A stretch of 64,000 nucleotides of DNA from Bacteroidota bacterium (GTDB lineage Bacteria > Bacteroidota > Bacteroidia > AKYH767-A > 2013-40CM-41-45), in contig JAPLDA010000010.1 of assembly GCA_026391945.1 (NCBI GenBank), positions 28,582 to 92,581 on the forward strand, read 5' to 3'. The translations under genes and the position numbers were made by a program. Under the pieces are notes generated by a model. That model did no database searches. It had not been told where the DNA came from and saw nothing but the letters and a program-made list of their open reading frames with translations. Shown piece after piece: positions 1 to 64,000 of the stretch. How positions within the stretch are numbered: position 1 is the stretch's first letter; each line of letters starts with the position of its first letter.

Positions 1-330
1 GAGAAATTTCAGTTTGATCCGGATATTATTTTGCCGTTGCTTCGAAAAAAATTAGCACACCTTCAGCCTGAAGTTTACGGAACCGTTGTTCTTGGCTGTA
101 CTCATTTTCCTTTTTTCAGGAAGGCACTGATAGAAATATTTTCTCCGTTCGCAGACATTATCGACGGCAATGAAGGAACCGTAAAGCATCTGAAAAATAT
201 TCTGCAGACAAAAAATCTTCTCTCCACCGGAGGAAAAGGACAGGTGAGTTATTACGATTCAGGAGTTCCGGTAACCGATACCAGCCGGTTCAAAAAGTAC
301 CTGACCCTGCTGGATGAAATGGGGAAATAA
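1..330 (+). CDS. murI: Glutamate racemase, C-terminal part (5' end outside window)
   Basis: Converts L-glutamate to D-glutamate for peptidoglycan in the cytoplasm. Only the last 109 residues are present; the frame is open from base 1, so the TTG at 31 used by the ORF track is not a real start. The motif VLGCTHFPFF contains the second catalytic cysteine of the family, and the following IIDGNEGTV stretch matches the usual C-terminal region. It supplies D-Glu to the MurC-MurF pathway whose genes lie further along this window. The identification rests on the catalytic motif. Confidence 0.9.
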   Translation, partial: EKFQFDPDIILPLLRKKLAHLQPEVYGTVVLGCTHFPFFRKALIEIFSPFADIIDGNEGTVKHLKNILQTKNLLSTGGKGQVSYYDSGVPVTDTSRFKKYLTLLDEMGK

Positions 331-396
331 TTTTTATCGTTTTTTTACCCTCATCCTAAAGCCAGTCACAATTCTTAAATCCGAAACATTGAATGA

Positions 397-915
397 TCAT
401 TGACCTTCTTTCAGCCAATCAGAGTACATCATATAACGATCGGGCAATTCATCAAGCAGTTGTTTTTGTTCGCTGCTGATGGCTTTTATTTTTTTTGCAG
501 GAACGCCGGCATAAATAAACCCGGATTCAACTTCCATGTGTTCCGGGATCAGTGCGCCGGCTGCGACGATTGCATATTTCCGGATGACTGCATGATCCAT
601 GATGATGGCACCCATGCCAACCATCACATGATCTTCAAGCGTACAACCGTGAAGGATGGCATGGTGCCCGATGCTGCACCCATCGCCGATGCTGGTTTTG
701 GTTTTCTCATACGTACAATGAATGAGTGCGCCATCCTGAATGTTCACCTTGTTCCCGATGCTGATGGAATTGACATCTCCGCGGATGACGGCGTTGAACC
801 ACACGCTGCATTCATCACCCAATACAACATCGCCGATCACCGTTGCATTTTCGGCGAGGAAACAATCCTTGCCGAATTCGGGCATGATACCTTTTACAGA
901 TTTAATGAGAGCCAT
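397..915 (-). CDS. Gamma-carbonic anhydrase family protein (left-handed beta-helix hexapeptide repeats)
   Basis: A 172-residue protein made of hexapeptide repeats (for example IGDVVLGDECSVWFNAVIRGD), the trimeric left-handed beta-helix fold of the gamma-carbonic anhydrase/YrdA/PaaY group. Histidines at about residues 66, 84/85 and 89 (IHCTY and GHHAILHG) fit the three metal ligands shared between subunits. Many relatives have weak or no carbonic anhydrase activity, so the substrate is open. The ATG at 915 starts with the usual family N-terminus. It is divergent from the lipoprotein gene at 983 and convergent with murI. Confidence 0.88.
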   Translation of the reverse strand: MALIKSVKGIMPEFGKDCFLAENATVIGDVVLGDECSVWFNAVIRGDVNSISIGNKVNIQDGALIHCTYEKTKTSIGDGCSIGHHAILHGCTLEDHVMVGMGAIIMDHAVIRKYAIVAAGALIPEHMEVESGFIYAGVPAKKIKAISSEQKQLLDELPDRYMMYSDWLKEGQ

Positions 916-982
916 TTGAGTTTTCAGAAAAGAGATCGTTATTTATTTTGTAAATTTACATCAGAATCATTTCAGAACCGGT

Positions 983-1477
983 ATGAAAGGAATAAAGATA
1001 ATTGTTTTTGTTGTCATCGTACTTGTCTCCGCCTGCAAGAAGGCGGAACAGTATTCCGACATTCCTTCCATCACATTTAAATCACTTACTACTGCAAAAG
1101 ACATGACCGGTTATGATGTAAGCGGTAAAATCACCATCTCGTTTACGGATGGAGATGGCGACCTGGGATATTATTCTTCCGGCAACGGTCTTCCTTTTGA
1201 TGATACGCTGAGCCAGTACTATTACAACTTTATCATTAAGTCATCGCATCTGAAAAACGGCAACTGGATAAAGGATACTCTTAATCTAAGCGGAAGAATG
1301 CCGTACCTCACTCCTGATGGAACCAACAAAACCCTGAGGGGCGACATTGCCATGGATTTATTCCTGCCACCACATAAAATCCGTGACACCATGCGTTACG
1401 ATGTTTTTATTTATGACCGTGCATTGCACCAGAGCAACACGGTTACGTCATCCAACCTGGTCATTACCACCCATTGA
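983..1477 (+). CDS. Small lipoprotein of unknown function
   Basis: 164 residues. The N-terminus MKGIKIIVFVVIVLVSACKK is a lipoprotein signal peptide with the lipobox cysteine at about residue 18, so the product is probably anchored in the cell envelope. The rest looks beta-rich (DVSGKITISFTDGDGDLGYY), like the short Ig-like lipoproteins common in Bacteroidota; I do not recognise a named family. The gene overlaps the convergent glycosyltransferase gene by 14 bp, and no terminator is seen between them. Confidence 0.75.
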   Translation: MKGIKIIVFVVIVLVSACKKAEQYSDIPSITFKSLTTAKDMTGYDVSGKITISFTDGDGDLGYYSSGNGLPFDDTLSQYYYNFIIKSSHLKNGNWIKDTLNLSGRMPYLTPDGTNKTLRGDIAMDLFLPPHKIRDTMRYDVFIYDRALHQSNTVTSSNLVITTH

Positions 1478-2555
1478 TTTTTTTTCTCCATGCTGAAATG
1501 ATTCCGGGCAGGGAATCCTGGCTTACCGGAAAATTTGTTACCGAATGACTTTGGGTTTTCGATTTCAGTTGTCCGAAGTCAAACTTTTCCTGGCGCACGC
1601 TGAAGAAAAATTTTCTTTTACACAGGTAATCCGCAAGGTAAAGCTGTTCGGTTTGCCCGGGCGTCGGTACCAGAACGGCATCCATGCCGATAGCGACCAT
1701 GTCCATGATACCTGAATAGCCGGCACGGCAAACAACGAGGTTGGAAGCGAGAACGGCTTCCAGCAATTCACGGCTGTCGAGATGAGAAACAACCGTTGTG
1801 TTTTCATGGATGGCCGTTTCTTTTTTTTCGCCCGGCTTCCCGCCTACGATCAATGCTTTCGAATTTCGAAATTGTTCAGTAAAAAGTTTTTCAAGAGATG
1901 ATCGATGAGGTTCGGGTCCGCTGACGATGCCAATCACCTCATATTTTTTTTCGCGCTGATGATTGATTTTTCCTTTCCACCTCGACAAGGTTCCGATGTA
2001 AACGGCATTGGAAGGCAGTTTGTGCCGGTGCGATAAATCACCGCTGAGATTTTTATCATCGTCGGGAATCCAGCATTCGTCATACTGTTTTATAAAAAGG
2101 GAGTTAATGAAATACAGGAAGGGTTCCATCAACCGCAAAGCCGGCGGGCATTTGATCATGACCTGGTGCGTAATGAAAACAGAAAAAATGTCAGGATTCC
2201 AGAGCCCGAAGCGGTTATCTGAAATCACCGCATCGATTTGGTGTCGCCTGATTATTTTTTTCAGCTCATGGTGTTCGAGAAATATTCTGAAGAAAAATTT
2301 TGGTGCCTGTATCATCATCATCACCCACATGGGAAATACAGTTGAATAGGATGGTCTGTACCCGCGAAGCGGAATGAATTCCAGCATCGGGAATTCTTTC
2401 TTCAACAAACTCTCCGTGTTTTTTTCTCCGGCAAGGATGACCGCTTCTCCCTGGTTTAACAATTCCTGTATAATTGGAATGCAGCGTGTGGCGTGGCCCA
2501 AACCCCAATCGAGAGGCGCAACCAGAATTTTCTTTTTTTCAGCCACCGGTTTCAT
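1464..2555 (-). CDS. Glycosyltransferase-like protein (GT28/MurG-type GT-B fold)
   Basis: 363 residues. The N-terminal PLDWGLGHATRCIPII is the glycine/histidine loop seen in GT-B nucleotide-sugar transferases, and the C-terminal VVCRAGYSGIMDMVAIGMDAVLVPTPGQTEQ resembles the donor-binding region of MurG-like enzymes. No signal peptide is seen, so it is probably cytoplasmic or peripheral to the membrane. Donor and acceptor cannot be read from the sequence. It runs convergently into the small lipoprotein gene with a 14-bp overlap. Confidence 0.75.
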   Translation of the reverse strand: MKPVAEKKKILVAPLDWGLGHATRCIPIIQELLNQGEAVILAGEKNTESLLKKEFPMLEFIPLRGYRPSYSTVFPMWVMMMIQAPKFFFRIFLEHHELKKIIRRHQIDAVISDNRFGLWNPDIFSVFITHQVMIKCPPALRLMEPFLYFINSLFIKQYDECWIPDDDKNLSGDLSHRHKLPSNAVYIGTLSRWKGKINHQREKKYEVIGIVSGPEPHRSSLEKLFTEQFRNSKALIVGGKPGEKKETAIHENTTVVSHLDSRELLEAVLASNLVVCRAGYSGIMDMVAIGMDAVLVPTPGQTEQLYLADYLCKRKFFFSVRQEKFDFGQLKSKTQSHSVTNFPVSQDSLPGIISAWRKKINGW

Positions 2556-2658
2556 TTTTTATTCAGCCCGAATTTACAAAGGATAATGCAGAAATTTATT
2601 TTTTACTTCCGCCCTGTATTTTCACTGTATTTGTATTTTCGTTTCTTCAAATGCGATT

Positions 2659-3324
2659 ATGACCAAACACAAACTGGAACGGTTTGCGGAAAATGAAACA
2701 TTCCGGAATGTCTTTCAGCCTGTCATCAGTTACCCGCCGGTTGACGATGAGATGAAAGGAAACTGGAACAAAAACTATTTCAAAAACGACCGGCCCGTGA
2801 TTCTTGAATTGGGATGCGGAAGAGGAGAATACACCGTGAACCTCGCTGAGATGTACCCGCAGAATAATTACATCGGCATCGATTACAAAGGAGCCAGGCT
2901 CTGGCGTGGCGCTAAAACAGCCATTGAAAACAACATGGATCATGTGGCATTCCTTCGGTTGCAAATTCAGCGGGTCGGGAATTTTTTTTCACCGGGTGAA
3001 GTCAGTGAAATATGGATCACTTTTCCGGATCCACAGCCCAGGCAAAGCCGGGAACATAAACGGCTGACCTCACCGGAATTCATAGGCAGGTACAGGAACA
3101 TCCTGAAAAAAAACGGAACCATTCACCTGAAAACGGACAATGCAGGTTTGTATGAATACACTCTTGGAATCATTAAGGAAAATAATTTTTCTTTGATGAC
3201 TTCTACCAATGATCTGTATCAATCACCGGTGTTAAATGAAGTCCTTGCCATTCAAACTACGTATGAAAAAATTTTTCTTGCGCAGGGATCGAAAATCTGT
3301 TACATCCAATTTTGTTTGTCATGA
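2659..3324 (+). CDS. trmB: tRNA (guanine-N7)-methyltransferase
   Basis: Class I SAM-dependent methyltransferase making m7G46 in the tRNA variable loop. Of 221 residues, LGCGRGEYT at about 51-59 is the SAM-binding loop, and WITFPDPQPR followed by H-K-R-L is the TrmB signature around the catalytic aspartate (the usual form is FPDPW.K..H.KRR). Length is normal. Its TGA overlaps the ATG of the next gene (ATGA at 3321-3324), suggesting translational coupling. Confidence 0.92.
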   Translation: MTKHKLERFAENETFRNVFQPVISYPPVDDEMKGNWNKNYFKNDRPVILELGCGRGEYTVNLAEMYPQNNYIGIDYKGARLWRGAKTAIENNMDHVAFLRLQIQRVGNFFSPGEVSEIWITFPDPQPRQSREHKRLTSPEFIGRYRNILKKNGTIHLKTDNAGLYEYTLGIIKENNFSLMTSTNDLYQSPVLNEVLAIQTTYEKIFLAQGSKICYIQFCLS

Positions 3325-3668
3325 AGAACCAGCACGATTCTTTTTTTTCACAGGTGTATGAAGTAGCCCGGCTTATTCCAAGAGGAAGAGTCACTTCCTA
3401 CGGCGCCATCGCCAAATACCTTGGTACGGCAAGGTCGGCGCGAATGGTCGGTTGGGCCATGAACAATGCCGGCAACATTCGCCCTAAAGTTCCGGCGCAC
3501 CGCGTGGTGAACAGAACAGGATTGTTAACAGGCAAACATCATTTTGGCTCACCGGAAAAAATGAAGGAACTCCTGGAAAGGGAAAACATCAAAACAAAAA
3601 AAGACCAGGTTCAGCAGTTTAAAAAAGTTTTCTGGGATCCGTCCGTTGAATTGAATATTGAAGATTAA
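3321..3668 (+). CDS. Alkyltransferase-like (ATL) protein, MGMT family without the acceptor cysteine
   Basis: About 115 residues covering only the DNA-binding domain of O6-alkylguanine alkyltransferases. The helix-turn-helix part is clear (IPRGRVTSYGAIAKYLG, SARMVGWAMNNA). The active-site motif PCHRV reads PAHRVVN here, with alanine in place of the methyl-accepting cysteine. That is the pattern of ATL proteins, which bind alkylated bases and flag them for nucleotide excision repair. The ORF track starts at a TTG at 3312; the ATG at 3321, overlapping the trmB stop, is more likely. Confidence 0.87.
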   Translation: MKNQHDSFFSQVYEVARLIPRGRVTSYGAIAKYLGTARSARMVGWAMNNAGNIRPKVPAHRVVNRTGLLTGKHHFGSPEKMKELLERENIKTKKDQVQQFKKVFWDPSVELNIED

Positions 3669-3722
3669 AAAAGATTCATGTAGGAGGGGGATGCCAGACT
3701 CACAGGATTGACGGGCAATTCA

Positions 3723-3730
3723 TATCTTTG
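3723..3730 (+). promoter_or_regulatory. Candidate -7 element upstream of mrp
   Basis: TATCTTTG matches the Bacteroidota -7 consensus TAnnTTTG exactly, 35 bases before the mrp ATG. The nearest upstream TTG is only 12 bases away, too close for a normal -33 element, so support comes from the -7 box and its position. Confidence 0.35.
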
Positions 3731-3765
3731 TCCCGGAATTTAAAACTTAATTACAAAACTGATTT

Positions 3766-4869
3766 ATGTCCATTACAAAAGAAAAAGTCCTGGAAGCCCT
3801 GCGCTATGTGGAAGAACCGGATCTGAAAAAAGACCTGGTCACCCTTAATATGATTGAAGATATCCGGATTGACGGGAAGCATGTAAGTTTCTCGGTGATT
3901 CTCACCACGCCGGCATGTCCTTTAAAATCGCTGATCGAACGGGCCTGTGTAAATGCCATCGTTCATTATGTGGATGCAGAAGCGAAGGTGACGGTGAACA
4001 TGACATCCCGGACCACTACCGGCCGGGAGTCGGATGATTTACTGCTGCCCGGCGTAAAAAACATTGTCGCTATTGCCTCCGGGAAAGGCGGCGTTGGCAA
4101 ATCAACAGTGGCGGCAAATCTGGCCGTTGCGCTTGCAAAAAAAGGAGCGAAGGTCGGGTTGATTGATGCTGATATCTACGGACCTTCCCAGCACATCATG
4201 TTCGGACTTGAAAACGAGCACATCTATGTGAATGAACGCGACGGCAAATCATTCATGCTGCCGATTGAGAAATACGGCGTGAAAATTTTATCCATCGGGT
4301 TTCTTGTCGATCCTGAGAAAGCCATTCCATGGCGCGGACCGATGGCCAGCAAAGCGCTTCGCCAGCTCTTCAGTGATGCCGAGTGGGGCGAACTGGATTA
4401 CATGCTCATCGACCTTCCTCCGGGAACGGGTGACATTCATCTTACACTTGTTTCTGCTGTTCCGCTTACAGGCGCCGTCGTAGTGAGTACTCCGCAGCAT
4501 GTGGCATTGGCCGATGCGAAAAAGGGAATCAACATGTTCCAGCTTCCTGCCGTGAATGTTCCGGTGCTGGGATTGGTTGAGAACATGGCTTATTTCACGC
4601 CGGCTGAATTACCGGAAAATAAATATTACATCTTCGGAAAAGACGGGTGCAGGAAACTGGCTGAAAAAATGAATGTTCCTTTCCTTGGACAAATTCCATT
4701 GGTACAAAGCATCCGTGAAGGCGGCGACAGCGGGCTTCCTGCGGTGATGGAAGAAGGTTCGCCTACTGCCATGGCGTTTACGGAAATCGCCGATGCCACA
4801 GCGCGCCAGGTTTCGATACGCAATGCAACGGGGGCACCCACAAAGAAGGTGGAAGCTGCTGCGTACTGA
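3766..4869 (+). CDS. mrp: Mrp/ApbC family iron-sulfur cluster carrier ATPase
   Basis: 367 residues. Residues 1-80 form a MIP18/DUF59-type domain (TTPACPLK motif), followed by a ParA-like P-loop ATPase with the deviant Walker A GKGGVGKST at about 106-114 and LIDLPPGTGD as a switch motif. The family carries and transfers Fe-S clusters in the cytoplasm. I do not see the C-terminal CxxC of many Mrp proteins: after ENMAYFTP the sequence runs into PENKYYIFGKDG. It is followed after 9 bp by a NifU-type scaffold gene, so the two probably work together. Confidence 0.92.
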   Translation: MSITKEKVLEALRYVEEPDLKKDLVTLNMIEDIRIDGKHVSFSVILTTPACPLKSLIERACVNAIVHYVDAEAKVTVNMTSRTTTGRESDDLLLPGVKNIVAIASGKGGVGKSTVAANLAVALAKKGAKVGLIDADIYGPSQHIMFGLENEHIYVNERDGKSFMLPIEKYGVKILSIGFLVDPEKAIPWRGPMASKALRQLFSDAEWGELDYMLIDLPPGTGDIHLTLVSAVPLTGAVVVSTPQHVALADAKKGINMFQLPAVNVPVLGLVENMAYFTPAELPENKYYIFGKDGCRKLAEKMNVPFLGQIPLVQSIREGGDSGLPAVMEEGSPTAMAFTEIADATARQVSIRNATGAPTKKVEAAAY

Positions 4870-4878
4870 TACCGGTGA

Positions 4879-5193
4879 ATGAATTTTTTATTTAAGCAAT
4901 CAAACAAAGCCATGCACGCAGAGTCAACCATTTCCGAAAGAGTCGAACAGGCGCTCACCCAGATCCGTCCTTATCTGGAAGCAGACAGCGGCAATGTAAG
5001 TTTGCTGGAAGTGACCGATGATCTGGTGGTCAGGTTAAAATTTCACGGAGCGTGCAGCAGTTGCTCCATGAGTGCGATGACGTTACGTGCGGGAATCGAG
5101 CAAACCATCCGAAGCTTACGTGCGGGAATCGAGCAAACCATCCGAAGCCATGTTCCTGAAGTAAAATCAGTGGAAGCGGTAGATGGTGATTAA
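4879..5193 (+). CDS. NifU C-terminal-like Fe-S scaffold protein with an internal 11-residue duplication
   Basis: A stand-alone NifU C-terminal domain (104 residues) that assembles Fe-S clusters. The cluster-binding motif is GACSSCSMSAMTL with the two cysteines of CxxC. Directly after it LRAGIEQTIRS occurs twice, encoded by a perfect 33-bp tandem repeat, so the helix after the cluster loop should be about three turns longer than in relatives. The family normally begins near HAESTISERVEQAL, so the ATG at 4912 is a good alternative start. It lies behind mrp and ends at a hairpin terminator. Confidence 0.87.
   Translation: MNFLFKQSNKAMHAESTISERVEQALTQIRPYLEADSGNVSLLEVTDDLVVRLKFHGACSSCSMSAMTLRAGIEQTIRSLRAGIEQTIRSHVPEVKSVEAVDGD
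5083..5148 (+). repeat. Perfect 33-bp tandem duplication inside the NifU-like gene
   Basis: Two adjacent identical 33-bp units (5083-5115 and 5116-5148), each beginning TTACGTGCGGGAATCGAG. The unit is a multiple of three, so the frame is kept. No mismatch separates the copies, which suggests a recent replication slip or an assembly error. Confidence 0.95.
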
Positions 5194-5210
5194 GGAAAAA
5201 TAATGGCACA

Positions 5211-5243
5211 AAAAAAGGAGTGATTTTATTCACTCCTTTTTTT
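5211..5243. terminator. Bidirectional rho-independent terminator
   Basis: AAAAAAGGAGTGA pairs with TCACTCCTTTTTT across a short T-rich loop, with A and T tracts on the two sides. It can end the mrp-nifU transcript from the left and the hydrolase-like gene from the right. Confidence 0.85.
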
Positions 5244-5261
5244 ATGGCTTCAACTGACGGA

Positions 5262-6083
5262 TCAGAACTGGTTCAGGAATTTACTGACCTTTTCGAAATA
5301 AGCATTTTTATCAGTGGAAAAATTCTGTGCATTGGAAGGGCTGCTGTTCACGATGTATGTCTGGGTGGAACATTTCAGCAATTTCATATCGGAAGGATTG
5401 ATCATCTCATCCTGCGGAGAAACAATGATCATGACTCCACGGATGTTCGGCCTTGATTTATCACAGGCATACATTGGCTCCATGTTTTTATCATAGCCGA
5501 ACGGAATGATCACATCTTTCCCTTTTTTCTCTTTCATTTTTTTCTTCATCAGTTCAAGGCCTGTCCACGGGCCGTCGGCAATGACTTTGCGGGTTTCCGG
5601 GCGGTTCAATCCAACACCGAGGGAAAGTCCAGCACCGATGTTTACTCCATACAAATCAAATTTGGTAATGGCTCTTGACTTGCGGAGGTAATCGAGAACG
5701 GCATTCAGGTCGTTGGTGAATTGCGGATAAATGTACGTGTCGGCATCAATGGCAAATTCGCTGCTGCCGCCGTAACCGCGGTAATCATACATGCAGACAT
5801 TCCATCCGGCGGAAAGAAACTGGCCGGCCAGTTCGATGTTATCAGCCATGTTGCCATCGCCGCTTCCGCTGATCACCATCCAGTTGGTTGTTTTCTTGGA
5901 TGTTTCAAAGAACCATCCGAGCAAGGTGGCGCCGTCTTTGGTGGAAACTTTTTCTTCTTTGTACGTCATGCCGTATTTTTCTGGCTTCACTTTGTATTCG
6001 CGTGATGGACTTAAGGCAGATGCAAACTGGAAACAGAGAAATAATCCGCACGCCAATAAGGTTGTCAATCTGGTTTTATTCAT
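5262..6083 (-). CDS. Secreted alpha/beta-hydrolase-fold protein with a degenerate catalytic triad
   Basis: 273 residues from the ATG at 6083; the longer ORF to 6179 adds a tail ahead of a clear signal peptide (MNKTRLTTLLACGLFLCFQFASA). Fold landmarks of the FrsA/BAAT-like group are present: an oxyanion-type VISGSGDGN, then YDYRGYGGSSEF. The nucleophile elbow, normally GxSxG, reads GVNIGAG with asparagine for serine. An aspartate remains (VSPQDEMINP), but no histidine is seen at the usual C-terminal place (VNSSPSNAQN). It may therefore bind rather than hydrolyse. It is probably periplasmic or exported. Confidence 0.75.
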   Translation of the reverse strand: MNKTRLTTLLACGLFLCFQFASALSPSREYKVKPEKYGMTYKEEKVSTKDGATLLGWFFETSKKTTNWMVISGSGDGNMADNIELAGQFLSAGWNVCMYDYRGYGGSSEFAIDADTYIYPQFTNDLNAVLDYLRKSRAITKFDLYGVNIGAGLSLGVGLNRPETRKVIADGPWTGLELMKKKMKEKKGKDVIIPFGYDKNMEPMYACDKSRPNIRGVMIIVSPQDEMINPSDMKLLKCSTQTYIVNSSPSNAQNFSTDKNAYFEKVSKFLNQF

Positions 6084-6249
6084 GTTCTGTGAATGGGATT
6101 TAGGAATGGTTAATAGCTGAGTAAAAGTAGAGAAAAAGATTTTTGATAAACGGAAATTTGACGGGAAACATTTCAACAATTCAGAAGGCAGGGTTGTTAA
6201 TCATCATCCAAATTACAGGATGTCATCGAAATCCCTGAAATAAAAGAAA

Positions 6250-7095
6250 TTAATTTTTAGGTTCAAGGGGAATAGACCCAAGAAACCGGCGGGTAATGGA
6301 AATGGGATTGTTTTTCTTAAACTCCTCATACTGGTAAGAGCCGGGTTTCAGATAAAATTGTTTTTCGTTGATGGACCCTTCAAACGCTTTGGATAAATAA
6401 ACGACGTCACCGACCTTCATTCGTATGCGCAAATGGGTTTGGAAATCACCTTCGTATTTGGCGACAATAAACAAAGCGAATTCATGAGGGTGTAAGATGA
6501 GTGCCCATCTTCCATTCCCGATAAAGTCGAATTTTTTTGACTCAATAGGTCGCCATTTTTCTTCTTTATCCTTTGCCTCCTGGATGGCAGAAACATATTT
6601 ATCCCTTGCAGTAAATAATTTATCTGAACTGGTTTCATTCACCACGTATATCGGGAAATAGATTCCAACTTTTGAAAGCGATAACCAGTTGATGGGAATA
6701 GACCTCTTGTAATCGGGAATGATCTGTAATCCATCAGAAGATAAGGAATCCCGCAATTGCCGGAGAGAAGTGCTGTCACCGGTAATGTAATCATCTCCAT
6801 AGGAGTTACTTTGTACTCCGGAGTTATCAATCCGGATCGTATCATCAAACGCGTATTTGCCGATAAAAAAAGTGGAAGCATCCACGATGTTTTCTGCATT
6901 AAATAAAGAAAAAGAATCTTTCATGCTATGATCGTACTCAAGAATTCCTGGTAAGGTGAAGCCTGAAGAATGATCAACCAGGGAGGAATTTTTCTTTTCA
7001 GAACAACTGATGCATGAACATACGAATACCATCACGATTGTTTTGAAAAGAAGATGACGAAACAATTTTGGATTATTTTTTTTTAAAAAAATCAT
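6250..7095 (-). CDS. Lipoprotein of unknown function
   Basis: 281 residues from the ATG at 7095. The ORF track starts 84 bases earlier, but that lies upstream of a good promoter match at 7140-7169, and the shorter start places the signal peptide correctly (LLFKTIVMVFVCSCISCSEKK, a lipobox-like end). The mature part is mixed alpha/beta with no motif I recognise. It lies between two other minus-strand envelope genes. Confidence 0.65.
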   Translation of the reverse strand: MIFLKKNNPKLFRHLLFKTIVMVFVCSCISCSEKKNSSLVDHSSGFTLPGILEYDHSMKDSFSLFNAENIVDASTFFIGKYAFDDTIRIDNSGVQSNSYGDDYITGDSTSLRQLRDSLSSDGLQIIPDYKRSIPINWLSLSKVGIYFPIYVVNETSSDKLFTARDKYVSAIQEAKDKEEKWRPIESKKFDFIGNGRWALILHPHEFALFIVAKYEGDFQTHLRIRMKVGDVVYLSKAFEGSINEKQFYLKPGSYQYEEFKKNNPISITRRFLGSIPLEPKN

Positions 7096-7139
7096 GTCAG
7101 GTACTGATTGAATGCAGTATGGAAGCTGCGATCGCAGTT

Positions 7140-7169
7140 CAAAAATAAAAAAAAGATTTAACCGTGCAA
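7140..7169 (-). promoter_or_regulatory. Bacteroidota-type promoter for the lipoprotein gene
   Basis: On the minus strand, TTG (7167-7169), a 19-base spacer and TATTTTTG (7140-7147) give an exact TTG-N19-TAnnTTTG match. Transcription would begin near 7133, about 38 bases before the ATG at 7095. Confidence 0.6.
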
Positions 7170-7198
7170 CCGGGTTCAAAAATAATATTGACAGAGGC

Positions 7199-8248
7199 TC
7201 AGTTTCCTTTCCTGTGGTTCCGGTAAACGATTTCGGAAACCTGGCTTAAAACCGTAGAAAGATTCTTCAGATCGCGTCCTTCGGACATCACTCCCAGTAA
7301 ATAGGGCTCTGATTCAGAATAAAAAATACCGATTTCATGTAGCTGGGCGGTATTTCCGGATACACGCTCTCCGAATTTATGCGACACGGGGAAGGCCGGC
7401 TCCAGGTTTTTCAGGAGTCCATCTTTGTAAGTGCTGGCTGAAAGCAATTCAAGTGCGAATTCAGAATGAGCGTCAGTGAGGTACCCGCTGTTATAAAGGA
7501 TTCTGAAAAGTTTACAAAAATCATTTACGGCGATTACATAATCAGCCCCTTTTGTCGGATCCATCGGGGGAGAAGCCACTCCAAGGTCGGTGAAAATTTT
7601 ACTGAATACTTTTTGATCTGTTAGTTGTGAAATAAGGATCAGTGCATCATTGTCGGAATGAACAATCATATCGGAAAGAAGTTCTTTGACCGAATAATTC
7701 CTCTTTTGTTCAAGGCCGAAATTTTTTATGTTCTGATGGTAATCGTTTTGAAAATGTTTGTCGAAATAAATTTTTTTATTCAGCAGGCCTGGATCTGTTT
7801 CTGATTGTTTCAGGATGGAAATCAAAAAAGCAACTTTCATCAGGCTGGCCGGAGTATACGTTTTGGCGCCGTTGATCAGGAACCATGCACCATCATTCAA
7901 CCTCCTGTAGTAAACAGAAACATCACGGACAAGGTTTGAAGATTTATCCCGCAAGATCATTTCATTGATTTCATTTTTGATACTGATCAATTCGGAATTT
8001 TCGTTTGGAATATCTACAAACAACAACGGCTGGGTGAGCTTATAATCTTTCAGGCGCAACTCATCCATTTTTTCCGGACAATCACTCTTTTTTGAATCAG
8101 TCATTACCACCTTCGGCAGTCGTGGAAAAAAGAAATAAACAACAAGGCCTGTGGCAATCATCAGGAGGATGGCAGCATTCAATGGAATATTTTTTCGAAA
8201 AGCAAAATTTACAAACCTGCCTTTTAATTTCAGAGCGGTACTAAACAT
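7199..8248 (-). CDS. Membrane-anchored class A beta-lactamase-like serine hydrolase
   Basis: 349 residues with a membrane segment at about residues 24-41 (NAAILLMIATGLVVYFFF), so the catalytic domain faces the periplasm. Motifs of the penicillin-recognising fold are present: SxxK as PASLMKV, SDN as HSDNDAL, and HKFGER where beta-lactamases have KTG. The KFG form is common in the PF13354-type family, whose members are often not true beta-lactamases, so drug hydrolysis cannot be assumed. A strong promoter match lies just upstream. Confidence 0.8.
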   Translation of the reverse strand: MFSTALKLKGRFVNFAFRKNIPLNAAILLMIATGLVVYFFFPRLPKVVMTDSKKSDCPEKMDELRLKDYKLTQPLLFVDIPNENSELISIKNEINEMILRDKSSNLVRDVSVYYRRLNDGAWFLINGAKTYTPASLMKVAFLISILKQSETDPGLLNKKIYFDKHFQNDYHQNIKNFGLEQKRNYSVKELLSDMIVHSDNDALILISQLTDQKVFSKIFTDLGVASPPMDPTKGADYVIAVNDFCKLFRILYNSGYLTDAHSEFALELLSASTYKDGLLKNLEPAFPVSHKFGERVSGNTAQLHEIGIFYSESEPYLLGVMSEGRDLKNLSTVLSQVSEIVYRNHRKGN

Positions 8249-8272
8249 AGCAAGGTATCAATCAAGAGTTTT

Positions 8273-8304
8273 CAAAAATATAGTTGAAAAATTGCATCAC
8301 GCAA
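8273..8304 (-). promoter_or_regulatory. Bacteroidota-type promoter for the serine hydrolase gene
   Basis: On the minus strand TTG (8302-8304), a 21-base spacer and TATTTTTG (8273-8280) match TTG-N19..21-TAnnTTTG exactly. Predicted start near 8266 leaves a leader of about 18 bases. Confidence 0.6.
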
Positions 8305-8471
8305 GTAAGAATATAAAATTGGTAATTTTGTGAAGAGACTGCGCCCTGGTTAACATTTCAAAGAATAGTTGAGCAGCTCCCGATCCTGAATGCGTTTGTG
8401 AATGCAAAGTTCCTGGAATATTTATATCACTCAATGATAAAAATCATCTCAAATATGTTGGTTCTGCGGGC

Positions 8472-8499
8472 TTGTATGATGCCTATTTCATTACCTTTG
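8472..8499 (+). promoter_or_regulatory. Bacteroidota-type promoter for korAB
   Basis: TTG (8472-8474), a 17-base spacer and TACCTTTG (8492-8499), 34 bases before the korA ATG. The -7 element is an exact TAnnTTTG match; the spacer is slightly short. The rest of the 285-bp gap between the divergent genes shows nothing else convincing. Confidence 0.5.
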
Positions 8500-8533
8500 C
8501 CTGCTCTTTTTAGAATGATTAAAAGCGAATAAG

Positions 8534-10378
8534 ATGGAGAAACAAAATGAAGTTCTTGATAATGTAATTATCAAATTTGCCGGAGACAGCGGAGACGGAA
8601 TGCAGCTTACCGGCACCCAATTCACCAATACAGCAGCCTTGTTTGGAAATGACCTGAGTACGTTCCCTGATTTCCCGGCTGAAATCCGCGCCCCGCAAGG
8701 TACGCTTGCCGGTGTGTCGGGTTACCAGCTTCATTTCGGAAGCGTGGAGATTTTTACTCCCGGCGACTATTGCGATGTGCTGGTTGCCATGAATGCTGCG
8801 GCATTGCGGGCCAACCTCAAACATCTGAAGAAGAGCGGAATCATCATTGCCAATACCGACGGCTTTGATGCAAAAAACCTTCGCCTGGCAGGCGTGGCAG
8901 ACGGAAAAAATCCTTTGGAAGACGGATCCCTTGAAGGGTATAATGTCATTAAAATGGATGTGACTAAAATGACCCGTGCAGCATTGCTGGATTCAGGCCT
9001 TGGAACCAAAGAAATTGATCGGGCCAAGAACATGTTCGTGCTTGGCTTCCTGTATTGGATGTACAACCGTTCCATGGATCATACGCTGAAATTCCTGAAC
9101 GAAAAATTTGCCAGTAAAACGGATGTATTGAATGCCAACCTGAATGTTTTAAAAGCAGGGTATAATTTCGGAGATACTAGGGAGGAGTTCACCACCAGGT
9201 TTACAGTAAGCCCTGCGAAAATGCCTGCCGGCGTGTACCGCAACATGATGGGCAACCAGGCGACAGCTCTTGGTTTGGTTGCAGCGGCAAAAAAATCAGG
9301 CCTCCAGTTGTTCTATGGAACGTACCCGATCACTCCCGCATCTGACATTCTTCATGAATTATCGAAGCATAAAAATTTTGGCGTGAAAACATTCCAGGCA
9401 GAGGATGAGATCGCTGCCATCTGTTCCTCCATCGGTGCCAGTTTTGGCGGCGCCTTAGGTGTAACCGCTTCATCCGGTCCCGGCATTGCTCTGAAAACCG
9501 AAGCCATGGGACTTGCATTGATGTTTGAACTTCCGCTCGTCATCGTAAATGTACAGCGCGGAGGTCCTTCAACGGGACTTCCTACGAAGACGGAACAAAG
9601 CGATTTGCTCCAGGCCGTTTACGGCAGAAATGGTGAAGCACCGATCCCGGTTCTTGCCGCTGCTTCTCCTTCCGATTGTTTTTATATGGTGTACGAAGCC
9701 TGCCGTATTGCCATTGAATTCATGACACCTGTGATTTTACTTACGGATGGATACATTGCCAATGGAGCAGAGCCATGGCAGTTTCCTAAAGCGAGCGACC
9801 TGGCAGAGATCAAGGTGAAATTCACCAAAGAGAAAAATTCAGAAACCAAATACCTTCCTTACAAGCGTGATGAAAAACTTTCACGCCCATGGGCGATACC
9901 GGGAACAAAAGGACTGGAGCACCGCATCGGGGGAATTGAAAAGCAACACGAAACCGGGAATATCAGTTACGATCCGAACAACCATGAATTCATGATTCGT
10001 ATGCGCGATGCCAAGGTTGAAAAGGTAGCCGATTTTATTCCGGACCAAAAGATTGAAGTTGGAACCAGCAAAGGCAAACTGCTGGTACTCGGCTGGGGCT
10101 CCACGTACGGAGCCATTAAGAGCGCCGTGATCAAAGCAAGGAATGATGGCTATGACGTTTCACATGCTCACCTCCGTTACATCAAACCTTTTCCGAAAAA
10201 CCTCGGTGAACTTTTGTATAGCTTCGAGCATATACTCATTCCGGAAATGAACTGCGGACAACTCATCAAACTCATCCGTGATAAATACCTGATTCCGGCA
10301 GAGGGATTAAATAAAATCCAGGGAATGCCTTTCGCAGCAGAAGAAATTTATTCAAAAATCGCAGAGAAACTAAAATAA
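8534..10378 (+). CDS. korA: 2-oxoacid:ferredoxin oxidoreductase, fused gamma/alpha subunit
   Basis: 614 residues. Residues 1-200 are the gamma domain ([17 protein letters not shown] near the start) and the rest the alpha domain, with YPITPASD binding the thiamine pyrophosphate pyrimidine side, QAEDEIAAI carrying the conserved glutamate, and the SGPGIALK loop. With KorB it oxidatively decarboxylates a 2-oxoacid, most likely 2-oxoglutarate, to the acyl-CoA with ferredoxin as electron partner. Gamma-alpha fusion plus a separate beta subunit is the usual form in Bacteroidota. korB follows after 48 bp. Confidence 0.92.
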
Positions 10379-10426
10379 GTTATCTCCCAAAACTGATTCA
10401 TATTCGTTCGGTTCAAAGATTAACAC

Positions 10427-11467
10427 ATGACATCAAAGATGGAAACAACATCATCAGAAAAAATCACATCTAAAGATCTTGCAACGGACCAGGAAGTACG
10501 CTGGTGCCCGGGTTGCGGGGATTACTCCATATTAAAGCAAGTACAAACCACGATTCCTGAACTGGGAATCCCGAGAGAGAATATTGTATTCATCTCCGGC
10601 ATCGGTTGTTCTTCAAGGTTTCCGTATTACATGGAAACGTATGGTATGCACAGCATTCATGGCCGTGCTACAGCAATCGCCAGCGGACTGAAAGCAGCAC
10701 GTCCCGAACTCAGCATCTGGATTGTTACCGGCGACGGCGACGGACTTTCCATCGGCGGCAATCACATGATCCATATCCTGCGGCGGAATTTCAATCTCAA
10801 TATCCTGTTGTTCAATAACGAGATTTACGGATTGACGAAAGGACAGTATTCACCGACTTCAGAAGAAGGAAAGGTTACCAAAAGCACGCCGATGGGTTCT
10901 GTGGATCATCCATTCAACCCGATTGCGCTGTGCATGGGTGCTGATGCAACCTTCGTTGCACGGTCGATGGATCGTGATCCGAAACATTTACAATCGATAC
11001 TGAAACGCGCGAATGATCACAAAGGATCTTCCTTCGTTGAGATTTACCAGAACTGCAACGTGTTTAATGACGGAGCATTCGAAGTGTTTACCGAAAAAAG
11101 TTCAAAGAAGAATGAAACTCTTTTCATGGAACACGGCAAGCCGCTCATCTTCGGTGATAACAATGAAAAAGGAATCAAGCTCGATGGCTTCATGCCGGTT
11201 ATCGTTGAGCTGAACGCCGGTGTTTCTCCAAATGATTTGTGGGTTCATGATGAACACGACCGCGTGAAAGCAGGAATCCTGTCGCGCTTTTTTGATAACC
11301 CGAAGCATCCCAATCACCTGCCTCGCCCGTTCGGAGTATTTTATGTGGAAGACAGGCCGTGTTACGAAGACCGCATGGCTGACCAGATCCAGCAGATGAC
11401 TGCCAAAAAAGGTGATGGCAACCTCGATGCTTTGTTAAGCGGAAGAGAAACCTGGGTGATTAGCTAA
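10427..11467 (+). CDS. korB: 2-oxoacid:ferredoxin oxidoreductase, beta subunit
   Basis: 346 residues. RWCPGCGDYSILK is the N-terminal cysteine motif, and VTGDGDGLSIGGNH followed by LLFNNEIYGLTKGQ is the Mg/thiamine-diphosphate motif (GDG...NN). It completes the enzyme with KorA. The cysteines expected for the single Fe-S cluster of two-subunit enzymes are partly visible (CPGCG, GCSSRFP). The 2-oxoglutarate preference is inferred from similarity to KorB and not proven by sequence. The gene ends in a strong bidirectional terminator. Confidence 0.92.
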   Translation: MTSKMETTSSEKITSKDLATDQEVRWCPGCGDYSILKQVQTTIPELGIPRENIVFISGIGCSSRFPYYMETYGMHSIHGRATAIASGLKAARPELSIWIVTGDGDGLSIGGNHMIHILRRNFNLNILLFNNEIYGLTKGQYSPTSEEGKVTKSTPMGSVDHPFNPIALCMGADATFVARSMDRDPKHLQSILKRANDHKGSSFVEIYQNCNVFNDGAFEVFTEKSSKKNETLFMEHGKPLIFGDNNEKGIKLDGFMPVIVELNAGVSPNDLWVHDEHDRVKAGILSRFFDNPKHPNHLPRPFGVFYVEDRPCYEDRMADQIQQMTAKKGDGNLDALLSGRETWVIS

Positions 11468-11499
11468 CCAACTTCTTGCTTTGGGAAAAAGCAAAAAAG

Positions 11500-11536
11500 A
11501 AAACGGCTCTGAAATTTTCAGAGCCGTTTTTATTTT
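11500..11536. terminator. Bidirectional terminator between korB and a barrel protein gene
   Basis: AAAACGGCTCTGA pairs with TCAGAGCCGTTTT around an AATTT-type loop, with an A tract before and a T-rich tract after. It serves korAB and the convergent outer-membrane protein gene. Confidence 0.88.
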
Positions 11537-11550
11537 TGTCAGAATCGTAT

Positions 11551-12177
11551 TCAGAATTTGTATGCAGCACCGAGGGTGAGGATGGAATTTCCAAAACCGA
11601 TTTCAGCATACGCTGCCCACTGGTTTGAAAAATAGTATCGTCCGCCGAGGAACAATGAAAACCGGGTAGCGCTTGCAAAACTTCCTTTGTAGAGATAATC
11701 ATATTTCGGATCGCTGCTGGTATAATTGAAACTTGCGATGTCGTAGGACAGCATCAGACCGGCATACGGGTCAAACTTCGGAGCATTCAGTCCGTTATAA
11801 TGATAGGCACTCCTGATGCCGATGATGGTATAACTCCATGTTTCGGAATACGTGTAGTGGTAATATGCTCCATCATAGGAATAACTCTTGTAAGCCAGGA
11901 AACCGCCAAGGCTGATGGTTCCCGGACCACCTACGCTCCACATCCCATGCTCATATTGTGCGCTGAGAGCCGGAGTGGATGACCCGTAAGAAAACCCAAG
12001 CGTGCTGCCGAGACCAATTCCTGCGCCGAGTACATTGTCCCCGACTTCAAATTTTTGTGCTGATGATTGCAATGATGAGCCGGCGATCACTGCCGATAAA
12101 ATAATTCCGGCAATTAAATTTTTTCTGATGTTCACTTTCGAAATGGATTTGAATAAAATAATAATTGATGATTTCAT
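11551..12177 (-). CDS. Outer-membrane beta-barrel protein of unknown function
   Basis: 208 residues. A signal peptide (LIAGIILSAVIAGSSLQSSAQ) is followed by alternating aromatic and polar strands rich in Tyr, Gly and Ser, ending in LTLGAAYKF with the C-terminal aromatic residue typical of outer-membrane barrels. Length suggests about eight strands. No named family is recognised. A CAAAACTA (TAGTTTTG on its strand) at 12200-12207 may be its -7 element. Confidence 0.75.
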   Translation of the reverse strand: MKSSIIILFKSISKVNIRKNLIAGIILSAVIAGSSLQSSAQKFEVGDNVLGAGIGLGSTLGFSYGSSTPALSAQYEHGMWSVGGPGTISLGGFLAYKSYSYDGAYYHYTYSETWSYTIIGIRSAYHYNGLNAPKFDPYAGLMLSYDIASFNYTSSDPKYDYLYKGSFASATRFSLFLGGRYYFSNQWAAYAEIGFGNSILTLGAAYKF

Positions 12178-12282
12178 GGCGACTTTGTTTTTACTCCTGC
12201 AAAACTAATTCGTATTCACCTGCCGTGTGTTAAGAATGAAACTGTTTATCAACAGATGCATTTGAATAATGGAGAAAAAAAA

Positions 12283-13926
12283 TCAGGAGAGGTATTTCCC
12301 GACGATCGGCATTCTTCTTCCCAAACCAAATGCTTTCGGCGACACACGTAAAATGGGCGGAGCCTGCGAACGCTTGTATTCATTGGTGTTTACCAGTTTC
12401 AGCACGCGGTTTACAAGCGCGGCATCAAATTCTGAAGCCATGAGTTCGGCCGGGCCTTTTCGTTGTTCGATGTATTGAAACAAAAGTGAGTCAAGAATGT
12501 TGTAATCAGGCAGCGAATCAGAATCTTTCTGGCCAGGGCGAAGTTCGGCAGAGGGAGCTTTCGCGATGATTGTTTCCGGAATTATTTTTTTATGACGGTT
12601 GATGTAATGAGCCAGTTCATACACTTCCGTCTTGTACACATCACCGATCACGGATAATCCTCCGGCCATGTCGCCGTACAGTGTTCCGTAACCCACTGCC
12701 AGTTCGCTTTTGTTGGATGTGTTGAGGACAATGTACCCGGATTTATTTGACAAAGCCATCAGGATGTTGCCGCGTATTCGCGCCTGGATATTTTCTTCGG
12801 CAACGTTAAAAGGAAGATTGCCGAACTGTGATTTAAGGGAAGACAGGTATTCATTGTAAAGCGGTTCGATGGGGATGATGTCACAGCTATTCCCCAGGTT
12901 TTTTGAAAGAGCCAGTGAATCATCCACCGATTCTCTGGAAGAAAACGGTGATGGCATCAGAACGGCATGCACATTTTTTTCTCCAAGAGTTTCAACAGCA
13001 AGAGCCAGAACAACGGCTGAGTCGATGCCGCCTGACAAACCGAGAATGGCTTTTGTGAAATTTTGTTTTTGAAAATAATCGCGGATGCCGAGAGTCAATG
13101 CATCGTGTATGCTTTGAATTTTTGAGACCGGTTGTTTTCCTTTTGTTTCACCCGTTACAGAACCACGGTTTTCCGGAAACTCAAAACTCAAAACATCTTC
13201 CTCAAAATATTTCAGTTCGTGCACGACATCTCCCGCATCATTCAATACAAGAGACCCTCCATCGAAAATCAATTCAGTCTGGGCGCCAACGTGATTCACA
13301 TACACTACCGGAATTTTGTATTGAAGAGCATTGCGTTTCAGGATGGCCTTTCGTTTTTCAGCATGCGTGTGATCAAAAGGCGAAGCGGCGATGTTGATCA
13401 TGATCTGCGGTTTTTCTTTTGTCAGTTCATCCATCGGGCAGTTCACATACATCGGGTCGTCTTCCACATTCCAAAGGTCTTCGCAAATGGTGAGAGCGAT
13501 CTTAACACCATTCAGTTCGATGCATTCAGAATTTTTTCCAGGCTCAAAATAACGGTACTCGTCGAACACATCGTAATTCGGCAACAGGGATTTATGAATT
13601 TCATTCCTGATTTTTCCTCCTTCAAGAAAATAAGCGGAGTTGAAAAGATTTTTTCCTTCCAGTCCCGGATTCACGGAAGGCCCGCCGACAATGGCTGCGA
13701 TGCCAATGCATTCTTTCGCAAGTCCTGCTATTTCTTTTTTGCAGCGTTCAACGAAGTCATCGAACTCGAGGAAATCAAGAGGAGGATAACCGCAGATGGC
13801 CAGCTCCGAAAAAACGACGAGATCCGCTTTTTCTTTTTTTGCATGGCGGATGGCTTCCCTGATTTTGAAACTGTTCTTTTCAAAATCACCGATGCTAAAA
13901 TTCAATTGAGCAAGAACAATTTTCAT
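12283..13926 (-). CDS. nadE: Glutamine-dependent NAD+ synthase
   Basis: 547 residues with two domains. The N-terminal nitrilase-like glutaminase shows the catalytic Glu (FSELAICGYPP), Lys (KSLLPNYDVFDE) and Cys (LTICEDLWN). The C-terminal NAD synthetase domain has the ATP pyrophosphatase loop LGLSGGIDSAVVLA. It amidates nicotinic acid adenine dinucleotide to NAD+ in the cytoplasm. It sits beside gldB and gldC, an arrangement I recall from flavobacteria. The long ORF on the opposite strand (13132-14055) is a shadow. Confidence 0.95.
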   Translation of the reverse strand: MKIVLAQLNFSIGDFEKNSFKIREAIRHAKKEKADLVVFSELAICGYPPLDFLEFDDFVERCKKEIAGLAKECIGIAAIVGGPSVNPGLEGKNLFNSAYFLEGGKIRNEIHKSLLPNYDVFDEYRYFEPGKNSECIELNGVKIALTICEDLWNVEDDPMYVNCPMDELTKEKPQIMINIAASPFDHTHAEKRKAILKRNALQYKIPVVYVNHVGAQTELIFDGGSLVLNDAGDVVHELKYFEEDVLSFEFPENRGSVTGETKGKQPVSKIQSIHDALTLGIRDYFQKQNFTKAILGLSGGIDSAVVLALAVETLGEKNVHAVLMPSPFSSRESVDDSLALSKNLGNSCDIIPIEPLYNEYLSSLKSQFGNLPFNVAEENIQARIRGNILMALSNKSGYIVLNTSNKSELAVGYGTLYGDMAGGLSVIGDVYKTEVYELAHYINRHKKIIPETIIAKAPSAELRPGQKDSDSLPDYNILDSLLFQYIEQRKGPAELMASEFDAALVNRVLKLVNTNEYKRSQAPPILRVSPKAFGLGRRMPIVGKYLS

Positions 13927-13977
13927 ATCCCGGAGCAGCGTGAATCTTTACAGGCAAATAGTAATTGTGTCATCAAA

Positions 13978-14008
13978 ATAAAAACCCGTTCCATAAAACG
14001 GAACGGGC
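13978..14008 (-). terminator. Terminator of the PorT-like gene
   Basis: CCCGTTCC and GGAACGGG pair around a 7-base loop (13985-14007); read on the minus strand the stem is followed by TTTTTATTTT. It separates the PorT-like gene from nadE. Confidence 0.82.
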
Positions 14009-14032
14009 GCAAAGGTAGATGTTTCGTTTGGT

Positions 14033-14707
14033 TTAAAACAAAACGCCGAAGGTGAGAGCGAGGTAATTGCTGTTCGCTTTGATCTGGTCACCGTTGATGA
14101 TGTCCATGAACCCGTTGTTAAAAGTGATCCCACCCAGTAAAACCGTGCTGCCGCTCAGCGTATATTCAACGCCACCGCCGATGATCATGGATACACTCAT
14201 GTTGTTGATGCCTTCTTTGATATCCACGTCCGTTTCTTCAGTAGCGGTAGATGGGTTTGTACCGATCTGAACCGTTGTTTTGACATCTGCCTTGGAACGG
14301 ATGTTCAGCCCGGGCGAAAAACCGAATTGGAGGAAGTAGGTGAGGTATCCGATTTCGTTGGTCTTGAGTTTAAGCGTGAGGGGCAACTCGATGTATTGCA
14401 GACTGTAACTGGTCTCCGTTACAATGGCCGCAGTGGTATCAGTAGTGGAGAACTTTGAACTGCCGCCACGGTACGCCACATCAATTCCGGTTGCAAATGC
14501 ATAGTGATCGGCGAATTTGAATTCGGTGATCAGTCCGTAGGAAAAGCCAAGCTTGCTGCCGTTGGAAGCAAACCCTTTGGTATCGCTGCTGATCCAGGCC
14601 AATGAAGGAGCCGCCTTCAAACCGAAATGCAACTTCTGGTCACTCTGTGCTTTCAGCAGGGCAGAAGTAAAAAACAATACACCAAGGATTACCAATATCT
14701 TTTTCAT
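14033..14707 (-). CDS. PorT-family outer-membrane beta-barrel protein
   Basis: 224 residues with a signal peptide (MKKILVILGVLFFTSALLKAQ). The sequence shows the PorT-like eight-strand barrel pattern (LHFGLKAAPSLAW at the start, YIELPLTLKLKTNE in the middle, LALTFGVLF at the end). This family includes PorT of the type IX secretion system but also many unrelated barrels, so a direct secretion role is unproven. It is divergent from gldB with only 27 bp between start codons, so their promoters must overlap. Confidence 0.77.
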   Translation of the reverse strand: MKKILVILGVLFFTSALLKAQSDQKLHFGLKAAPSLAWISSDTKGFASNGSKLGFSYGLITEFKFADHYAFATGIDVAYRGGSSKFSTTDTTAAIVTETSYSLQYIELPLTLKLKTNEIGYLTYFLQFGFSPGLNIRSKADVKTTVQIGTNPSTATEETDVDIKEGINNMSVSMIIGGGVEYTLSGSTVLLGGITFNNGFMDIINGDQIKANSNYLALTFGVLF

Positions 14708-14734
14708 CTTTGCACGACTTATTTATCTCCTGCA

Positions 14735-15757
14735 ATGTTACCTAAATTATCAGTTCCATTCCTGTTCAAGTGTCTTGCACTTATTTACATGGTTGTGTTC
14801 ATTACTTCCTGCACCAGTCATCGCACCGACGTTGATGTTTCAGGCATTCCGCTGCAGGTGAAAACGGAACGGTTCGAACAGGATTTGTTTTCTGCAGGTG
14901 CTGAAAATATTTCGGCGATGAAAAACAAATACGGAAAGTTCCTCGATCTCTATTGTTTCAAACTCACGGAACTCGGATCACCGGATACGGCATTACTGAA
15001 AGACCGTATCCGTGACTTCACCACCGATGCCGATCTCAAAGAAATTGCAGCTGCGTCAGAAAAAATATTTCATGATTTCACTCCGCTGGATCAGCAACTG
15101 ACGGATGCATTCAGGCATTACAAATATTATTTCCCGGGTAAAAGTATTCCCCGGGTCATTTCTTTTATTTCAGGATTCAATTACGCCATGGTGGCGGCCG
15201 ACAGCACAGTCGGTATCGGGCTGGACATGTATCTTGGAGGAGATTCCAAATATTACCCGGGACTGCAATTTCCGAATTATAAAACAAGAAAGATGAGGAA
15301 GGAATACATCGCTCCGGATTGCATGCGTTGCTGGGTGCAAAGTGAATGGGAGCAGGATCCCGCGCAGAATGATTTCCTCAGCCAGGTGATGTATTCCGGA
15401 AAAATTCTTCACCTCCTCGACATCATGATGCCCGATGTTCCCGACACCATCAAAACAGGTTATACCACTTCGCAATTGAAATGGTGTGATGCCAATGAAA
15501 AAAACACGTGGTCATTTTTCATTGATAAAAAAATGTTGTTTTCTTCGGATCAGAATCAAATCATGAAGTATCTCAACGATGGTCCTACCACCAATGGGTT
15601 TCCGAAAGAATCGCCGGGAGCGATTGGCCAGTGGCTGGGGTGGAAGATCATTCAGTCGTACGCAAAAAACAATCCTTCGGTAACGCCGGCTCAGCTGATG
15701 AACAATACGGATTACAAAAAAATCCTGAACGACTCGAAATACAAACCTGGGAAATAA
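14735..15757 (+). CDS. gldB: Gliding motility lipoprotein GldB
   Basis: 340 residues from the ATG at 14735; the ORF track start at 14627 overlaps the divergent gene and places extra residues ahead of the signal peptide. The N-terminus has a hydrophobic segment and lipobox (LIYMVVFITSCTSH). The body carries GldB landmarks such as RFEQDLF, FISGFNYAMV, GLDMYLGGDSKYY and a C-terminal GQWLGWKIIQSY. GldB is needed for gliding in Flavobacterium and linked to type IX secretion. gldC follows after 61 bp. Confidence 0.9.
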   Translation: MLPKLSVPFLFKCLALIYMVVFITSCTSHRTDVDVSGIPLQVKTERFEQDLFSAGAENISAMKNKYGKFLDLYCFKLTELGSPDTALLKDRIRDFTTDADLKEIAAASEKIFHDFTPLDQQLTDAFRHYKYYFPGKSIPRVISFISGFNYAMVAADSTVGIGLDMYLGGDSKYYPGLQFPNYKTRKMRKEYIAPDCMRCWVQSEWEQDPAQNDFLSQVMYSGKILHLLDIMMPDVPDTIKTGYTTSQLKWCDANEKNTWSFFIDKKMLFSSDQNQIMKYLNDGPTTNGFPKESPGAIGQWLGWKIIQSYAKNNPSVTPAQLMNNTDYKKILNDSKYKPGK

Positions 15758-15818
15758 TTTGATAATTTGAAATGATGCTGATTGGAGAATTCAATCCATC
15801 AGCGTAAACAGAAAACCG

Positions 15819-16157
15819 ATGATGAAAGAATCTGAAATTAAATTTTTAGTCACGCTCGACGATGAACAAATTCCGGAGCGGATACAATGGGAAGCAGGCG
15901 ACAGCGGGAAAACCGGAAAGCATGATTGCGGAGCCACGATGCTGGCCATCTGGGATACCACTGAAAACGCAACGTTGCGCATCGACCTCTGGACGAAGGC
16001 GATGCCTGTTGACGACATGAAACGTTTTTTTTACGACTGCTTCACCGGCATGGCCGACACCTTTGAGCGCGCCACGCAGGATCCTGCGGGTGCCGGGGAC
16101 ATCAGGAAGTTTGCAGAGACATTCGCCGGTAAAGCGGAATTGTTCAGGAAAAAATAA
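15819..16157 (+). CDS. gldC: Gliding motility protein GldC
   Basis: 112 residues, no signal peptide. [26 protein letters not shown] is the characteristic N-terminus, followed by [20 protein letters not shown]. GldC supports gliding in Flavobacterium but its biochemical role is unclear. It follows gldB in the usual order. ATGs at 15819 and 15822 are equally possible starts. Its 3' end overlaps the convergent engB gene by 14 bp. Confidence 0.9.
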
Positions 16158-16749
16158 AATCCTTGTTGATCGCTTCAATGTAATCCAGCAGTTCATCACG
16201 CCCGAGTTTTTTTTCTGCCGAGGTGATGAACAAAGGAGGCAACTCATCCCACGATTTTTTCAGCACTTTTTTGTACAACTCCACGCTGTAAATGATCTGC
16301 TGTTTTTTCAGTTTGTCTGATTTGGTGAAGACGATGGAAAACGGAACCCGTTTTTCTCCCAGCCAGTTGATGAAAGCCAGATCTATTTTCTGAGGTTCAA
16401 GGCGTGAGTCAACGAGTACGAAAACCGTGAGCAGGTTTTTTCTTTTCAGGAGGTAATCGCGGATCATCTTGTCCCACGTGGCTTTCGAAGTCTTGGAAAC
16501 TTTTGCATAGCCGTAACCCGGTAAATCCACGAGGTACCATTTCCCGTTGATGATGAAATGGTTGACGAGCCGTGTCTTGCCGGGAGTGGCAGAAGTCTTG
16601 GCGAGATTTTTTTTCGCAACCAGCATGTTGATAAGGGAAGATTTCCCGACATTACTTCTCCCGATGAAAGCATATTCGGGCTTATCCGGTTTCGGACATT
16701 TTTCAATGTCGGTGTTGCTGATGAGGAATTGTGCTTCGGCGATGTGCAT
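16144..16749 (-). CDS. engB: Ribosome biogenesis GTPase EngB (YihA/YsxC)
   Basis: 201 residues. GTPase motifs are in order: G1 [10 protein letters not shown]2 region [10 protein letters not shown]3 [11 protein letters not shown]4 FTKSDKL and G5 SAEKK. The short single-domain form with YGYA after G3 is specific for EngB, which helps assemble the large ribosomal subunit. It is convergent with gldC (14-bp overlap). Confidence 0.95.
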
Positions 16750-16990
16750 GGGAAAATATTTTGTGAAGATAGAATCAAAGAATCAAAATGCCTATTCTCA
16801 AAAAAAATAGTGCTGTGGAGCAAAGGATGTCAATGTATCATGAAACTCATCACCATCTGTGAGGAGGCGAACATGAAATCAGGAGGGAATTGTACAATAG
16901 TTCTTCTGAATGGTCGTTAATGGTGGATGAAAAATTCAAAGTAGTGTTATGTTGGCTCTGCATTGACGTAACTACTATAGCGCCATTGCC

Positions 16991-17020
16991 TTGTTATAAA
17001 CGGTACCGGTTTTACTTTTG
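16991..17020 (+). promoter_or_regulatory. Exact promoter match with no gene downstream (orphan)
   Basis: TTG (16991-16993), 19 bases, TACTTTTG (17013-17020): an exact TTG-N19-TAnnTTTG. On this strand the next annotated features run the opposite way, so a transcript starting near 17027 would be antisense to the parE-like toxin. The rest of the 356-bp gap 16750-17105 shows no gene. Confidence 0.4.
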
Positions 17021-17105
17021 ATTTTTTAGATTTAACTTAACAGTAGTAGTATGTTTTAAGGACTCAATTGGAAACCTTATATAGATCCAAAAATGAAAAA
17101 TAGTT

Positions 17106-17405
17106 CTATTTCAGTTTCGGTTTTCTTTTATGATGAAGTACGCGGATGATCTCAATCTGCCCGGTTTCATTGATTCGGTAATAAACGTTGAATGGAAATT
17201 TTTTGATGACGAATTTTCGGATATTCCTTAAAGCGAATGGAAAAGCATTGGGCTGAAGATCAATGGTGATGAATCCCGATTCCAGTGCCCTGATGAATTT
17301 CTTTCCTAAACCGGCAGATTGAAATTCGTACCATAGAAATGCTTCATCAATGTCATGTTCAGCATCATCTGAAAGCAGTAAAAAGTTATCCTTTTCCCTT
17401 GCCAT
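17106..17405 (-). CDS. RelE/ParE-family toxin of a type II toxin-antitoxin pair
   Basis: 99 residues with the ParE-like fold pattern: an N-terminal strand, two helices (AEHDIDEAFLWYEFQSAGLGKKFIRALE), then strands FPFNVYYRINETGQIEIIRVLHHKRKP. The tail with VLHHKR is typical of the subfamily. ParE relatives act on gyrase and RelE relatives cut mRNA on the ribosome; this sequence looks closer to ParE, but the target is not decidable here. Its start overlaps the antitoxin gene by 20 bp. Confidence 0.87.
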   Translation of the reverse strand: MAREKDNFLLLSDDAEHDIDEAFLWYEFQSAGLGKKFIRALESGFITIDLQPNAFPFALRNIRKFVIKKFPFNVYYRINETGQIEIIRVLHHKRKPKLK

Positions 17406-17610
17406 ATTTTTCCTTCACTTCATTCCATTGAAGGAATTGAGATTTCCCTTCGGCAATTCGTTGTAAAGTCTGCTCAAGAAGTATTTTATGTTCTTCAGGG
17501 ATTGAAGAATTTGATTGATCTGAAGAAATATCATCCCAAAGCGTTTGCACAAGGGCGATTTTTTCTTCCCTGGTCAAACTAAGAATTTCTTTCAGCTGCA
17601 ACTTCGTCAT
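17386..17610 (-). CDS. Antitoxin, addiction-module component family
   Basis: 74 residues from the ATG at 17610; the ORF track adds five residues from a TTG. The sequence TKLQLKEILSLTREEKIALVQTLWDDI is the short helical protein of the putative addiction module component family that normally precedes ParE-like toxins. The 20-bp overlap with the toxin gene gives coupled translation. A TATCTTTG -7 match lies just upstream, leaving a very short leader. Confidence 0.85.
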   Translation of the reverse strand: MTKLQLKEILSLTREEKIALVQTLWDDISSDQSNSSIPEEHKILLEQTLQRIAEGKSQFLQWNEVKEKYGKGKG

Positions 17611-17622
17611 GGTAATTTTATA

Positions 17623-17630
17623 CAAAGATA
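17623..17630 (-). promoter_or_regulatory. Candidate -7 element of the toxin-antitoxin operon
   Basis: CAAAGATA reads TATCTTTG on the minus strand, an exact TAnnTTTG match 12 bases before the antitoxin ATG. No TTG lies at the usual distance, so support is partial. Start of transcription would be near 17616. Confidence 0.4.
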
Positions 17631-17677
17631 ATGAACCCTATAATGGTATAAAAGTTTATCCCTGGAAATTTTCGATT

Positions 17678-18439
17678 TCAGTTTTTCAATTCCGCCAGCC
17701 ACTTTTCCAGCACATCATTAAATTCAAACGGCCGTTCCATCATGGGCGCGTGGCCGCATTGGTCGATCCAGAAAAGATCGCTGAGCGGAAGCAGGCGGTG
17801 AAATTCTTCTGCAACTTCAGGTGGAGTAACAATATCTTGCTTTCCCCAGATGAGGCAGGTCGGAATATGAATATTTTTCAGATCCTCACTCATGTTATGA
17901 CGAATGGCTGATTTGGCAAGGGAGAGAATACGAATCAGTTTTCCTTTGTCGTTGACGATGGCGTAACATTCATCCACCAGCTCTTTCGAAGCTGTTTTTG
18001 GATCGTAAAAAGTAATTTCAACTTTTTGTTTGATGAAATCATAATCCTCGCGTCTTGGAAAAGAGCCGCCCATGGCATTTTCATAAAGTCCGGAACTCCC
18101 GGTAAGCACCATGGCTTTGATTTTTTCCGGGTGGTCTTTCACATACACCAGTGCCACGTGGCCGCCGAGTGAGTTGCCTACGAGAATGATGTCGGAAATT
18201 TTTTTGAACTCAATGAACTCACCGACAAATTTTGCCAGTGCTTTGACATTTGTATTTAAAACAGGAAGCGTATAAACCGGCATGAGGGGAATTACGACAC
18301 GGTAATTTTTTGAAAACCGTTCCACCACATCCACCCAGTTGCTCAGGGCGCCGAACAACCCATGCAGCAAAAGCAACACCGGTCCGCTGCCTTCTTCAAT
18401 AAAATGAAAATCGTTTTCGTGCCTGACTTCGTATTGCAT
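17678..18439 (-). CDS. Alpha/beta hydrolase
   Basis: 253 residues with an intact triad: LLLHGLFGALSNW as oxyanion loop, serine in VGNSLGGH, aspartate in WGKQDIVTP and histidine in QCGHAPMM. No signal peptide, so cytoplasmic. It resembles the MhpC/BphD-like group of C-C bond hydrolases and esterases, but the substrate cannot be predicted from context; neighbours are unrelated. The 400 bp between its start and the mraZ control region hold no convincing gene. Confidence 0.85.
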   Translation of the reverse strand: MQYEVRHENDFHFIEEGSGPVLLLLHGLFGALSNWVDVVERFSKNYRVVIPLMPVYTLPVLNTNVKALAKFVGEFIEFKKISDIILVGNSLGGHVALVYVKDHPEKIKAMVLTGSSGLYENAMGGSFPRREDYDFIKQKVEITFYDPKTASKELVDECYAIVNDKGKLIRILSLAKSAIRHNMSEDLKNIHIPTCLIWGKQDIVTPPEVAEEFHRLLPLSDLFWIDQCGHAPMMERPFEFNDVLEKWLAELKN

Positions 18440-18850
18440 AAAAATCTTTCCTCAAATATACATGAAACAAACTTGAAACAACAAATGATCATGTATATTC
18501 TTTCCGGCCAATCCGAAAAAAGAAAGTCCGGGAAAAACATACGTGACTCCTTTTTTTCAAAGATAAAATTCAGCAGGTTCGTCCGGGACGCTGAAAGTCA
18601 AAGTTGTTTTAAGATGAATGTGTTTCCCGGCATCACCGGGTCGCAACGGGATTCTTCTATCACTTTTTTTGTTCCGGGGAAAAAACACGAAAAAAAATTC
18701 CGGTGAATTAACAATGGGAATGGAAGTCGCTGTGGCATTTTCCGGCGACCCGGAACACCGTGCCAGTTTCCGGGCAATCCCTTGCCGGTAAAAGCTTCCA
18801 GGGGAAACGGACCGGTTGGAAATTCTTCTGCAAAAAATATTTTTTAACAA

Positions 18851-18880
18851 AGTGGTAGAAAGTGGTAGGAAGTGGTAAAA
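18851..18880 (+). promoter_or_regulatory. MraZ operator: three tandem 10-bp AGTGGTARRA repeats
   Basis: AGTGGTAGAA, AGTGGTAGGA and AGTGGTAAAA follow one another with an exact 10-bp period, one helix turn apart, 36-65 bases before the mraZ ATG. MraZ proteins bind short direct repeats upstream of their own gene (TGGGN in E. coli, AAAGTG-type in Mycoplasma). A weak -7 match TACATTAG at 18888-18895 would put the repeats over the -33 region, fitting repression. Confidence 0.75.
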
Positions 18881-18915
18881 ATTGTTATACATTAGCGGCA
18901 ACAAAAAAAATCCGG

Positions 18916-19383
18916 ATGTCAGGTTATATCGGGGAGTTTCCAAGTACAGTTGATTCAAAAGGACGGTTTCTGCTTCCCGCGGGATTGAAAAAACAAATCC
19001 ATGCGAAGGAGCAATCGTTCTTTGTCGTTCATCGCGGAATGGAAAAACACCTCGTTGTTTACACGAAGAAAGAATGGGATAAAATCGGTGAAGGAGTGAA
19101 CAACCTGAATTTATTCGTTGAAGAAAACCGTGAGTTCATCCGGAAGTTTCACCGGGGAGCCACCGTGATGGAACCCGACAACACCAACCGATTGCTTTTG
19201 CCGCAGCAGCTGCTGGACTATGCCGGTATCAGCAAGGACATCGTGTTGTACGCCTACGCCAACCGAATTGAAATCTGGTCGCAAAAAGAATTTGACAAAT
19301 TGTTCAAAGACGATAAAACCAATTATTCGAAACTCGCGGAACGCGTGATGGGAAAGAAAAAAGAGAAGGATGATGTATCATGA
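18916..19383 (+). CDS. mraZ: MraZ, transcriptional regulator of the dcw operon
   Basis: 155 residues from the ATG at 18916; the ORF track's GTG at 18862 lies inside the operator repeats. Two SpoVT/AbrB-like swapped-hairpin domains are visible, one starting GEFPSTVDSKGRFLLPAGLK and one with EPDNTNRLLLPQQLLDYAGI. MraZ forms a ring oligomer that binds the repeats ahead of its own gene and tunes the division and cell-wall operon. Its 3' end overlaps rsmH by 14 bp. Confidence 0.93.
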   Translation: MSGYIGEFPSTVDSKGRFLLPAGLKKQIHAKEQSFFVVHRGMEKHLVVYTKKEWDKIGEGVNNLNLFVEENREFIRKFHRGATVMEPDNTNRLLLPQQLLDYAGISKDIVLYAYANRIEIWSQKEFDKLFKDDKTNYSKLAERVMGKKKEKDDVS

Positions 19384-20272
19384 ACCGGTTCTTCTCATGG
19401 AAAGCATCGAGGCGCTTGGGATTACTGCGGGAGGGATTTACGTGGACGTGACATTCGGAGGCGGAGGACATTCAAAAGAGATTTTAAAACGATTGGGGGA
19501 AAAGGGAAAATTAATGGCATTCGACCGGGACCGGGATGCAGCGGAAAATTTAATCAGTGACGAACGATTTATGCTCATCGGACACAATTACAGGTACGCC
19601 AAAAAATTTCTGAGGTATCACGATGCCTTGCCTGTGAACGGACTGATTGCCGACCTCGGGATTTCTTCTCACCAGATCAATGTTGCCGAACGGGGATTCT
19701 CCATCCGGTATGATGCAGAACTCGACATGCGGATGAGCAGAGACACGCAGCTAACAGCCGCGGATGTGGTGAATGAATACAGCGAAGAGCAACTTGTCTT
19801 TTTGTTTTCAGCATACGGAGAGGTTAGAAATGCAAAGAGGCTGGCCGGAAAAATTGCAGAAGCAAGAAAACAAAAAACAATTAAAACCATCCGGGATTTT
19901 AAGTCGGCCATCGAAAGCTGCGCCGACCGTGGGATGGAGAACCAGTATTACGCAAAAGTTTTCCAGGCGTTGCGCATTGAAGTGAACGATGAACTGGGAG
20001 CGCTGAAGGACCTGTTGATGGATTGTCCGGGCCTTATTGCAAAAGGCGGAAGGTTGGTGGTGATATCCTACCATTCCCTCGAGGACAGGCTTGTTAAAAA
20101 TTTTATCGCCAAAGGAAAATTTGAAGGGGAAGTTGAAAGGGATCTTTATGGAAATGCAGCGGATGTTCCGTTTGCCGCTGTGAACAGGAAGCCGATCCTT
20201 CCCGGGGAAGAGGAGATTAAAAAAAATCCAAGAGCAAGAAGTGCGAAACTGAGAGTTGCTGAACGAACCTGA
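19370..20272 (+). CDS. rsmH: 16S rRNA (cytosine1402-N4)-methyltransferase
   Basis: 300 residues. Begins MMYHEPVLLMESIEAL, with the SAM-binding loop VDVTFGGGGHSKEIL and the family motifs LGISSHQINVAERGFS and VVISYHSLEDRLVKNF. It methylates C1402 in the ribosomal decoding centre. Position between mraZ and the ftsL-like gene is conserved in the dcw cluster. Start codons at 19370 and 19373 are both possible. Confidence 0.95.
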   Translation: MMYHEPVLLMESIEALGITAGGIYVDVTFGGGGHSKEILKRLGEKGKLMAFDRDRDAAENLISDERFMLIGHNYRYAKKFLRYHDALPVNGLIADLGISSHQINVAERGFSIRYDAELDMRMSRDTQLTAADVVNEYSEEQLVFLFSAYGEVRNAKRLAGKIAEARKQKTIKTIRDFKSAIESCADRGMENQYYAKVFQALRIEVNDELGALKDLLMDCPGLIAKGGRLVVISYHSLEDRLVKNFIAKGKFEGEVERDLYGNAADVPFAAVNRKPILPGEEEIKKNPRARSAKLRVAERT

Positions 20273-20274
20273 AC

Positions 20275-20688
20275 ATGGCAGAGAACACCTTAAAAGAAAC
20301 ACAGAAGGAAACACCGGATCCCGGTGAAGAAGTTTCTGAAAAAAAGAAAGCCTCATCGAGACCAGCACGGAAATTCATCCGGGTCATGCGCGTCTTTGAT
20401 GTGTTCGACCGGAACCAGGTGGTGAAAGCCATGCCGTTCATCCTGTTCGTGACACTGCTGATCATGTTTTACATCGGCAACAGCTATTATGCGGAAAGCA
20501 CCATCCGGAAAATTGACAGGATGAAAACGGAGCTGAAAGAAAAAAGAGCCGAATACATTTCCACGGAATCGGATGTGAGTTACCGGCGAAAACCTTCTGA
20601 AATTGCAAAAGCGGTTGAACCGATGCAGATCAAAGAACCGCTGGAACCGCCGAAGAGAATTGTGGTGCAGGCGGAAAAGAAAAAATAG
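20275..20688 (+). CDS. FtsL-like division protein
   Basis: 137 residues: a charged cytoplasmic N-terminus, one membrane helix at about residues 54-71 (AMPFILFVTLLIMFYIGN), then a coiled-coil-like stretch (IRKIDRMKTELKEKRAEY). This is the topology and genomic position (rsmH - here - ftsI) of FtsL, which joins FtsQ/FtsB and activates FtsW-FtsI. Sequence similarity to proteobacterial FtsL is low, so the call rests on topology and context. It starts 2 bp after the rsmH stop. Confidence 0.82.
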   Translation: MAENTLKETQKETPDPGEEVSEKKKASSRPARKFIRVMRVFDVFDRNQVVKAMPFILFVTLLIMFYIGNSYYAESTIRKIDRMKTELKEKRAEYISTESDVSYRRKPSEIAKAVEPMQIKEPLEPPKRIVVQAEKKK

Positions 20689-20770
20689 AAGAAGGATGAT
20701 TTTAAAAATTTCCGGTATCAACCAAGAAAGAGAATCAGTTAACCAGTAAACCCCAAACCAGGCGAACAAC

Positions 20771-22873
20771 ATGGAAGTGAAGAAAGATATCATGTGGAGG
20801 ATTTATTTTTCCTTCTTCTTCATCTGCCTTTTTGGAGTGGCCATCGTTGTGCAGATTTTCAGGATACAGTTCGTGCAGGGAACTTACTGGAAACAGAAAG
20901 CTGACAGCCTGACGACCGATTACAGGGATATCGAAGCATCGCGGGGAAACATCACTTCCGATGACGGAAGCATACTCGCCACATCCGTTCCCATTTATGA
21001 TATCCGGATGGATATGAATGCGGACGGATTGCCGGAAGAATTTTTCAACGACCAGGTGGATTCCCTCGCACGGTGCTTATCGGATTTATTCAAAGACAGA
21101 TCAAAGTCTGAATACAAACATGACCTGCGCCAGGCACGGCAGGAAGGCGACCGGTATTTTCTTGTGAGACGAAATGTTCATTTTCCCGAACTGCAAAAAG
21201 TCAAACAGTTCCCGATCCTTCGTTTAGGAAGATACCGAGGAGGAATGATCGTGGAAACCAGGAGTGTGCGTGAAAATCCTTTCAGGTCGCTTGCTGCACG
21301 AACCATCGGTTACCAGCGTGCCGTGAAACCCGTGGGCATCGAAGCGGCTTTCAACAAGGAACTGAAAGGTGTAAGCGGACAAAGACTGGAGCAAAAAATT
21401 TCAGGAGGAATCTGGATACCGATCAACGACAAGGATGAAATTGAACCGAAGGACGGCAACGACATCATCACCACGTTGGATGTCAACATTCAGGATGTGG
21501 CGGAACATGCGCTCGAAGAACATCTTCGCAAACACAATGCGGATCATGGATGTGCCGTGCTGATGGAAGTGGCTACAGGTGAAATCAAAGCCATCGCCAA
21601 CCTGTCGCGGAATTCCGAAGGAAATTATCTCGAAGATTTCAATTATGTGATTGCGGAAGCAACCGAACCGGGATCCACGATGAAGATGGCGTCGTTGCTG
21701 GCCGCCATGGACGACGGGCTGGTGTCCCCGGAAGATTCTATTTATGTAGGCAATGGCGAGTACAGTTATTACAACCAGCCGATGAAAGATTCGCATGCTC
21801 CTAAAGCGACAAAACTTTCTGTGGCGCAGGCGTTCGAGACTTCTTCCAACGTGGGGATTTCAAAAGTAATTTTCAACGCATACAATAAGACCCCGCAGAA
21901 ATTCATCAACCACCTGAAAAAATTTCACCTCGACAAATCGCTTGGATTGCAGATTGAAGGTGAAGGAGAACCGAGAATCAAGGATGTGAAAGACAAAGAC
22001 TGGTCGCTGGTTTCACTGCCCTGGATTTCGATCGGCTATGAAGTGAAACTCACTCCGCTGCAGATCCTCACGTTTTACAATGCCATTGCCAACAATGGAA
22101 AAATGGTACAGCCGAAGTTTGTAAAGGAAGAGCAGTACCATGGAAAAACGGTGGAGACATTTTCCACCCAAGTCATCAGCGATACCATTGCCTCACCGGC
22201 AGCCATTGCAAAAGCAAAAAAACTTCTCGAGGGCGTGGTTCAGAAAGGAACCGCTTCCTCGCTGAGCAAATCGTGTTACCGGATTGCCGGCAAAACCGGT
22301 ACGGCCCAGATGTTCGGTAATCAATTCGGCTACGACAAAAATCACATGAGTTACCAGGCTTCGTTTGTCGGGTATTTTCCTGCCGATAACCCGAAGTACT
22401 CCTGTATGGTGGTGGTGTACGCTCCTTCCAACGATATGTATTTCGGCGGAGCTGTGGCCGCTCCTGTTTTCAGGGAGATCTCCGATAAAGTTTATTCAAC
22501 GCGGATGGAATTGCATGATACCATGCCTGTAACGGATTCACTGGTGAAAAGTGTTCCGCTTGCAAAATCAGGATCACAGAAAGAACTGAACAAAGTACTC
22601 GCACAGTTGAACGTGAACGTGATTTCACCGAATGCCGATGCCGCCTGGGTTTCAACGAGCCCTTCCGCTAACTCCGTCAGGCTTTCGGAAAGAAAAATTA
22701 TTTCCGGGCTGATGCCTGATGTATCCGGCATGGGAGCGAAAGACGCATTGAATGTTCTGGAGAATGCAGGGCTGAGAGTGAAGATGAACGGGAAAGGAAT
22801 TGTTTCCAGGCAATCGGTGGAAGCAGGAACAAAAATTCAAAAAGGACAGCAAATCACGGTGGATCTGAACTGA
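20771..22873 (+). CDS. ftsI: Penicillin-binding protein FtsI (division transpeptidase) with a PASTA domain
   Basis: 700 residues. Membrane anchor at about 11-31, dimerisation domain, then the transpeptidase domain with the active-site serine in GSTMK (about 302), the SSN motif in TSSNVG (about 357-359) and GKTGTAQ (about 507). The last 65 residues form one PASTA domain (LMPDVSGMGAKDALNVLENAG). FtsI cross-links septal peptidoglycan with FtsW. A C-terminal PASTA domain is usual in Bacteroidota FtsI. Its stop overlaps the murE start (TGATG). Confidence 0.95.
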   Translation: MEVKKDIMWRIYFSFFFICLFGVAIVVQIFRIQFVQGTYWKQKADSLTTDYRDIEASRGNITSDDGSILATSVPIYDIRMDMNADGLPEEFFNDQVDSLARCLSDLFKDRSKSEYKHDLRQARQEGDRYFLVRRNVHFPELQKVKQFPILRLGRYRGGMIVETRSVRENPFRSLAARTIGYQRAVKPVGIEAAFNKELKGVSGQRLEQKISGGIWIPINDKDEIEPKDGNDIITTLDVNIQDVAEHALEEHLRKHNADHGCAVLMEVATGEIKAIANLSRNSEGNYLEDFNYVIAEATEPGSTMKMASLLAAMDDGLVSPEDSIYVGNGEYSYYNQPMKDSHAPKATKLSVAQAFETSSNVGISKVIFNAYNKTPQKFINHLKKFHLDKSLGLQIEGEGEPRIKDVKDKDWSLVSLPWISIGYEVKLTPLQILTFYNAIANNGKMVQPKFVKEEQYHGKTVETFSTQVISDTIASPAAIAKAKKLLEGVVQKGTASSLSKSCYRIAGKTGTAQMFGNQFGYDKNHMSYQASFVGYFPADNPKYSCMVVVYAPSNDMYFGGAVAAPVFREISDKVYSTRMELHDTMPVTDSLVKSVPLAKSGSQKELNKVLAQLNVNVISPNADAAWVSTSPSANSVRLSERKIISGLMPDVSGMGAKDALNVLENAGLRVKMNGKGIVSRQSVEAGTKIQKGQQITVDLN

Positions 22874-24333
22874 TGAAAATTCTGAAAGACATCCTTTACA
22901 AAACGGGTATCCTCGATGTTTCGGGATCAACGGAAATTTCCGTTACGGATATCTGCTTTGATTCGCGCAAGGCAAAAGAAGGAAGCCTCTTCATTGCGAT
23001 GAGGGGAACGCAGACCGACGGCCATCATTACATTCAGCCCGTCATCGAACAGGGTGCCGTTGCCATTGTCTGTGAACAGTTGCCGAAAATTCTGACCGAA
23101 GGCGTCACCTACGTGCGTGTCGGCGACAGCGCTTCTGCATTGGCGAACATCGCTTCCAACTTTTACGGAAACCCTTCTGAAAAAATAAAACTCGTCGGCG
23201 TTACCGGCACCAATGGAAAGACCACGACGGCTACGCTGTTGTTCCAGCTTTTCAGATCACTGGGATATCATGCGGGACTTTTGTCGACGGTGAAAAACCA
23301 GGTGAACGACCAGGTCATTCCTTCCACGCACACCACGCCTGACCCGATCCGGATCAATGAACTGCTCTCTGCCATGGTAGAGGAAGGATGCACGCATGGA
23401 TTCATGGAAGTGAGTTCACATGCCGTGGTTCAGAAACGCATTGCAGGATTGAAGTTCGCAGGCGGAGTGTTTACAAACGTCACGCACGACCACCTCGATT
23501 ACCATAAAACATTTGCAGAATATCTGAAAGCAAAGAAGGCCTTCTTTGACGCGCTTCCTTCAGATGCTTTCGCGCTGGTGAATACCGATGACAAAAACGG
23601 GATGACCATGCTTCAGAATACCAGGGCCAGGAAGTACACCTACAGCCTGCGTTCAATGAGCGATTACAAATGCAAAATGATCGAAAATCATTTTTCGGGA
23701 TTGATCCTGAACCTCGACGGTCATGAAGTGCATTGCAAACTGATCGGAAGTTTCAATGCGTACAACCTCGCGGCAGCCTATGGTACCGCCGTTCTCCTCG
23801 ACGAAGAAAAAATGAAAGTGCTCACGGCATTGAGCAACCTCGACCCGGTGGAAGGAAGGTTTGATACCATCACGTCGAAAAGAAAAATCATCGGTGTGGT
23901 GGACTATGCACATACACCGGATGCTCTGCAGAATGTGTTGTCGACCATTCACGATGTAAGTTCCGGCCATGGGCGCGTGATTACGATTGTCGGCTGCGGT
24001 GGCGACCGCGATACCAACAAGCGGCCGGTGATGGCCAGGATTGCCTGTGAGCTGAGCGATAAAGTGATCCTGACTTCTGATAACCCGAGATCCGAAGATC
24101 CGTCGGAAATCATTCATGAGATGGAGAAAGGAATCGGCCCGGGAGAAGTGATGAAAACAATTTCCATTGTCGACAGGAAGGAAGCCATCAAAGCCGCTGT
24201 GCAGTTTGCGCTGCCCGGCGACGTGATCCTGCTTGCCGGCAAAGGCCACGAGAAATACCAGGAAGTAAAAGGAGTGAAAACACCTTTTGATGATAAAAAA
24301 ATTCTGCAGGAATTTTTTCAAAACGCCGACTGA
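22873..24333 (+). CDS. murE: UDP-MurNAc-tripeptide synthetase (meso-DAP adding)
   Basis: 486 residues, three Mur ligase domains. ATP loop [12 protein letters not shown] at about 113, and the specificity motif DNPR at about 403-406, which selects meso-diaminopimelate rather than lysine, so the organism should have DAP-type peptidoglycan. Start is coupled to the ftsI stop, and mraY starts 2 bp after its end. Confidence 0.96.
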
Positions 24334-24335
24334 TC

Positions 24336-25610
24336 ATGCTCTATTACCTGTTTGGATATTTACATAAAGAATGGAACATGCCGGGAGCCGGTGTATTCCA
24401 GTACATCTCATTCCGGGCAGCCTGTGCAGTCATCGCTTCACTTCTCATCTCCATGGTTTTCGGAAAAAGCATCATTCATTACCTGCGCAGGAAACAGATC
24501 GGAGAAACCATCCGTGATCTCGGGCTTGACGGTGAAAAAGCAAAACAGGGAACGCCTACGATGGGAGGTTTTATTATTCTCTCCGGAATTTTAATTCCAA
24601 CACTTTTATTCGCACGCCTGCTGAACGTGTATGTCATCATCATGATCATTACCACGGTGTGGCTTGGGCTGATCGGTTTTATCGACGACTACATCAAGGT
24701 GTTTAAGAAGGACAAAGCCGGACTGGCCGGCAAGTTCAAAATTCTCGGGCAGGTCGGGCTGGGATTGATTGTAGGATGCACACTTTATTTCAATCCCAAC
24801 GTAGTGGCCAGGGAAAAAATGGCTTCCGCACAGGAAATAAAAGTGGAGCGCGAAACAAAAAATATTGTGGAGGATCTCAGGAGAAATGAAAATTACCTCT
24901 ACTCACCTGAAAACATCAAGGCCACGAAAACCACCATCCCGTTTTATAAGAACAACGAGTTTGATTATGCGTCACTGCTTTCGTGGATGGGTGATGGGTA
25001 CAGGAATTATGCATGGATTATTTTCATCCCGTTTGTCATCCTGATCATTACGGCCGTTTCGAACGGTGCGAATATCACTGACGGCATTGATGGCCTTGCC
25101 ACGGGAACATCGGCCATCATCGGATCAACACTTGGCATTCTTGCGTATGTATCCGGCAACGTCGTGTTCGCCAATTACCTGAACATAATGTACATCCCGA
25201 ACACAGGAGAACTCGTCGTCTTCATCGGTGCATTTGTTGGAGCGTGCGTGGGATTTCTCTGGTACAACGCCTACCCGGCGCAGGTGTTCATGGGAGATAC
25301 GGGAAGCCTGGCGCTCGGCGGCATCATCGCCACATTCGCCATCGCCATTCGGAAAGAACTGCTGATCCCGATCCTGTGCGGAGTGTTTTTCATTGAAAGT
25401 CTATCCGTGGTGTTGCAGGTGAGTTATTTCAAATACCAGAAACGAAAAAGAGGAATTGAATATGCGCGTGATCACCGGCTGTTCAGGATGTCGCCGCTTC
25501 ATCATCATTTTCAGAAAAAAGGTTACCACGAATCAAAAATTGTCATGAGGTTCATGATCATCGGAATCATGCTGGCCGTGATCACATTTGTTACACTCAA
25601 GCTGAGATGA
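24336..25610 (+). CDS. mraY: Phospho-MurNAc-pentapeptide transferase
   Basis: 424 residues, polytopic membrane enzyme making lipid I from UDP-MurNAc-pentapeptide and undecaprenyl phosphate. Conserved signatures: [22 protein letters not shown] with the aspartates, [22 protein letters not shown] and the histidine loop [11 protein letters not shown]. It is about 60 residues longer than E. coli MraY because of a charged insert around residues 165-215 ([12 protein letters not shown]...), a feature of Bacteroidota homologues. murD starts within its stop (ATGA). Confidence 0.96.
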
Positions 25611-26947
25611 TGAACAACCGGATCGTCATACTGGGAGCCGCAGAAAGCGGAGTGGGAGCAGCAGTGCTCGCATCGAAGAAGGGTTTTGACGTATTCGTAT
25701 CAGATAAAGGAATGATTGCTGACCCATACAAAGAGTTGTTGAAAAAACATTCCATCCGCTTCGAAGAAGGAAAACATTCGGAAGAAAAAATCCTGGATGC
25801 AGATGAAGTGATTAAGAGTCCCGGGATTCCGGACCAGGCTGAAATGGTTCAGAAGATCATCGCAAAAAAAATTCCTGTCATCTCCGAAATTGAATTTGCA
25901 GGACGGTACACGAAAGCAAAGATGATCGGCATCACCGGCACCAACGGCAAAACCACCACCACGATGCTCACCTATCACATTTTAAAAAATGCAGGATTGA
26001 ATGTCGGGCTGGCGGGAAACATCGGGAAGAGTTTTGCGCTGCAGGTGGCTGAACAGGATCATGACTATTATGTGCTTGAGCTGAGCAGTTTCCAACTCGA
26101 TGGCATGTACCGTTTCAAATGCGACATCGCCATTCTTACCAACATCACCCCGGATCACCTCGACCGGTACGATGATGACCTTGAAAAATATGTGTATTCA
26201 AAATTCAGGATTACCCGGAACCAGACCGGCAACGATTCATTTATTTATTGCGCCGACGATGAACTTACGAACCAATATTCCGGGGGCATCACCATCGCTG
26301 CAAAACAATATCCTTTCTCCATAAAAAAAAAACTCAGCCAGGGAGCCTGGCTTGAAGACGATATCATGAACATACAAACAAACACTAATCCAACCACTAT
26401 GAACATTCACCAATTGGCATTGCAGGGTAAACACAATCTTTATAATTCAATGGCGGCGGGCATTGCCGCGCGCGTGCTGGATATCAGGAAGGAAATCGTC
26501 CGGGAAAGTCTTTCTGATTTTACCAGCATCGAACACCGGCTCGAACACGTATCCACCGTACACGGAATAGAATTCGTGAATGATTCCAAGGCCACCAACA
26601 TCAATTCTACCTGGTATGCACTGGAAAGTTTTAATAAACCGGTGATCCTGATTCTCGGCGGCGTCGACAAAGGAAATGACTATTCCATGCTGCTCGATCT
26701 CGTGAAAGAAAAGGTAAAAGCCATCGTATGCCTCGGTACAGAAAACAAAAAGATCATCAAAACATTTAAAGGCGTGGTGGATACCATCGTAGAAACTTCA
26801 TCGGCCGACGAAGCCGTCAAGGAAGGATATCGTCTCGGTAAAAACGGCGACGTGGTGTTACTATCACCGGCATGCGCCAGCTTCGACCTGTTTGAAAATT
26901 ATGAAGACCGGGGAAGGCAGTTTAAGAAGGCAGTGAAATCTTTATGA
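25607..26947 (+). CDS. murD: UDP-MurNAc-L-alanine:D-glutamate ligase
   Basis: 446 residues. N-terminal Rossmann-like loop [16 protein letters not shown] loop [17 protein letters not shown] at about 108-123, central LELSSFQLD and ITPDHLDRY, and C-terminal [10 protein letters not shown]-type motif ([13 protein letters not shown]). It adds D-Glu, made by MurI at the left window edge, to UDP-MurNAc-Ala. Two adjacent ATGs (25607, 25610) can start it. A 124-bp gap with an inverted repeat separates it from ftsW. Confidence 0.95.
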
Positions 26948-26968
26948 TCATAATCCCGGTAAATAAAT

Positions 26969-27037
26969 AATGGCGGATTTCGGATTTTAAATTGCGAATT
27001 GTAGGTGACGCTAATCCGAAATTTAAAACCCGCCATT
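26969..27037. repeat. Imperfect inverted repeat between murD and ftsW
   Basis: AATGGCGG (26969-26976) faces CCGCCATT (27030-27037), and ATTTCGGATT next to the left arm recurs inverted as AATCCGAAAT near the right arm with a shift of seven bases. It is the only sizeable gap in the murD-ftsZ half of the operon. No T tract follows, so it does not look like a terminator. Confidence 0.6.
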
Positions 27038-27071
27038 CGAAATTGTAAAATAATAGAGAAAAAAAAACTCC

Positions 27072-28235
27072 ATGCACGTAAACTGGCTCGATAAATATTT
27101 CAGGGGCGACCGCACCATCTGGATGATTGTATTTATCCTCTCGCTGTTTTCACTGATAGCGGTGTACAGTTCAACCGGTACGCTTGCTTACAAGTATAAG
27201 AGCGGCAATACGGAATACTATCTTGTGAAACATCTGCTCATCCTGGTGTTTGGCATCGGGCTGATGTATGCCGCACACCTCGTGAAGTACACCTACTACT
27301 CGCGCATTTCACAGATTGCATTTTATCTTGCCATCCCGTTGCTCGCTCTTACGCTGGCCATGGGAACCAACCTCAACGAAGCAAGCCGCTGGCTGACCTT
27401 GCCGGGAATCAATCTTTCGTTCCAGACTTCCGATCTCGCCAAACTTGCTTTGATCATCTATGTTGCGCGCATGCTGTCGAAGAAGCAGGAGAACATCAAG
27501 GATTTTAAAACGGCATTTGTTCCGATCATGTTACCCGTCCTGATCATTTGCGGTTTGATTCTCCCTGCAAACTTTTCTACTGCAGCCGTTTTATTCGCCA
27601 CCTCTTGTTTCCTGATGTTCATCGGGAGAATCAACATGAAGTACATCGTCATGCTGGGTGTGATCGGCGCTTTCTGTGTTTCGTTGTTTGTCGGGATCGC
27701 TTTGCTCACGAAGAGTTCCGGCAGGGTAGGAACCTGGAAAGCCCGCATCGAAAATTTCGTGAAAGGTGATGACCAGGGAAATTACCAGACGCAGCAGGCG
27801 AAAATTGCCATCGCCACAGGTGGCCTCATCGGTAAATTCCCGGGACACAGCACGCAGAAAAATTTTCTGCCGCATCCCTATTCTGATTTCATTTATGCAA
27901 TTATTATAGAAGAAGAAGGCTCACTCGGAGGAGTGTTCATCATTTTCCTGTACGTGTTGCTGTTCTTCCGTGTCATCCGGTTCATCAATCACAGCCCGAT
28001 GGCATTCGGAACGTTGCTGGCCGTAGGATGCACGTTCAGCCTGGTATTCCAGGCGATGATCAACATGGCCGTTGCGGTGAATTTGTTTCCTGTTACCGGT
28101 CAGCCGCTGCCGATGCTGAGCATGGGAGGAACTTCCATCTGGTTTACGAGCATTGCCATCGGAATCGTACTGAGCGTGAGCAGGCAGGTCGAAAAAGAAA
28201 AGAAAGAAGGAGGAGCAGAACTTGCAACGACGTAG
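27072..28235 (+). CDS. ftsW: FtsW, SEDS-family septal peptidoglycan polymerase
   Basis: 387 residues, about ten membrane helices. SEDS signatures include LALGTNLNEASRWL-like text (TLAMGTNLNEASRWLTLPG), FIYAIIIEEEGSLGG with the conserved acidic residues, and the C-terminal NLFPVTGQPLPMLSMGGTS. FtsW polymerises lipid II at the septum with FtsI. Its 3' end overlaps murG by 14 bp. Confidence 0.95.
   Translation: MHVNWLDKYFRGDRTIWMIVFILSLFSLIAVYSSTGTLAYKYKSGNTEYYLVKHLLILVFGIGLMYAAHLVKYTYYSRISQIAFYLAIPLLALTLAMGTNLNEASRWLTLPGINLSFQTSDLAKLALIIYVARMLSKKQENIKDFKTAFVPIMLPVLIICGLILPANFSTAAVLFATSCFLMFIGRINMKYIVMLGVIGAFCVSLFVGIALLTKSSGRVGTWKARIENFVKGDDQGNYQTQQAKIAIATGGLIGKFPGHSTQKNFLPHPYSDFIYAIIIEEEGSLGGVFIIFLYVLLFFRVIRFINHSPMAFGTLLAVGCTFSLVFQAMINMAVAVNLFPVTGQPLPMLSMGGTSIWFTSIAIGIVLSVSRQVEKEKKEGGAELATT
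28207..28213 (+). promoter_or_regulatory. Strong Shine-Dalgarno ahead of the TTG start of murG
   Basis: AAGGAGG ends 8 bases before TTG at 28222. Shine-Dalgarno sequences are generally weak in Bacteroidota, so this match supports the non-ATG start of murG inside the end of ftsW. Confidence 0.7.
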
Positions 28236-29337
28236 AATAAAAGTAATCATCAGTGGTGGCGGCACCGGCGGACATATTTTTCCGGCTCTTGCCATCGCAC
28301 ATGCATTGAAGAAAGAAAACAGTGAAAATGAAATCCTGTTTGTTGGAGCGAATGGAAGAATGGAAATGGAAAAAATTCCTGCTGCAGGATTTAAAATAGA
28401 AGGGTTGAACATCAGCGGCATTCAAAGAAAATTCAGCTGGTCGAACCTGTTGGTACCGTTTAAAGTCATTTCAAGTGTGATCAAAGCAAAAAAAATAATC
28501 AGGCAGTTTCATCCGGATGCAGCCGTGGGCGTGGGCGGGTATGCCAGCGCACCGCTGCTGTACGCAGCCACGTCGATGAAAATTCCGTCGCTGATCCAGG
28601 AACAGAATTCGTATGCCGGGATCACCAATAAAATTCTTTCGAAGAGAGTACAGAAAATTTGCGTGGCATACGAAGGCATGGAGCGTTATTTTCCTTCTGA
28701 AAAAATCACCATCACTGGCAATCCTGTTCGCAGCGATATCCTGAATATAGAAAATAAGAAAGAAGAAGCGCTGAAGTTTTTTGGTTTGTCTGCCGGAAGA
28801 AAAACCATCCTCGTGATTGGCGGAAGCCTTGGCGCGCGAACCATCAATGAAAGCATGGCTTCCGGGATCAGTTCATTCCGTGAAAGGAATATCCAGTTGA
28901 TCTGGCAAACCGGCAAAATGTTTTTCAGCAAAGCGCAGGTGTTCATGGAAGATAAAAGTGAACCCGGCATCCGCATCGTTGATTTTATTCAGCGGATGGA
29001 TTTGGCGTATGCTGCTGCCGACATCGTTATTTCCCGTGCCGGTGCGAGTTCTGTTTCTGAGCTGTCGCTGGTATCGAAGCCGGCAATCCTGGTTCCTTCA
29101 CCCAATGTGGCGGAAGATCATCAAACGAAAAATGCCATGGCACTGGTGAACCGGAATGCGGCGATACTGATCCATGATGAGGAAGCAAAAGAAAAACTGG
29201 TGAAGGCAGCCATGGAACTCCTTGGTGATGAAAAAAAACAGGAAGAACTGAAAAAAAATATCGGGCAGATGTCGCGGAAAAATGCCGCGGAAAAAATTGT
29301 CGCGGAAATTTATTCGATGATCAACATCACAAAATAA
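28222..29337 (+). CDS. murG: UDP-GlcNAc:lipid I N-acetylglucosaminyltransferase
   Basis: 371 residues, GT-B glycosyltransferase forming lipid II on the inner membrane face. VIISGGGTGGHIFPALAIA is the N-terminal G loop, GVGGYASAP and LIQEQNSYAGITN follow, and the C-terminal domain has SRAGASSVSEL and ILVPSPNVAEDHQ. The G loop lies eleven residues from the start and no ATG precedes it in frame, so translation must begin at the TTG at 28222, supported by an AAGGAGG site. Overlaps ftsW by 14 bp. Confidence 0.95.
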   Translation: MQRRRIKVIISGGGTGGHIFPALAIAHALKKENSENEILFVGANGRMEMEKIPAAGFKIEGLNISGIQRKFSWSNLLVPFKVISSVIKAKKIIRQFHPDAAVGVGGYASAPLLYAATSMKIPSLIQEQNSYAGITNKILSKRVQKICVAYEGMERYFPSEKITITGNPVRSDILNIENKKEEALKFFGLSAGRKTILVIGGSLGARTINESMASGISSFRERNIQLIWQTGKMFFSKAQVFMEDKSEPGIRIVDFIQRMDLAYAAADIVISRAGASSVSELSLVSKPAILVPSPNVAEDHQTKNAMALVNRNAAILIHDEEAKEKLVKAAMELLGDEKKQEELKKNIGQMSRKNAAEKIVAEIYSMINITK

Positions 29338-29366
29338 AAACAGAAACGATTTTGAACCCAGCTGAA

Positions 29367-30776
29367 ATGAACGGATTGTATTTTGAAGACATCGAACATG
29401 TTTATTTCATCGGCATTGGCGGCATCGGCATGTCGGCACTGGCGAGGTATTTCAAAGCGCAGGGAAAATCTGTTTCCGGCTATGACAAGACATCCACCGA
29501 GCTTACGAATGAACTGATTGATGAAGGCATGGAAGTTCATTTTACCGATGACATCCACCGCGTTTCTGCTTCTGTGAGGAATGCACTGTTTGCCGTTCAC
29601 AACACCCTGGTTGTTTTCACTCCCGCCATACCCAAGGATCACCAGGAACTGAATTATTTCATCGACAACAACTTCATGGTGAAGAAACGTTCGGAGGTAC
29701 TCGGGCTGATCACCGAAGGCTCGTTCACCATTGCTGTTGCGGGAACTCACGGGAAAACCACCACGTCGTCCATGATTGCTCACATCCTCCGGTCGGCAGG
29801 TGTAAACAGCACCGCTTTTCTCGGAGGCATTTCCAAAAATTATCACTCGAATCTCATCGTCAGCAAAGACGATTCAAAGAAAAATATTTTCGTGGTGGAA
29901 GCCGATGAGTACGACCGCTCTTTCCTCACCCTGCATCCGGATATCGCCGTGATCACTTCCATGGATGCAGATCATCTCGATGTTTACGGCGACAAAAAAT
30001 TTCTCGAAGATTCGTACCGGTTGTTTGCCCGGCAACTGAAACCGGGAGGGAAGCTGATTTATAAAAAAGATCTTCCGCTGGGAGACCTGGACCTGCCGCA
30101 TGCGGAATATTCTCTCACCGGGAACGGCGACTATTCAGCATCAGGCATTCGCATTGACCGGCACCGTTATCATTTCAACTGGAACAACAGCAGTTCCTCC
30201 ATTCCTGATCTTTCTTCTGAAATGCCCGGTTTGCATAACGTGGAAAATGCTGTAGCAGCTATTGCAGCGGCGAAGCAACTGGGGATCAGTTCAGAAAAAA
30301 TTTCGGAAGCCATTCATTCCTACAAAGGAGTGAAACGGAGATTCGATTACCAGTTTCAGAATGAACAGGTGGTTTATATTGATGATTATGCCCATCACCC
30401 GGAAGAACTCCGTGCCTGCATTTCATCCGTGCGCGAGTTGTACCCGGGCAAAAAAATCACCGGCATTTTTCAGCCACACCTGTATTCACGGACGCGTGAC
30501 TTCGCTGTAGGATTTGCAAAAAGTCTTTCGCTGCTGGATGCATTGATCCTGTTGGACATTTATCCCGCGCGTGAATTGCCGATCGAAGGAGTTACTTCCC
30601 AGATGATTTTTGAAAAAATTTCCATCCCGGATAAAATCATTTGCTCCAAAGAGGAAGTCCTCGATGAATTGAAAAAAAGAAACCCGGATGTATTGCTGAC
30701 GCTCGGTGCCGGTGATATCGACCAGCTCGTGTCACCCGTCAGGCATTACCTCGAAAAAAAATATGCAGATGTTTAA
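29367..30776 (+). CDS. murC: UDP-MurNAc:L-alanine ligase
   Basis: 469 residues from the ATG at 29367; the ORF track begins five codons earlier at a TTG. Starts with HVYFIGIGGIGMSALARY, then ATP loop AGTHGKTTTSSM and the C-terminal DDYAHHPEEL and FQPHLYSRT motifs, all MurC hallmarks. It adds the first amino acid of the stem peptide. Its 3' end overlaps ftsQ by 14 bp. Confidence 0.95.
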   Translation: MNGLYFEDIEHVYFIGIGGIGMSALARYFKAQGKSVSGYDKTSTELTNELIDEGMEVHFTDDIHRVSASVRNALFAVHNTLVVFTPAIPKDHQELNYFIDNNFMVKKRSEVLGLITEGSFTIAVAGTHGKTTTSSMIAHILRSAGVNSTAFLGGISKNYHSNLIVSKDDSKKNIFVVEADEYDRSFLTLHPDIAVITSMDADHLDVYGDKKFLEDSYRLFARQLKPGGKLIYKKDLPLGDLDLPHAEYSLTGNGDYSASGIRIDRHRYHFNWNNSSSSIPDLSSEMPGLHNVENAVAAIAAAKQLGISSEKISEAIHSYKGVKRRFDYQFQNEQVVYIDDYAHHPEELRACISSVRELYPGKKITGIFQPHLYSRTRDFAVGFAKSLSLLDALILLDIYPARELPIEGVTSQMIFEKISIPDKIICSKEEVLDELKKRNPDVLLTLGAGDIDQLVSPVRHYLEKKYADV

Positions 30777-31626
30777 ACAGCTGAAAAAAATAAACTGGAA
30801 TAAAATTTTCCGCATCACCATGTGGAGCCTGGTCGTCGCAGGTTTTTTTGTCACGGTTGGATTCACTGAAAAGAAGCAGGCGGAAATGGTATGCTCGGAA
30901 GTGAATATACACATCAACAATTCGTACGGGCATGCATTTGTTGAGAAGAGTGATGTGCTTCAAACGATCAGCGATCAGTTCGGTATTCTCGAAGGAAAAA
31001 CTTTGCATTCTATTAACATTTCTTTGTTGGAAAATATCATCAATAACAATCCTTTCGTTTCGCATGCCGAAGTATTTTCAACGATTGATGGAAAGCTCGA
31101 GATTGAAGTAATTCCGCGCAACCCGATTGTGCGGATCATCAATTACTTCAACGAGAGTTTTTATATTGATGACCAGGGAGTTTATATGCCGCTGTCAGAA
31201 AAATATTCAGCGTCCGTGCCTGTTGCCAGTGGTTTTATTTATGACAGGGAGGCCGGAGGAAAAGTAAGGGTGATGAAACAGGGAGAAAGCGGCGACACCT
31301 CGTTTCACCCGTTGACGATTGAAAGGGTTTTTATGATTGCAGATTACGTGAGGAGTCATGAATTCTGGAATGCACAGGCCGAACAGGTGTTTGTGAGCAG
31401 CGACGGTGATATCGAAATGATACCAAGAGTGGGGAATCATACCATTGTTTTGGGAACTCCTGCCATCGGCCAGGGAGGCGAAAAGGAGCTGGATGAAAAA
31501 TTCGACAAGCTTTTCCTCTTTTACAAAGAAGGGCTTGGTAAACAGGGATGGGATAAATACAGCATCATCAATTTAAAATTTAAGGACCAGGTAGTCTGCA
31601 CCAAAAAAATAGCAAATGGAAAATAA
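30763..31626 (+). CDS. ftsQ: FtsQ/DivIB-like division protein
   Basis: About 287 residues; ATGs at 30763 and 30769 are both in frame and inside the murC end, while the ORF track start at 30706 is too far upstream. One membrane segment (ITMWSLVVAGFFVTVGF), then a POTRA-like region (VNIHINNSYGHAFVEKSDVLQTI, NPFVSHAEVFSTIDGKLEIEVIPRNPIVRI) and a beta domain ending INLKFKDQVVC. It links FtsL-like and FtsWI to the divisome in the periplasm. The call depends on topology, POTRA pattern and position. Confidence 0.88.
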   Translation: MQMFKQLKKINWNKIFRITMWSLVVAGFFVTVGFTEKKQAEMVCSEVNIHINNSYGHAFVEKSDVLQTISDQFGILEGKTLHSINISLLENIINNNPFVSHAEVFSTIDGKLEIEVIPRNPIVRIINYFNESFYIDDQGVYMPLSEKYSASVPVASGFIYDREAGGKVRVMKQGESGDTSFHPLTIERVFMIADYVRSHEFWNAQAEQVFVSSDGDIEMIPRVGNHTIVLGTPAIGQGGEKELDEKFDKLFLFYKEGLGKQGWDKYSIINLKFKDQVVCTKKIANGK

Positions 31627-32968
31627 GGATCATGTTAACGGGCTTGAAACAGGCGCCACAAAAAAAAGAACAACCAATATGGATATTGTTGTCGGGCTTG
31701 ACATCGGCACCACCAAAATTGCAACCATTGTAGGACGTAAAAATGAATTCGGGAAAATTGAAATTCTCGGGTATGGGAAAACCGTTTCCGAAGGTGTTAC
31801 CCGCGGCGTGGTGAGCAACATCGCACTCACGATTGATTCTATCAAGCGTTCGGTGGAGGAGGCTTCCGTGAAATCAGATGTGAACATCCACAACGTGTAT
31901 GTCGGCATCGCCGGTCAGCACATCAGGAGTCTTCAGACACGCGGCATGCGCACCCGCAAAACCAACAACGATGAAATCAGTCAGTCCGACATTGATTCAA
32001 TCGTGGAGGATATGTTCAAGGTGGCCATTCTTCCCGGTGAGGAAATCATTCATGTGATCCCGCAGGAATACATCGTCGACAACGAAGCGGGCATCAAGAA
32101 CCCGATTGGTATGTCGGGCATGCGCCTCGAAGCGAATTGCCACATCATCACCGGCCAGGTGACGGCTGCAAAAAATATTTACAAATGTGTGGAACGCGCC
32201 GGGCTGGTTACGGAAGGACTTTTCCTGGAGCCGCTTGCCAGTTCCGAAGCAGTACTCACTGAAGAAGAAAAAGAAGCCGGTGTTGCGTTGGTGGATATCG
32301 GCGGCGGAACCACCGACATTGCCATTTTCCAGGATGGTGTGATCCGTCATACCGCCGTGATTCCATTCGGCGGAAATGTGATCACCGAAGACATCAAAGA
32401 AGGCTGTACCATTCTTCGCAGGCAGGCTGAATTGTTAAAGATCAGGTTCGGATCCGCACTGGTGAGTGAAAACCAGGAGAGCGAAATCATTTCCATCCCC
32501 GGGCTGAAAGGCCATGACCCGAAAGAAATTTCCGCGCGCAATCTGGCCAACATCATCCAGGCGAGAATGGAAGAGATCGTGGAACAGGTGTACTATGAAA
32601 TAAAAAATTCAGGGTTTGAAAAAAAGCTGATTGCAGGAATCGTCATCACCGGCGGCGGGGCACAACTCAAGCACATTGTTCAGCTAGTCGAATTCATCAC
32701 CGGCATGGACGCACGCGTGGGCTACCCGAACGAGCACCTCGCTGCAGGCAATGATGAATTGAAAAGCCCGATGTACGCTACGGGTGTCGGCCTCGTGATC
32801 AAAGGATTCAACGAACTGGCAAAGCAAAAGAAAGAGGTCAGGGAAATCATGGAAGAGAAAGGAATAGAACGCGGGAAAACCATCCAGGAACCCATGGTGA
32901 CCAATGTAAGCTTCTTCGAAAAAATTAAAAAATGGTTTGGCGAAGAAGGTGACAGTAAATTTGATTAG
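31616..32968 (+). CDS. ftsA: Cell division protein FtsA
   Basis: 450 residues, actin-like ATPase anchoring FtsZ to the membrane. Phosphate-1 loop VVGLDIGTTKIATIVG, 1C domain text around VYVGIAGQHIRS, phosphate-2 VDIGGGTTDIAIF, adenosine motif VITGGGAQLKH. The C-terminus has a Phe/Trp amphipathic helix (FFEKIKKWFGEE) that can dip into the membrane. The start overlaps the ftsQ end; the ATG at 31679, just before the first loop, is an alternative. Confidence 0.95.
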   Translation: MENKDHVNGLETGATKKRTTNMDIVVGLDIGTTKIATIVGRKNEFGKIEILGYGKTVSEGVTRGVVSNIALTIDSIKRSVEEASVKSDVNIHNVYVGIAGQHIRSLQTRGMRTRKTNNDEISQSDIDSIVEDMFKVAILPGEEIIHVIPQEYIVDNEAGIKNPIGMSGMRLEANCHIITGQVTAAKNIYKCVERAGLVTEGLFLEPLASSEAVLTEEEKEAGVALVDIGGGTTDIAIFQDGVIRHTAVIPFGGNVITEDIKEGCTILRRQAELLKIRFGSALVSENQESEIISIPGLKGHDPKEISARNLANIIQARMEEIVEQVYYEIKNSGFEKKLIAGIVITGGGAQLKHIVQLVEFITGMDARVGYPNEHLAAGNDELKSPMYATGVGLVIKGFNELAKQKKEVREIMEEKGIERGKTIQEPMVTNVSFFEKIKKWFGEEGDSKFD

Positions 32969-33013
32969 CGAAACAACAGAAACAACATATAACAAAACTC
33001 AACAACTTTTATC

Positions 33014-34546
33014 ATGGAATTTGAACTTCTGAAAGACAAAGCATCGATCATCAAAGTAATTGGTGTAGGCGGCGGTGGCAGCAATGCTGTCAACCACATG
33101 TTCCGGCAGGGAATCAAAGGTGTCGACTTCATCGTCTGCAACACCGATGCACAGGCGCTGGAGATATCACCGGTTCCGACAAAAATCCAGCTCGGCATGA
33201 GCCTCACGGAAGGCCGCGGTGCAGGCTCCATTCCGGAGATCGGGAAAAATGCCGCCATCGAAAACATCGATGAGATCAGGAAACTGCTGGCGGATACCAA
33301 AATGGTTTTCATCACCGCCGGCATGGGAGGCGGAACGGGAACAGGCGCTGCGCCGATCATTGCACAGACCGCTAAAGAGATGGGAATCCTCACCGTGGGC
33401 ATCATCACCATCCCGTTTGCATTTGAAGGAAAGAAAAGAAAACACCAGGCCGACGAAGGGATCGAGCAGCTGAAGAACAATGTGGACACCATCCTCATCA
33501 TCTGCAACGACAAACTCCGCGAGATGTACGGCAACCTGAAACTCTCCGAAGCGTTCGGTCATGCCGATGATATTCTCACCATTGCCGCGAAAGGCATTGC
33601 TGAGATCATCACCGTTACCGGTTACATCAACGTGGATTTTGAAGACGTGAAAACAGCTGTGTCCGACAGCGGTGTGGCCATCATGGGATCAGCCATTGCA
33701 GAAGGTGAAAACAGGGCGATCAAAGCGGTTGAACTGGCACTTGCTTCGCCGCTGCTCAACGACAACAACATCAACGGCGCGCGTTACATCCTGATGAACG
33801 TAGCTTCAGGAAGCAAAGAAGTGACCATGGATGAAATCGGTTCCATCACCGATTACATCCAGGATGAAGCCGGGTTAACCGCCGACATCATCTGGGGAAA
33901 TTGCGTGGATGAAACGCTCGGTGAAAAAGTAAGCGTGACCATCATCGCCACCGGTTTCAAAACACGCGAAGAACTCGGGAAAGAAGAAAGCCGTGTGAAG
34001 AAAAAAGTAACGGATCTGTATGCTCCGGTAAAAGAAGAGCCTGCAGCTGTGAAAAAAAATACGGAGAATGACCGCGCGATAACGGAACCGGTGATCAAAA
34101 GAGAAGAGGAAATGGCCGTTAAACCGGAACCGTCTCTGTCTGCAGAGCCTGCGAAAGAAATCACGTTTGAATTTAACCTCGGTGGCAAACCCGGCAATGA
34201 AAACATTTCTGTGACTCCCGTAGTCGAAGAAAAACAGGTGATGAAACAGGAAGCAACCGTTCCGCAAACGGAAGAACAAAAAAGCGGCGATGGTTCCACG
34301 GAAGAACAACTGAGGAAATCGCGCGAGCGCATCATGAAACTCAAAGAGCTGAGTTACCGCATCGGCAACGCCAACAACCTGGCCGATATGGAAAAAGAAC
34401 CTGCATACAAAAGAAGGAATGTCAAACTCGATTCCGTTCCGCATTCCAGCGAATCCAATATATCACGTTATACACTGACGAATGAAGAAGAGAAGAAAAC
34501 GGAAATCAGGCCGAACAATTCTTTTCTCCACGACAATGTCGACTGA
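33014..34546 (+). CDS. ftsZ: Cell division protein FtsZ
   Basis: 510 residues, tubulin-like GTPase forming the division ring. Shows VGGGGSNAVNHM, the tubulin signature GMGGGTGTGAAP, and the synergy-loop region with NVDFEDVKTAV. The core ends near residue 320 and is followed by a long acidic linker of about 150 residues and a C-terminal peptide ending FLHDNVD, which I regard as the Bacteroidota version of the FtsA-binding tail. The dcw operon ends after it at a strong terminator. Confidence 0.97.
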   Translation: MEFELLKDKASIIKVIGVGGGGSNAVNHMFRQGIKGVDFIVCNTDAQALEISPVPTKIQLGMSLTEGRGAGSIPEIGKNAAIENIDEIRKLLADTKMVFITAGMGGGTGTGAAPIIAQTAKEMGILTVGIITIPFAFEGKKRKHQADEGIEQLKNNVDTILIICNDKLREMYGNLKLSEAFGHADDILTIAAKGIAEIITVTGYINVDFEDVKTAVSDSGVAIMGSAIAEGENRAIKAVELALASPLLNDNNINGARYILMNVASGSKEVTMDEIGSITDYIQDEAGLTADIIWGNCVDETLGEKVSVTIIATGFKTREELGKEESRVKKKVTDLYAPVKEEPAAVKKNTENDRAITEPVIKREEEMAVKPEPSLSAEPAKEITFEFNLGGKPGNENISVTPVVEEKQVMKQEATVPQTEEQKSGDGSTEEQLRKSRERIMKLKELSYRIGNANNLADMEKEPAYKRRNVKLDSVPHSSESNISRYTLTNEEEKKTEIRPNNSFLHDNVD

Positions 34547-34593
34547 GCCGCATACGATTTTTGTTTCATGTTGAGTTTTGCTTGTTTAAATTT

Positions 34594-34630
34594 GTCCCTT
34601 CCGCCTGTAGTGGAGGGGACATTTTTTTTT
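34594..34630 (+). terminator. Terminator of the dcw operon
   Basis: GTCCCTTCCGC pairs with the following GTGGAGGGGAC (two G-T pairs) around a short loop, with nine Ts directly after. It lies 47 bases after the ftsZ stop. Confidence 0.9.
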
Positions 34631-34779
34631 GACCAATGACTATTCAGGAAGGATCCGTTTTATTTTTTAACTTTAAACCAGTTATGTTCAGTGCCGTTGG
34701 TGACTAAACATCCAGACAGGTGCAATTGCCGAAGTATATTTAGTATGGCTGCTAATAATTGTTGACTAAATATTTGTTC

Positions 34780-35178
34780 ATGAAAAAAATTCTTGCCGTC
34801 ATCCTGCTCTCCTCTTTCTCATCATTGGCACAGATGCCAATGGCTGTAGTATTGGACAATTCCGGCAAAGCATATCCTTCGATAAGCCATCAGCCGGTAC
34901 CGGAATTAACTTTAGACGAGGTAAAAAACCTGACGTCGCTCTATGTCACTGTATATAAAGATACGATGACCATCGTTCGTTATGATGTCGGAGTACCGGA
35001 AACGGAAAAGTCTATGAAAATCTGCATCAACAATACAGCGAAATTTTCTGATCAGACCAGGCGGGAACTTTCCTACCTTAAGCCAGGGGATTATTTTATC
35101 TTTCAGAATATTATGGCAAAAATGAATGACAGCGAATACGTCACACCATCAATGCTGACCTACAAAATCCTAAAATAA
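34780..35178 (+). CDS. Small secreted protein resembling the GldM C-terminal domain
   Basis: 132 residues from the ATG at 34780; the track's TTG lies before the signal peptide MKKILAVILLSSFSSLAQ. The end, with QTRRELSYLKPGDYFIFQNIMAK, resembles the last beta domain of the gliding/type IX secretion protein GldM (pattern: lk.lkpGD.v.f.nI.A). No other GldM domain is present. I treat this as a fold-level resemblance only. It sits alone between the ftsZ terminator and a yqeY-like gene, 4 bp away. Confidence 0.6.
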   Translation: MKKILAVILLSSFSSLAQMPMAVVLDNSGKAYPSISHQPVPELTLDEVKNLTSLYVTVYKDTMTIVRYDVGVPETEKSMKICINNTAKFSDQTRRELSYLKPGDYFIFQNIMAKMNDSEYVTPSMLTYKILK

Positions 35179-35182
35179 GAAC

Positions 35183-35632
35183 ATGACACTCGAAGAAAAA
35201 ATCAATGCCGACCTGAAAACCGCCATGCTGGCAAAAGACGAAGCAACGGTGCGCAGCCTCCGTGCCGTGAAGTCGGCCATCCTGCTCGCCAAAACTTCCG
35301 GCAGCGAAACCATTTCACCGGAAGATGAAATCAAAATGCTTCAGAAATTAGTGAAGCAGCGGAAAGAATCGGTGGAGATTTACAATCAGCAAAATCGCGA
35401 CGACCTCGCCAAAACGGAACAGGAAGAAATAGCAGTGATCGAAAAATACCTTCCTAAACAAATGGGCGAAGAGGAAATCGCGGCCGAACTGAAAAAAATC
35501 ATCGAACAGGTGGGGGCGAAATCCCCGTCCGAAATGGGAAAAGTGATGGGCGCCGCGTCCAAATATTTCGCAGGAAAAGCGGACAACAAGGTTGTGTCTC
35601 AGTTAGTTAAACAATTACTGGGCAGAGGATAA
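35183..35632 (+). CDS. GatB/YqeY domain protein
   Basis: 149 residues. TLEEKINADLKTAMLAKDEATVRSLRAVKSAI and the later YLPKQMGEEEIAAEL and GKVMGAASKYFAGKAD match the YqeY family, a helical domain shared with the tail of the GatB amidotransferase subunit that contacts tRNA. The cellular role of stand-alone YqeY is not settled. The start lies 4 bp behind the secreted protein gene, suggesting co-transcription. Confidence 0.92.
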   Translation: MTLEEKINADLKTAMLAKDEATVRSLRAVKSAILLAKTSGSETISPEDEIKMLQKLVKQRKESVEIYNQQNRDDLAKTEQEEIAVIEKYLPKQMGEEEIAAELKKIIEQVGAKSPSEMGKVMGAASKYFAGKADNKVVSQLVKQLLGRG

Positions 35633-35645
35633 TTTTTGCAATTCC

Positions 35646-35676
35646 TTGTAAACCTGAAATTTAATTTTAATCTTTG
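35646..35676 (+). promoter_or_regulatory. Candidate promoter of the cold-shock gene
   Basis: TTG (35646-35648), 19 bases, TAATCTTTG (35668-35676), one base longer than TAnnTTTG. The transcript would carry a leader of about 100 bases before the csp ATG, a length typical of cold-shock mRNAs whose leader folding is temperature dependent. Confidence 0.4.
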
Positions 35677-35782
35677 GCACCAAATCGTCGTGATTTATGT
35701 GACCCGCAATCCGGAATATAATACTCACAAAGGCAGATGACAAGCGGGTTCCGTCTGACTTTTGTGAACAAATTAATACCTA

Positions 35783-35977
35783 ATGAAAACAGGAAAAGTA
35801 AAATTCTTTAATGAGTCGAAAGGTTTCGGCTTTATTATCGCTGACGACACCAACTCTGAAGTGTTCGTTCATCACAGTGGATTGGTTGACAAGATCCGCG
35901 AAAACGACGTTGTTGAGTTTGAAGTTACAGAAGGAAAAAAAGGTTTAAATGCCGTGAATGTGAAGAGGGTAAAGTAA
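35783..35977 (+). CDS. Cold-shock protein (CspA family)
   Basis: 64 residues, a single OB-fold cold-shock domain binding RNA and single-stranded DNA. RNP1 appears as SKGFGFI and RNP2 as VFVHHSG. Start MKTGKVKFFNESKGFGFI is standard. It has its own candidate promoter, a leader of around 100 bases and a perfect terminator hairpin, so it is a single-gene unit. Whether it is cold-induced cannot be read from the sequence. Confidence 0.95.
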   Translation: MKTGKVKFFNESKGFGFIIADDTNSEVFVHHSGLVDKIRENDVVEFEVTEGKKGLNAVNVKRVK

Positions 35978-35997
35978 CAAGACTTTCAGCAAAACTG

Positions 35998-36032
35998 AAA
36001 CGGGATCCGCATGCGGATCCCGTTTTTTTTTT
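35998..36032 (+). terminator. Terminator of the cold-shock gene
   Basis: CGGGATCCGC and GCGGATCCCG form a perfect hairpin around AT, followed by ten Ts, 20 bases after the csp stop. Confidence 0.95.
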
Positions 36033-36120
36033 CGCCTTCCGGAGGAATCTTTTTAGAATCAATGAACATTATTTTTCAAGTAGTCTTCAGCATGACCATC
36101 CTGTTTTCCATCAGTACATC

Positions 36121-36211
36121 CTACACACATCACAACCTACTCATTCAAAGACTTCAATACTTACGCACTCAAACACTTCAACACTCACGCTCTTACCCAC
36201 TCCCTCTCTCA
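36121..36211. repeat. G-poor low-complexity tract of degenerate ACTCAAACACTTC-like units
   Basis: About 90 bases with only a handful of Gs, made of variations on CACTCAAACACTTCAACACTCACGC. It touches the 3' end of the doxX gene. The ORF 36011-36247 over it has no protein-like pattern. Confidence 0.6.
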
Positions 36212-36646
36212 CGTATGCTCATGTGTGCGCATGAACTCATCCACTGAAACTTTTCCGGAGCCGAAGACGAGAAAGAAAACCAGCAGCACCAGTACAAGAA
36301 TAGACAAGCCGAGTTCCGAATGAATGGAGAAGAATCCTCTTTCCGCATTCACAAAAACAATGGCGCCAAGCAAGATGGGAACCTGGAGCAGGCATGCCAG
36401 CCGCGTAACCAGTCCGATGACGATTAGCAGACCGCCCATCACGTGCGTAAGTGCCACGATGTGTGTAAGTGCCACCGCATAAATGGAAACGGAGCTGTTG
36501 GTAATCATGGCGGAAATGGCATCCGTGTTCTGAAGAAAAAAATATCCTTTGAAAAAAATAATCAGCCCGAGAATGATTCTCAGCAAAGCAAGCCACTTGG
36601 TCTGGTGCACATCGCCCCATGTTTCAATTTTTTCTATGGTATTCAT
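36209..36646 (-). CDS. DoxX-family membrane protein
   Basis: 145 residues with four membrane segments (LLRIILGLIIFFKGYFF; a middle pair around THVMGGLLIVIGLVTRLA and LLGAIVFVN; SILVLVLLVFFLVFGSG), the DoxX/DoxD-like pattern including HxxGGLLIxxGLxTR. Function of most DoxX proteins is unknown; some are linked to redox or stress. ALTHIV is followed by a second ALTH, from an 18-bp near-repeat at about 36444-36480, so the second helix start may be lengthened. No operon partner. Confidence 0.82.
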   Translation of the reverse strand: MNTIEKIETWGDVHQTKWLALLRIILGLIIFFKGYFFLQNTDAISAMITNSSVSIYAVALTHIVALTHVMGGLLIVIGLVTRLACLLQVPILLGAIVFVNAERGFFSIHSELGLSILVLVLLVFFLVFGSGKVSVDEFMRTHEHT

Positions 36647-36756
36647 AACAGCCGGGTTTAAAGGTTAGACTTGAATGAATGACAGCACAAAGTTTACGAA
36701 AAAAAGAAGGGGAAAGCAAGGCGTAGTGCGGAAATTCATAGGAGCCACTGATTTTA

Positions 36757-36829
36757 GACGATGAGACCAAGGACGATTGGACGACAAGACGATGTGATAA
36801 TTTGTTGATTAGCTAATGTGCTGATGAGG
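36757..36829. repeat. Low-complexity intergenic repeat, GACGAT/GATTAGCTAATGTGCTGAT type
   Basis: Runs of GACGATGAGACCAAGGACGATTGGACGACAAG-like text followed by TTGTTGATTAGCTAATGTGCTGATGAG. A related tract lies at 57335-57413, where the first part is inverted. It belongs to a 745-bp gene-poor gap (36647-37391); the minus-strand ORFs at 36754-37083 and 36938-37126 do not look like proteins. Confidence 0.55.
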
Positions 36830-37262
36830 TGGCCAGGCGATTGTTGACCATCAACCATTGGCTGCTCATCATTAAACCAATTTGCATATTTGCAAAGCAG
36901 AAATTTTTTTGGAGCGAAACATAGTCGCTTTGAATAATCACCTGTCCCGCTGTCCGGTCGCCGCTTGCTGCGGCTCCCTGCCATCGGGGCTATTGCATAA
37001 ATATTTGTTCTCCGGCTCCATATTAAAATGACACGTGTATATATCCTCTTCCAATCTAAACTTCCTGGCGATTTTAATGACATTTCTCTGACTGCACAAT
37101 CGACCTATTGAGCATCCCTTCGTCACGGAATTGCTTCAATCAAAAGATCAGGCTCTATAATTATTCCGCCGAAACAAAGACCACTTGGTGCAGGAATAGG
37201 TCGTTCATAGCACTCCAAAATCGACTTTTTGCATTTGTATTCCACTGAATCAGAAGGTTTTC

Positions 37263-37293
37263 TTGTTTTATAAAAATATTTTTTCGTAATTTG
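37263..37293 (+). promoter_or_regulatory. Candidate promoter of the large secreted protein gene
   Basis: TTG (37263-37265), 21 bases, TAATTTG (37287-37293), one base shorter than TAnnTTTG, about 100 bases before the ATG at 37392. Weak support. Confidence 0.3.
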
Positions 37294-37391
37294 AAACATA
37301 CGTTAAGGTATTATTCAGATATTTTATAAAATCTAAATATCTGGAAAATCCATGCACTCCAAATGATTAGTACCAATAAACTTCCCTCGTT

Positions 37392-40300
37392 ATGAAAAAA
37401 CTAATTGTATTACTCTGTGTATTGCTTTATCAAAATCTTCCCGCACAAAACCCTCATGTAGTAATTGAGAATGTAAAATCGCCAGTGGGTCCATGCCAGA
37501 AGGGGGTATGTGATGTGGCATTTTACCTGCCTACAAGTCTTCAAGACAATGTTCTAGGTGTACGGATTCAAACCTTGACCGGCGCGACCTTATTCTCTAC
37601 TCAATCTCCATCATTTAATGGTGCCAATATTGATTGTTATATAAATGGTGCAGACACAAATTGCATAGATGCTTGGGGTTATAATGTCTCTCAGCCAGTC
37701 GTGAAAGGAATTCCATATCACAACACATCCGTTGCAAATCAAACGATCAATTTGCGATTGTCGATTCACCCGAATAGTCCGTCAGATTCAATTCAGTATA
37801 GTGAAACCACCTTAGTAACTACAGATAATACCGGGGGATTTTCAACCACTGTGGGTGTAGGTGCCTCAAATACCCCGGGCAATTCATGGAATACGATAAA
37901 CTGGAATAACGTTAATTACCTGGTTGCAGAAATTGATGTTACAGGCGGTGGAACCTTTATTCCTTTAAACTTTGAATTACTAAACAATATGCGTTCGGCA
38001 TTATTTCGAATCAATGGACTTAATCCTGGTCAATATTTAATAGAACCTTTTATACATCATTTCGGCAATATACAACCATACAATATTTTGCCTTCAAATA
38101 TGATAACCATTTTTCCAACCCTTACTTCCGGAAATATTACGGTTCAGGTTGACAGTATTCACTTGCCAACTGACGGGTGCACCACTGACGGATATTTTTC
38201 ATTTGCTTACTCATATGACGGTGTTACAAATAGTGATGACTATCGTCCTCCGATACTTACAACTTATTGGGAAGGCAAGGCCGATACTTCTGCAAATGAT
38301 AGTTTTCCGTATTATCGAAGTAATTTTACTAATGGTCATCTAGTTGCTGGCGGGGTCAGTTCACACTCTTTAGTAAACTATCAGATTTCAGAGCCCGGTT
38401 TCAATTCAGTGCTCGGATCATTTCCATTTTTGGCTCCGGCTCCTGTTCATCCTGGACATCCACAAATCCAAATTAATTTTGATTATCCTTTGAAAGAAAA
38501 TACCATAAATAATCAAACCACGTTTACAATTACATCGGCAGAAGAATGTATTTCTCAAGCAACCTATCACATTACCGGTCCCGGAATAGATCGCATGGTG
38601 ATAAGTCCGCCGGGAAATAATGGCCATACCGCTACGTATGGTGCCTACGGTTTCCCTTTGCCTGTTACAAGAAATGCTAGTTATCATATATCAGCAACTT
38701 ACATGGTTGGCGGTGAATACCAGGCTCGATATGGCCCTTATTTTATTGTTGATACCATTATACAAGGTCCTGATGTAATAGATCCCTGTGATGGTTCAAC
38801 TTTTTTTTCAGTAGATAATGTTACCACTTATCAGCATCTTGATGGTAAAATTCATGTGTATAATGGCCCGACTTTTTATGATCCCAATGATCCTACCTGG
38901 ACGGCATATCTCTACCCTTCAGATACTACATTGGGTGCAAGAGCCAGTCAGCATGGAAATTTATTCGACAATTTATCTTTTGAAAACCTGGAAGGTGGAA
39001 AATACTGGGTGAAATCTGTCTATACCAAAACAGATGGCAGTAACAATCCTGACGGGATTTGTGAAAAGTGGATCGGACCAATAACTGTATTAGACCTGAA
39101 TGATAATGTTTGCAACCCAATTTATTTATCAATGGGATTAAGCGGACCTTTTAGCAATGTGGCAGCTACAACAGAGGTCAACGAACCTCATCCGCCACAG
39201 GGAAATTGTACGGGACAAATGGGATGGTGCTCCGACATAGACCAAACGGTGTGGTTTTATTTTATCGCTCCTCCATCCGGTAAACTTACCATTCATCGAA
39301 ACCCTAATCTCAGAAGTTGGGATTCACAGATGGCTTTATACAAAGCTTCTTCATGCAATGATATTCTGAATGGGAATTACATTCTGGTTGCTGCCAATGA
39401 TGATTTTAATAATGGAATGAATGCTTCCTTAGGACCGTTGGATCTTGTTCCCGGTGCCAATTATTGGCTGCAGGTGGATGGTCGTGGAAATACTGAAGAA
39501 AGTAATTGGGGATTATGGCTGGAAGAGCCGACTCTCGTGGCGGATATTAGAATTGATACTGTACTTGGGAAAGTAATTTATGTTCCGCTTGAAGGAGCTA
39601 AAGTGAAGGCGTATTATCAGGGCAGTGCCACTCCCGATGATTCCACCCTGACAGATGTGAACGGACAATTTAATTTTACTCATTTGCTTCCCAACAGGAT
39701 ATATACTTTAAAAATACATTATACTGCATCGGAAGGTATTGGTCAGCAAATTTATTCTGACTATGAATATCCGAATTACAAAATATCAGATGCTGTCGGA
39801 ACCATTGGTTTACCCTACTCCATGTTATTACAGGTAAGAAGATTGCTTAATACCATACGTGAAAAACCAGATTACGAAATTACTTATGCATACGGCTGGC
39901 TGGATCCGAGTACACTAACGGATGAAAGCCGTCCTCATTATGATGTTACTGAAATTGATACGTTGATCAATCACTGGCGGTCTATTGATAAGACGATTGC
40001 AAAAGATGTTGTTGATAATTTGGGCAGAGTATATATTGCAACGAAAGCATGTGATTTGTTATCCAATAATGCATACGAGTTAAGTAAAATACCTGGCAAA
40101 TCACTTAGCGAGTTTGCTATTGCAATCATTGATTTGGGTACCTTTTCTGACCTGATTAAAAAAATTGCTAATGACAATGCCAGTTCATCTTTTAATAAAT
40201 TTGGAATTGCAAGCAAATTTCTTGGAGAAATAGCAGCGGCTACTTTGTCGTTTTCTTTAAAGTCGGCTGAACTCATTACAAAAAAAATATCCGAACAATC

Positions 40301-42092
40301 TAAAACCTCAGAGGCAAAAAAAATATTTAGTCAAATTTCTAACACCATAAAGGAAACCAATTCTTTGTTAAAAAAAATGCCTGATGCGGGTATCGATATT
40401 TATAAGGAAGCCATCAAGGATCTTTTGAACAATTCAATATTCAAAGGTCTTTATTCCTATCATTTAAATATGACGCAGGATCAATTGCACTCCATCGCTC
40501 AAAGTGCTGGTTTGCAAATTCCACCTGGCAGCTCCTTTGAATCTGCTGCAAGAAGAGTTCTTTTACGAAGTTATCCTTCACTTATTGATTCCGCTTCAAA
40601 TACAACCAGTGGCGCAATTGTTAATGCCGCATCCTTTTTGGACAGCGGAGATAAATTAAAGTTGGGCGGAGAAGCATTTAAATTATTGAATAAAATTGGC
40701 GACAAGTCATCCATTGGTCCAACATTAACACTTGATTTTCTGAATGATTTACAATATGGCGCAAAGGATGCACTGGCGGTCTTAGATGCCTGCAAACTGC
40801 TCAGCTATGCTTCTGCTTATATGGTTGGTGTGGATGCATTTTGTGAAAATATGCGAGATGAATTCAGAGTGCCTCGTCTTTCATTTAGCCCGGATCTTCC
40901 AACTCCGTCAAACCGGAATACTGTTTTACCATTGAACCGTGTTTTACGATCAAGTACGGCTCCATATCTCGACAGTCTTGTAACTTTTTATAATGCAAAT
41001 TTAGATAGCGTGATAACATTGATTCAGAATCATAGTGATTCATTGGCTATCGTTGATGGAATACAATTGCTTCAACAAGACTCTGTACTCGACAGGACGT
41101 TTCATGTTGCAACAGTGGACATCTCGGCTACCGCGGGCACTGCACAAGATTCCATCGCAGGCTTTGATGCTCTTTATTTCCATATGCTGGATGATTTTAA
41201 TTCATCAATAACAAAAAGAAAAGCAGTTGCATTGGGTCTTTTTGCATGGACGTTGGATACAGTCCCTTCTTCCTTGTTTATTGATACCCTGGTACAATAT
41301 GCAAATGATGCAAAACAAAATAATAATTCTGCATTGCAGTCGTTCCGGCATATTGACAGCATCACCGCCGGACTTATCCTCCCTCTTCATGTTATGATTA
41401 CCTACATTGATGGCCAGGAAGAAGTTAATAAAGGAGATACTTCAATCATCACTATTTCTTATACGAATTATGGAACAGATACTGCTCACAATGCAACTCT
41501 GATTATTCACTTTACCAGTGGTTTTCAAACACCTTCTGATACTTTGTTCATTGGTGACATTCCTCCCGGGACATCGGGATCCTTACCAATACCAGTGCTG
41601 GCACCGCAAACGGATGTTATTAGCGTGTATAATTTAGAAATGAAATTATCAAATGGAGAAGGCGATTTTGAATCGGATGTCATCGAAACAAAAAATTTAG
41701 AGATATGCAATAACAACATCGATGATGATTACGATGGGCTGGTTGATGAAGGCTGCACTTCCATACTGAACCTGAAATTATTCATTGAGGGTCTCTATAT
41801 CGGCAAAGGAAAACTTCAGCCATTGCTTCAAAACTGCAGCGTTCTGAATGATTCCTCCATTGCAGATTTTATTACTGTTGAGTTGCATGATGCGGTGCAA
41901 TTGGATTCCATTTATTATATGAAGAAAATATATTTGCATACCGATGGTACGGCTACCTTATTTATTCCTTCCGAGTTGTGGAATCGGTCGTACTACATTG
42001 TAATTCATCATCGGAATTCACTTGAAACATGGAGCAAGAATCCCTTTTACATGACCAGTGAAAACCATGTGCTGAATTTAACGGAACAGTGA
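37392..42092 (+). CDS. Large multidomain secreted surface protein (1566 aa)
   Basis: Signal peptide MKKLIVLLCVLLYQNLPAQ. The first 580 residues are repeated beta-rich segments without a family I can name. About 580-725 looks like a PPC-type jelly roll (DQTVWFYFIAPPSGKLTIH, LALYKASSC-like, ANYWLQVDG). About 735-780 is a carboxypeptidase-regulatory-like fold (LEGAKVKAYY...TDVNGQFNFTHL). About 800-1180 is helical. Then a CARDB-like domain (VNKGDTSIITISYTNYGTDTAHNATL), a MopE-like metal motif (CNNNIDDDYDGLVDEGC) and a C-terminal module (LNLKLFIEGLYIGKGK...YYIVIHHRNSLETWS) that I recall from other Bacteroidota surface proteins. No type IX sorting tail follows. Codons are visibly A+T-richer than in flanking genes, a possible sign of transfer. 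Confidence 0.8.
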   Translation: MKKLIVLLCVLLYQNLPAQNPHVVIENVKSPVGPCQKGVCDVAFYLPTSLQDNVLGVRIQTLTGATLFSTQSPSFNGANIDCYINGADTNCIDAWGYNVSQPVVKGIPYHNTSVANQTINLRLSIHPNSPSDSIQYSETTLVTTDNTGGFSTTVGVGASNTPGNSWNTINWNNVNYLVAEIDVTGGGTFIPLNFELLNNMRSALFRINGLNPGQYLIEPFIHHFGNIQPYNILPSNMITIFPTLTSGNITVQVDSIHLPTDGCTTDGYFSFAYSYDGVTNSDDYRPPILTTYWEGKADTSANDSFPYYRSNFTNGHLVAGGVSSHSLVNYQISEPGFNSVLGSFPFLAPAPVHPGHPQIQINFDYPLKENTINNQTTFTITSAEECISQATYHITGPGIDRMVISPPGNNGHTATYGAYGFPLPVTRNASYHISATYMVGGEYQARYGPYFIVDTIIQGPDVIDPCDGSTFFSVDNVTTYQHLDGKIHVYNGPTFYDPNDPTWTAYLYPSDTTLGARASQHGNLFDNLSFENLEGGKYWVKSVYTKTDGSNNPDGICEKWIGPITVLDLNDNVCNPIYLSMGLSGPFSNVAATTEVNEPHPPQGNCTGQMGWCSDIDQTVWFYFIAPPSGKLTIHRNPNLRSWDSQMALYKASSCNDILNGNYILVAANDDFNNGMNASLGPLDLVPGANYWLQVDGRGNTEESNWGLWLEEPTLVADIRIDTVLGKVIYVPLEGAKVKAYYQGSATPDDSTLTDVNGQFNFTHLLPNRIYTLKIHYTASEGIGQQIYSDYEYPNYKISDAVGTIGLPYSMLLQVRRLLNTIREKPDYEITYAYGWLDPSTLTDESRPHYDVTEIDTLINHWRSIDKTIAKDVVDNLGRVYIATKACDLLSNNAYELSKIPGKSLSEFAIAIIDLGTFSDLIKKIANDNASSSFNKFGIASKFLGEIAAATLSFSLKSAELITKKISEQSKTSEAKKIFSQISNTIKETNSLLKKMPDAGIDIYKEAIKDLLNNSIFKGLYSYHLNMTQDQLHSIAQSAGLQIPPGSSFESAARRVLLRSYPSLIDSASNTTSGAIVNAASFLDSGDKLKLGGEAFKLLNKIGDKSSIGPTLTLDFLNDLQYGAKDALAVLDACKLLSYASAYMVGVDAFCENMRDEFRVPRLSFSPDLPTPSNRNTVLPLNRVLRSSTAPYLDSLVTFYNANLDSVITLIQNHSDSLAIVDGIQLLQQDSVLDRTFHVATVDISATAGTAQDSIAGFDALYFHMLDDFNSSITKRKAVALGLFAWTLDTVPSSLFIDTLVQYANDAKQNNNSALQSFRHIDSITAGLILPLHVMITYIDGQEEVNKGDTSIITISYTNYGTDTAHNATLIIHFTSGFQTPSDTLFIGDIPPGTSGSLPIPVLAPQTDVISVYNLEMKLSNGEGDFESDVIETKNLEICNNNIDDDYDGLVDEGCTSILNLKLFIEGLYIGKGKLQPLLQNCSVLNDSSIADFITVELHDAVQLDSIYYMKKIYLHTDGTATLFIPSELWNRSYYIVIHHRNSLETWSKNPFYMTSENHVLNLTEQ

Positions 42093-42348
42093 CCCTCATT
42101 ACTGCCATTTCTGTTTTACGTTTGACTGAAAGCAAACTTTGTCGACTGGGTAAGTAATTTTCTTGCATATTAATTAGTCAGGTGTTTTGCTGAATATAAG
42201 TTTTGATACCGGCAGAAGCCGCCTCTTATTGAGAAGTGAATTGCTGTGCGCTGATCATGACGAAACTGCTTTCACTGACTTATAGCTTGGTGTCTGCATT
42301 CAAAAAACGATGTAAATTTCTTTTTACACCAAGGTCATTTCAATATTG

Positions 42349-42375
42349 TTGCTGATGGTTTTATTTTCTACTTTG
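42349..42375 (+). promoter_or_regulatory. Candidate promoter of the glycan-degradation locus
   Basis: TTG (42349-42351), 17 bases, TACTTTG (42369-42375), one base shorter than TAnnTTTG, 58 bases before the permease ATG. The remaining 340-bp gap (42093-42433) shows no gene and no clear terminator. Confidence 0.35.
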
Positions 42376-42433
42376 CATCCGGTCTGTAAGACAAACTCAG
42401 TGTTTTAACATTGCTCACTTCAAAACCCAGCGC

Positions 42434-43924
42434 ATGAATCAGAACTCAGCGAGTAAATCATCGTTACCTGTTTTAATTTCAGTTTTCTTTTTCTGGGGAT
42501 TTGTCGCAGCATCCAATGATATCCTCATCCCGGTGTTCAAGGAAAAACTCAACCTGGAACAATGGCAGAGCCAGCTGATTTCCGTTGCGTTTTATGTGGC
42601 CTACACGGTGGGATCCATCATTTATTTTTTGGTTTCAAAAGCAACGGGCGGTGATATCCTCAACAGGATCGGGTACAAAAACGGAATTGCTTTCGGCCTC
42701 GTGTTTTCAGCACTCGGTACGTTGTTGTTTTACCCGGCAGCCATGACTTCTTCTTTCGGGTTAATGATCAGCGGGTTGTTTGTCGTCGGACTCGGATTTT
42801 CATTGCAGCAAACCGCCGCCAACCCTCTTGCCATCAACATCGGTGATCCTAAAAAAGGTTCGCAACGACTCAGTCTTGCCGGCGGAATCAACAACATCGG
42901 TACCACCATCGGTCCCGTGATTGTGAGCTTAGCCATTTTCGGATCATTGAAAGCCGGGGCCAAACTTGAAAACCTCGAATCGGTTAAGACGCCGTATTTA
43001 TTTTTAGGAGCAGCGTTCTTAATCGTCGCAGCCATTTTTAAATTCTCTTCGCTGCCGAACAAAATCATTCATGAAGAAGAGACAAGTGCTGCGTCTTCAA
43101 AATACCTGCAAAGAAAAAGTGCGCTCAACTATCCTCAGCTCTGGCTCGGCATGATCGGAATTTTTTTGTACGTAGGCGTGGAAGTCTCCACCGCTTCCAA
43201 CCTCCCGGAGTTCATGCGTCAGCATCTTCATACAACCACCGACCAGGTCGCTCCTTATGTTTCACTCTTCTGGGCGAGTTTGATGATCGGACGATGGTCG
43301 GGAGCCGTAGGCGCATTTGATTTGAAAAAAGGAACCAAACAAATTCTTCGTTTCTTTCTGCCTTATGCTGCCTTCGCTGTGTTTTTATTTGTGAATTTCC
43401 TGGCGAACCACGACCTGGAACCATTCTATCTTTATTTCTTCGTGATTATCGCCATCATCATCGGAGATATTTTAAGCAAAGGAAATCCTGCGCGGCAACT
43501 CGTCATTTTTTCTGCACTTGGAATTACTTCGCTGATCATCGGAATTCTTTCTGACGGAATGGTGAGTGTGTATGCATTCATCAGCGTCGGGTTATTTTGT
43601 TCCACACTCTGGCCCTGCATTTTTACATTGGCCATTGCCGGGTTAGGCAAACGCACCAACGACGGTTCCAGTTTTCTCATCATGATGATCATGGGCGGTG
43701 GTTTGGTGAGCTGGCTCCAGGGTTACCTGGCGAAGGATGATTTGCTTGGCATTCAATGGAGTTATTTAACCGGTGTTTTTTGTTTTGCTTACCTCGCTTT
43801 TTACGGATGGAGAGCAAGACAAATTTTAAAACTGCAGGGAATTGATTACGATGTTAAAATGAATTCCGACCCGTTGGATTCTCCAGGAGCATCACAGGCC
43901 GGTGTTCTGCAAAGTGAAATCTAA
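42434..43924 (+). CDS. FucP/NagP-type sugar:proton symporter (MFS)
   Basis: 496 residues, about 12 membrane helices. FFFWGFVAASNDILIPVFK at the start and GLGFSLQQTAANPLAINIG in helix 4 region are signatures of the fucose/glucose-galactose/GlcNAc permease branch of the major facilitator superfamily. Characterised relatives move fucose (FucP), glucose/galactose (GluP) and GlcNAc (NagP of Shewanella). In this locus GlcNAc or fucose are the likeliest cargo, since both are released by neighbouring enzymes; this is inference. First gene of the 15-kb plus-strand glycan locus, 23 bp ahead of a sugar kinase. Confidence 0.87.
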   Translation: MNQNSASKSSLPVLISVFFFWGFVAASNDILIPVFKEKLNLEQWQSQLISVAFYVAYTVGSIIYFLVSKATGGDILNRIGYKNGIAFGLVFSALGTLLFYPAAMTSSFGLMISGLFVVGLGFSLQQTAANPLAINIGDPKKGSQRLSLAGGINNIGTTIGPVIVSLAIFGSLKAGAKLENLESVKTPYLFLGAAFLIVAAIFKFSSLPNKIIHEEETSAASSKYLQRKSALNYPQLWLGMIGIFLYVGVEVSTASNLPEFMRQHLHTTTDQVAPYVSLFWASLMIGRWSGAVGAFDLKKGTKQILRFFLPYAAFAVFLFVNFLANHDLEPFYLYFFVIIAIIIGDILSKGNPARQLVIFSALGITSLIIGILSDGMVSVYAFISVGLFCSTLWPCIFTLAIAGLGKRTNDGSSFLIMMIMGGGLVSWLQGYLAKDDLLGIQWSYLTGVFCFAYLAFYGWRARQILKLQGIDYDVKMNSDPLDSPGASQAGVLQSEI

Positions 43925-43947
43925 GCAAGGGCGGACGGAACTTAACC

Positions 43948-44919
43948 ATGATGCAACAGTTAGTAGCGGGAATTGATATTGGCGGAACGAATACTTACTT
44001 CGGGTTGGTGAATCGCAATGGAAAAATTCTGTTGACAGGTTCGGTACGAACGACAGACTTTCCTGAACCAAAAGAATTAGTTAGCGCGGTTTCGAAAAAG
44101 ATACAGATACTCGTTGCCGACTGCCAGATGAAGACTGCCGAATACAAACTTGCCGGTGTCGGAATCGGTGCGCCAAACGGAAATTATTTCAACGGCTCCA
44201 TCGAATTTGCTCCGAACCTGAAATGGAAAGGAGTGGTTCCGCTTGCCGAATATTTCAAAGCGCAGCTAAATGTCCCGGCCGTCCTCACCAACGATGCAAA
44301 CGCAGCGGCGTTGGGAGAAATGTATTTCGGCGGAGCGAAGGGAATGAAGGATTTTATTTTCATCACACTCGGAACAGGCCTGGGCAGCGGCATCGTCGTA
44401 AACGGACAGATGGTTTACGGTCACGATGGTTTTGCCGGTGAACTGGGACATACGATCATCATCCAGCATGGCCGGCAATGCGGCTGCGGAAGAAAAGGTT
44501 GTCTCGAACAATATTGTTCCGCTTCCGGAATTGTCAAAACTTATTTTGAAATTCTGAAAAGCGAAAATCCCGATGCCATGGAAAACATCAATCGGTCTTT
44601 AGTGGATTCAAAATATATTTATGACAAAGCAATGGGCGGTGATGAAGACGCATTCTATGCTTTCAACTACACAGGTGAACTCTTAGGTTTTGCTCTCGCC
44701 AACAGTGTCGCCTACACAAGCCCCGAAGCGATTTTTCTTTTTGGCGGACTCGCACAGGCCGGTGAATTGCTTTTCAACCCGGTAATTTTGAGTTTCGAAA
44801 AAAATCTTTTGCATAACTATAAGAACAAAGTAAAAGTCCTGCCTTCTTCACTTCCTGAAAATGATGCGGCTATTTTGGGCGCGGCGTCTTTGATCTGGAA
44901 CGAGTTGAAGATTGAATAA
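43948..44919 (+). CDS. ROK-family sugar kinase
   Basis: 323 residues. ATP loop AGIDIGGTNTYFGLV, catalytic region LTNDANAAALGE, GTGLGSGIVVNG, and the zinc motif GRQCGCGRKGCLEQYCS, with the CxCGxxGCxE pattern of ROK proteins. ROK kinases phosphorylate glucose, GlcNAc, ManNAc or fructose; the sugar cannot be told from motifs. Paired with the permease it would trap an incoming sugar in the cytoplasm, GlcNAc being the natural guess here. No helix-turn-helix domain, so it is an enzyme and not a repressor. Confidence 0.9.
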   Translation: MMQQLVAGIDIGGTNTYFGLVNRNGKILLTGSVRTTDFPEPKELVSAVSKKIQILVADCQMKTAEYKLAGVGIGAPNGNYFNGSIEFAPNLKWKGVVPLAEYFKAQLNVPAVLTNDANAAALGEMYFGGAKGMKDFIFITLGTGLGSGIVVNGQMVYGHDGFAGELGHTIIIQHGRQCGCGRKGCLEQYCSASGIVKTYFEILKSENPDAMENINRSLVDSKYIYDKAMGGDEDAFYAFNYTGELLGFALANSVAYTSPEAIFLFGGLAQAGELLFNPVILSFEKNLLHNYKNKVKVLPSSLPENDAAILGAASLIWNELKIE

Positions 44920-44937
44920 TGAAAATTGAATAATGAA
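44911..44937 (+). repeat. 14-bp tandem repeat spanning the kinase stop and hexosaminidase start
   Basis: ATTGAATAATGAA occurs at 44911-44923 and again at 44925-44937. The first copy supplies the kinase TAA (44917-44919), the second the ATG of the hexosaminidase (44933). Confidence 0.85.
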
Positions 44938-47233
44938 GATAGCGAAAGGGATATTGGTGACATTTTTTTTTCCTGTGATTTTTTTTTCACAGGCGCAAAC
45001 GGCAACCTCCGTCAGCAATCTTTTTCCGTTGATTCCCAAGCCGGTTTCATTCAAAGCTTCGGAAGGAAAATTTCCGCTTTCTAATAAAACCATTATTGTT
45101 GCAGATAGCTCATCTATACCGGATGTTGAAATTTTCAATTTACAGCTTGAGAAAATCTATGGCTTTTCACTCCCGGTTTTTCTTCCCGGTCAACATGTTC
45201 ACGAAGATGGTGTCATCAGTGTTTCCCGGCAAACAAAGCAACTGATTCCTAAGGATGGATATGAATTGTCCGTTCATCAGAAATTAATTTCATTGAATGG
45301 AAAAGATGCCGGAGTTTTTTATGGTTTCCAGACCTTGCTTCAACTCATCATTCCCGGAATGGAAAAAACAGATTCAATTCCCTGTTGCGAAGTAAAAGAC
45401 TCACCACGGTTTCCATGGCGGGGAATGCACCTCGATGTGTGCCGGCATTTTTTTTCGAAAGAGTTTATAAAAAAATACATCGACCTCATCGCCTTGTATA
45501 AAATGAATACGTTTCACTGGCATCTCACCGATGACCAGGGCTGGAGAATCGAAATAAAAAAATATCCGAAACTTATTGAGACAGGATCATGGCGCAATGG
45601 TTCCATGGTGGGCGCCTACAGCAACGGGCAGTTCGACAGCATCCGCTATGGCGGATATTATTCTCAGGATGATATCCGGGAAGTGGTTGCGTATGCAATG
45701 CAACGACATGTCACGATCGTTCCGGAAATAGAAATGCCCGGCCATTCACTTGCCGCTCTTGCTTCTTACCCGGAGTTGTCATGCACCGGCGGGCCGTTTG
45801 AAGTGGCGAAGGCATGGGGCGTGTTTGATGATGTGTATTGCCCGAAGGAAGAAACATTCCAGTTTGTTGAAAATGTATTGAGCGAAGTGTGTGACCTGTT
45901 TCCCGGGAAATACATTCATGTCGGTGGTGATGAATGTGCAAAGGTTCGCTGGAAAAATTGTGAACATTGCCAAAAGCTGATGAAAGAAAAAAAATTGAAA
46001 GATGAAAACCAGTTGCAGAGTTATTTCATTCGTCGTCTTGAAAGATATCTTCACTCCAAAGGAAAACAACTGATCGGCTGGGATGAAATCCTCGAAGGCG
46101 GACTCGCTCCCGGCGTCACCGTGATGAGTTGGAGAGGAACGGAAGGCGGCATCATAGCGGCGAAACAACATCATGATGTCGTGATGACTCCCGGGTCGCA
46201 TTGCTACTTCGATTATTACCAGGGCAGCCCCGATTACGAACCGCTCGGCATCGGTGGTTACACAACCGTTGAAAAGGTATATTCCTATGAACCTGTTCCG
46301 GCAGAGCTGTCTTCTGAAAATAAAAAATACATCCTCGGTGCGCAGGGAAATGTGTGGACGGAATATATACAGACGCCCTCCCAGGTTGAATACATGGCTC
46401 TGCCCCGCATGTGCGCACTGGCGGAAGTGTTGTGGTCACCAAAGGAAATGAAAAAATATTCTGAATTTCAGAACCGTCTCATCCGCCATTTTTCATTGCT
46501 GGATAAACTGAATGTGAACTATGCAAAAACAATTTATGAATTGAAAACATCTGTCAAACCATTGGAAAATGGTAACGGTATTTCATTCGGGTTGACATCA
46601 CCATTTACTTCCGGGAATATATTTTATACCATGGATGGAAGCGATCCGGCGGCGGAATCAGTTTTATATACTCAACCGGTTTCCATTGTAAAAAGTTGTA
46701 AAGTGAAAGCCGCTTACTTTGAAGATGGGCAACGAAAAGGAAATACTCTTTCACAGGAATTTTTTGTGAGTAAATCCACAGGGAAAAAGATCAAGCTGAA
46801 TATTCCTCCTCATGAAAATTATTTCTGTAATGGTCCGCAATCACTTGTGGATGGCATCAAAGGCGATCTTCACAAACACGGACAAAACTGGCTCGGCTGG
46901 TGGGGAAAGGATATGGTCGCTGAAATTGATCTTGGTAAAAAGGAAACATTTTCAAAGATCTCCCTGGATGTTTATGACGGAGAAGCCAGTTGGATTTATT
47001 TGCCTGTGAGTATTGAAATTTTGATTTCAGATGATGGTGACCAGTTTTCATCCATTAAAAAATTATCGTCAGAAGAAATTAAAAAATTTAACGGAGCGAT
47101 TGAAATTCAAACAGGGAATCAATCAGCAAGATTTGTGAAGGTAATTGCAAAAAATGCGGGAAAGATTCCCGATGGAAAACAAGGATCAGGAAACGACGCA
47201 TGGTTATTCGTGGATGAGATTTCCGTTGAATAA
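44933..47233 (+). CDS. Beta-N-acetylhexosaminidase, GH20
   Basis: 766 residues, exported (signal peptide to about AQTATS). An N-terminal GH20b domain (IPKPVSFKASEGKFPL) is followed by the catalytic barrel with FHWHLTDDQGWRIEIKKYP and the catalytic Asp-Glu pair in HVGGDECAK. C-terminal to this are a CHB_HEX_C-like domain (IFYTMDGSDPAAESVLYTQPV) and a discoidin/CBM32-like domain (FSKISLDVYDGEASWIYLPVSIEILISDDG). It removes terminal beta-GlcNAc or GalNAc, here probably the antenna GlcNAc of N-glycans. It starts 13 bp after the kinase stop. Confidence 0.94.
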   Translation: MKIAKGILVTFFFPVIFFSQAQTATSVSNLFPLIPKPVSFKASEGKFPLSNKTIIVADSSSIPDVEIFNLQLEKIYGFSLPVFLPGQHVHEDGVISVSRQTKQLIPKDGYELSVHQKLISLNGKDAGVFYGFQTLLQLIIPGMEKTDSIPCCEVKDSPRFPWRGMHLDVCRHFFSKEFIKKYIDLIALYKMNTFHWHLTDDQGWRIEIKKYPKLIETGSWRNGSMVGAYSNGQFDSIRYGGYYSQDDIREVVAYAMQRHVTIVPEIEMPGHSLAALASYPELSCTGGPFEVAKAWGVFDDVYCPKEETFQFVENVLSEVCDLFPGKYIHVGGDECAKVRWKNCEHCQKLMKEKKLKDENQLQSYFIRRLERYLHSKGKQLIGWDEILEGGLAPGVTVMSWRGTEGGIIAAKQHHDVVMTPGSHCYFDYYQGSPDYEPLGIGGYTTVEKVYSYEPVPAELSSENKKYILGAQGNVWTEYIQTPSQVEYMALPRMCALAEVLWSPKEMKKYSEFQNRLIRHFSLLDKLNVNYAKTIYELKTSVKPLENGNGISFGLTSPFTSGNIFYTMDGSDPAAESVLYTQPVSIVKSCKVKAAYFEDGQRKGNTLSQEFFVSKSTGKKIKLNIPPHENYFCNGPQSLVDGIKGDLHKHGQNWLGWWGKDMVAEIDLGKKETFSKISLDVYDGEASWIYLPVSIEILISDDGDQFSSIKKLSSEEIKKFNGAIEIQTGNQSARFVKVIAKNAGKIPDGKQGSGNDAWLFVDEISVE

Positions 47234-47237
47234 CCAG

Positions 47238-47301
47238 CCCATGGCTTCAGCCGTGGGATAAAAAACGATTTCTAATCGTGGGATAAATCGATTTCCAATC
47301 G
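47238..47301. repeat. Three small tandem hairpins with GTGGGATAAA spacers
   Basis: CCCATGGC-TTCA-GCCGTGGG, then CGATT-TCT-AATCG and CGATT-TCC-AATCG, each hairpin followed by GTGGGATAAA or GTAAAAAA. The last two form a 25/23-bp imperfect direct repeat (47253-47277, 47278-47300). The first hairpin begins 4 bases after the GH20 stop. Confidence 0.8.
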
Positions 47302-47337
47302 TAAAAAAAAAGATTTCAATGATTTAACAATATTATC

Positions 47338-48318
47338 ATGACAACAAGAAGAAGTTTCATCAAATGGTCGGCGTTGAGCGCAGCCATGGTATCGGTACGT
47401 AATTCTTCCGCAAAAAAATTTTCTATTCCATCTTCGGTAACAAAACCAATCGTGATCTCTACCTGGAAACACGGACAGGATGCCAATGTGGACGCCTGGA
47501 AAATCCTCTCTGCTGGAGGACGTGCATTGGATGCCGTCGAAAAAGGAGTGATGGTTACAGAAGCCGATCTCAGAAACTTAAGTGTCGGTCTTGGCGGTCT
47601 GCCCGACCGTGACGGCCATGTAACGCTCGACGCCTGCATCATGGATGAATGGGCGAACTGCGGCTCCGTTGCTTTTCTGGAACACATCAAACATCCCATC
47701 TCCATAGCGCGGTTGGTGATGGAAAAAACTCCTCACGTGATGCTCGTCGGCGAAGGCGCGCTGAAGTTTGCGTTGGATCATGGTTTCAGCAAAGAAAAAT
47801 TCGACCGTACACCGGAATCAGACAAAGCGTGGAAAGAATGGCTGAAGAAAGCGGAGTACAAACCCATCGTCAATTTTGAAAATCACGATACGATTGGAAT
47901 GGTGGCCATGGATGTGAATGGAAATCTTTCAGGAGCCTGCACCACCAGCGGCATGGCGTACAAACTGCACGGACGAGTGGGCGATTCGCCGATCATCGGC
48001 GCGGGATTGTATGTGGACAATGAAGTTGGTGCGGCAACAGCTACGGGAACGGGCGAAGAAGTGATTCGTATTTGCGGAACACATCTCGTAGTGGAATTGA
48101 TGCGCCAGGGAAAATCTCCGGAAAATGCCTGTCGTGAGGCCGTGGAACGTATTGTAAAAAAACAACCGGAGAAATCGAAGAATCTCCAGGTAGGTTTTCT
48201 TGCACTCAATAAGAACGGTGAGTACGGAGCGTATTGCCTGCAGACCGGTTTTAACTATGCCGTTTATTCCAACGAAATAAAAAATGAAATGATCGACGGA
48301 AAAAGTTTTTACAAATAA
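47338..48318 (+). CDS. N4-(beta-N-acetylglucosaminyl)-L-asparaginase (glycosylasparaginase)
   Basis: 326 residues, Ntn hydrolase that cuts the GlcNAc-Asn bond left when an N-glycan has been trimmed. Tat-like signal TTRRSFIKWSALSAA suggests export to the periplasm in folded form. STWKHGQDANVDAWKILSAGG and LDACIMDE are family features, and self-cleavage should occur before the threonine of HDTIGMVAMD, making it the nucleophile. GVGDSPIIGAGLYVDN-type text (RVGDSPIIGAGLYVD) lines the active site. It sits between GH20 and cutC in the glycan locus. Confidence 0.94.
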   Translation: MTTRRSFIKWSALSAAMVSVRNSSAKKFSIPSSVTKPIVISTWKHGQDANVDAWKILSAGGRALDAVEKGVMVTEADLRNLSVGLGGLPDRDGHVTLDACIMDEWANCGSVAFLEHIKHPISIARLVMEKTPHVMLVGEGALKFALDHGFSKEKFDRTPESDKAWKEWLKKAEYKPIVNFENHDTIGMVAMDVNGNLSGACTTSGMAYKLHGRVGDSPIIGAGLYVDNEVGAATATGTGEEVIRICGTHLVVELMRQGKSPENACREAVERIVKKQPEKSKNLQVGFLALNKNGEYGAYCLQTGFNYAVYSNEIKNEMIDGKSFYK

Positions 48319-48351
48319 TAGTTAACGTAATACAGGTTTCATTTCATCAAC

Positions 48352-49029
48352 ATGGCCGGAATCAAAATTGAAATTGCCTGCTTCAATCTTCAGTCAGCAC
48401 TGATCGCTGAGCATGCCGGTGCTGATCGTATTGAGCTTTGTGAAAATTATGAAGCCGGTGGAATCACGCCTTCTTACCAGGTTATTGAAGAAGCAAAAAA
48501 AAATATTTCTGTTCCCGTTTTTGTCATGATCAGGCCAAGGGCGGGAAATTTCATTTATTCTGATGACGAGTTTGAGCAGGTGGGAAAGGATATTCAATTC
48601 TGTAAAAAGCTTGGAATGGATGGCGTTGTTTTAGGATTGCTGAACCCCGATGGAAGCATTGATACCTCACGTACAAAAAAGCTGGTTGAACTGGCTGCAC
48701 CGATGCCGGTTACTTTTCATCGTGCATTTGATGTTTCAGATCATCCGTTCGATGCAATGGAAGATCTCATCACCTGTGGATGCAAACGGATACTTACTTC
48801 CGGTCACAGTGAGACCGCCATCGGTGGAAAAGAATTAATTACGCAACTCATCAGACAAGCAAATGGGAAAATCATCATTCTTCCAGGTGGCGGAGTGCGA
48901 TCAGGAAATATTCCTGAGTTATTAAAGACAGGAGCAAGGGAGTTTCATTCATCGGCCATCAACAAAGAAACATGGCTGGCTGATGAATTGGAAATAAGAA
49001 AAATCAAGCGGGAATTGGCTGGAAGATGA
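48352..49029 (+). CDS. cutC: CutC family protein
   Basis: 225 residues, TIM-barrel family called copper homeostasis protein CutC. IKIEIACFNLQSALIAEHAGADRIELCENYEAGGITPSY is the family N-terminus, followed by VFVMIRPRAGNFIYSD, VTFHRAFDVSD and LPGGGVRSGNI. No signal peptide, so cytoplasmic. Evidence for a copper role is weak in general, and here the gene lies 33 bp behind the glycosylasparaginase inside a glycan-degradation locus. A part in handling a released sugar or its product is possible but not shown. Confidence 0.92.
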   Translation: MAGIKIEIACFNLQSALIAEHAGADRIELCENYEAGGITPSYQVIEEAKKNISVPVFVMIRPRAGNFIYSDDEFEQVGKDIQFCKKLGMDGVVLGLLNPDGSIDTSRTKKLVELAAPMPVTFHRAFDVSDHPFDAMEDLITCGCKRILTSGHSETAIGGKELITQLIRQANGKIIILPGGGVRSGNIPELLKTGAREFHSSAINKETWLADELEIRKIKRELAGR

Positions 49030-49041
49030 ACCTGCAGTAGC

Positions 49042-49049
49042 TATCTTTG
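49042..49049 (+). promoter_or_regulatory. Candidate internal -7 element before the first fucosidase
   Basis: TATCTTTG is an exact TAnnTTTG match 24 bases before the GH29 ATG. The nearest TTG (49015-49017) is 24 bases upstream, a little far. The fucosidase-mannosidase half of the locus may have its own start point. Confidence 0.38.
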
Positions 49050-49072
49050 CGATGATTAATTTATATTGATCT

Positions 49073-50374
49073 ATGAAACGAATCATCCTCCTGTTTTTCT
49101 TTTTTGTTTCCATCCGTGTTTTTTCACAGGAAAATAAAATGCAATGGTTCGCCGATGCCAAACTCGGCATCTTCATTCATTGGGGAATTTATTCGGTGAA
49201 TGGCATTGATGAAAGCTGGTCGTTCTACAATAAAAAAATTTCTCATGCTGATTACATGAAGCAACTCAGCGGCTTCACGGCTTCTGAATATAAACCTCAT
49301 GCATGGGTTGAACTGATAAAAAGGAGCGGAGCACGGTACGCCGTCATTACCGCAAAGCATCATGACGGTGTCGCTTTGTGGAATACGCAGATGAATGAAC
49401 TGAGTGTGCCGAAAAAAACTCCTGCTGCAAGCGATGTGTTGAGTCCGTTTGTACATGCGCTGAGGGAATATGATATTAAAGTCGGAACTTATTTTTCGCT
49501 GATCGACTGGTCATATTCTGATTACACCGGGTTCCTGAAAGATTCATCACGGTATGATTCGAAAAAAGATCCGGAAAGATGGAAACGCTTTACCGGTTTC
49601 TGCATGGGACAAATCAGCGAGATCAGTTTGCAGTTTAATCCTGATTTATTCTGGTTCGACGGCGACTGGGAACACAGTGCAGAAGAATGGCTCGCTCCTG
49701 AAATCCGGAAAATGATTTTGGATCATAACCCGGAAACCATCATCAATGGCCGGTTACAAGGCTACGGAGATTATGATACACCTGAGCAGAATTTCCCTGT
49801 GACAAAGCCGAATTTAAAGTATTGGGAACTCTGCATGACCATTAACGATAACTGGGGCTACCAGCAGCGTGATACGAATTACAAAACGCCGTATGAAATC
49901 ATTTCCATTTTTGCCGATGCTATTTCCATGGGAGGAAACCTGTTGCTCGACATTGGCCCGAAAGCCGATGGTTCGATTCCGAAGGAACAGGAATACATGC
50001 TCACCGAACTTGGCCAATGGACAGGCAAACACAGTGAAGCTATTTTCAATACGATTGCAGGTTTACCGCACGGGCATTTTTACGGGCCAACGACTTTATC
50101 AAAAGATTCTCTCATACTTTATTTATTTCTACCCGCAAAAACATCGGGTGATGTGGTCATCAAAGGACTCGATACAAAAATTAAACGTGTTTCTGTTGTT
50201 GGCAGCAATGAACAACTGCCTGTAAAAATTGTCGGAAAAATATCGTGGAGCAAGGTTCCGGGATTGGTGTACATTCATGTTCCGGAGCCATCAACGGATC
50301 GGTACATGACTGTTTTAAAAGTTGATCTTGAAAACCCGGTCAGGTTGTATAGTGGAAAGGGTGGATTCAATTAA
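49073..50374 (+). CDS. Alpha-L-fucosidase, GH29 (first copy)
   Basis: 433 residues with signal peptide (MKRIILLFFFFVSIRVFSQ). MQWFADAKLGIFIHWGIYSVNG is the GH29 N-terminus, ITAKHHDGVALW follows, and LFWFDGDWEHS carries the nucleophile aspartate. GNLLLDIGPKADGSIP closes the barrel, after which there is a short beta domain. It removes alpha-linked fucose in the periplasm or outside. A second GH29 with clearly different sequence follows after 36 bp, so the two may prefer different linkages, such as core against antenna fucose. Confidence 0.93.
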   Translation: MKRIILLFFFFVSIRVFSQENKMQWFADAKLGIFIHWGIYSVNGIDESWSFYNKKISHADYMKQLSGFTASEYKPHAWVELIKRSGARYAVITAKHHDGVALWNTQMNELSVPKKTPAASDVLSPFVHALREYDIKVGTYFSLIDWSYSDYTGFLKDSSRYDSKKDPERWKRFTGFCMGQISEISLQFNPDLFWFDGDWEHSAEEWLAPEIRKMILDHNPETIINGRLQGYGDYDTPEQNFPVTKPNLKYWELCMTINDNWGYQQRDTNYKTPYEIISIFADAISMGGNLLLDIGPKADGSIPKEQEYMLTELGQWTGKHSEAIFNTIAGLPHGHFYGPTTLSKDSLILYLFLPAKTSGDVVIKGLDTKIKRVSVVGSNEQLPVKIVGKISWSKVPGLVYIHVPEPSTDRYMTVLKVDLENPVRLYSGKGGFN

Positions 50375-50410
50375 TTTTTGTTTTCAAAATAAAATAAAAA
50401 AATATCCGGC

Positions 50411-51823
50411 ATGAAATTTTTTCAGAAAACCTCCATCTTCATTTCCTTTTTTTCTTTACTCACCGCTGTAGTTAACGGGCAGGAAAAATATTATCCACCT
50501 TCTGATTCACTGGTCATCAAAAGACTTGCATGGTGGAGCAACATTAAATTTGGTTTGCTGATGCATTGGGGAACTTATAGCCAGTTGGGAATTGTGGAAA
50601 GCTGGAGTCTTTGCCCGGAGGATGAAAACTGGACACAACGCAAAGGTCCGTATTCAGAAAATTATTTTGATTACAAAAGGAATTATGAAAATCTGAAAAC
50701 CACGTTCAATCCTGTTAAATTCAATCCGGAGAAATGGGCGAAGGCAGCGAAGGATGCGGGAATGAAGTACGTCGTATTCACTACGAAACATCACGACGGG
50801 TTTTGTATGTTCGACACAAAGGAAACGGATTATAAAATCACCGATAAAAATTGTCCGTTCAGTAAGAATGAAAAATCAAATGTGACGAAAGAAGTGTTCA
50901 GTGCTTTCAGGAAAGAAGGTCTTGGCGTGGGAGCTTATTTTTCAAAACCCGATTGGCACAGCGATGATTACTGGTGGAAGTATTTTCCGCCGATGAACCG
51001 TAACGTGAACTATGACACGAAGAAATACCCGGAGCGATGGAAGAAGTTTGAAGAGTTTACCTTCAACCAGATGAAAGAGTTGATGACCGATTATGGAAAG
51101 GTGGACATCCTCTGGCTCGATGGCGGCTGGGTTCGTCCCGATTCCACCGGCAAAGAAGGTTTGTGGACGCAGCAACTCAACATGCATCGCATCGGGGAAA
51201 TGGCACGATCACTTCAGCCCGGTATCATCATGGTGGATCGCGCGGTCGAAGGATATTACCAAAACTACCTCACGCCGGAACAGCAGGTGCCGGAAAAACC
51301 GCTTGCTTACCCGTGGGAAACCTGCATGACGATGGCCACTTCGTGGAGTTATGTTCCCAATGATGTTTACAAACCGGCCAATAAACTGATTCATCTGCTT
51401 GCTAAGGTCGTTTCCCGCGGAGGAAATTTTCTGCTGAACATCGGCCCCGGTCCGGATGGTGACTGGGATGCTGTCGCTTATTCACGTTTGAAGGAAATCG
51501 GTGACTGGATGAAAGTGAATGATGAAGCCATCTATGAAACGCAACCTGTTCCACCATATGAATCCGGTAAAATTGTTTTTACGTCAAAGAAGGATGGAAC
51601 TGTTTATATGATTTATCTTGCAGAAGAAAATGAAACCATTCTTCCCGGTGAAATTTCATTCAGCGGAATTGCTCCGCGGGCAAATACCGTCGTGAAATTG
51701 CTGGGAACCAATTTGAATTTCAGGTGGAAGGAAGAAAACGGGATCGTCAAAATTAAAATACACGAAAAGTTAAGAACACAAATTCCCTGCAGGCATGCCT
51801 GGGTGTTTACATTCAAAAAATAA
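50411..51823 (+). CDS. Alpha-L-fucosidase, GH29 (second copy)
   Basis: 470 residues with signal peptide (FISFFSLLTAVVNGQ). LAWWSNIKFGLLMHWGTYSQLG, VFTTKHHDGFCMFDTKETDYK, the nucleophile aspartate in VDILWLDGGWV, and GGNFLLNIGPGPDGDW define GH29. The loop contents differ from the upstream GH29: a longer insert with PPMNRNVNYDT and a YLTPEQQVPEKP segment. That points to another acceptor specificity. Its stop overlaps the start of the GH2 gene (TAATGA). Confidence 0.93.
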   Translation: MKFFQKTSIFISFFSLLTAVVNGQEKYYPPSDSLVIKRLAWWSNIKFGLLMHWGTYSQLGIVESWSLCPEDENWTQRKGPYSENYFDYKRNYENLKTTFNPVKFNPEKWAKAAKDAGMKYVVFTTKHHDGFCMFDTKETDYKITDKNCPFSKNEKSNVTKEVFSAFRKEGLGVGAYFSKPDWHSDDYWWKYFPPMNRNVNYDTKKYPERWKKFEEFTFNQMKELMTDYGKVDILWLDGGWVRPDSTGKEGLWTQQLNMHRIGEMARSLQPGIIMVDRAVEGYYQNYLTPEQQVPEKPLAYPWETCMTMATSWSYVPNDVYKPANKLIHLLAKVVSRGGNFLLNIGPGPDGDWDAVAYSRLKEIGDWMKVNDEAIYETQPVPPYESGKIVFTSKKDGTVYMIYLAEENETILPGEISFSGIAPRANTVVKLLGTNLNFRWKEENGIVKIKIHEKLRTQIPCRHAWVFTFKK

Positions 51824-54405
51824 TGATGAGAAAAAAAATCAGTTCAATGCGAATTCATTTCATGATGACAGGCAGGAAGTTCATTTTCTTTTGCATACTG
51901 TTGTTTATTTCTTCTGCCGCCTTTTCCCAGGCACAGACGAAATATCTTTCCGGTGAAAATAATTCTGCCTGGCAATGCCGGAAACAGGGAGATGAAAAAT
52001 GGCGGCCTGCCAATGTTCCCGGGACCGTTCATACGGATTTGCTGAGTAATCATCTCATCGATGATCCGTTTTATTCAGATCATGAAAAAAAACTGCAATG
52101 GATTGACACCTGCAACTGGGAATACGCGACCTCGTTTGATTGCGACTCCGCTTTGTTTAACAGCAGTCATGTTGAACTTCAGTTTGACGGACTGGATACC
52201 TACGCGAAAGTATTTCTGAACGATGTCCTCATTCTCACGGCTGACAACATGTTCCGTTCATGGAATGTGAATTGCAAAAGTTTGCTGAAGGAAAATAACA
52301 ATCGCCTCGTCATACAGTTTGAATCTGCTGTAAGAAAAGGAAAAACCCTTGCGAAGAATTTACCTTACACATTGCCCGGCGATGAAAAAGTATTTACCCG
52401 CAAAGCGGCTTACCAGTATGGCTGGGATTGGGGTCCGCGCTTTGTGACCTGTGGAATCTGGCGGCCGGTAAAAATTGTTTCGTGGGATTTTTTCAGGATC
52501 AATGATATTCATATTATTCAGGATGAACTGGCAGACACCGCTGCCAGTCTCGTGGCGGAAGTGAATGTGAGCGCCGATGAAGCCACCACGGTTTATTTTA
52601 AAATGGTTTTGGAAAATGATTCACGCGATTCCATGTACTTTGAACAACCCATTCGCAAAGGCGATAACATTCTCAACCTTCCTTTCAAAATTAGAAATCC
52701 GAAACGATGGTGGTGCAATGGATTGGGAGAACCTTTCCTGTACCACCTGTCGGTTCAGTCAACCAACGTTTTTGCAAAATCAGAGACAAAAAATTTTGAA
52801 ATCGGTTTGCGCACGTTGCAACTCGTCCAAGACGCTGATTCAATCGGGAGAAGATTTTATTTTAAACTCAACGGGATTCCTGTTTTTATGAAAGGCGCCA
52901 ATTACATTCCGGCTGATAATTTTCTTCCGCGTGTTTCTGAAAATGGGTACAAAGAAATGATACAGTCGGCTGCTGATGCCAACATGAACATGCTGAGAGT
53001 GTGGGGCGGCGGCATTTATGAGGATGATGCGTTTTATAAACTCTGTGACGAAAATGGAATACTTGTCTGGCAGGATTTCATGTTTGCCTGTTCGATGTAT
53101 CCTGGCGATTCTTTGTTCCTGGATAATGTGAAAGAAGAAGCAACGCAAAATGTAATGAGATTAAGGAATCATCCTTGTTTGGCTTTGTGGTGCGGCAACA
53201 ATGAAATGGATGAAGGATGGAAGAACTGGGGATGGCCGAAACAGTATCATTATTCTGAAAAAGATTCTGCAAAAATCCGGAATGATTACGAGAAGATATT
53301 TATGGATGTGTTGAAAGGAGTCGTGGAAACGAATGATGGCCTGCGTTCCTACTGGCCGTCATCACCATCCATCGGCTGGGGACATGATGAAAGTTTGCGT
53401 GAAGGAGATTCTCATTACTGGGGAGTTTGGTGGGGAAAGGAACCTTTTGAAATGTATCAATCAAAAGTCGGGAGGTTTATGAGTGAGTATGGTTTCCAGG
53501 GGATGCCTTCACTGGAAACATTTAAAAAATTCTGCGATGCAAAAGATTGGTCACTGACTTCTGCCGCTGTAAAAAATCACCAGAAGCATCCGACTGGTTA
53601 CGAAACCATTCAATCGTACCTGGAAAAAGATTACAGGCAACCGAAGGATTTTGAAAACTACATTTATGTGTCTCAGCTGTTGCAGGCAGAAGGAATGAAG
53701 ACTGCCATCGAAGCTCACCGTAAATCAAAACCAACTTGCATGGGTACGTTGTACTGGCAGCTCAATGACTGCTGGCCGGTTACATCCTGGAGCAGCATGG
53801 ATTATTTTGGGAATTGGAAAGCGCTTCATTATACTGTGAAGAAGGCATTCAGCAAATTCCTGGTGACTGCCGAGAAGAAAGGGGAGAACCTCGTGGTGTA
53901 TGTAAGTTCCGATCAGCCAGGAAATCTTTCAGCAAAATTCAAGCTGAAGCTCATTGACTTCAACGGGAACATTCTCTGGGGAGATTCCGGAAATATTTCC
54001 GTTGCCTATGAAAGTGCTGCGAAGATTTACATGATCCCCCTGAAAGAGATTCTGACGAATGTTCAGCCAGCGCGGGTCTTTTTAAAGATGGTTGTTGAAA
54101 AAGATAAAAATGTGCTGACGGAAAACCTGTTTTATTTTACCGGGCCGAAAAACCTGATGCTTGATAAAACAGATATTCAATATGTATTTTCTAAAACGAA
54201 AGACAACCGGCAAGCCGTCACCGTTTCATCAAAAACATTTGCGAAAAATGTGTTCATTGATTTTGGAGATGCGAACGTAAAACTGAGTGACAATTATTTT
54301 GATTTGCTTCCCGGTGAAAAGAAAACCATTACCGTTCAAAATTCCATGTCATCAGAAGAACTCGCCAGGAAAATAAAAATAAAATCCCTCATCGACAGTT
54401 ACTGA
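51823..54405 (+). CDS. Beta-mannosidase, GH2
   Basis: 860 residues. N-terminal signal peptide after a basic stretch (FIFFCILLFISSAAFSQ), a jelly-roll sugar-binding domain, an Ig-like domain, then the barrel with acid/base glutamate in LWCGNNEMDEG and nucleophile glutamate in FMSEYGFQGMPS. The NNEMDEGW form and the GWDWGPRF motif are typical of beta-mannosidases. In N-glycan breakdown this enzyme removes the core beta-mannose from chitobiose. Starts within the end of the second fucosidase gene. Confidence 0.93.
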   Translation: MMRKKISSMRIHFMMTGRKFIFFCILLFISSAAFSQAQTKYLSGENNSAWQCRKQGDEKWRPANVPGTVHTDLLSNHLIDDPFYSDHEKKLQWIDTCNWEYATSFDCDSALFNSSHVELQFDGLDTYAKVFLNDVLILTADNMFRSWNVNCKSLLKENNNRLVIQFESAVRKGKTLAKNLPYTLPGDEKVFTRKAAYQYGWDWGPRFVTCGIWRPVKIVSWDFFRINDIHIIQDELADTAASLVAEVNVSADEATTVYFKMVLENDSRDSMYFEQPIRKGDNILNLPFKIRNPKRWWCNGLGEPFLYHLSVQSTNVFAKSETKNFEIGLRTLQLVQDADSIGRRFYFKLNGIPVFMKGANYIPADNFLPRVSENGYKEMIQSAADANMNMLRVWGGGIYEDDAFYKLCDENGILVWQDFMFACSMYPGDSLFLDNVKEEATQNVMRLRNHPCLALWCGNNEMDEGWKNWGWPKQYHYSEKDSAKIRNDYEKIFMDVLKGVVETNDGLRSYWPSSPSIGWGHDESLREGDSHYWGVWWGKEPFEMYQSKVGRFMSEYGFQGMPSLETFKKFCDAKDWSLTSAAVKNHQKHPTGYETIQSYLEKDYRQPKDFENYIYVSQLLQAEGMKTAIEAHRKSKPTCMGTLYWQLNDCWPVTSWSSMDYFGNWKALHYTVKKAFSKFLVTAEKKGENLVVYVSSDQPGNLSAKFKLKLIDFNGNILWGDSGNISVAYESAAKIYMIPLKEILTNVQPARVFLKMVVEKDKNVLTENLFYFTGPKNLMLDKTDIQYVFSKTKDNRQAVTVSSKTFAKNVFIDFGDANVKLSDNYFDLLPGEKKTITVQNSMSSEELARKIKIKSLIDSY

Positions 54406-54406
54406 C

Positions 54407-57322
54407 ATGAAAAAACTAATCAGTTCTTTATTCCTTATTCCTTATTCCTTATTCGTCAGTGCACAGGCCGATTATGCAAAGTACGTCAATCCATTCATCG
54501 GCACCGGTGGTCACGGACATACGTACCCGGGAGCAACCACACCGTTTGGAATGGTTCAGCTATCGCCGGATACGCGCATTGACGGAAGCTGGGATGGTTG
54601 TGGCGGATACCATTACAGCGACAGCATCATCTATGGTTTTTCGCATACTCATTTAAGCGGAACCGGTTGTTCTGATTACGGTGACATCATGCTGATGCCA
54701 ATAACAGGCGAACCATCGCTGGATAATAAAATTTATTCATCGAAATTTTCCCATGCCGATGAAACAGCTTCTGCAGGATATTACTCAGTGAAAATTGATA
54801 AGGGTGATGTTCTGGTTGAACTCTCTTCCACTACCCGCGTCGGAATGCATCGTTATACATTTGCGAAAGCAGGTGATGTGTCGGTTGTGCTGGACCTTAC
54901 GCATCGTGATAAATTGCTCGAAGGAAAAATTCACGCCGTGAACGCCACCACTTTTGAAGGGTTGAGAAGATCAGAAGCATGGGCGAAGGATCAGTGGGTT
55001 TTTTATCGCATTGAATTTTCAAAACCGGTGACCTATTCATTCATCGATAAAAAAGGTGGCAATGATCAGAAAGCATGGTTCAAATTCAACCTGAAAAAAA
55101 ATGAAAAACTATTGGTGAAGGTTTCACTTTCCTCTGTCAGTGAAGAAGGAGCGAAGAAAAATATGGAAACCGAACTTCCTCATTGGGATTTTGACAAAGT
55201 AAAAAAGGAAGCACGCGATGCCTGGCAAAAGGAACTTTCAAAAATTGAAGTGAGCGGTGGAACAGAAGAACAATTCAAAATATTTTACACGGCTCTTTAT
55301 CACACCATGGTTCAGCCGAATATTTACAACGATGCGGACGGACAATACCGTGGCCGTGATTTGAAGGTTCACAAGGCGGAAGGTTTCAATTACTACACGG
55401 TGTTTTCATTGTGGGATACGTTCCGTGCCTGGCATCCGCTCATGACGATCATCGACCGGAAGAGAACGCTTGATTACATCAAAACATTTCTGACACAATA
55501 TGAACAGGGCGGATTGTTACCGGTGTGGGAATTATCATCCAACGAAACAGAATGCATGATCGGTTATCATTCCGTCAGCGTCATTGCTGATGCTGCGATC
55601 AAGGGAATCAACGGCTTCAATATGGAAGAAGCCTTTGAGGCTATGAAAAAAAGCGCCGATTCGAAAGTGCGCTATGGGCTTGGTGCCTATATGGAAAAAG
55701 GTTGTTTAAGCGTGGAAGATGAATCGAACTCCGTTTCAAAAACGCTGGAGTATGCGTATGATGACTGGTGCATTGCACAGATGGCTCAACTCCTTCATCA
55801 CGATAAGGATTACGAACGATACATGGAACGTTCGCAGTCATGGAAAAATCTTTTCAATCAGGAAACAGGTTTTATGCGACCCAAAAAAAACGGTGGATGG
55901 CTCAAACCGTTCGATCCGTTTGAAGTGAATAACAATTACACGGAAGCAAATGCTTTTCAATATAGTTTTTTTGTGCCGCAGGAAATTGCAGGCTACGGGA
56001 AGGCGATTGGCGGTGATCAGGATTTTGAAAAAAAATTGGATGAACTATTTGCTGCTGAAAGTAAAACCACTGGCCGTGATCAGGCTGACATTACAGGAAT
56101 GATCGGGCAGTATGCGCATGGTAACGAGCCAAGCCATCACATGGCGTATTTATACAATTACATTGGCAAGCCCTGGAAGACTCAGGAAAGAGTCAGGAAG
56201 ATTCTCACGGAATTTTATCATGCAGCTCCCGATGGATTGATCGGCAATGAAGACTGCGGACAAATGAGTGCATGGTATGTGATGAGCGCCATGGGATTGT
56301 ACCAGGTTTGTCCGGGTTATCCGGCCTTTGATATTGTACCACCATTATTTCCTGAAATTAAATTGAATTTGGAGAGTGGTAAAAAACTTATGATCAAGGT
56401 GAATGGAGAAAATAACAGCTACTCATACATCAGGAATATTCAGTTTAAAAAAGATCCGGCGTATCCGAATACCATCATACCCTATGAAATGGTGATGGCT
56501 GGTGGTAACTTAAATTATTTTCTTGAATCCGATCCCTTGAAAACATCTGAAGATAAAAATCTCCAGTCGCATTATGCCGGAATGAATTCATCGTTTTTAT
56601 ATTCAATAATTGAGAATCCGGTGATCACTGCATCGGATCTTAAATTTCATGATTCAATTTTAGTGAGCGTTACTCCTTATGCGAAAGATGATCAGCTGTA
56701 CTACTCGGTATCCGGTGCCGGTTATGATACATCATTTAAAATTTATGCCGGGCCATTTTGTATTGATGCATCATCGCGAATAAAAGTATTTTCAAAAAGC
56801 AAAACGGAACTCAAAAGTAAAATGGTCACCGCTAATTTCTACAAGAACCCTCATCCCGGTTGGAAGATGAATCTTGTTTCAAAATATTCAAACCAGTACA
56901 CCGCTGGTGGTGATGAAGGTCTCATCGATGGAATCCGCGGCGATGTTGACTGGCAGAAAGGAAACTGGCAGGGTTATCAAAACGATTTTGAATGTGTGAT
57001 TGATTTGGGAAAGGAACAAAACATAGGAAGTTTTTCCGCCGGTTTTTTACAGGATGTCCGCGCATGGATACTGATGCCGAAAAAGGCGGAGTTCAGTTTT
57101 TCAACGGATGGAATAAATTATTCTGATCAAACCATGATCAGGAATACAGTGCATGATTCTGATTATACCACGCAAACAAAAGATTTCCGTACCATGTTAA
57201 TCCGTCCTGTGAATGCGCGTTACGTAAAAGTGAAAGCGGAGAACTACGGTAAACTTCCTGAATGGCATGCCGGGGCAGGAGGACAGGCATGGATTTTTAT
57301 TGATGAGATTTCTGTTCAGTAA
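54407..57322 (+). CDS. Alpha-mannosidase, GH92, with a C-terminal carbohydrate-binding-like domain
   Basis: 971 residues with signal peptide (LISSLFLIPYSLFVSAQ). NPFIGTGGHGHTYPGATTPFGMVQLSPD is the GH92 N-terminus, FSLWDTFRAWHPL lies in the middle and GNEDCGQMSAWYVMSAMGLYQ contains the catalytic glutamate. GH92 enzymes are calcium-dependent exo-alpha-mannosidases, often alpha-1,2. The last 160 residues (DGIRGDVDWQKGNWQGYQNDFECVIDLG) form a discoidin-like domain that also appears in the GH20 of this locus, suggesting shared targeting. Last gene of the locus. Confidence 0.94.
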   Translation: MKKLISSLFLIPYSLFVSAQADYAKYVNPFIGTGGHGHTYPGATTPFGMVQLSPDTRIDGSWDGCGGYHYSDSIIYGFSHTHLSGTGCSDYGDIMLMPITGEPSLDNKIYSSKFSHADETASAGYYSVKIDKGDVLVELSSTTRVGMHRYTFAKAGDVSVVLDLTHRDKLLEGKIHAVNATTFEGLRRSEAWAKDQWVFYRIEFSKPVTYSFIDKKGGNDQKAWFKFNLKKNEKLLVKVSLSSVSEEGAKKNMETELPHWDFDKVKKEARDAWQKELSKIEVSGGTEEQFKIFYTALYHTMVQPNIYNDADGQYRGRDLKVHKAEGFNYYTVFSLWDTFRAWHPLMTIIDRKRTLDYIKTFLTQYEQGGLLPVWELSSNETECMIGYHSVSVIADAAIKGINGFNMEEAFEAMKKSADSKVRYGLGAYMEKGCLSVEDESNSVSKTLEYAYDDWCIAQMAQLLHHDKDYERYMERSQSWKNLFNQETGFMRPKKNGGWLKPFDPFEVNNNYTEANAFQYSFFVPQEIAGYGKAIGGDQDFEKKLDELFAAESKTTGRDQADITGMIGQYAHGNEPSHHMAYLYNYIGKPWKTQERVRKILTEFYHAAPDGLIGNEDCGQMSAWYVMSAMGLYQVCPGYPAFDIVPPLFPEIKLNLESGKKLMIKVNGENNSYSYIRNIQFKKDPAYPNTIIPYEMVMAGGNLNYFLESDPLKTSEDKNLQSHYAGMNSSFLYSIIENPVITASDLKFHDSILVSVTPYAKDDQLYYSVSGAGYDTSFKIYAGPFCIDASSRIKVFSKSKTELKSKMVTANFYKNPHPGWKMNLVSKYSNQYTAGGDEGLIDGIRGDVDWQKGNWQGYQNDFECVIDLGKEQNIGSFSAGFLQDVRAWILMPKKAEFSFSTDGINYSDQTMIRNTVHDSDYTTQTKDFRTMLIRPVNARYVKVKAENYGKLPEWHAGAGGQAWIFIDEISVQ

Positions 57323-57334
57323 TACAACCGAAAC

Positions 57335-57413
57335 ATTGGTCGCATGGTCTTATGGTCTGTCGTCTTATCGTCACAAAGTTGATTAAGTAAATTGGTTGAT
57401 TGAGTTAATTTTT
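57335..57413. repeat. Low-complexity intergenic repeat related to 36757-36829
   Basis: GGTCGCATGGTCTTATGGTCTGTCGTCTTATCGTC followed by AAGTTGATTAAGTAAATTGGTTGATTGAG. The first half is the complement-type of the GACGAT/GACCA tract at 36757, the second half shares GTTGATTA with it. It lies between the convergent GH92 and dinB-like genes. Confidence 0.5.
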
Positions 57414-57441
57414 CTTTTAACTCTTAATTCCCTTCCTCCAT

Positions 57442-57942
57442 CTACTTCATCGGCTCTCTCCCGAAGGCAACCCACTCTTCTTTTGTCGGACCGTAAACGC
57501 CAACCGGTTTCAGTCCGGCCAAGCGCATGAGCGGAAACATTTCTGCACGGTGATGCGCTTCATGCCTGATCAGGATCTGCAGGGTAGTGCCGCGTTTCCA
57601 TTTCTGTCCGTACATGTCATCTTCTTTTTCAAGGTCAGCATCGCTCCAATTTTTACTTACTTCTTCTGCCAGTGATTTGGCGCCCTGTTCATAGGCCTCA
57701 CAGATTTCTTTCACTGATTCACCAGTGTAATCTTCCTGGTCTTTCACCTTCACATCCAATCCTGTGAGCAACATCATTTCGCGTAAAGTATGAGTGATGT
57801 GCCAGGCAAGAAATCCGAGTGAACGCACGTCGTCATGGACTTTTTTATCCAGTGATTCGTCAGAAAGTGATTTGAAAATTTTTAGCGTGCTGGCTGATTC
57901 ATATTTCCAGTCGGTAAGAAAATCGTTGACAGTTCTGTACAT
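57442..57942 (-). CDS. DinB-family protein
   Basis: 166 residues, four-helix bundle of the DinB/YfiT superfamily. The three metal-ligand histidines are visible: one in FLAWHITHTLREM and two in LIRHEAHHRAEMFPLMRLAG. Such proteins are often thiol transferases or of unknown function, and the name does not imply a damage response. Ends YGPTKEEWVAFGREP. No operon partner; the convergent GH92 gene ends 119 bp away. Confidence 0.83.
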   Translation of the reverse strand: MYRTVNDFLTDWKYESASTLKIFKSLSDESLDKKVHDDVRSLGFLAWHITHTLREMMLLTGLDVKVKDQEDYTGESVKEICEAYEQGAKSLAEEVSKNWSDADLEKEDDMYGQKWKRGTTLQILIRHEAHHRAEMFPLMRLAGLKPVGVYGPTKEEWVAFGREPMK

Positions 57943-58022
57943 GGTTTTTTATTTTCAGCAATGATAAATGAAATCGACTGAATACAAAAGTTAAGGTTTT
58001 CAAAATGTTTCAGGAACAGGAA

Positions 58023-58553
58023 TCAAAACATTTTCTGATGAAGTTCATGAACACGGATGAAGATCATTTTAAACCATTCGGTATAGCCATGTTCATTTTT
58101 AGAAATGTCCCGTTGTAAATCATGGAAGGGAATATACTGCTGGTTTTTCACTTCCTGCGGATTCAAAACCGGTTGCTGATCAGAAATTCCGGTGAACACA
58201 TGATCGTATTCATGTTCAATTAAACCATTACCAAGTTCAGCCCGGTAAATAAAATGAAAAGCTTTTTTCAGCTCACACGAAATTCCAATCTCAAACTGCA
58301 ATCTTTTTTGAGCAGCATCTTCCGTTTGTTCTCCCGGCAACGGATGTCCGCAGCAGGCATTGGTCCATAATCCGCCGGAATGATATTTAGATAGAGCACG
58401 TTGCTGCAGCAGCCATTCTCCCTTCGTGTTGAAGATGAAAACAGAAAATGCCCGGTGCAAAATTCCTTTTTCATGCGCTTCCATTTTCGGAATCACACCG
58501 ATTGGATGATCGGTTTCATCAACACAAATTAATAATTGTTCTTTGGTCTCCAT
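58023..58553 (-). CDS. idi: Isopentenyl-diphosphate delta-isomerase, type I
   Basis: 176 residues, Nudix-fold isomerase interconverting IPP and DMAPP in the cytoplasm. The catalytic cysteine lies in WTNACCGHPLPGE, HRAFSVFIF precedes it, and the catalytic glutamate region reads GLIEHEYDHVFTG. Length fits bacterial Idi. Since type I Idi is not essential with the MEP route, its presence says little about which isoprenoid pathway is used. Single gene with an upstream TAATTTTG element (58604-58611, minus strand). Confidence 0.93.
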   Translation of the reverse strand: METKEQLLICVDETDHPIGVIPKMEAHEKGILHRAFSVFIFNTKGEWLLQQRALSKYHSGGLWTNACCGHPLPGEQTEDAAQKRLQFEIGISCELKKAFHFIYRAELGNGLIEHEYDHVFTGISDQQPVLNPQEVKNQQYIPFHDLQRDISKNEHGYTEWFKMIFIRVHELHQKMF

Positions 58554-58660
58554 CGAAATGATAACAGGTGAAGGGAAAAAAATATTTTACTCTTTGTTCC
58601 GCACAAAATTATATAAAAGATACTTCTGAGAGAACATAACATAAAAGATGGGTTCGGTCG

Positions 58661-60211
58661 TCAATGAGAAGTTGCAGAAGCGATGTTGCTTCGTTTGAAT
58701 TTCTGAAGGTACAGCAATGGAATGCACAGGATGAAGACTACACCTGTAAACCAGAATCCATCCATGTAACTCAGGAGAAAGGTTTGTTTCAAAACGGCCA
58801 CTTCAATGGCTTTGTATGCCAATGAAGCTGCATCAACTGCGGCATACCCCTTGGCGATGAAATTATTGTAAATGCCATTGAAGCGTTCTGAAAACGCATT
58901 GTCGTACACATTAATATGAGTAAGCAAAACGGAACGATGATATCCCTGTCGAAGGTGAATGAGTGTGGTGATCAGTGCAATTCCAAAGGATCCCCCGAGT
59001 TGTCTCATCATGTTATTCAGTCCGGTCGCCTGTGCGAGATCTTTTGGCTGAACATCACTGAAAGCAAGAGCCGTGAGTGGAACGAACAACATGCTTAACC
59101 CGATGCCACGGAGGATCAGCGGGATGTAGAAATTTACTTCTCCGGATTCAAGATTTGATTTTCCAAGCGTGATGGTAAAGAGATAGAAAAATAAAAATCC
59201 GACGGATGCAAGAATCTGTGCGGGAACTTTCCGCTGCAGCATTTTCCCCACGAACGGCATCATCATGATCGTGGCCAGTCCGCCGGGGATCATCAGTTCA
59301 CCTGTCTGCTGGGCGCTGAAGCCAAGTAAGTTCTGGCAGAAAACCGGGAAAATAAAAACAGATGAGAACAATCCGAAACCAAGGATGAACGTGGTGAACA
59401 TGCCGATGGCCAGCGATCTGTTTTTCATGATGCGAAGGTTCACCACCGGGTGATCGGTGTACAATTCCTGGATGACGAATGCAGTCATCGAGATCACGGA
59501 TACCATGGAAAGAATTGTGATGTAAGGTCTGTTAAACCAGTCTTCGCTTTCTCCGCGTTCAAGTACAATCTGCAACGAACCGATTCCGATCGTGAGCAGG
59601 ATGATGCCGATCCAGTCCACATGATCGCTTTGATGATGTGCATGGATAGAGTCTTTGATGAAATTAGCGGTTAGCAACACGGCGATGATTCCAAGAGGGA
59701 TGTTCACAAAAAATATCCACGGCCAGGTCCAGTGATCAGTGATCACTCCGCCCAGTGTGGGGCCGAATGTCGGGCCAACCACCACTCCCAATCCGAACAG
59801 CGCCATCGCCGTTCCCAATTGTTTCTTCGGCCACGTCTCAATGAGGATGGATTGTGAGGTGGATAACAATCCTCCCCCGCCGATACCCTGTATGAAACGA
59901 AAGATGACGAGTTCCCAGATGTTGTTTGCATTCCCGCAAAAGAACGAAGCGATGGTGAAGAGAATGATGGAAGCGGTGAAATAATTTTTTCGCCCGTACC
60001 GGTTGCTGAGCCATCCGCTCATCGGCAGGATGATCACGTTGGCAACAGCATACGCCGTAACCACCCAGCCTACATCTTCGAGAGTAGCGCCGAGGTTTCC
60101 CATGATTTGCGGAAGCGATACATTCACTACCGTCGTATCGATCAGTTCCAGCAATGCAGCAAGAATGACTGTAAACGTTATGATGAATTTTCTGAAACCG
60201 GTTTCAACCAT
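58661..60211 (-). CDS. Multidrug efflux MFS transporter, EmrB/QacA (DHA2) type
   Basis: 516 residues with about 14 membrane helices, the DHA2 topology. LIDTTVVNVSLPQIMGNLGAT is motif D1, WLSNRYGRKNYF motif A, RFIQGIGGGGLLSTSQSIL motif B and GLGVVVGPTFGPTLGGVI motif C. It forms a tripartite pump with the HlyD-type protein encoded 130 bp upstream; the outer-membrane TolC-like partner is not in the window. Substrates are unknown. Expression should follow the TetR regulator at 61426. Confidence 0.92.
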   Translation of the reverse strand: MVETGFRKFIITFTVILAALLELIDTTVVNVSLPQIMGNLGATLEDVGWVVTAYAVANVIILPMSGWLSNRYGRKNYFTASIILFTIASFFCGNANNIWELVIFRFIQGIGGGGLLSTSQSILIETWPKKQLGTAMALFGLGVVVGPTFGPTLGGVITDHWTWPWIFFVNIPLGIIAVLLTANFIKDSIHAHHQSDHVDWIGIILLTIGIGSLQIVLERGESEDWFNRPYITILSMVSVISMTAFVIQELYTDHPVVNLRIMKNRSLAIGMFTTFILGFGLFSSVFIFPVFCQNLLGFSAQQTGELMIPGGLATIMMMPFVGKMLQRKVPAQILASVGFLFFYLFTITLGKSNLESGEVNFYIPLILRGIGLSMLFVPLTALAFSDVQPKDLAQATGLNNMMRQLGGSFGIALITTLIHLRQGYHRSVLLTHINVYDNAFSERFNGIYNNFIAKGYAAVDAASLAYKAIEVAVLKQTFLLSYMDGFWFTGVVFILCIPLLYLQKFKRSNIASATSH

Positions 60212-60341
60212 GTATTGTTTGGTGTTTCCTTGATAGAAGAAATCTTTAGTATGATTTCTGATACGCCATTAATTCGCTGAATGATCCCATTATTTTTTTG
60301 TTTAGGTATTATGCTGGACTGCCAACTGTGAACTCATTCCG

Positions 60342-61388
60342 TCAATCCACCTTCACCGAAACCCTCACACTCATGCCCGCCCGGAGTTTGTCCATGATTT
60401 CTTTCGTTGCATTTATTTTAATTTTTACTGGAATGCGTTGAACCACTTTTACAAAATTTCCGGTTGCGTTATCGGGAGGCAACAGGCTGAACTTTGCTCC
60501 TGTTGCGGCGGAGAAGGAATAAACAATTCCGCTGATTGTTTCATCCGGGAAAGCATCAGCATGTATTTCCACCGGGAGACCTGTCTTCATTTTTTCAAGT
60601 TGTGTTTCCTTGAAGTTGGCGACAACAAAAGCTCCGTTGCCTGAAACAATTGCAAACAGGGGTGTTCCCGCATTTACATACTGGCCGTTTTGTATATTTT
60701 TTTTTGAAGCATGCCCGGAAGCCGGCGCTGTAATGGTTGCATAGCTTAACTGAAGTTTTGCAAAATCCACGTCAGCTTGCCGCTGGGCGAGTACACTTTG
60801 GGCAACTGCCACTTGCTGAACGGAGACTTGTTCCTGCAGGGAGGAAGATGATTGCTGCCTGGAAGCTGATTCCAGTTGTGCATCAGCAGAAAGTTTTTCT
60901 GCCTTCGCCGCATCGAATTGCTGTTGTGTTATGGCCTGGTCGCTGACCAGTTTCTGGTAACGGTTGAAATCCTGTGTTGCTTTCCATACTTTCACTTTTG
61001 CTGTTTCGGTATTGGATGATGAAGTCGCTGCATTGGCTTGTGCGGTGGCAACATTGGCTTTGGCAACCAATATGGCGGCGGCAGCGTTATCCACAGCGGC
61101 TTGTGCCTGTTGCAGTTTAACCCGGAGATCGCGGTCATCAAGCATGACAAGCGTATCACCTTTGGTAACCAGTTGGTTTTCTTCGAACCGGATTTCATTC
61201 ACATAACCGGGTACACGTGAGAGTACCGGGCTGATGTCGGCGTCCACCTGTGCATCATCGGTATCTTCGTGATGCAATGAATAGATGTACTTGTTAATGC
61301 CGAAAGCAGCAGCACTCACCAGCACAACAGCGAGGATGAACAGCGGTGCTTTTTTTTTCTTTGATTTTGGTTGATCCGTATTTTCCAT
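60342..61388 (-). CDS. HlyD/EmrA-type membrane fusion protein
   Basis: 348 residues. A membrane anchor lies at about 14-30 (APLFILAVVLVSAAAFGI), then a barrel-sandwich half-motif (DADISPVLSRVPGYVNEIRFEENQLVTKGDTLVMLD), a long Ala/Gln-rich coiled coil (VDNAAAAILVAKANVATAQANAA...), the second lipoyl half (ATITAPASGHASKKNIQNGQYVNAGTPLF) and a beta-barrel end. It bridges the MFS pump to an outer-membrane channel. Second gene of the tetR operon, 37 bp behind the regulator. Confidence 0.92.
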   Translation of the reverse strand: MENTDQPKSKKKKAPLFILAVVLVSAAAFGINKYIYSLHHEDTDDAQVDADISPVLSRVPGYVNEIRFEENQLVTKGDTLVMLDDRDLRVKLQQAQAAVDNAAAAILVAKANVATAQANAATSSSNTETAKVKVWKATQDFNRYQKLVSDQAITQQQFDAAKAEKLSADAQLESASRQQSSSSLQEQVSVQQVAVAQSVLAQRQADVDFAKLQLSYATITAPASGHASKKNIQNGQYVNAGTPLFAIVSGNGAFVVANFKETQLEKMKTGLPVEIHADAFPDETISGIVYSFSAATGAKFSLLPPDNATGNFVKVVQRIPVKIKINATKEIMDKLRAGMSVRVSVKVD

Positions 61389-61425
61389 AGCTGAATTATT
61401 TTACCCTTGATTCTTGTTTCTAAAT

Positions 61426-62040
61426 CTATTTCCTGATCAACAGGTGGTTCTTTAAAATATCCCGGAGGTGTTTCTTTACTCTTGTTTTATTTTTTTCATC
61501 GAAGATGGAATTTGTTTCGGGATCCAGGTTGATCATTTTGCACGCCAGCATCGACGACTTGGTTACCTGTGAGATGGTTCCGATCAGGGTGGCGATCGTA
61601 CATTCGATGTCTACTTTCCGGAAAACTTTTTTTCGTTGTCCTTCTTCGATCATCTTGCGGATCTCATTCATGTTCCGCATGAGGATGTCGACGATCACTT
61701 CATGCATTTTAGAACGTTGCTGAAGGGCGATTTCCCGCTGAAGTATTTTATGAAACCGGTGATTATCAAAGATGCGGTCCACATACAGGTCAACCAGCTT
61801 TTCAATCCTTGTCATCGGATCGTATTCTTTCCGGGAAAGTTCCATGAGCTGTTCGCGGGAAGTTCCGGCGCGGTATTCCACCAGCGCTTTGAAGAGCTTT
61901 TCCTTGGAACCGAAATAGTACGACACCATGGCCACGTTGATGCGCGCTTTTTTCGCAAGCTTCCGCACGGACGTACCTTCGAAGCCATGTTCGGCAAACA
62001 AGGCTTCAGCAGCTTCCAGTATCTGTTCTTTCTTATCCAT
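61426..62040 (-). CDS. TetR-family transcriptional repressor of the efflux operon
   Basis: 204 residues from the ATG at 62040; the track's TTG start at 62073 lies at the edge of the promoter. The helix-turn-helix is KEQILEAAEALFAEHGFEGTSVRKLAKKARINVAMVSYYFGSKEKLFKALVE (residues 3-55). The ligand domain shows no recognisable motif. Two palindromes lie on its own promoter, so it should repress itself and the downstream pump genes until a ligand binds. Confidence 0.9.
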   Translation of the reverse strand: MDKKEQILEAAEALFAEHGFEGTSVRKLAKKARINVAMVSYYFGSKEKLFKALVEYRAGTSREQLMELSRKEYDPMTRIEKLVDLYVDRIFDNHRFHKILQREIALQQRSKMHEVIVDILMRNMNEIRKMIEEGQRKKVFRKVDIECTIATLIGTISQVTKSSMLACKMINLDPETNSIFDEKNKTRVKKHLRDILKNHLLIRK

Positions 62041-62060
62041 GGCGGTTTTAAAAGGCGGGA

Positions 62061-62090
62061 CAAAATTAAACAAGTGTTTAATTTAAACAA
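62061..62090 (-). promoter_or_regulatory. Promoter of the tetR-hlyD-MFS operon
   Basis: On the minus strand TTG (62088-62090), 19 bases, TAATTTTG (62061-62068): an exact TTG-N19-TAnnTTTG. Predicted start near 62054, leaving a leader of about 14 bases before the ATG at 62040. Confidence 0.7.
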
Positions 62091-62098
62091 GCGTTTAA
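62066..62098. promoter_or_regulatory. Two TetR operator palindromes
   Basis: TTAAACAAGTGTTTAA (62066-62081, perfect 7-base arms around AG) and TTAAACAAGCGTTTAA (62083-62098, one mismatch). Their centres are 17 bp apart; they cover the end of the -7 box, the spacer and the -33 TTG of the operon promoter. Confidence 0.8.
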
Positions 62099-62246
62099 TA
62101 AAAAATTTAACCGGTTAGCTTTGCCGGACTCTTCAAAAAATCGGCTTTTGCGCAACTGTTATAATCACTGGTCAACAGAGCGAAGCAGATATTCCGGGCA
62201 GTAAAAAAAATTAAATGGGAGCGGGAGGCGGGATGGTTTTTGAATA

Positions 62247-63077
62247 TTATTTTTTATCCATTTTCTTTTTCTCTTTTGCCATCGGTAGGAAATTTTCGGA
62301 TGTGATAACGGGTTTCCCTGTTTTCTGTTCCAATGCAAGCCGGGCATTCCTGGCAATTCTTCCGCCTTTCTTTCCTGCCGTGGCGTTTTGTTTTAAACCT
62401 TTCGCTTTTTCTGTTTCTGCAATTTGTCTGGTAGAAAGTTCCGCCAGTGCTGTAAAAATAAGTTCTGCTTCCGTCATGTGGTCACGCAGGTTTTGTGTTT
62501 TCAAACCTTTCAAATCTTTGTGCTTCTTCACGGTTAATCCTGTCCATTCCTGGTGAATGATGTTGGTGAGAAAAGCAAATTCGTCCCGCTTCTCCACACC
62601 GCTTTGCTTCCAGTAATCTGTCAGTTTGTTTCGCGTTTCCTGCCCGGTCATTCGTTGCTGAATCCACTTTTCACTTCTCCCCAATTGGTGCCAGTTTTCT
62701 CTCGCCCTGTCTAAACTTTGTTCCGGGTCAGAAATTTCCTGTATCCTCTCGTATCCTACTTTTGCCAGCCATTGTTTAAATGGTTCGGCTTTGGGTGAGG
62801 GGATGGATTGAATCAGACGAAGTAGTTGTTCGGTGTCGGCAACGTCGGTCATTCTCATTTTCCCATCGGATGCTTCCATTTTCAAACCGTGACAGTTCGT
62901 CACGGTTTCATTACCTTCCTTTTTCAGGCGTTCCTTTAGTTTTCTCCAATATGCCAGAGGGTCAATGCTTTCAGTAAGTATTGCTACAATATCAGTTATT
63001 GAGAAATACCATTTCTGTTCTTGTTCGTTCCAGGACGAACGGATCTTTTTACTTTCAAATAATTGAATGTTGCTCAT
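62247..63077 (-). CDS. DinD-like protein with a Bro-N domain
   Basis: 276 residues. The N-terminal Bro-N-like region (KIRSSWNEQEQKWYFSITDIVAIL) is followed by the DinD-type core with LLRLIQSIPSPKAEPFKQWLAKVGYERIQEISDPE and LKTQNLRDHMTEAELIFTALAE, and a basic Gly-rich tail (KKGGRIARNARLALEQKTG). E. coli DinD is a LexA-controlled protein that inhibits RecA-mediated strand exchange; whether this homologue does the same is not known. Such genes are spotty in Bacteroidota and often near mobile DNA. Lies 82 bp downstream of a GNAT gene. Confidence 0.83.
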   Translation of the reverse strand: MSNIQLFESKKIRSSWNEQEQKWYFSITDIVAILTESIDPLAYWRKLKERLKKEGNETVTNCHGLKMEASDGKMRMTDVADTEQLLRLIQSIPSPKAEPFKQWLAKVGYERIQEISDPEQSLDRARENWHQLGRSEKWIQQRMTGQETRNKLTDYWKQSGVEKRDEFAFLTNIIHQEWTGLTVKKHKDLKGLKTQNLRDHMTEAELIFTALAELSTRQIAETEKAKGLKQNATAGKKGGRIARNARLALEQKTGKPVITSENFLPMAKEKKKMDKK

Positions 63078-63159
63078 GAGAAAAAATTTTAAGAGTTAAA
63101 TTCAGTATAAAGTTATTTTTTATTTTGGTTTTGAAAAAGAAAAAATTGCAATGGGTCCT

Positions 63160-63654
63160 TCACTTTTTACGGGTCTTTATTTCCCGTTTCTTCAACGGCA
63201 AACCCGTTTCAGCGCCCAGTTTTTCCGAAAGCACATTGCCTTCCGTGGTGAAGGGCCAAACGAACAATGTCCCGATCGGATGTAGCGAACGGATTTTTTC
63301 AATCGCTTCGAGGCAGATCCGTTTCGCGATTCCTTTGCCGCGGTATTCAGGAAGTGCAATGGCAGAGCAAAGATAAAGAGCCTCGTACTTCATGTTTGGT
63401 TGTATGCGGTCGAAAAGTTCCTGTTCAGAAATGTTTCCGGCTATAAATAAATTCATCAGTTCTGTGGTAGTGGGAATTAAAAGTATCCAGATGCACGGGC
63501 CGTTGCCTTCGTTGTATTCCGAAACGGTGGCCGGGTGAATCTTCTGCAGTTGTTCAATCACCCCCTCGTTCACCTGGAGTTGCGCAGGATCGTTCCGGGT
63601 GGAAAATACCTCATCCACGAGGTGAAGCATGCGGGAAAGATTGGTTTCGTTCAT
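63160..63654 (-). CDS. GNAT-family N-acetyltransferase
   Basis: 164 residues. Acetyl-CoA loop appears as ALYLCSAIALPEYRGKGIAKRICLEAIEKI, the R/Q-x-x-G-x-G/A pattern of GNAT enzymes. The N-terminal half is unlike well-known subfamilies and the substrate is unknown. An upstream TATCTTTG (63695-63702 on the minus strand) could be its -7 box. Two palindromes in the leader may be operator sites. Confidence 0.82.
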   Translation of the reverse strand: MNETNLSRMLHLVDEVFSTRNDPAQLQVNEGVIEQLQKIHPATVSEYNEGNGPCIWILLIPTTTELMNLFIAGNISEQELFDRIQPNMKYEALYLCSAIALPEYRGKGIAKRICLEAIEKIRSLHPIGTLFVWPFTTEGNVLSEKLGAETGLPLKKREIKTRKK

Positions 63655-63663
63655 GTAAAAATA

Positions 63664-63698
63664 TTTACAAACAGATTTTTGTAAATGGTTTGTACAAA
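63664..63698. promoter_or_regulatory. Palindromes in the GNAT gene leader
   Basis: TTTACAAA (63664-63671) and TTTGTAAA (63678-63685) form an inverted repeat with a 6-base centre, and TTTGTACAAA (63689-63698) is a 10-base palindrome touching the -7 candidate. Possible regulator-binding sites. Confidence 0.4.
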
Positions 63699-63843
63699 GA
63701 TACTCCGAAGGAGACCAGCCCCGAAATCCTTCTTTTTATTAATTTTTTGTTTTGAATGTAAACTAAAACCGCAGTTAATTTATATTGAAGGCAGGAAAGT
63801 AAACTAAAATTCAAAATTAATTCGCGATTTTAGAAAGAGGTCA

Positions 63844-64000
63844 TCAAGCTATTTTCAAAAGATTTTGAAAAGTGCGAGTTCTCTTAGCCGGCTTAAGCTG
63901 ACATTCCTAAAGGGTAATTATCTTCCAGCCGCCCTTTTTTCAATTGCCTCCTTACTATCTCATCACGTTTGATGTTGTCTGTTATTTTCTTTTTCCAGAA
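63844..64000 (-). pseudogene. vsr: Broken 3' end of a vsr very-short-patch repair endonuclease gene
   Basis: Read on the minus strand from the window edge: FWKKKITDNIKRDEIVRRQLKKG is the Vsr pattern around the catalytic domain end. The frame then goes wrong at an A6G3 run; shifting by one base restores GWKIITL, a stop (TAG), then ECQLKPAKRTRTFQNLLKIA and the natural stop. Vsr normally has W-E-C at the TAG position, so TGG has become TAG. A frameshift and a nonsense change together mean the gene is dead. Its 5' part lies outside the window. The gap 63703-63843 holds only GTAAACTAAAA twice (63758, 63799). Confidence 0.75.

Follow-up and report, generated by a model that had tools for sequence, protein, structure and literature searches.

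N-glycans are the sugar trees on proteins of animals, plants and fungi, and the question raised by the locus considered here is whether nine adjacent genes of a Bacteroidota genome could together take such a tree apart down to the GlcNAc-Asn link, and what a CutC-family protein would be doing among them. The locus occupies positions 42434-57322 of the window, i.e., the whole stretch of 64,000 nucleotides that was analyzed. Its nine open reading frames all lie on the plus strand, with gaps, from the permease to GH92, of 23, 13, 104, 33, 43, 36, -1 and 1 bp, and all nine products scored above the curated Pfam cut-offs, in line with the earlier description of same-strand genes of named families separated by about 120 bp or less (observed range -1 to 104 bp). 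The locus is best read as a module for the exo-acting degradation of N-glycans and glyco-asparagine in the periplasm, to which we assign, from sequence, a probability of about 0.78.

The first gene (42434..43924) encodes a predicted inner-membrane MFS sugar permease of the GluP/FucP/NagP group (Pfam MFS_1), whose matches to the NCBIfam gluP, fucP and nagP models remained below cut-off and which is 69-79% identical to the syntenic copy in most of the relatives retaining that gene. It is followed by a ROK-family sugar kinase (43948..44919; Pfam ROK, 215 bits), with ROK glucokinases as the closest solved structures and regulators and ManNAc kinases next; by eye, its translation retains NDANAAALGE and the Cys-cluster motif CGCGRKGCLEQ. 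The GH20 β-N-acetylhexosaminidase (44933..47233; Pfam, 418 bits) has an F5/8-like C-terminus and contains, again by eye, the catalytic motif HVGGDE. Beyond a 104-bp spacer (47234..47337) lie the glycosylasparaginase (AGA; 47338..48318) and the CutC-family TIM-barrel protein (48352..49029; Pfam CutC, 235 bits), and then two GH29 α-L-fucosidases: the closest solved structures of the first (49073..50374; Pfam, 283 bits) are 6gn6/9eu1-type fucosidases, well above the 1,3/4-specific ones, and those of the second (50411..51823; Pfam, 318 bits) are 6gn6 and 9eu4. A GH2 β-mannosidase with mannosidase Ig domains (51823..54405; Pfam Glyco_hydro_2_N2, Mannosidase_ig and Ig_mannosidase), in whose translation GNNEMDEG and SEYGFQG were recognized by eye, and a GH92 α-mannosidase with a C-terminal F5/8 domain (54407..57322; Pfam, 584 bits; NCBIfam aman2_put, 665 bits) complete the set.

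The GH20-AGA spacer folds into a strong hairpin (fold z = -2.72) at 47238-47257, CCCATGGC-TTCA-GCCGTGGG, with perfect 8-bp arms, two more imperfect repeats after it and a single copy within the window. It may represent an attenuator, a processing site or a repeat element, and could divide the nine genes into separate transcripts. Promoter and terminator scans returned site numbers no higher than in shuffles, and no regulator pointing to an inducer was recognized by Pfam among the nine genes. On the 5' side of the locus, the window encodes a secreted protein of 1566 aa with no family above cut-off (37392-42092); at 62247-63077 an ORF with a BRO-N domain, common in phages, adjoins a TetR/HlyD/MFS efflux set.

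Export signals were called by simple sequence rules and not by a dedicated signal-peptide predictor; they assign Sec-type N-terminal signals lacking a lipobox to GH20, both GH29, GH2 and GH92, a Tat-like motif (TRRSFI) to AGA, and no export signal to the ROK kinase and CutC. A Tat-like motif was likewise present in 63 of 75 AGAs, and a hydrophobic N-terminus in none of 106 CutCs. Since no type IX secretion tail was found on any enzyme of the locus by Pfam and profile searches, the Sec- and Tat-like signals point to the periplasm, and the predicted compartments are thus periplasmic for six enzymes, inner-membrane for the permease and cytoplasmic for two proteins.

The glycoside hydrolase families involved have broad specificities. 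From the gene families, export signals, conserved gene order and CutC-AGA association, all of which are readable in the sequences, we infer the substrate, the order of the steps, the compounds transported and phosphorylated and any activity of CutC as follows. Proteases, and possibly PNGase F-like proteins, would first act at the cell surface, and the products would probably be taken up into the periplasm by TonB/SusCD-like receptors from other loci. There GH92 would take off α-mannose, GH2 the core β-mannose, GH20 the outer core GlcNAc and GH29 the core fucose, leaving the Tat-exported AGA to convert GlcNAc-Asn to aspartate and 1-amino-GlcNAc, a product which decays to GlcNAc (PMC6960285). 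The MFS permease may then import a released sugar (GlcNAc or mannose), the ROK kinase may phosphorylate it, and cytoplasmic CutC may act on a pathway product after import. The NagA model TIGR00221, which may miss a divergent form, matched nothing in this genome and only one of 61 related genomes, so that the scheme lacks a recognized enzyme for GlcNAc-6-P, a point against it. In the same 61 genomes the NagA model is rare although GlcNAc-releasing enzymes are common. The idea that CutC stands in for a missing NagA was weakened, the model being absent from 60 of the 61 relatives with or without CutC, so that a missing match carries little information.

The step at the protein-linked end depends on the identity of AGA. 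Its best solved relative is the crystallized Elizabethkingia glycosylasparaginase 3ljq (454 bits), the human AGA chains match it at about 94-95 bits each, and isoaspartyl peptidases/asparaginases reach at best about 143 bits (2zak). The NHDTIGM stretch of its translation, including the HDTIGM autoprocessing/nucleophile site, aligns with the start of the β-chain and keeps the Thr nucleophile, features by which the protein appears to be a genuine glycosylasparaginase (EC 3.5.1.26) and not an isoaspartyl peptidase. A second gene, 37% identical to it and of isoaspartyl-peptidase grade, lies on another contig (C7), which suggests that the two functions are distinct in this genome. AGA enzymes require free α-amino and α-carboxyl groups on the asparagine (PMC6960285); the peptide would therefore have to be degraded first, and the substrate of the last step would be a glyco-amino acid and not a glycoprotein.

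The arrangement is not restricted to this genome. The search for AGA relatives covered 61 genomes of the class, and for many of the hits the surrounding 20 kb or so was examined. The gene order MFS-ROK-GH20-AGA-CutC-GH2-GH92, complete or partial, is found again in further genera of the same family (L033, L035, L036, L037, L038, L064), and a second family of the same taxonomic order has the variant MFS-GH20-GH2-GH92-AGA-CutC (L046, L047, L051, L053, L054). Where AGA lies elsewhere in the genome, the remaining genes still form MFS-ROK-GH20-CutC-GH2-GH92 (L128) or GH20-CutC-GH2 (L131, L132), and L135 retains CutC-GH2-GH92. Further instances are GH92-x-AGA-CutC-GH2-GH125-GH92 in Pedobacter arcticus (L198), GH125-AGA-CutC in Pontibacter silvestris (L180), with genes of SusC/SusD size and a GH29 fragment nearby, and MFS-ROK-AGA-CutC with GH20, and in some cases GH92, in Chitinophaga (L141, L148). 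Such recurrence in other genera indicates that the arrangement is not due to chance. The comparison with relatives that the earlier note had called for thus recovered the order across genera, with the exception of the GH29 pair, absent from the position between CutC and GH2 in every relative examined, so that the capacity to remove fucose seems to have been added locally, or lost elsewhere. The enzyme set, the conserved order and an AGA that is true by sequence are together consistent with the stepwise exo-digestion to GlcNAc-Asn originally put forward.

The earlier note proposed no role for CutC, which the comparison of genomes brings out as the most informative gene of the locus. Among 198 Bacteroidota genomes drawn evenly from the phylum, with AGA counted at E ≤ 1e-40, CutC occurred in 61, and every one of these 61 also carried AGA; 45 genomes had AGA alone and 92 neither gene (Fisher p = 1.7e-25 with a stricter AGA list, kinship uncorrected). 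Within the window's class this sample held 41 genomes with both genes, 8 with neither and none that were discordant. The class sample of 61 genomes gave the same picture, as 30 of the 30 with CutC above cut-off carry a true AGA (at least 53% identical); six have AGA without CutC. Within a single genus (g47), both genes are present in six genomes and both are missing from three, a pattern that speaks against simple shared ancestry. The two genes lie within 400 bp of each other in 30 of the 61 CutC genomes of the even sample (26 pairs on the same strand, 4 divergent), and AGA invariably lies 5' of CutC. Of 79 CutC loci from named genomes, 43 have AGA and 5 have GH2 as the immediate neighbor, but this set was ordered by resemblance to a profile headed by the window CutC and is biased towards its relatives, and the evenly drawn figure is therefore preferred. 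On a tree of 105 CutC proteins, no fewer than 14 changes are required to account for the distribution of AGA adjacency, which implies that the pairing was gained or lost repeatedly; the association holds even where both genes are far apart. A literature search for CutC and glycosylasparaginase together gave no paper.

Strong as it is, the link does not hold everywhere. That CutC implies AGA in all bacteria was ruled out by genomes with CutC and without AGA, namely Chitinibacter, Janthinobacterium, Iodobacter, Cloacimonadota and Chloroflexi MAGs and a Mycolicibacterium MAG, and, inside Bacteroidota, two rumen Bacteroidales and one Chitinophagaceae MAG; in several further genomes the only relatives are at 35-47%, and the E. 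coli, Caulobacter and Lactococcus controls carry CutC. The family may accordingly have more than one role, or its substrate may also arise from other routes. Where AGA is not adjacent, CutC may adjoin a gene for GH2, for a GH125 mannosidase (beside CutC in L205, and within the AGA-CutC region of L198 and L180) or for a PNGase F-domain protein. In an Ignavibacteriae MAG (L182 9980-12439) a protein with the PNGase F C-terminal domain is encoded 3 bp downstream of CutC, and in a rumen Bacteroidales MAG (L173 8970-10678), in whose genome no AGA was found, CutC overlaps a type I L-asparaginase gene. Other neighbors are an M81 (MlrC-like) metallopeptidase, a C69 dipeptidase, a transglutaminase-like protein and NeuB; the first three kinds occur at L189 3254-5403, L213 9977-12319 (assigned from the N-terminus of the neighbor alone), L188 2938-5483 and L165 9989-13361.

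The model of the window CutC (pLDDT 97) superposes on human CutC with a Foldseek TM of 0.94, and the protein is about 36-42% identical to the human (3iwp) and Shigella (1twd) structures, with the same fold. Invariant residues are Glu7, Arg26, Glu28, Cys30, Arg61, His123, Arg124, Asp127 and His199 (window numbering), and the Glu, Arg, His and Asp among them look enzymatic. Beyond the family the nearest folds found by Foldseek are MJ1099 (MfnB), the PLP synthase Pdx1 and thiamin phosphate synthase, TIM barrels with phosphate substrates, which suggests a substrate of the phosphosugar type for CutC as well. We tentatively propose, at somewhat less than even odds, that CutC works in the cytoplasm as an enzyme on some product of GlcNAc-Asn or N-glycan breakdown, downstream of the exported AGA, the MFS permease and the ROK kinase, perhaps on phosphorylated or glycosylamine GlcNAc or on a mannose derivative.

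The CutC family is widespread, also in humans, and has long been annotated as a copper homeostasis protein. An alternative that takes this annotation at face value would make CutC a copper protein or a bystander, which travels with AGA for reasons unrelated to glycan use, such as the shared ancestry of a successful gene block. The AGA-free CutC genomes, Chitinibacter, Janthinobacterium, Iodobacter and the Chloroflexi MAG among them, and the presence of CutC in E. coli, Caulobacter and Lactococcus speak for this, but the explanation appears rather less likely than not given the complete accompaniment by AGA in both Bacteroidota samples (61 of 61 and 30 of 30), the joint presence or absence within a single genus, the persistence of the association at a distance with GH2, GH125 or PNGase F-domain genes as alternative neighbors, the cutC and asparaginase genes reported in the nix region of Xanthomonas, and the enzymatic look of the invariant residues. 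The E. coli cutC region also encodes the small RNA MicL (PMC8216713), which makes cutC deletion phenotypes in that species harder to read.

Other explanations concern the substrate and the supply of the module. GH20, GH29, GH2 and GH92 are each known from other glycan pathways, and chitin fragments, mannan, microbial exopolysaccharide or other mannose-, GlcNAc- or fucose-containing material might be degraded instead; a conserved true AGA within the block and the combination of β-mannosidase, GH92 and AGA in several families render this improbable. With nearly an even chance, on the other hand, the locus is the periplasmic half of an ordinary two-locus system, in which the organism's own PNGase F-like proteins release N-glycans or glycopeptides, a distant SusC/SusD-like system imports them, and AGA merely clears GlcNAc-Asn from proteolysed glycoproteins. 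In agreement with the earlier note, Pfam recognized neither SusC/SusD nor an endo-enzyme (GH18, GH85, PNGase) among the nine locus genes, but their absence does not characterize the organism, whose genome encodes two proteins of family PF12771, two PNGase F-like proteins and one secreted GH18 with a type IX tail (profile search). The main SusD family PF07980 had no match in the genome, and a statement that the genome lacks SusD, based on that family alone, was dropped because PF12771 (SusD-like_2) matches twice. On contig C61 (79.4-89.0 kb; L124 8889-18458) a SusC-like receptor (CarbopepD_reg_2 and Plug domains), a SusD-like_2 protein and a LamG protein bearing a type IX tail are encoded on one strand in an apparent operon, together with a PNGase F homologue. 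In this last protein two LamG domains accompany a PNGase F domain, which matches PNGase F over nearly its full length (126 bits). This gene row, the second SusD-like gene, a second secreted PNGase F-like protein with a type IX tail on contig C22 (L123 7187-10618) and the 16 TonB plug domains of the genome speak for such a division of labor. In the C22 protein the part bearing Asp60 is split from the rest of the fold by about 520 residues, including a LamG domain. Against the two-locus arrangement stands the catalytic site, as alignments show that Asp60 and Glu206 are conserved in both homologues, with Gln replacing the catalytic Glu118 (PNGase F numbering), a substitution that leaves PNGase F with about 0.1% activity (PMC9102325); the two proteins may therefore be weak, altered or binding-only. 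If the homologues were active, free glycans would bypass AGA, a point against the main reading. Of the two sources of pre-cut substrate envisaged in the earlier note, other bacteria or a distant locus, the genome favors the latter.

Returning to the periplasmic exo-degradation module, the wider interest lies in CutC. In Bacteroidota its presence predicts a glycosylasparaginase without exception in two genome samples, and its neighbors in other genomes suggest that it helps to use the product of the enzyme cutting the last sugar-protein bond. The association turns the question of CutC function into a specific, testable one and, if the link reached beyond bacteria, would bear on human CUTC too.

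Bacteroidota polysaccharide utilization loci for N-glycans combine SusC/SusD with periplasmic trimming. The locus shares their enzyme families but is devoid of SusC/SusD and of an endo-enzyme, with two SusD-like genes located elsewhere. Human lysosomal N-glycoprotein breakdown relies on AGA, FUCA1, MANBA and HEXA/B, and thus, as proposed here, on AGA and not an endo-enzyme at the protein-linked end, with GH29, GH2 and GH20 counterparts; its α-mannosidase is instead a GH38, whereas the present system would use a GH92, operate in a bacterial periplasm and be linked to CutC. In the Lactobacillus casei alf-2 cluster, whose mutants demonstrate the use of fucosyl-GlcNAc-Asn (PMC6960285), an MFS permease, a GH29, a glycosylasparaginase and a ROK kinase are likewise clustered for a core N-glycan glyco-amino acid. 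However, the AGA of that cluster is cytoplasmic, lacks a signal and acts after import, whereas the locus AGA has a Tat-like signal, and alf-2 serves a single small substrate, with no mannosidases or GH20 and no CutC among the listed genes. The nix/nag N-glycan clusters of Xanthomonas, a genus of another phylum (Boulanger, Dupoiron), as far as summarized in PMC5700972 and PMC6718126, share the exo-enzyme set with hexosaminidase, β-mannosidase, α-mannosidase and fucosidase. According to the same summaries, nix includes a TonB receptor and a larger number of enzymes, whereas the present locus has no receptor and builds in MFS and ROK; they place a cutC (XAC3091), filed under copper, in the nix cluster, with an asparaginase (XAC3092) as the neighboring locus tag. 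The locus adds a further compact cluster for N-glycan exo-degradation to an already described kind; the known members of the CutC family (human 3iwp, Shigella 1twd) have been discussed as copper proteins, whereas here cutC is embedded in a putative N-glycan operon.

Follow-up and report, generated by a model that had tools for sequence, protein, structure and literature searches.

The cutC gene and its operon

We analysed a stretch of 64,000 nucleotides from a Bacteroidota genome (hereafter the window), in which cutC belongs to a nine-gene operon on the + strand (42434-57322) in the order MFS transporter, ROK kinase, GH20, glycosylasparaginase (AGA), CutC, GH29, GH29, GH2 and GH92 (Table 1). 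The gaps of 33 bp to the preceding AGA gene and of 43 bp to the following GH29 gene confirmed the preliminary description, which had placed cutC between a glycosylasparaginase and a fucosidase in a glycan operon. The cutC product carries the full Pfam CutC domain (PF03932; 235 bits, E 8e-70, curated cut-off 23.3), matching positions 1-201 of the 202 in the profile, and a profile search of the whole 3.1 Mb assembly found no other CutC copy. By inspection it has no signal peptide, and the protein is presumably cytoplasmic.

Table 1. Positions of features in the window and, where a locus name is given, in loci of other genomes
Feature	Position	Strand	Remarks
Division/cell-wall cluster	20771-34546		PBP, Mur ligases, FtsW, MurG, FtsA, FtsZ; ordinary order
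Secreted protein, 1566 aa	37392-42092	+	immediately 5' of the operon; no Pfam family above cut-off
MFS sugar transporter, GluP/FucP/NagP type	42434-43924	+	profile matches below equivalog cut-offs
ROK sugar kinase	43948-44919	+	sole ROK protein in the genome
GH20 beta-N-acetylhexosaminidase, secreted	44933-47233	+	profile match
Glycosylasparaginase (AGA), exported	47338-48318	+	PF01112; Tat signal; hydrolyses GlcNAc-Asn
cutC	48352-49029	+	ORF of 225 aa, ATG start; proposed amino-sugar enzyme, predicted cytoplasmic (beta/alpha)8 barrel
GH29 alpha-L-fucosidase	49073-50374	+	profile match
GH29 alpha-L-fucosidase, copy 2	50411-51823	+	profile match
GH2 enzyme with beta-mannosidase domains	51823-54405	+	profile match
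GH92 alpha-mannosidase	54407-57322	+	TIGR01180, 665 bits
HlyD/CusB-fold adaptor	60342-61388		generic; beside an MFS pump
BRO-N domain protein	62247-63077		near the window end; phage/mobile-element type domain
L140 (Bacteroidota genome G248)	7367-10177		CutC, then a NagB/PIG-L fusion gene (glucosamine-6-phosphate isomerase and deacetylase domains)
L283, L285 (Asticcacaulis, Pseudoalteromonas)	5932-7633; 5914-7514		BadF/BadG-type ATPase immediately 3' of CutC
L304, L323 (Persicobacter)	636-7984; 2603-10004		plasmid operons with CutC and PNGase F

The operon unites in one directon the exoglycosidases for fucose (both GH29), mannose (GH92), beta-mannose (GH2) and GlcNAc (GH20), and the gene set is, as judged from its profile matches, one for the stepwise removal of N-glycans followed by the cleavage of GlcNAc-Asn. 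It is not a canonical Sus-type PUL, as no SusC/SusD pair was found among the + strand genes of 37392-57322. The window AGA scored 455 bits to the solved bacterial glycosylasparaginase 3ljq, whereas its best score to a structure of an isoaspartyl peptidase/asparaginase was 143 bits. The residue that matches the start of the solved beta chain is Thr185, so that the autoproteolytic threonine is in place. By both of these alignments it is a true glycosylasparaginase. Its N-terminus has a twin-arginine signal (MTTRRSFIKW), and such Tat signals were also observed on nearly all the AGA partners of CutC in relatives.

Profile searches of the window genome detected neither NagA (best match 31 bits, cut-off 226) nor any PF01182 protein (NagB or 6-phosphogluconolactonase). 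Both proteins are thus missing from a genome that possesses a single ROK kinase and an operon for the release of GlcNAc.

CutC is linked to glycosylasparaginase and to amino-sugar genes

We compared 100 cutC loci, comprising a phylum-wide sample of Bacteroidota and nearer relatives of the window genome, with 40 control windows placed at fixed offsets within the same genomes; genes in the loci were called from ORFs. AGA was by far the most frequent neighbour family. It was present inside a window of ~20 kb around cutC in 51/100 loci and in 0/40 controls (Fisher p 2e-10; p values in this study, those of the within-taxon tests excepted, ignore ancestry), and within 400 bp of cutC in 44/100. Among close relatives in Flavobacteriia and Sphingobacteriia, AGA lay just 5' of cutC in 78 of the 80 loci, cutC being near a contig end in the other two, and a GH2 mannosidase followed downstream in 73. 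GH20, GH2 and GH92 occurred in 18, 17 and 13 of the 100 loci, respectively, and in none of the 40 controls. GH29 was present in a single locus and was rejected as a regular partner of CutC.

The preliminary description had mentioned similar neighbourhoods in other Bacteroidota, correctly as it turned out, and of the glycan genes that it had proposed to compare with cutC, AGA proved the most enriched and GH20 and GH92 were enriched more weakly, whereas GH29 was not. As the enrichment is strongest for AGA and lower for GH20, GH2 and GH92, and GH29 is no general partner, we concluded that CutC goes with cleavage of the amide bond and with amino-sugar genes, and not with glycan PULs in general. 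A literature search found no paper joining CutC with glycosylasparaginase, or CutC with ROK and glucosamine; among papers matching CutC and nagA, none concerned a role in GlcNAc metabolism according to title and abstract.

The layout of the pair was variable. Many loci consist of a bare AGA-CutC pair with opposite-strand genes on both sides, and both tandem and divergent arrangements occur, the latter in one family. In about half of the Bacteroidota cutC genes AGA is not adjacent, and many of the other neighbours are unrelated housekeeping genes.

The association was also observed between whole genomes. AGA was present in 91 of the 93 genomes having CutC versus 57 of the 204 lacking it (297 genomes; p 7e-34, phi 0.65). 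Because ancestry inflates the p values of genome profiles, comparisons were also made within taxa: AGA accompanied CutC in 23/23 genomes of one family and was found in 0/7 of its CutC-less members (p 5e-7), the values for one genus being 13/13 and 0/4 (p 4e-4) and those for the class of the window genome 61/63 and 0/11. When the genomes were separated by GH92, AGA occurred in 61/63 CutC-containing versus 15/45 CutC-less genomes having GH92, and in 30/30 versus 42/159 of those without it. As the tie persists in both groups, we concluded that CutC tracks AGA and not the mannosidases; the CutC-GH92 association (phi 0.44) is weaker and not needed, and was rejected as the driver. A replacement of NagB by CutC was likewise rejected as a general rule, since NagB is present in most CutC-containing genomes. 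Both AGA and PNGase F are missing from two of the CutC-containing genomes (G288 and G340).

Although they are unrelated enzymes, AGA (PMC6960285) and PNGase F both hydrolyse the glycan-Asn amide, releasing a glycosylamine. Two species of Persicobacter, sp. JZB09 and P. psychrovividus, have the gene order SusC-SusD-CutC-PNGase F, in which the CutC and PNGase F genes overlap or nearly do so (in JZB09, SusD and PNGase F were assigned by Pfam and SusC by position and sequence). PNGase F matched strongly in 14 of the genomes sampled, and 13 of these contain CutC. The PNGase F proteins of the two species are 67% identical, and in P. psychrovividus a GH92-like gene stands alongside.

Outside Bacteroidota, 19 of 26 cutC loci, a non-random set chosen among plasmid matches with enterobacteria left out, have ROK or BadF kinase, NagA, NagB/SIS or GH20 genes nearby. 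We observed CutC with ROK and NagA/SIS/GlcNAc kinase/MurQ in Sinorhizobium (L279) and Shinella (L302), MurQ-ROK-CutC (L280), NagA-ROK-SIS//CutC in Paracoccus (L293; in L281 also with NagB), CutC-GH20-NagB in Kozakia (L282), CutC-BadF kinase (L283, L285), CutC-SIS-NagA (L284, L300), GH20-M81-MFS-CutC (L294, L295, L297, L298), ROK-M81-peptide ABC-CutC (L290), and CutC with a PF01112 protein and ROK (L299), fucosidase and ROK (L291), ROK (L307) or GH20 (L305). Many of the Proteobacterial loci (Paracoccus, Sphingomonas, Kozakia) contain GlcNAc genes without AGA. No sugar context was found at the loci of Entomospira, Cetobacterium and Enterococcus, and enterobacterial cutC, which we take to adjoin cmoAB, is a counter-example to the amino-sugar context. 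The BadF/BadG-type ATPases belong to the superfamily of the human GlcNAc kinase NAGK. In Rhizobiaceae and Roseobacteraceae an M81 (MlrC-type) metallopeptidase gene recurs beside GH20 or ROK and CutC, and its product may be a further amide hydrolase in this pathway.

Fold, conserved residues and the copper annotation

The AF2 model of the window CutC (pLDDT 94) is a (beta/alpha)8 TIM barrel, as in the solved CutC structures, and aligns with human CUTC (3iwp) at a TM of 0.92 and a sequence identity of 41%. Structure comparison gave PdxS and MfnB as the nearest folds outside the family, and the ThiE (thiamine-phosphate synthase) profile matched weakly over beta4-beta8. An alignment of 100 non-redundant sequences showed complete or near-complete conservation of E7, R26, E28, C30, R61, R63, H123, R124, D127, T149-G151 and H199. 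In the model all of them lie in the C-terminal portions of the strands or directly behind these, where the active sites of TIM barrels are located. On inspection, the GGGV loop after beta7 resembles a phosphate-binding turn.

A dedicated copper gene was found in none of the 30 window ORFs scanned, which bears out an observation of the preliminary description; the sole copper-sounding match is the generic HlyD/CusB-fold adaptor. Nor are the 100 cutC loci linked to copper genes, as the motifs of CPx copper ATPases and multicopper oxidases were found in none of them. The Cu(I)-ligand pair proposed for human CUTC consists, we assume, of two cysteines, the second of which aligns with Ala9 of the window protein. 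This position is Cys in 58 of the 100 non-redundant sequences. The window CutC keeps only Cys30 (conserved at 97%) and thus lacks the pair. Human CUTC binds copper weakly, one Cu+ per monomer, and its knock-down made human cells and C. elegans more sensitive to copper (review PMC11083455). The E. coli cutC region also holds the gene of a sigma-E-dependent sRNA, micL, and deletions take out both (PMC8216713). The evidence for the copper annotation of CutC, human CUTC included, is weak.

Proposed role of CutC and comparison with known systems

According to the preliminary description, CutC would act as an enzyme on a product derived from sugar, and the enrichment of AGA (51/100 loci, 91/93 genomes) supports this role; that CutC is an enzyme we infer from this context and from the fold. 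Our main reading is that CutC is a cytoplasmic TIM-barrel amino-sugar enzyme coupled to the cleavage of the sugar-Asn bond of N-glycans, most likely acting on the glycosylamine, and we give it a probability of about 0.4. Its membership of an amino-sugar pathway appears very probable, and a glycosylamine substrate about half as probable as that. The secreted fucosidases, mannosidases and GH20 would strip the N-glycan, and cleavage of GlcNAc-Asn by the Tat-exported AGA would yield aspartate and the glycosylamine 1-amino-GlcNAc. The MFS carrier would take up the sugar, the ROK kinase would phosphorylate it, and CutC would convert the glycosylamine or its 6-phosphate into ammonia and GlcNAc or GlcNAc-6-P.

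The AGA product 1-amino-GlcNAc has been described as non-metabolisable, needing a non-enzymatic breakdown that occurs spontaneously at acid pH (PMC6960285). What AGA and PNGase F have in common is their glycosylamine product, and what the loci elsewhere share is GlcNAc and its kinase. As the two amidases share the glycosylamine, and the breakdown of 1-amino-GlcNAc needs acid, so that a near-neutral Bacteroidota cell would gain from an enzyme, we ranked hydrolysis of the glycosylamine or its 6-phosphate first and a mutarotase or isomerase of HexNAc or HexNAc-6-P second. Several observations count against the glycosylamine. AGA is exported and CutC has no signal, which would require import of the glycosylamine before it decays; the Proteobacterial GlcNAc loci without AGA agree equally well or better with GlcNAc or GlcNAc-6-P as substrate; about half of the Bacteroidota cutC genes are not adjacent to AGA; and G288 and G340 have neither amidase. 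Moreover, L. casei degrades GlcNAc-Asn with an alf-2 cluster that has no cutC (PMC6960285).

The main alternative, somewhat less likely, is that CutC is instead a mutarotase, epimerase or isomerase that readies beta-GlcNAc from GH20 and AGA, or its 6-phosphate, for the kinase or NagA, with no specificity for the glycosylamine. Such an activity would cover the Proteobacterial loci and their ROK or BadF kinases, and it would suit a sugar-phosphate barrel with a putative phosphate loop in the GGGV turn; however, CutC follows AGA more closely than GH92, GH20 as the source of beta-GlcNAc is near far fewer cutC genes than AGA, and the conserved Lys of NanE-type epimerases is absent. The tight AGA pairing and the bare AGA-CutC pairs would also be accounted for if CutC were not a metabolic enzyme but an accessory of AGA, acting as its chaperone, as its regulator or as a helper in its folding or export; proteins exported by Tat fold in the cytoplasm, the expected location of CutC. 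This we consider very improbable, as neither the PNGase F and GlcNAc-gene neighbours elsewhere nor the enzyme fold with its pocket of invariant polar residues would be explained, and recombinant glycosylasparaginases have been studied without CutC.

A gene order frozen since a Bacteroidota ancestor and devoid of functional meaning would agree with the clustering of AGA adjacency on the CutC tree (at least 15 changes, compared with 33 in shuffles). We give this explanation hardly any weight, since at least 7 of the changes are forced by supported branches, tandem and divergent layouts coexist, CutC and AGA are jointly absent inside one genus and one family, and unrelated phyla converge on amino-sugar contexts. 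A copper-binding homeostasis protein that occurs in sugar operons by coincidence is very improbable as well: the historical annotation, the weak Cu+ binding, the knock-down phenotype and the conserved Cys30 speak for it, whereas micL clouds the E. coli region, Ala9 replaces the second proposed ligand here, and the cutC loci lack the CPx ATPase motif.

The nearly obligatory tie to glycosylasparaginase, together with the second tie to PNGase F, gives CutC a specific and testable substrate class. If our main reading is true, a very common annotation would be corrected and a gap filled in the catabolism of N-glycans and GlcNAc-Asn; a metabolic role beside AGA and NGLY1 would also be suggested for human CUTC, by extrapolation. 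Loss of human AGA causes aspartylglucosaminuria. We put forward only tentatively, and as unlikely in its full breadth, that the CutC family from bacteria to humans hydrolyses (deaminates) 1-amino-N-acetylglucosamine or its 6-phosphate released by glycosylasparaginase or PNGase, copper being a side issue.

The window protein shares family and fold with the solved CutC members from human (3iwp), Shigella (1twd), B. anthracis (4r9x) and S. agalactiae (2bdq). The family is named for copper, whereas the links of the window CutC are to AGA and to amino-sugar genes, and one of the two proposed Cu(I) cysteines is absent from it. With the sugar-phosphate barrels PdxS/Pdx1, MfnB (MJ1099) and ThiE (14-19% identity) the likeness is of fold only, and CutC has no conserved catalytic lysine. 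The plant N-glycan PULs of gut Bacteroides have GH20, GH29, GH2 and GH92 exoglycosidases in common with the window operon; CutC and AGA are unmentioned there (PMC9522356), and the window operon has no identified SusC/SusD pair. The alf-2 pathway for fucosyl-GlcNAc-Asn of L. casei (Lactobacillus/Lacticaseibacillus) shares with it an MFS permease, an alpha-L-fucosidase, a glycosylasparaginase and a ROK GlcNAc kinase in series (PMC6960285). In L. casei, the glycosylasparaginase is intracellular, 1-amino-GlcNAc decays by itself in the acid cytoplasm and no cutC was reported (PMC6960285), whereas the window operon encodes an exported AGA and includes cutC.
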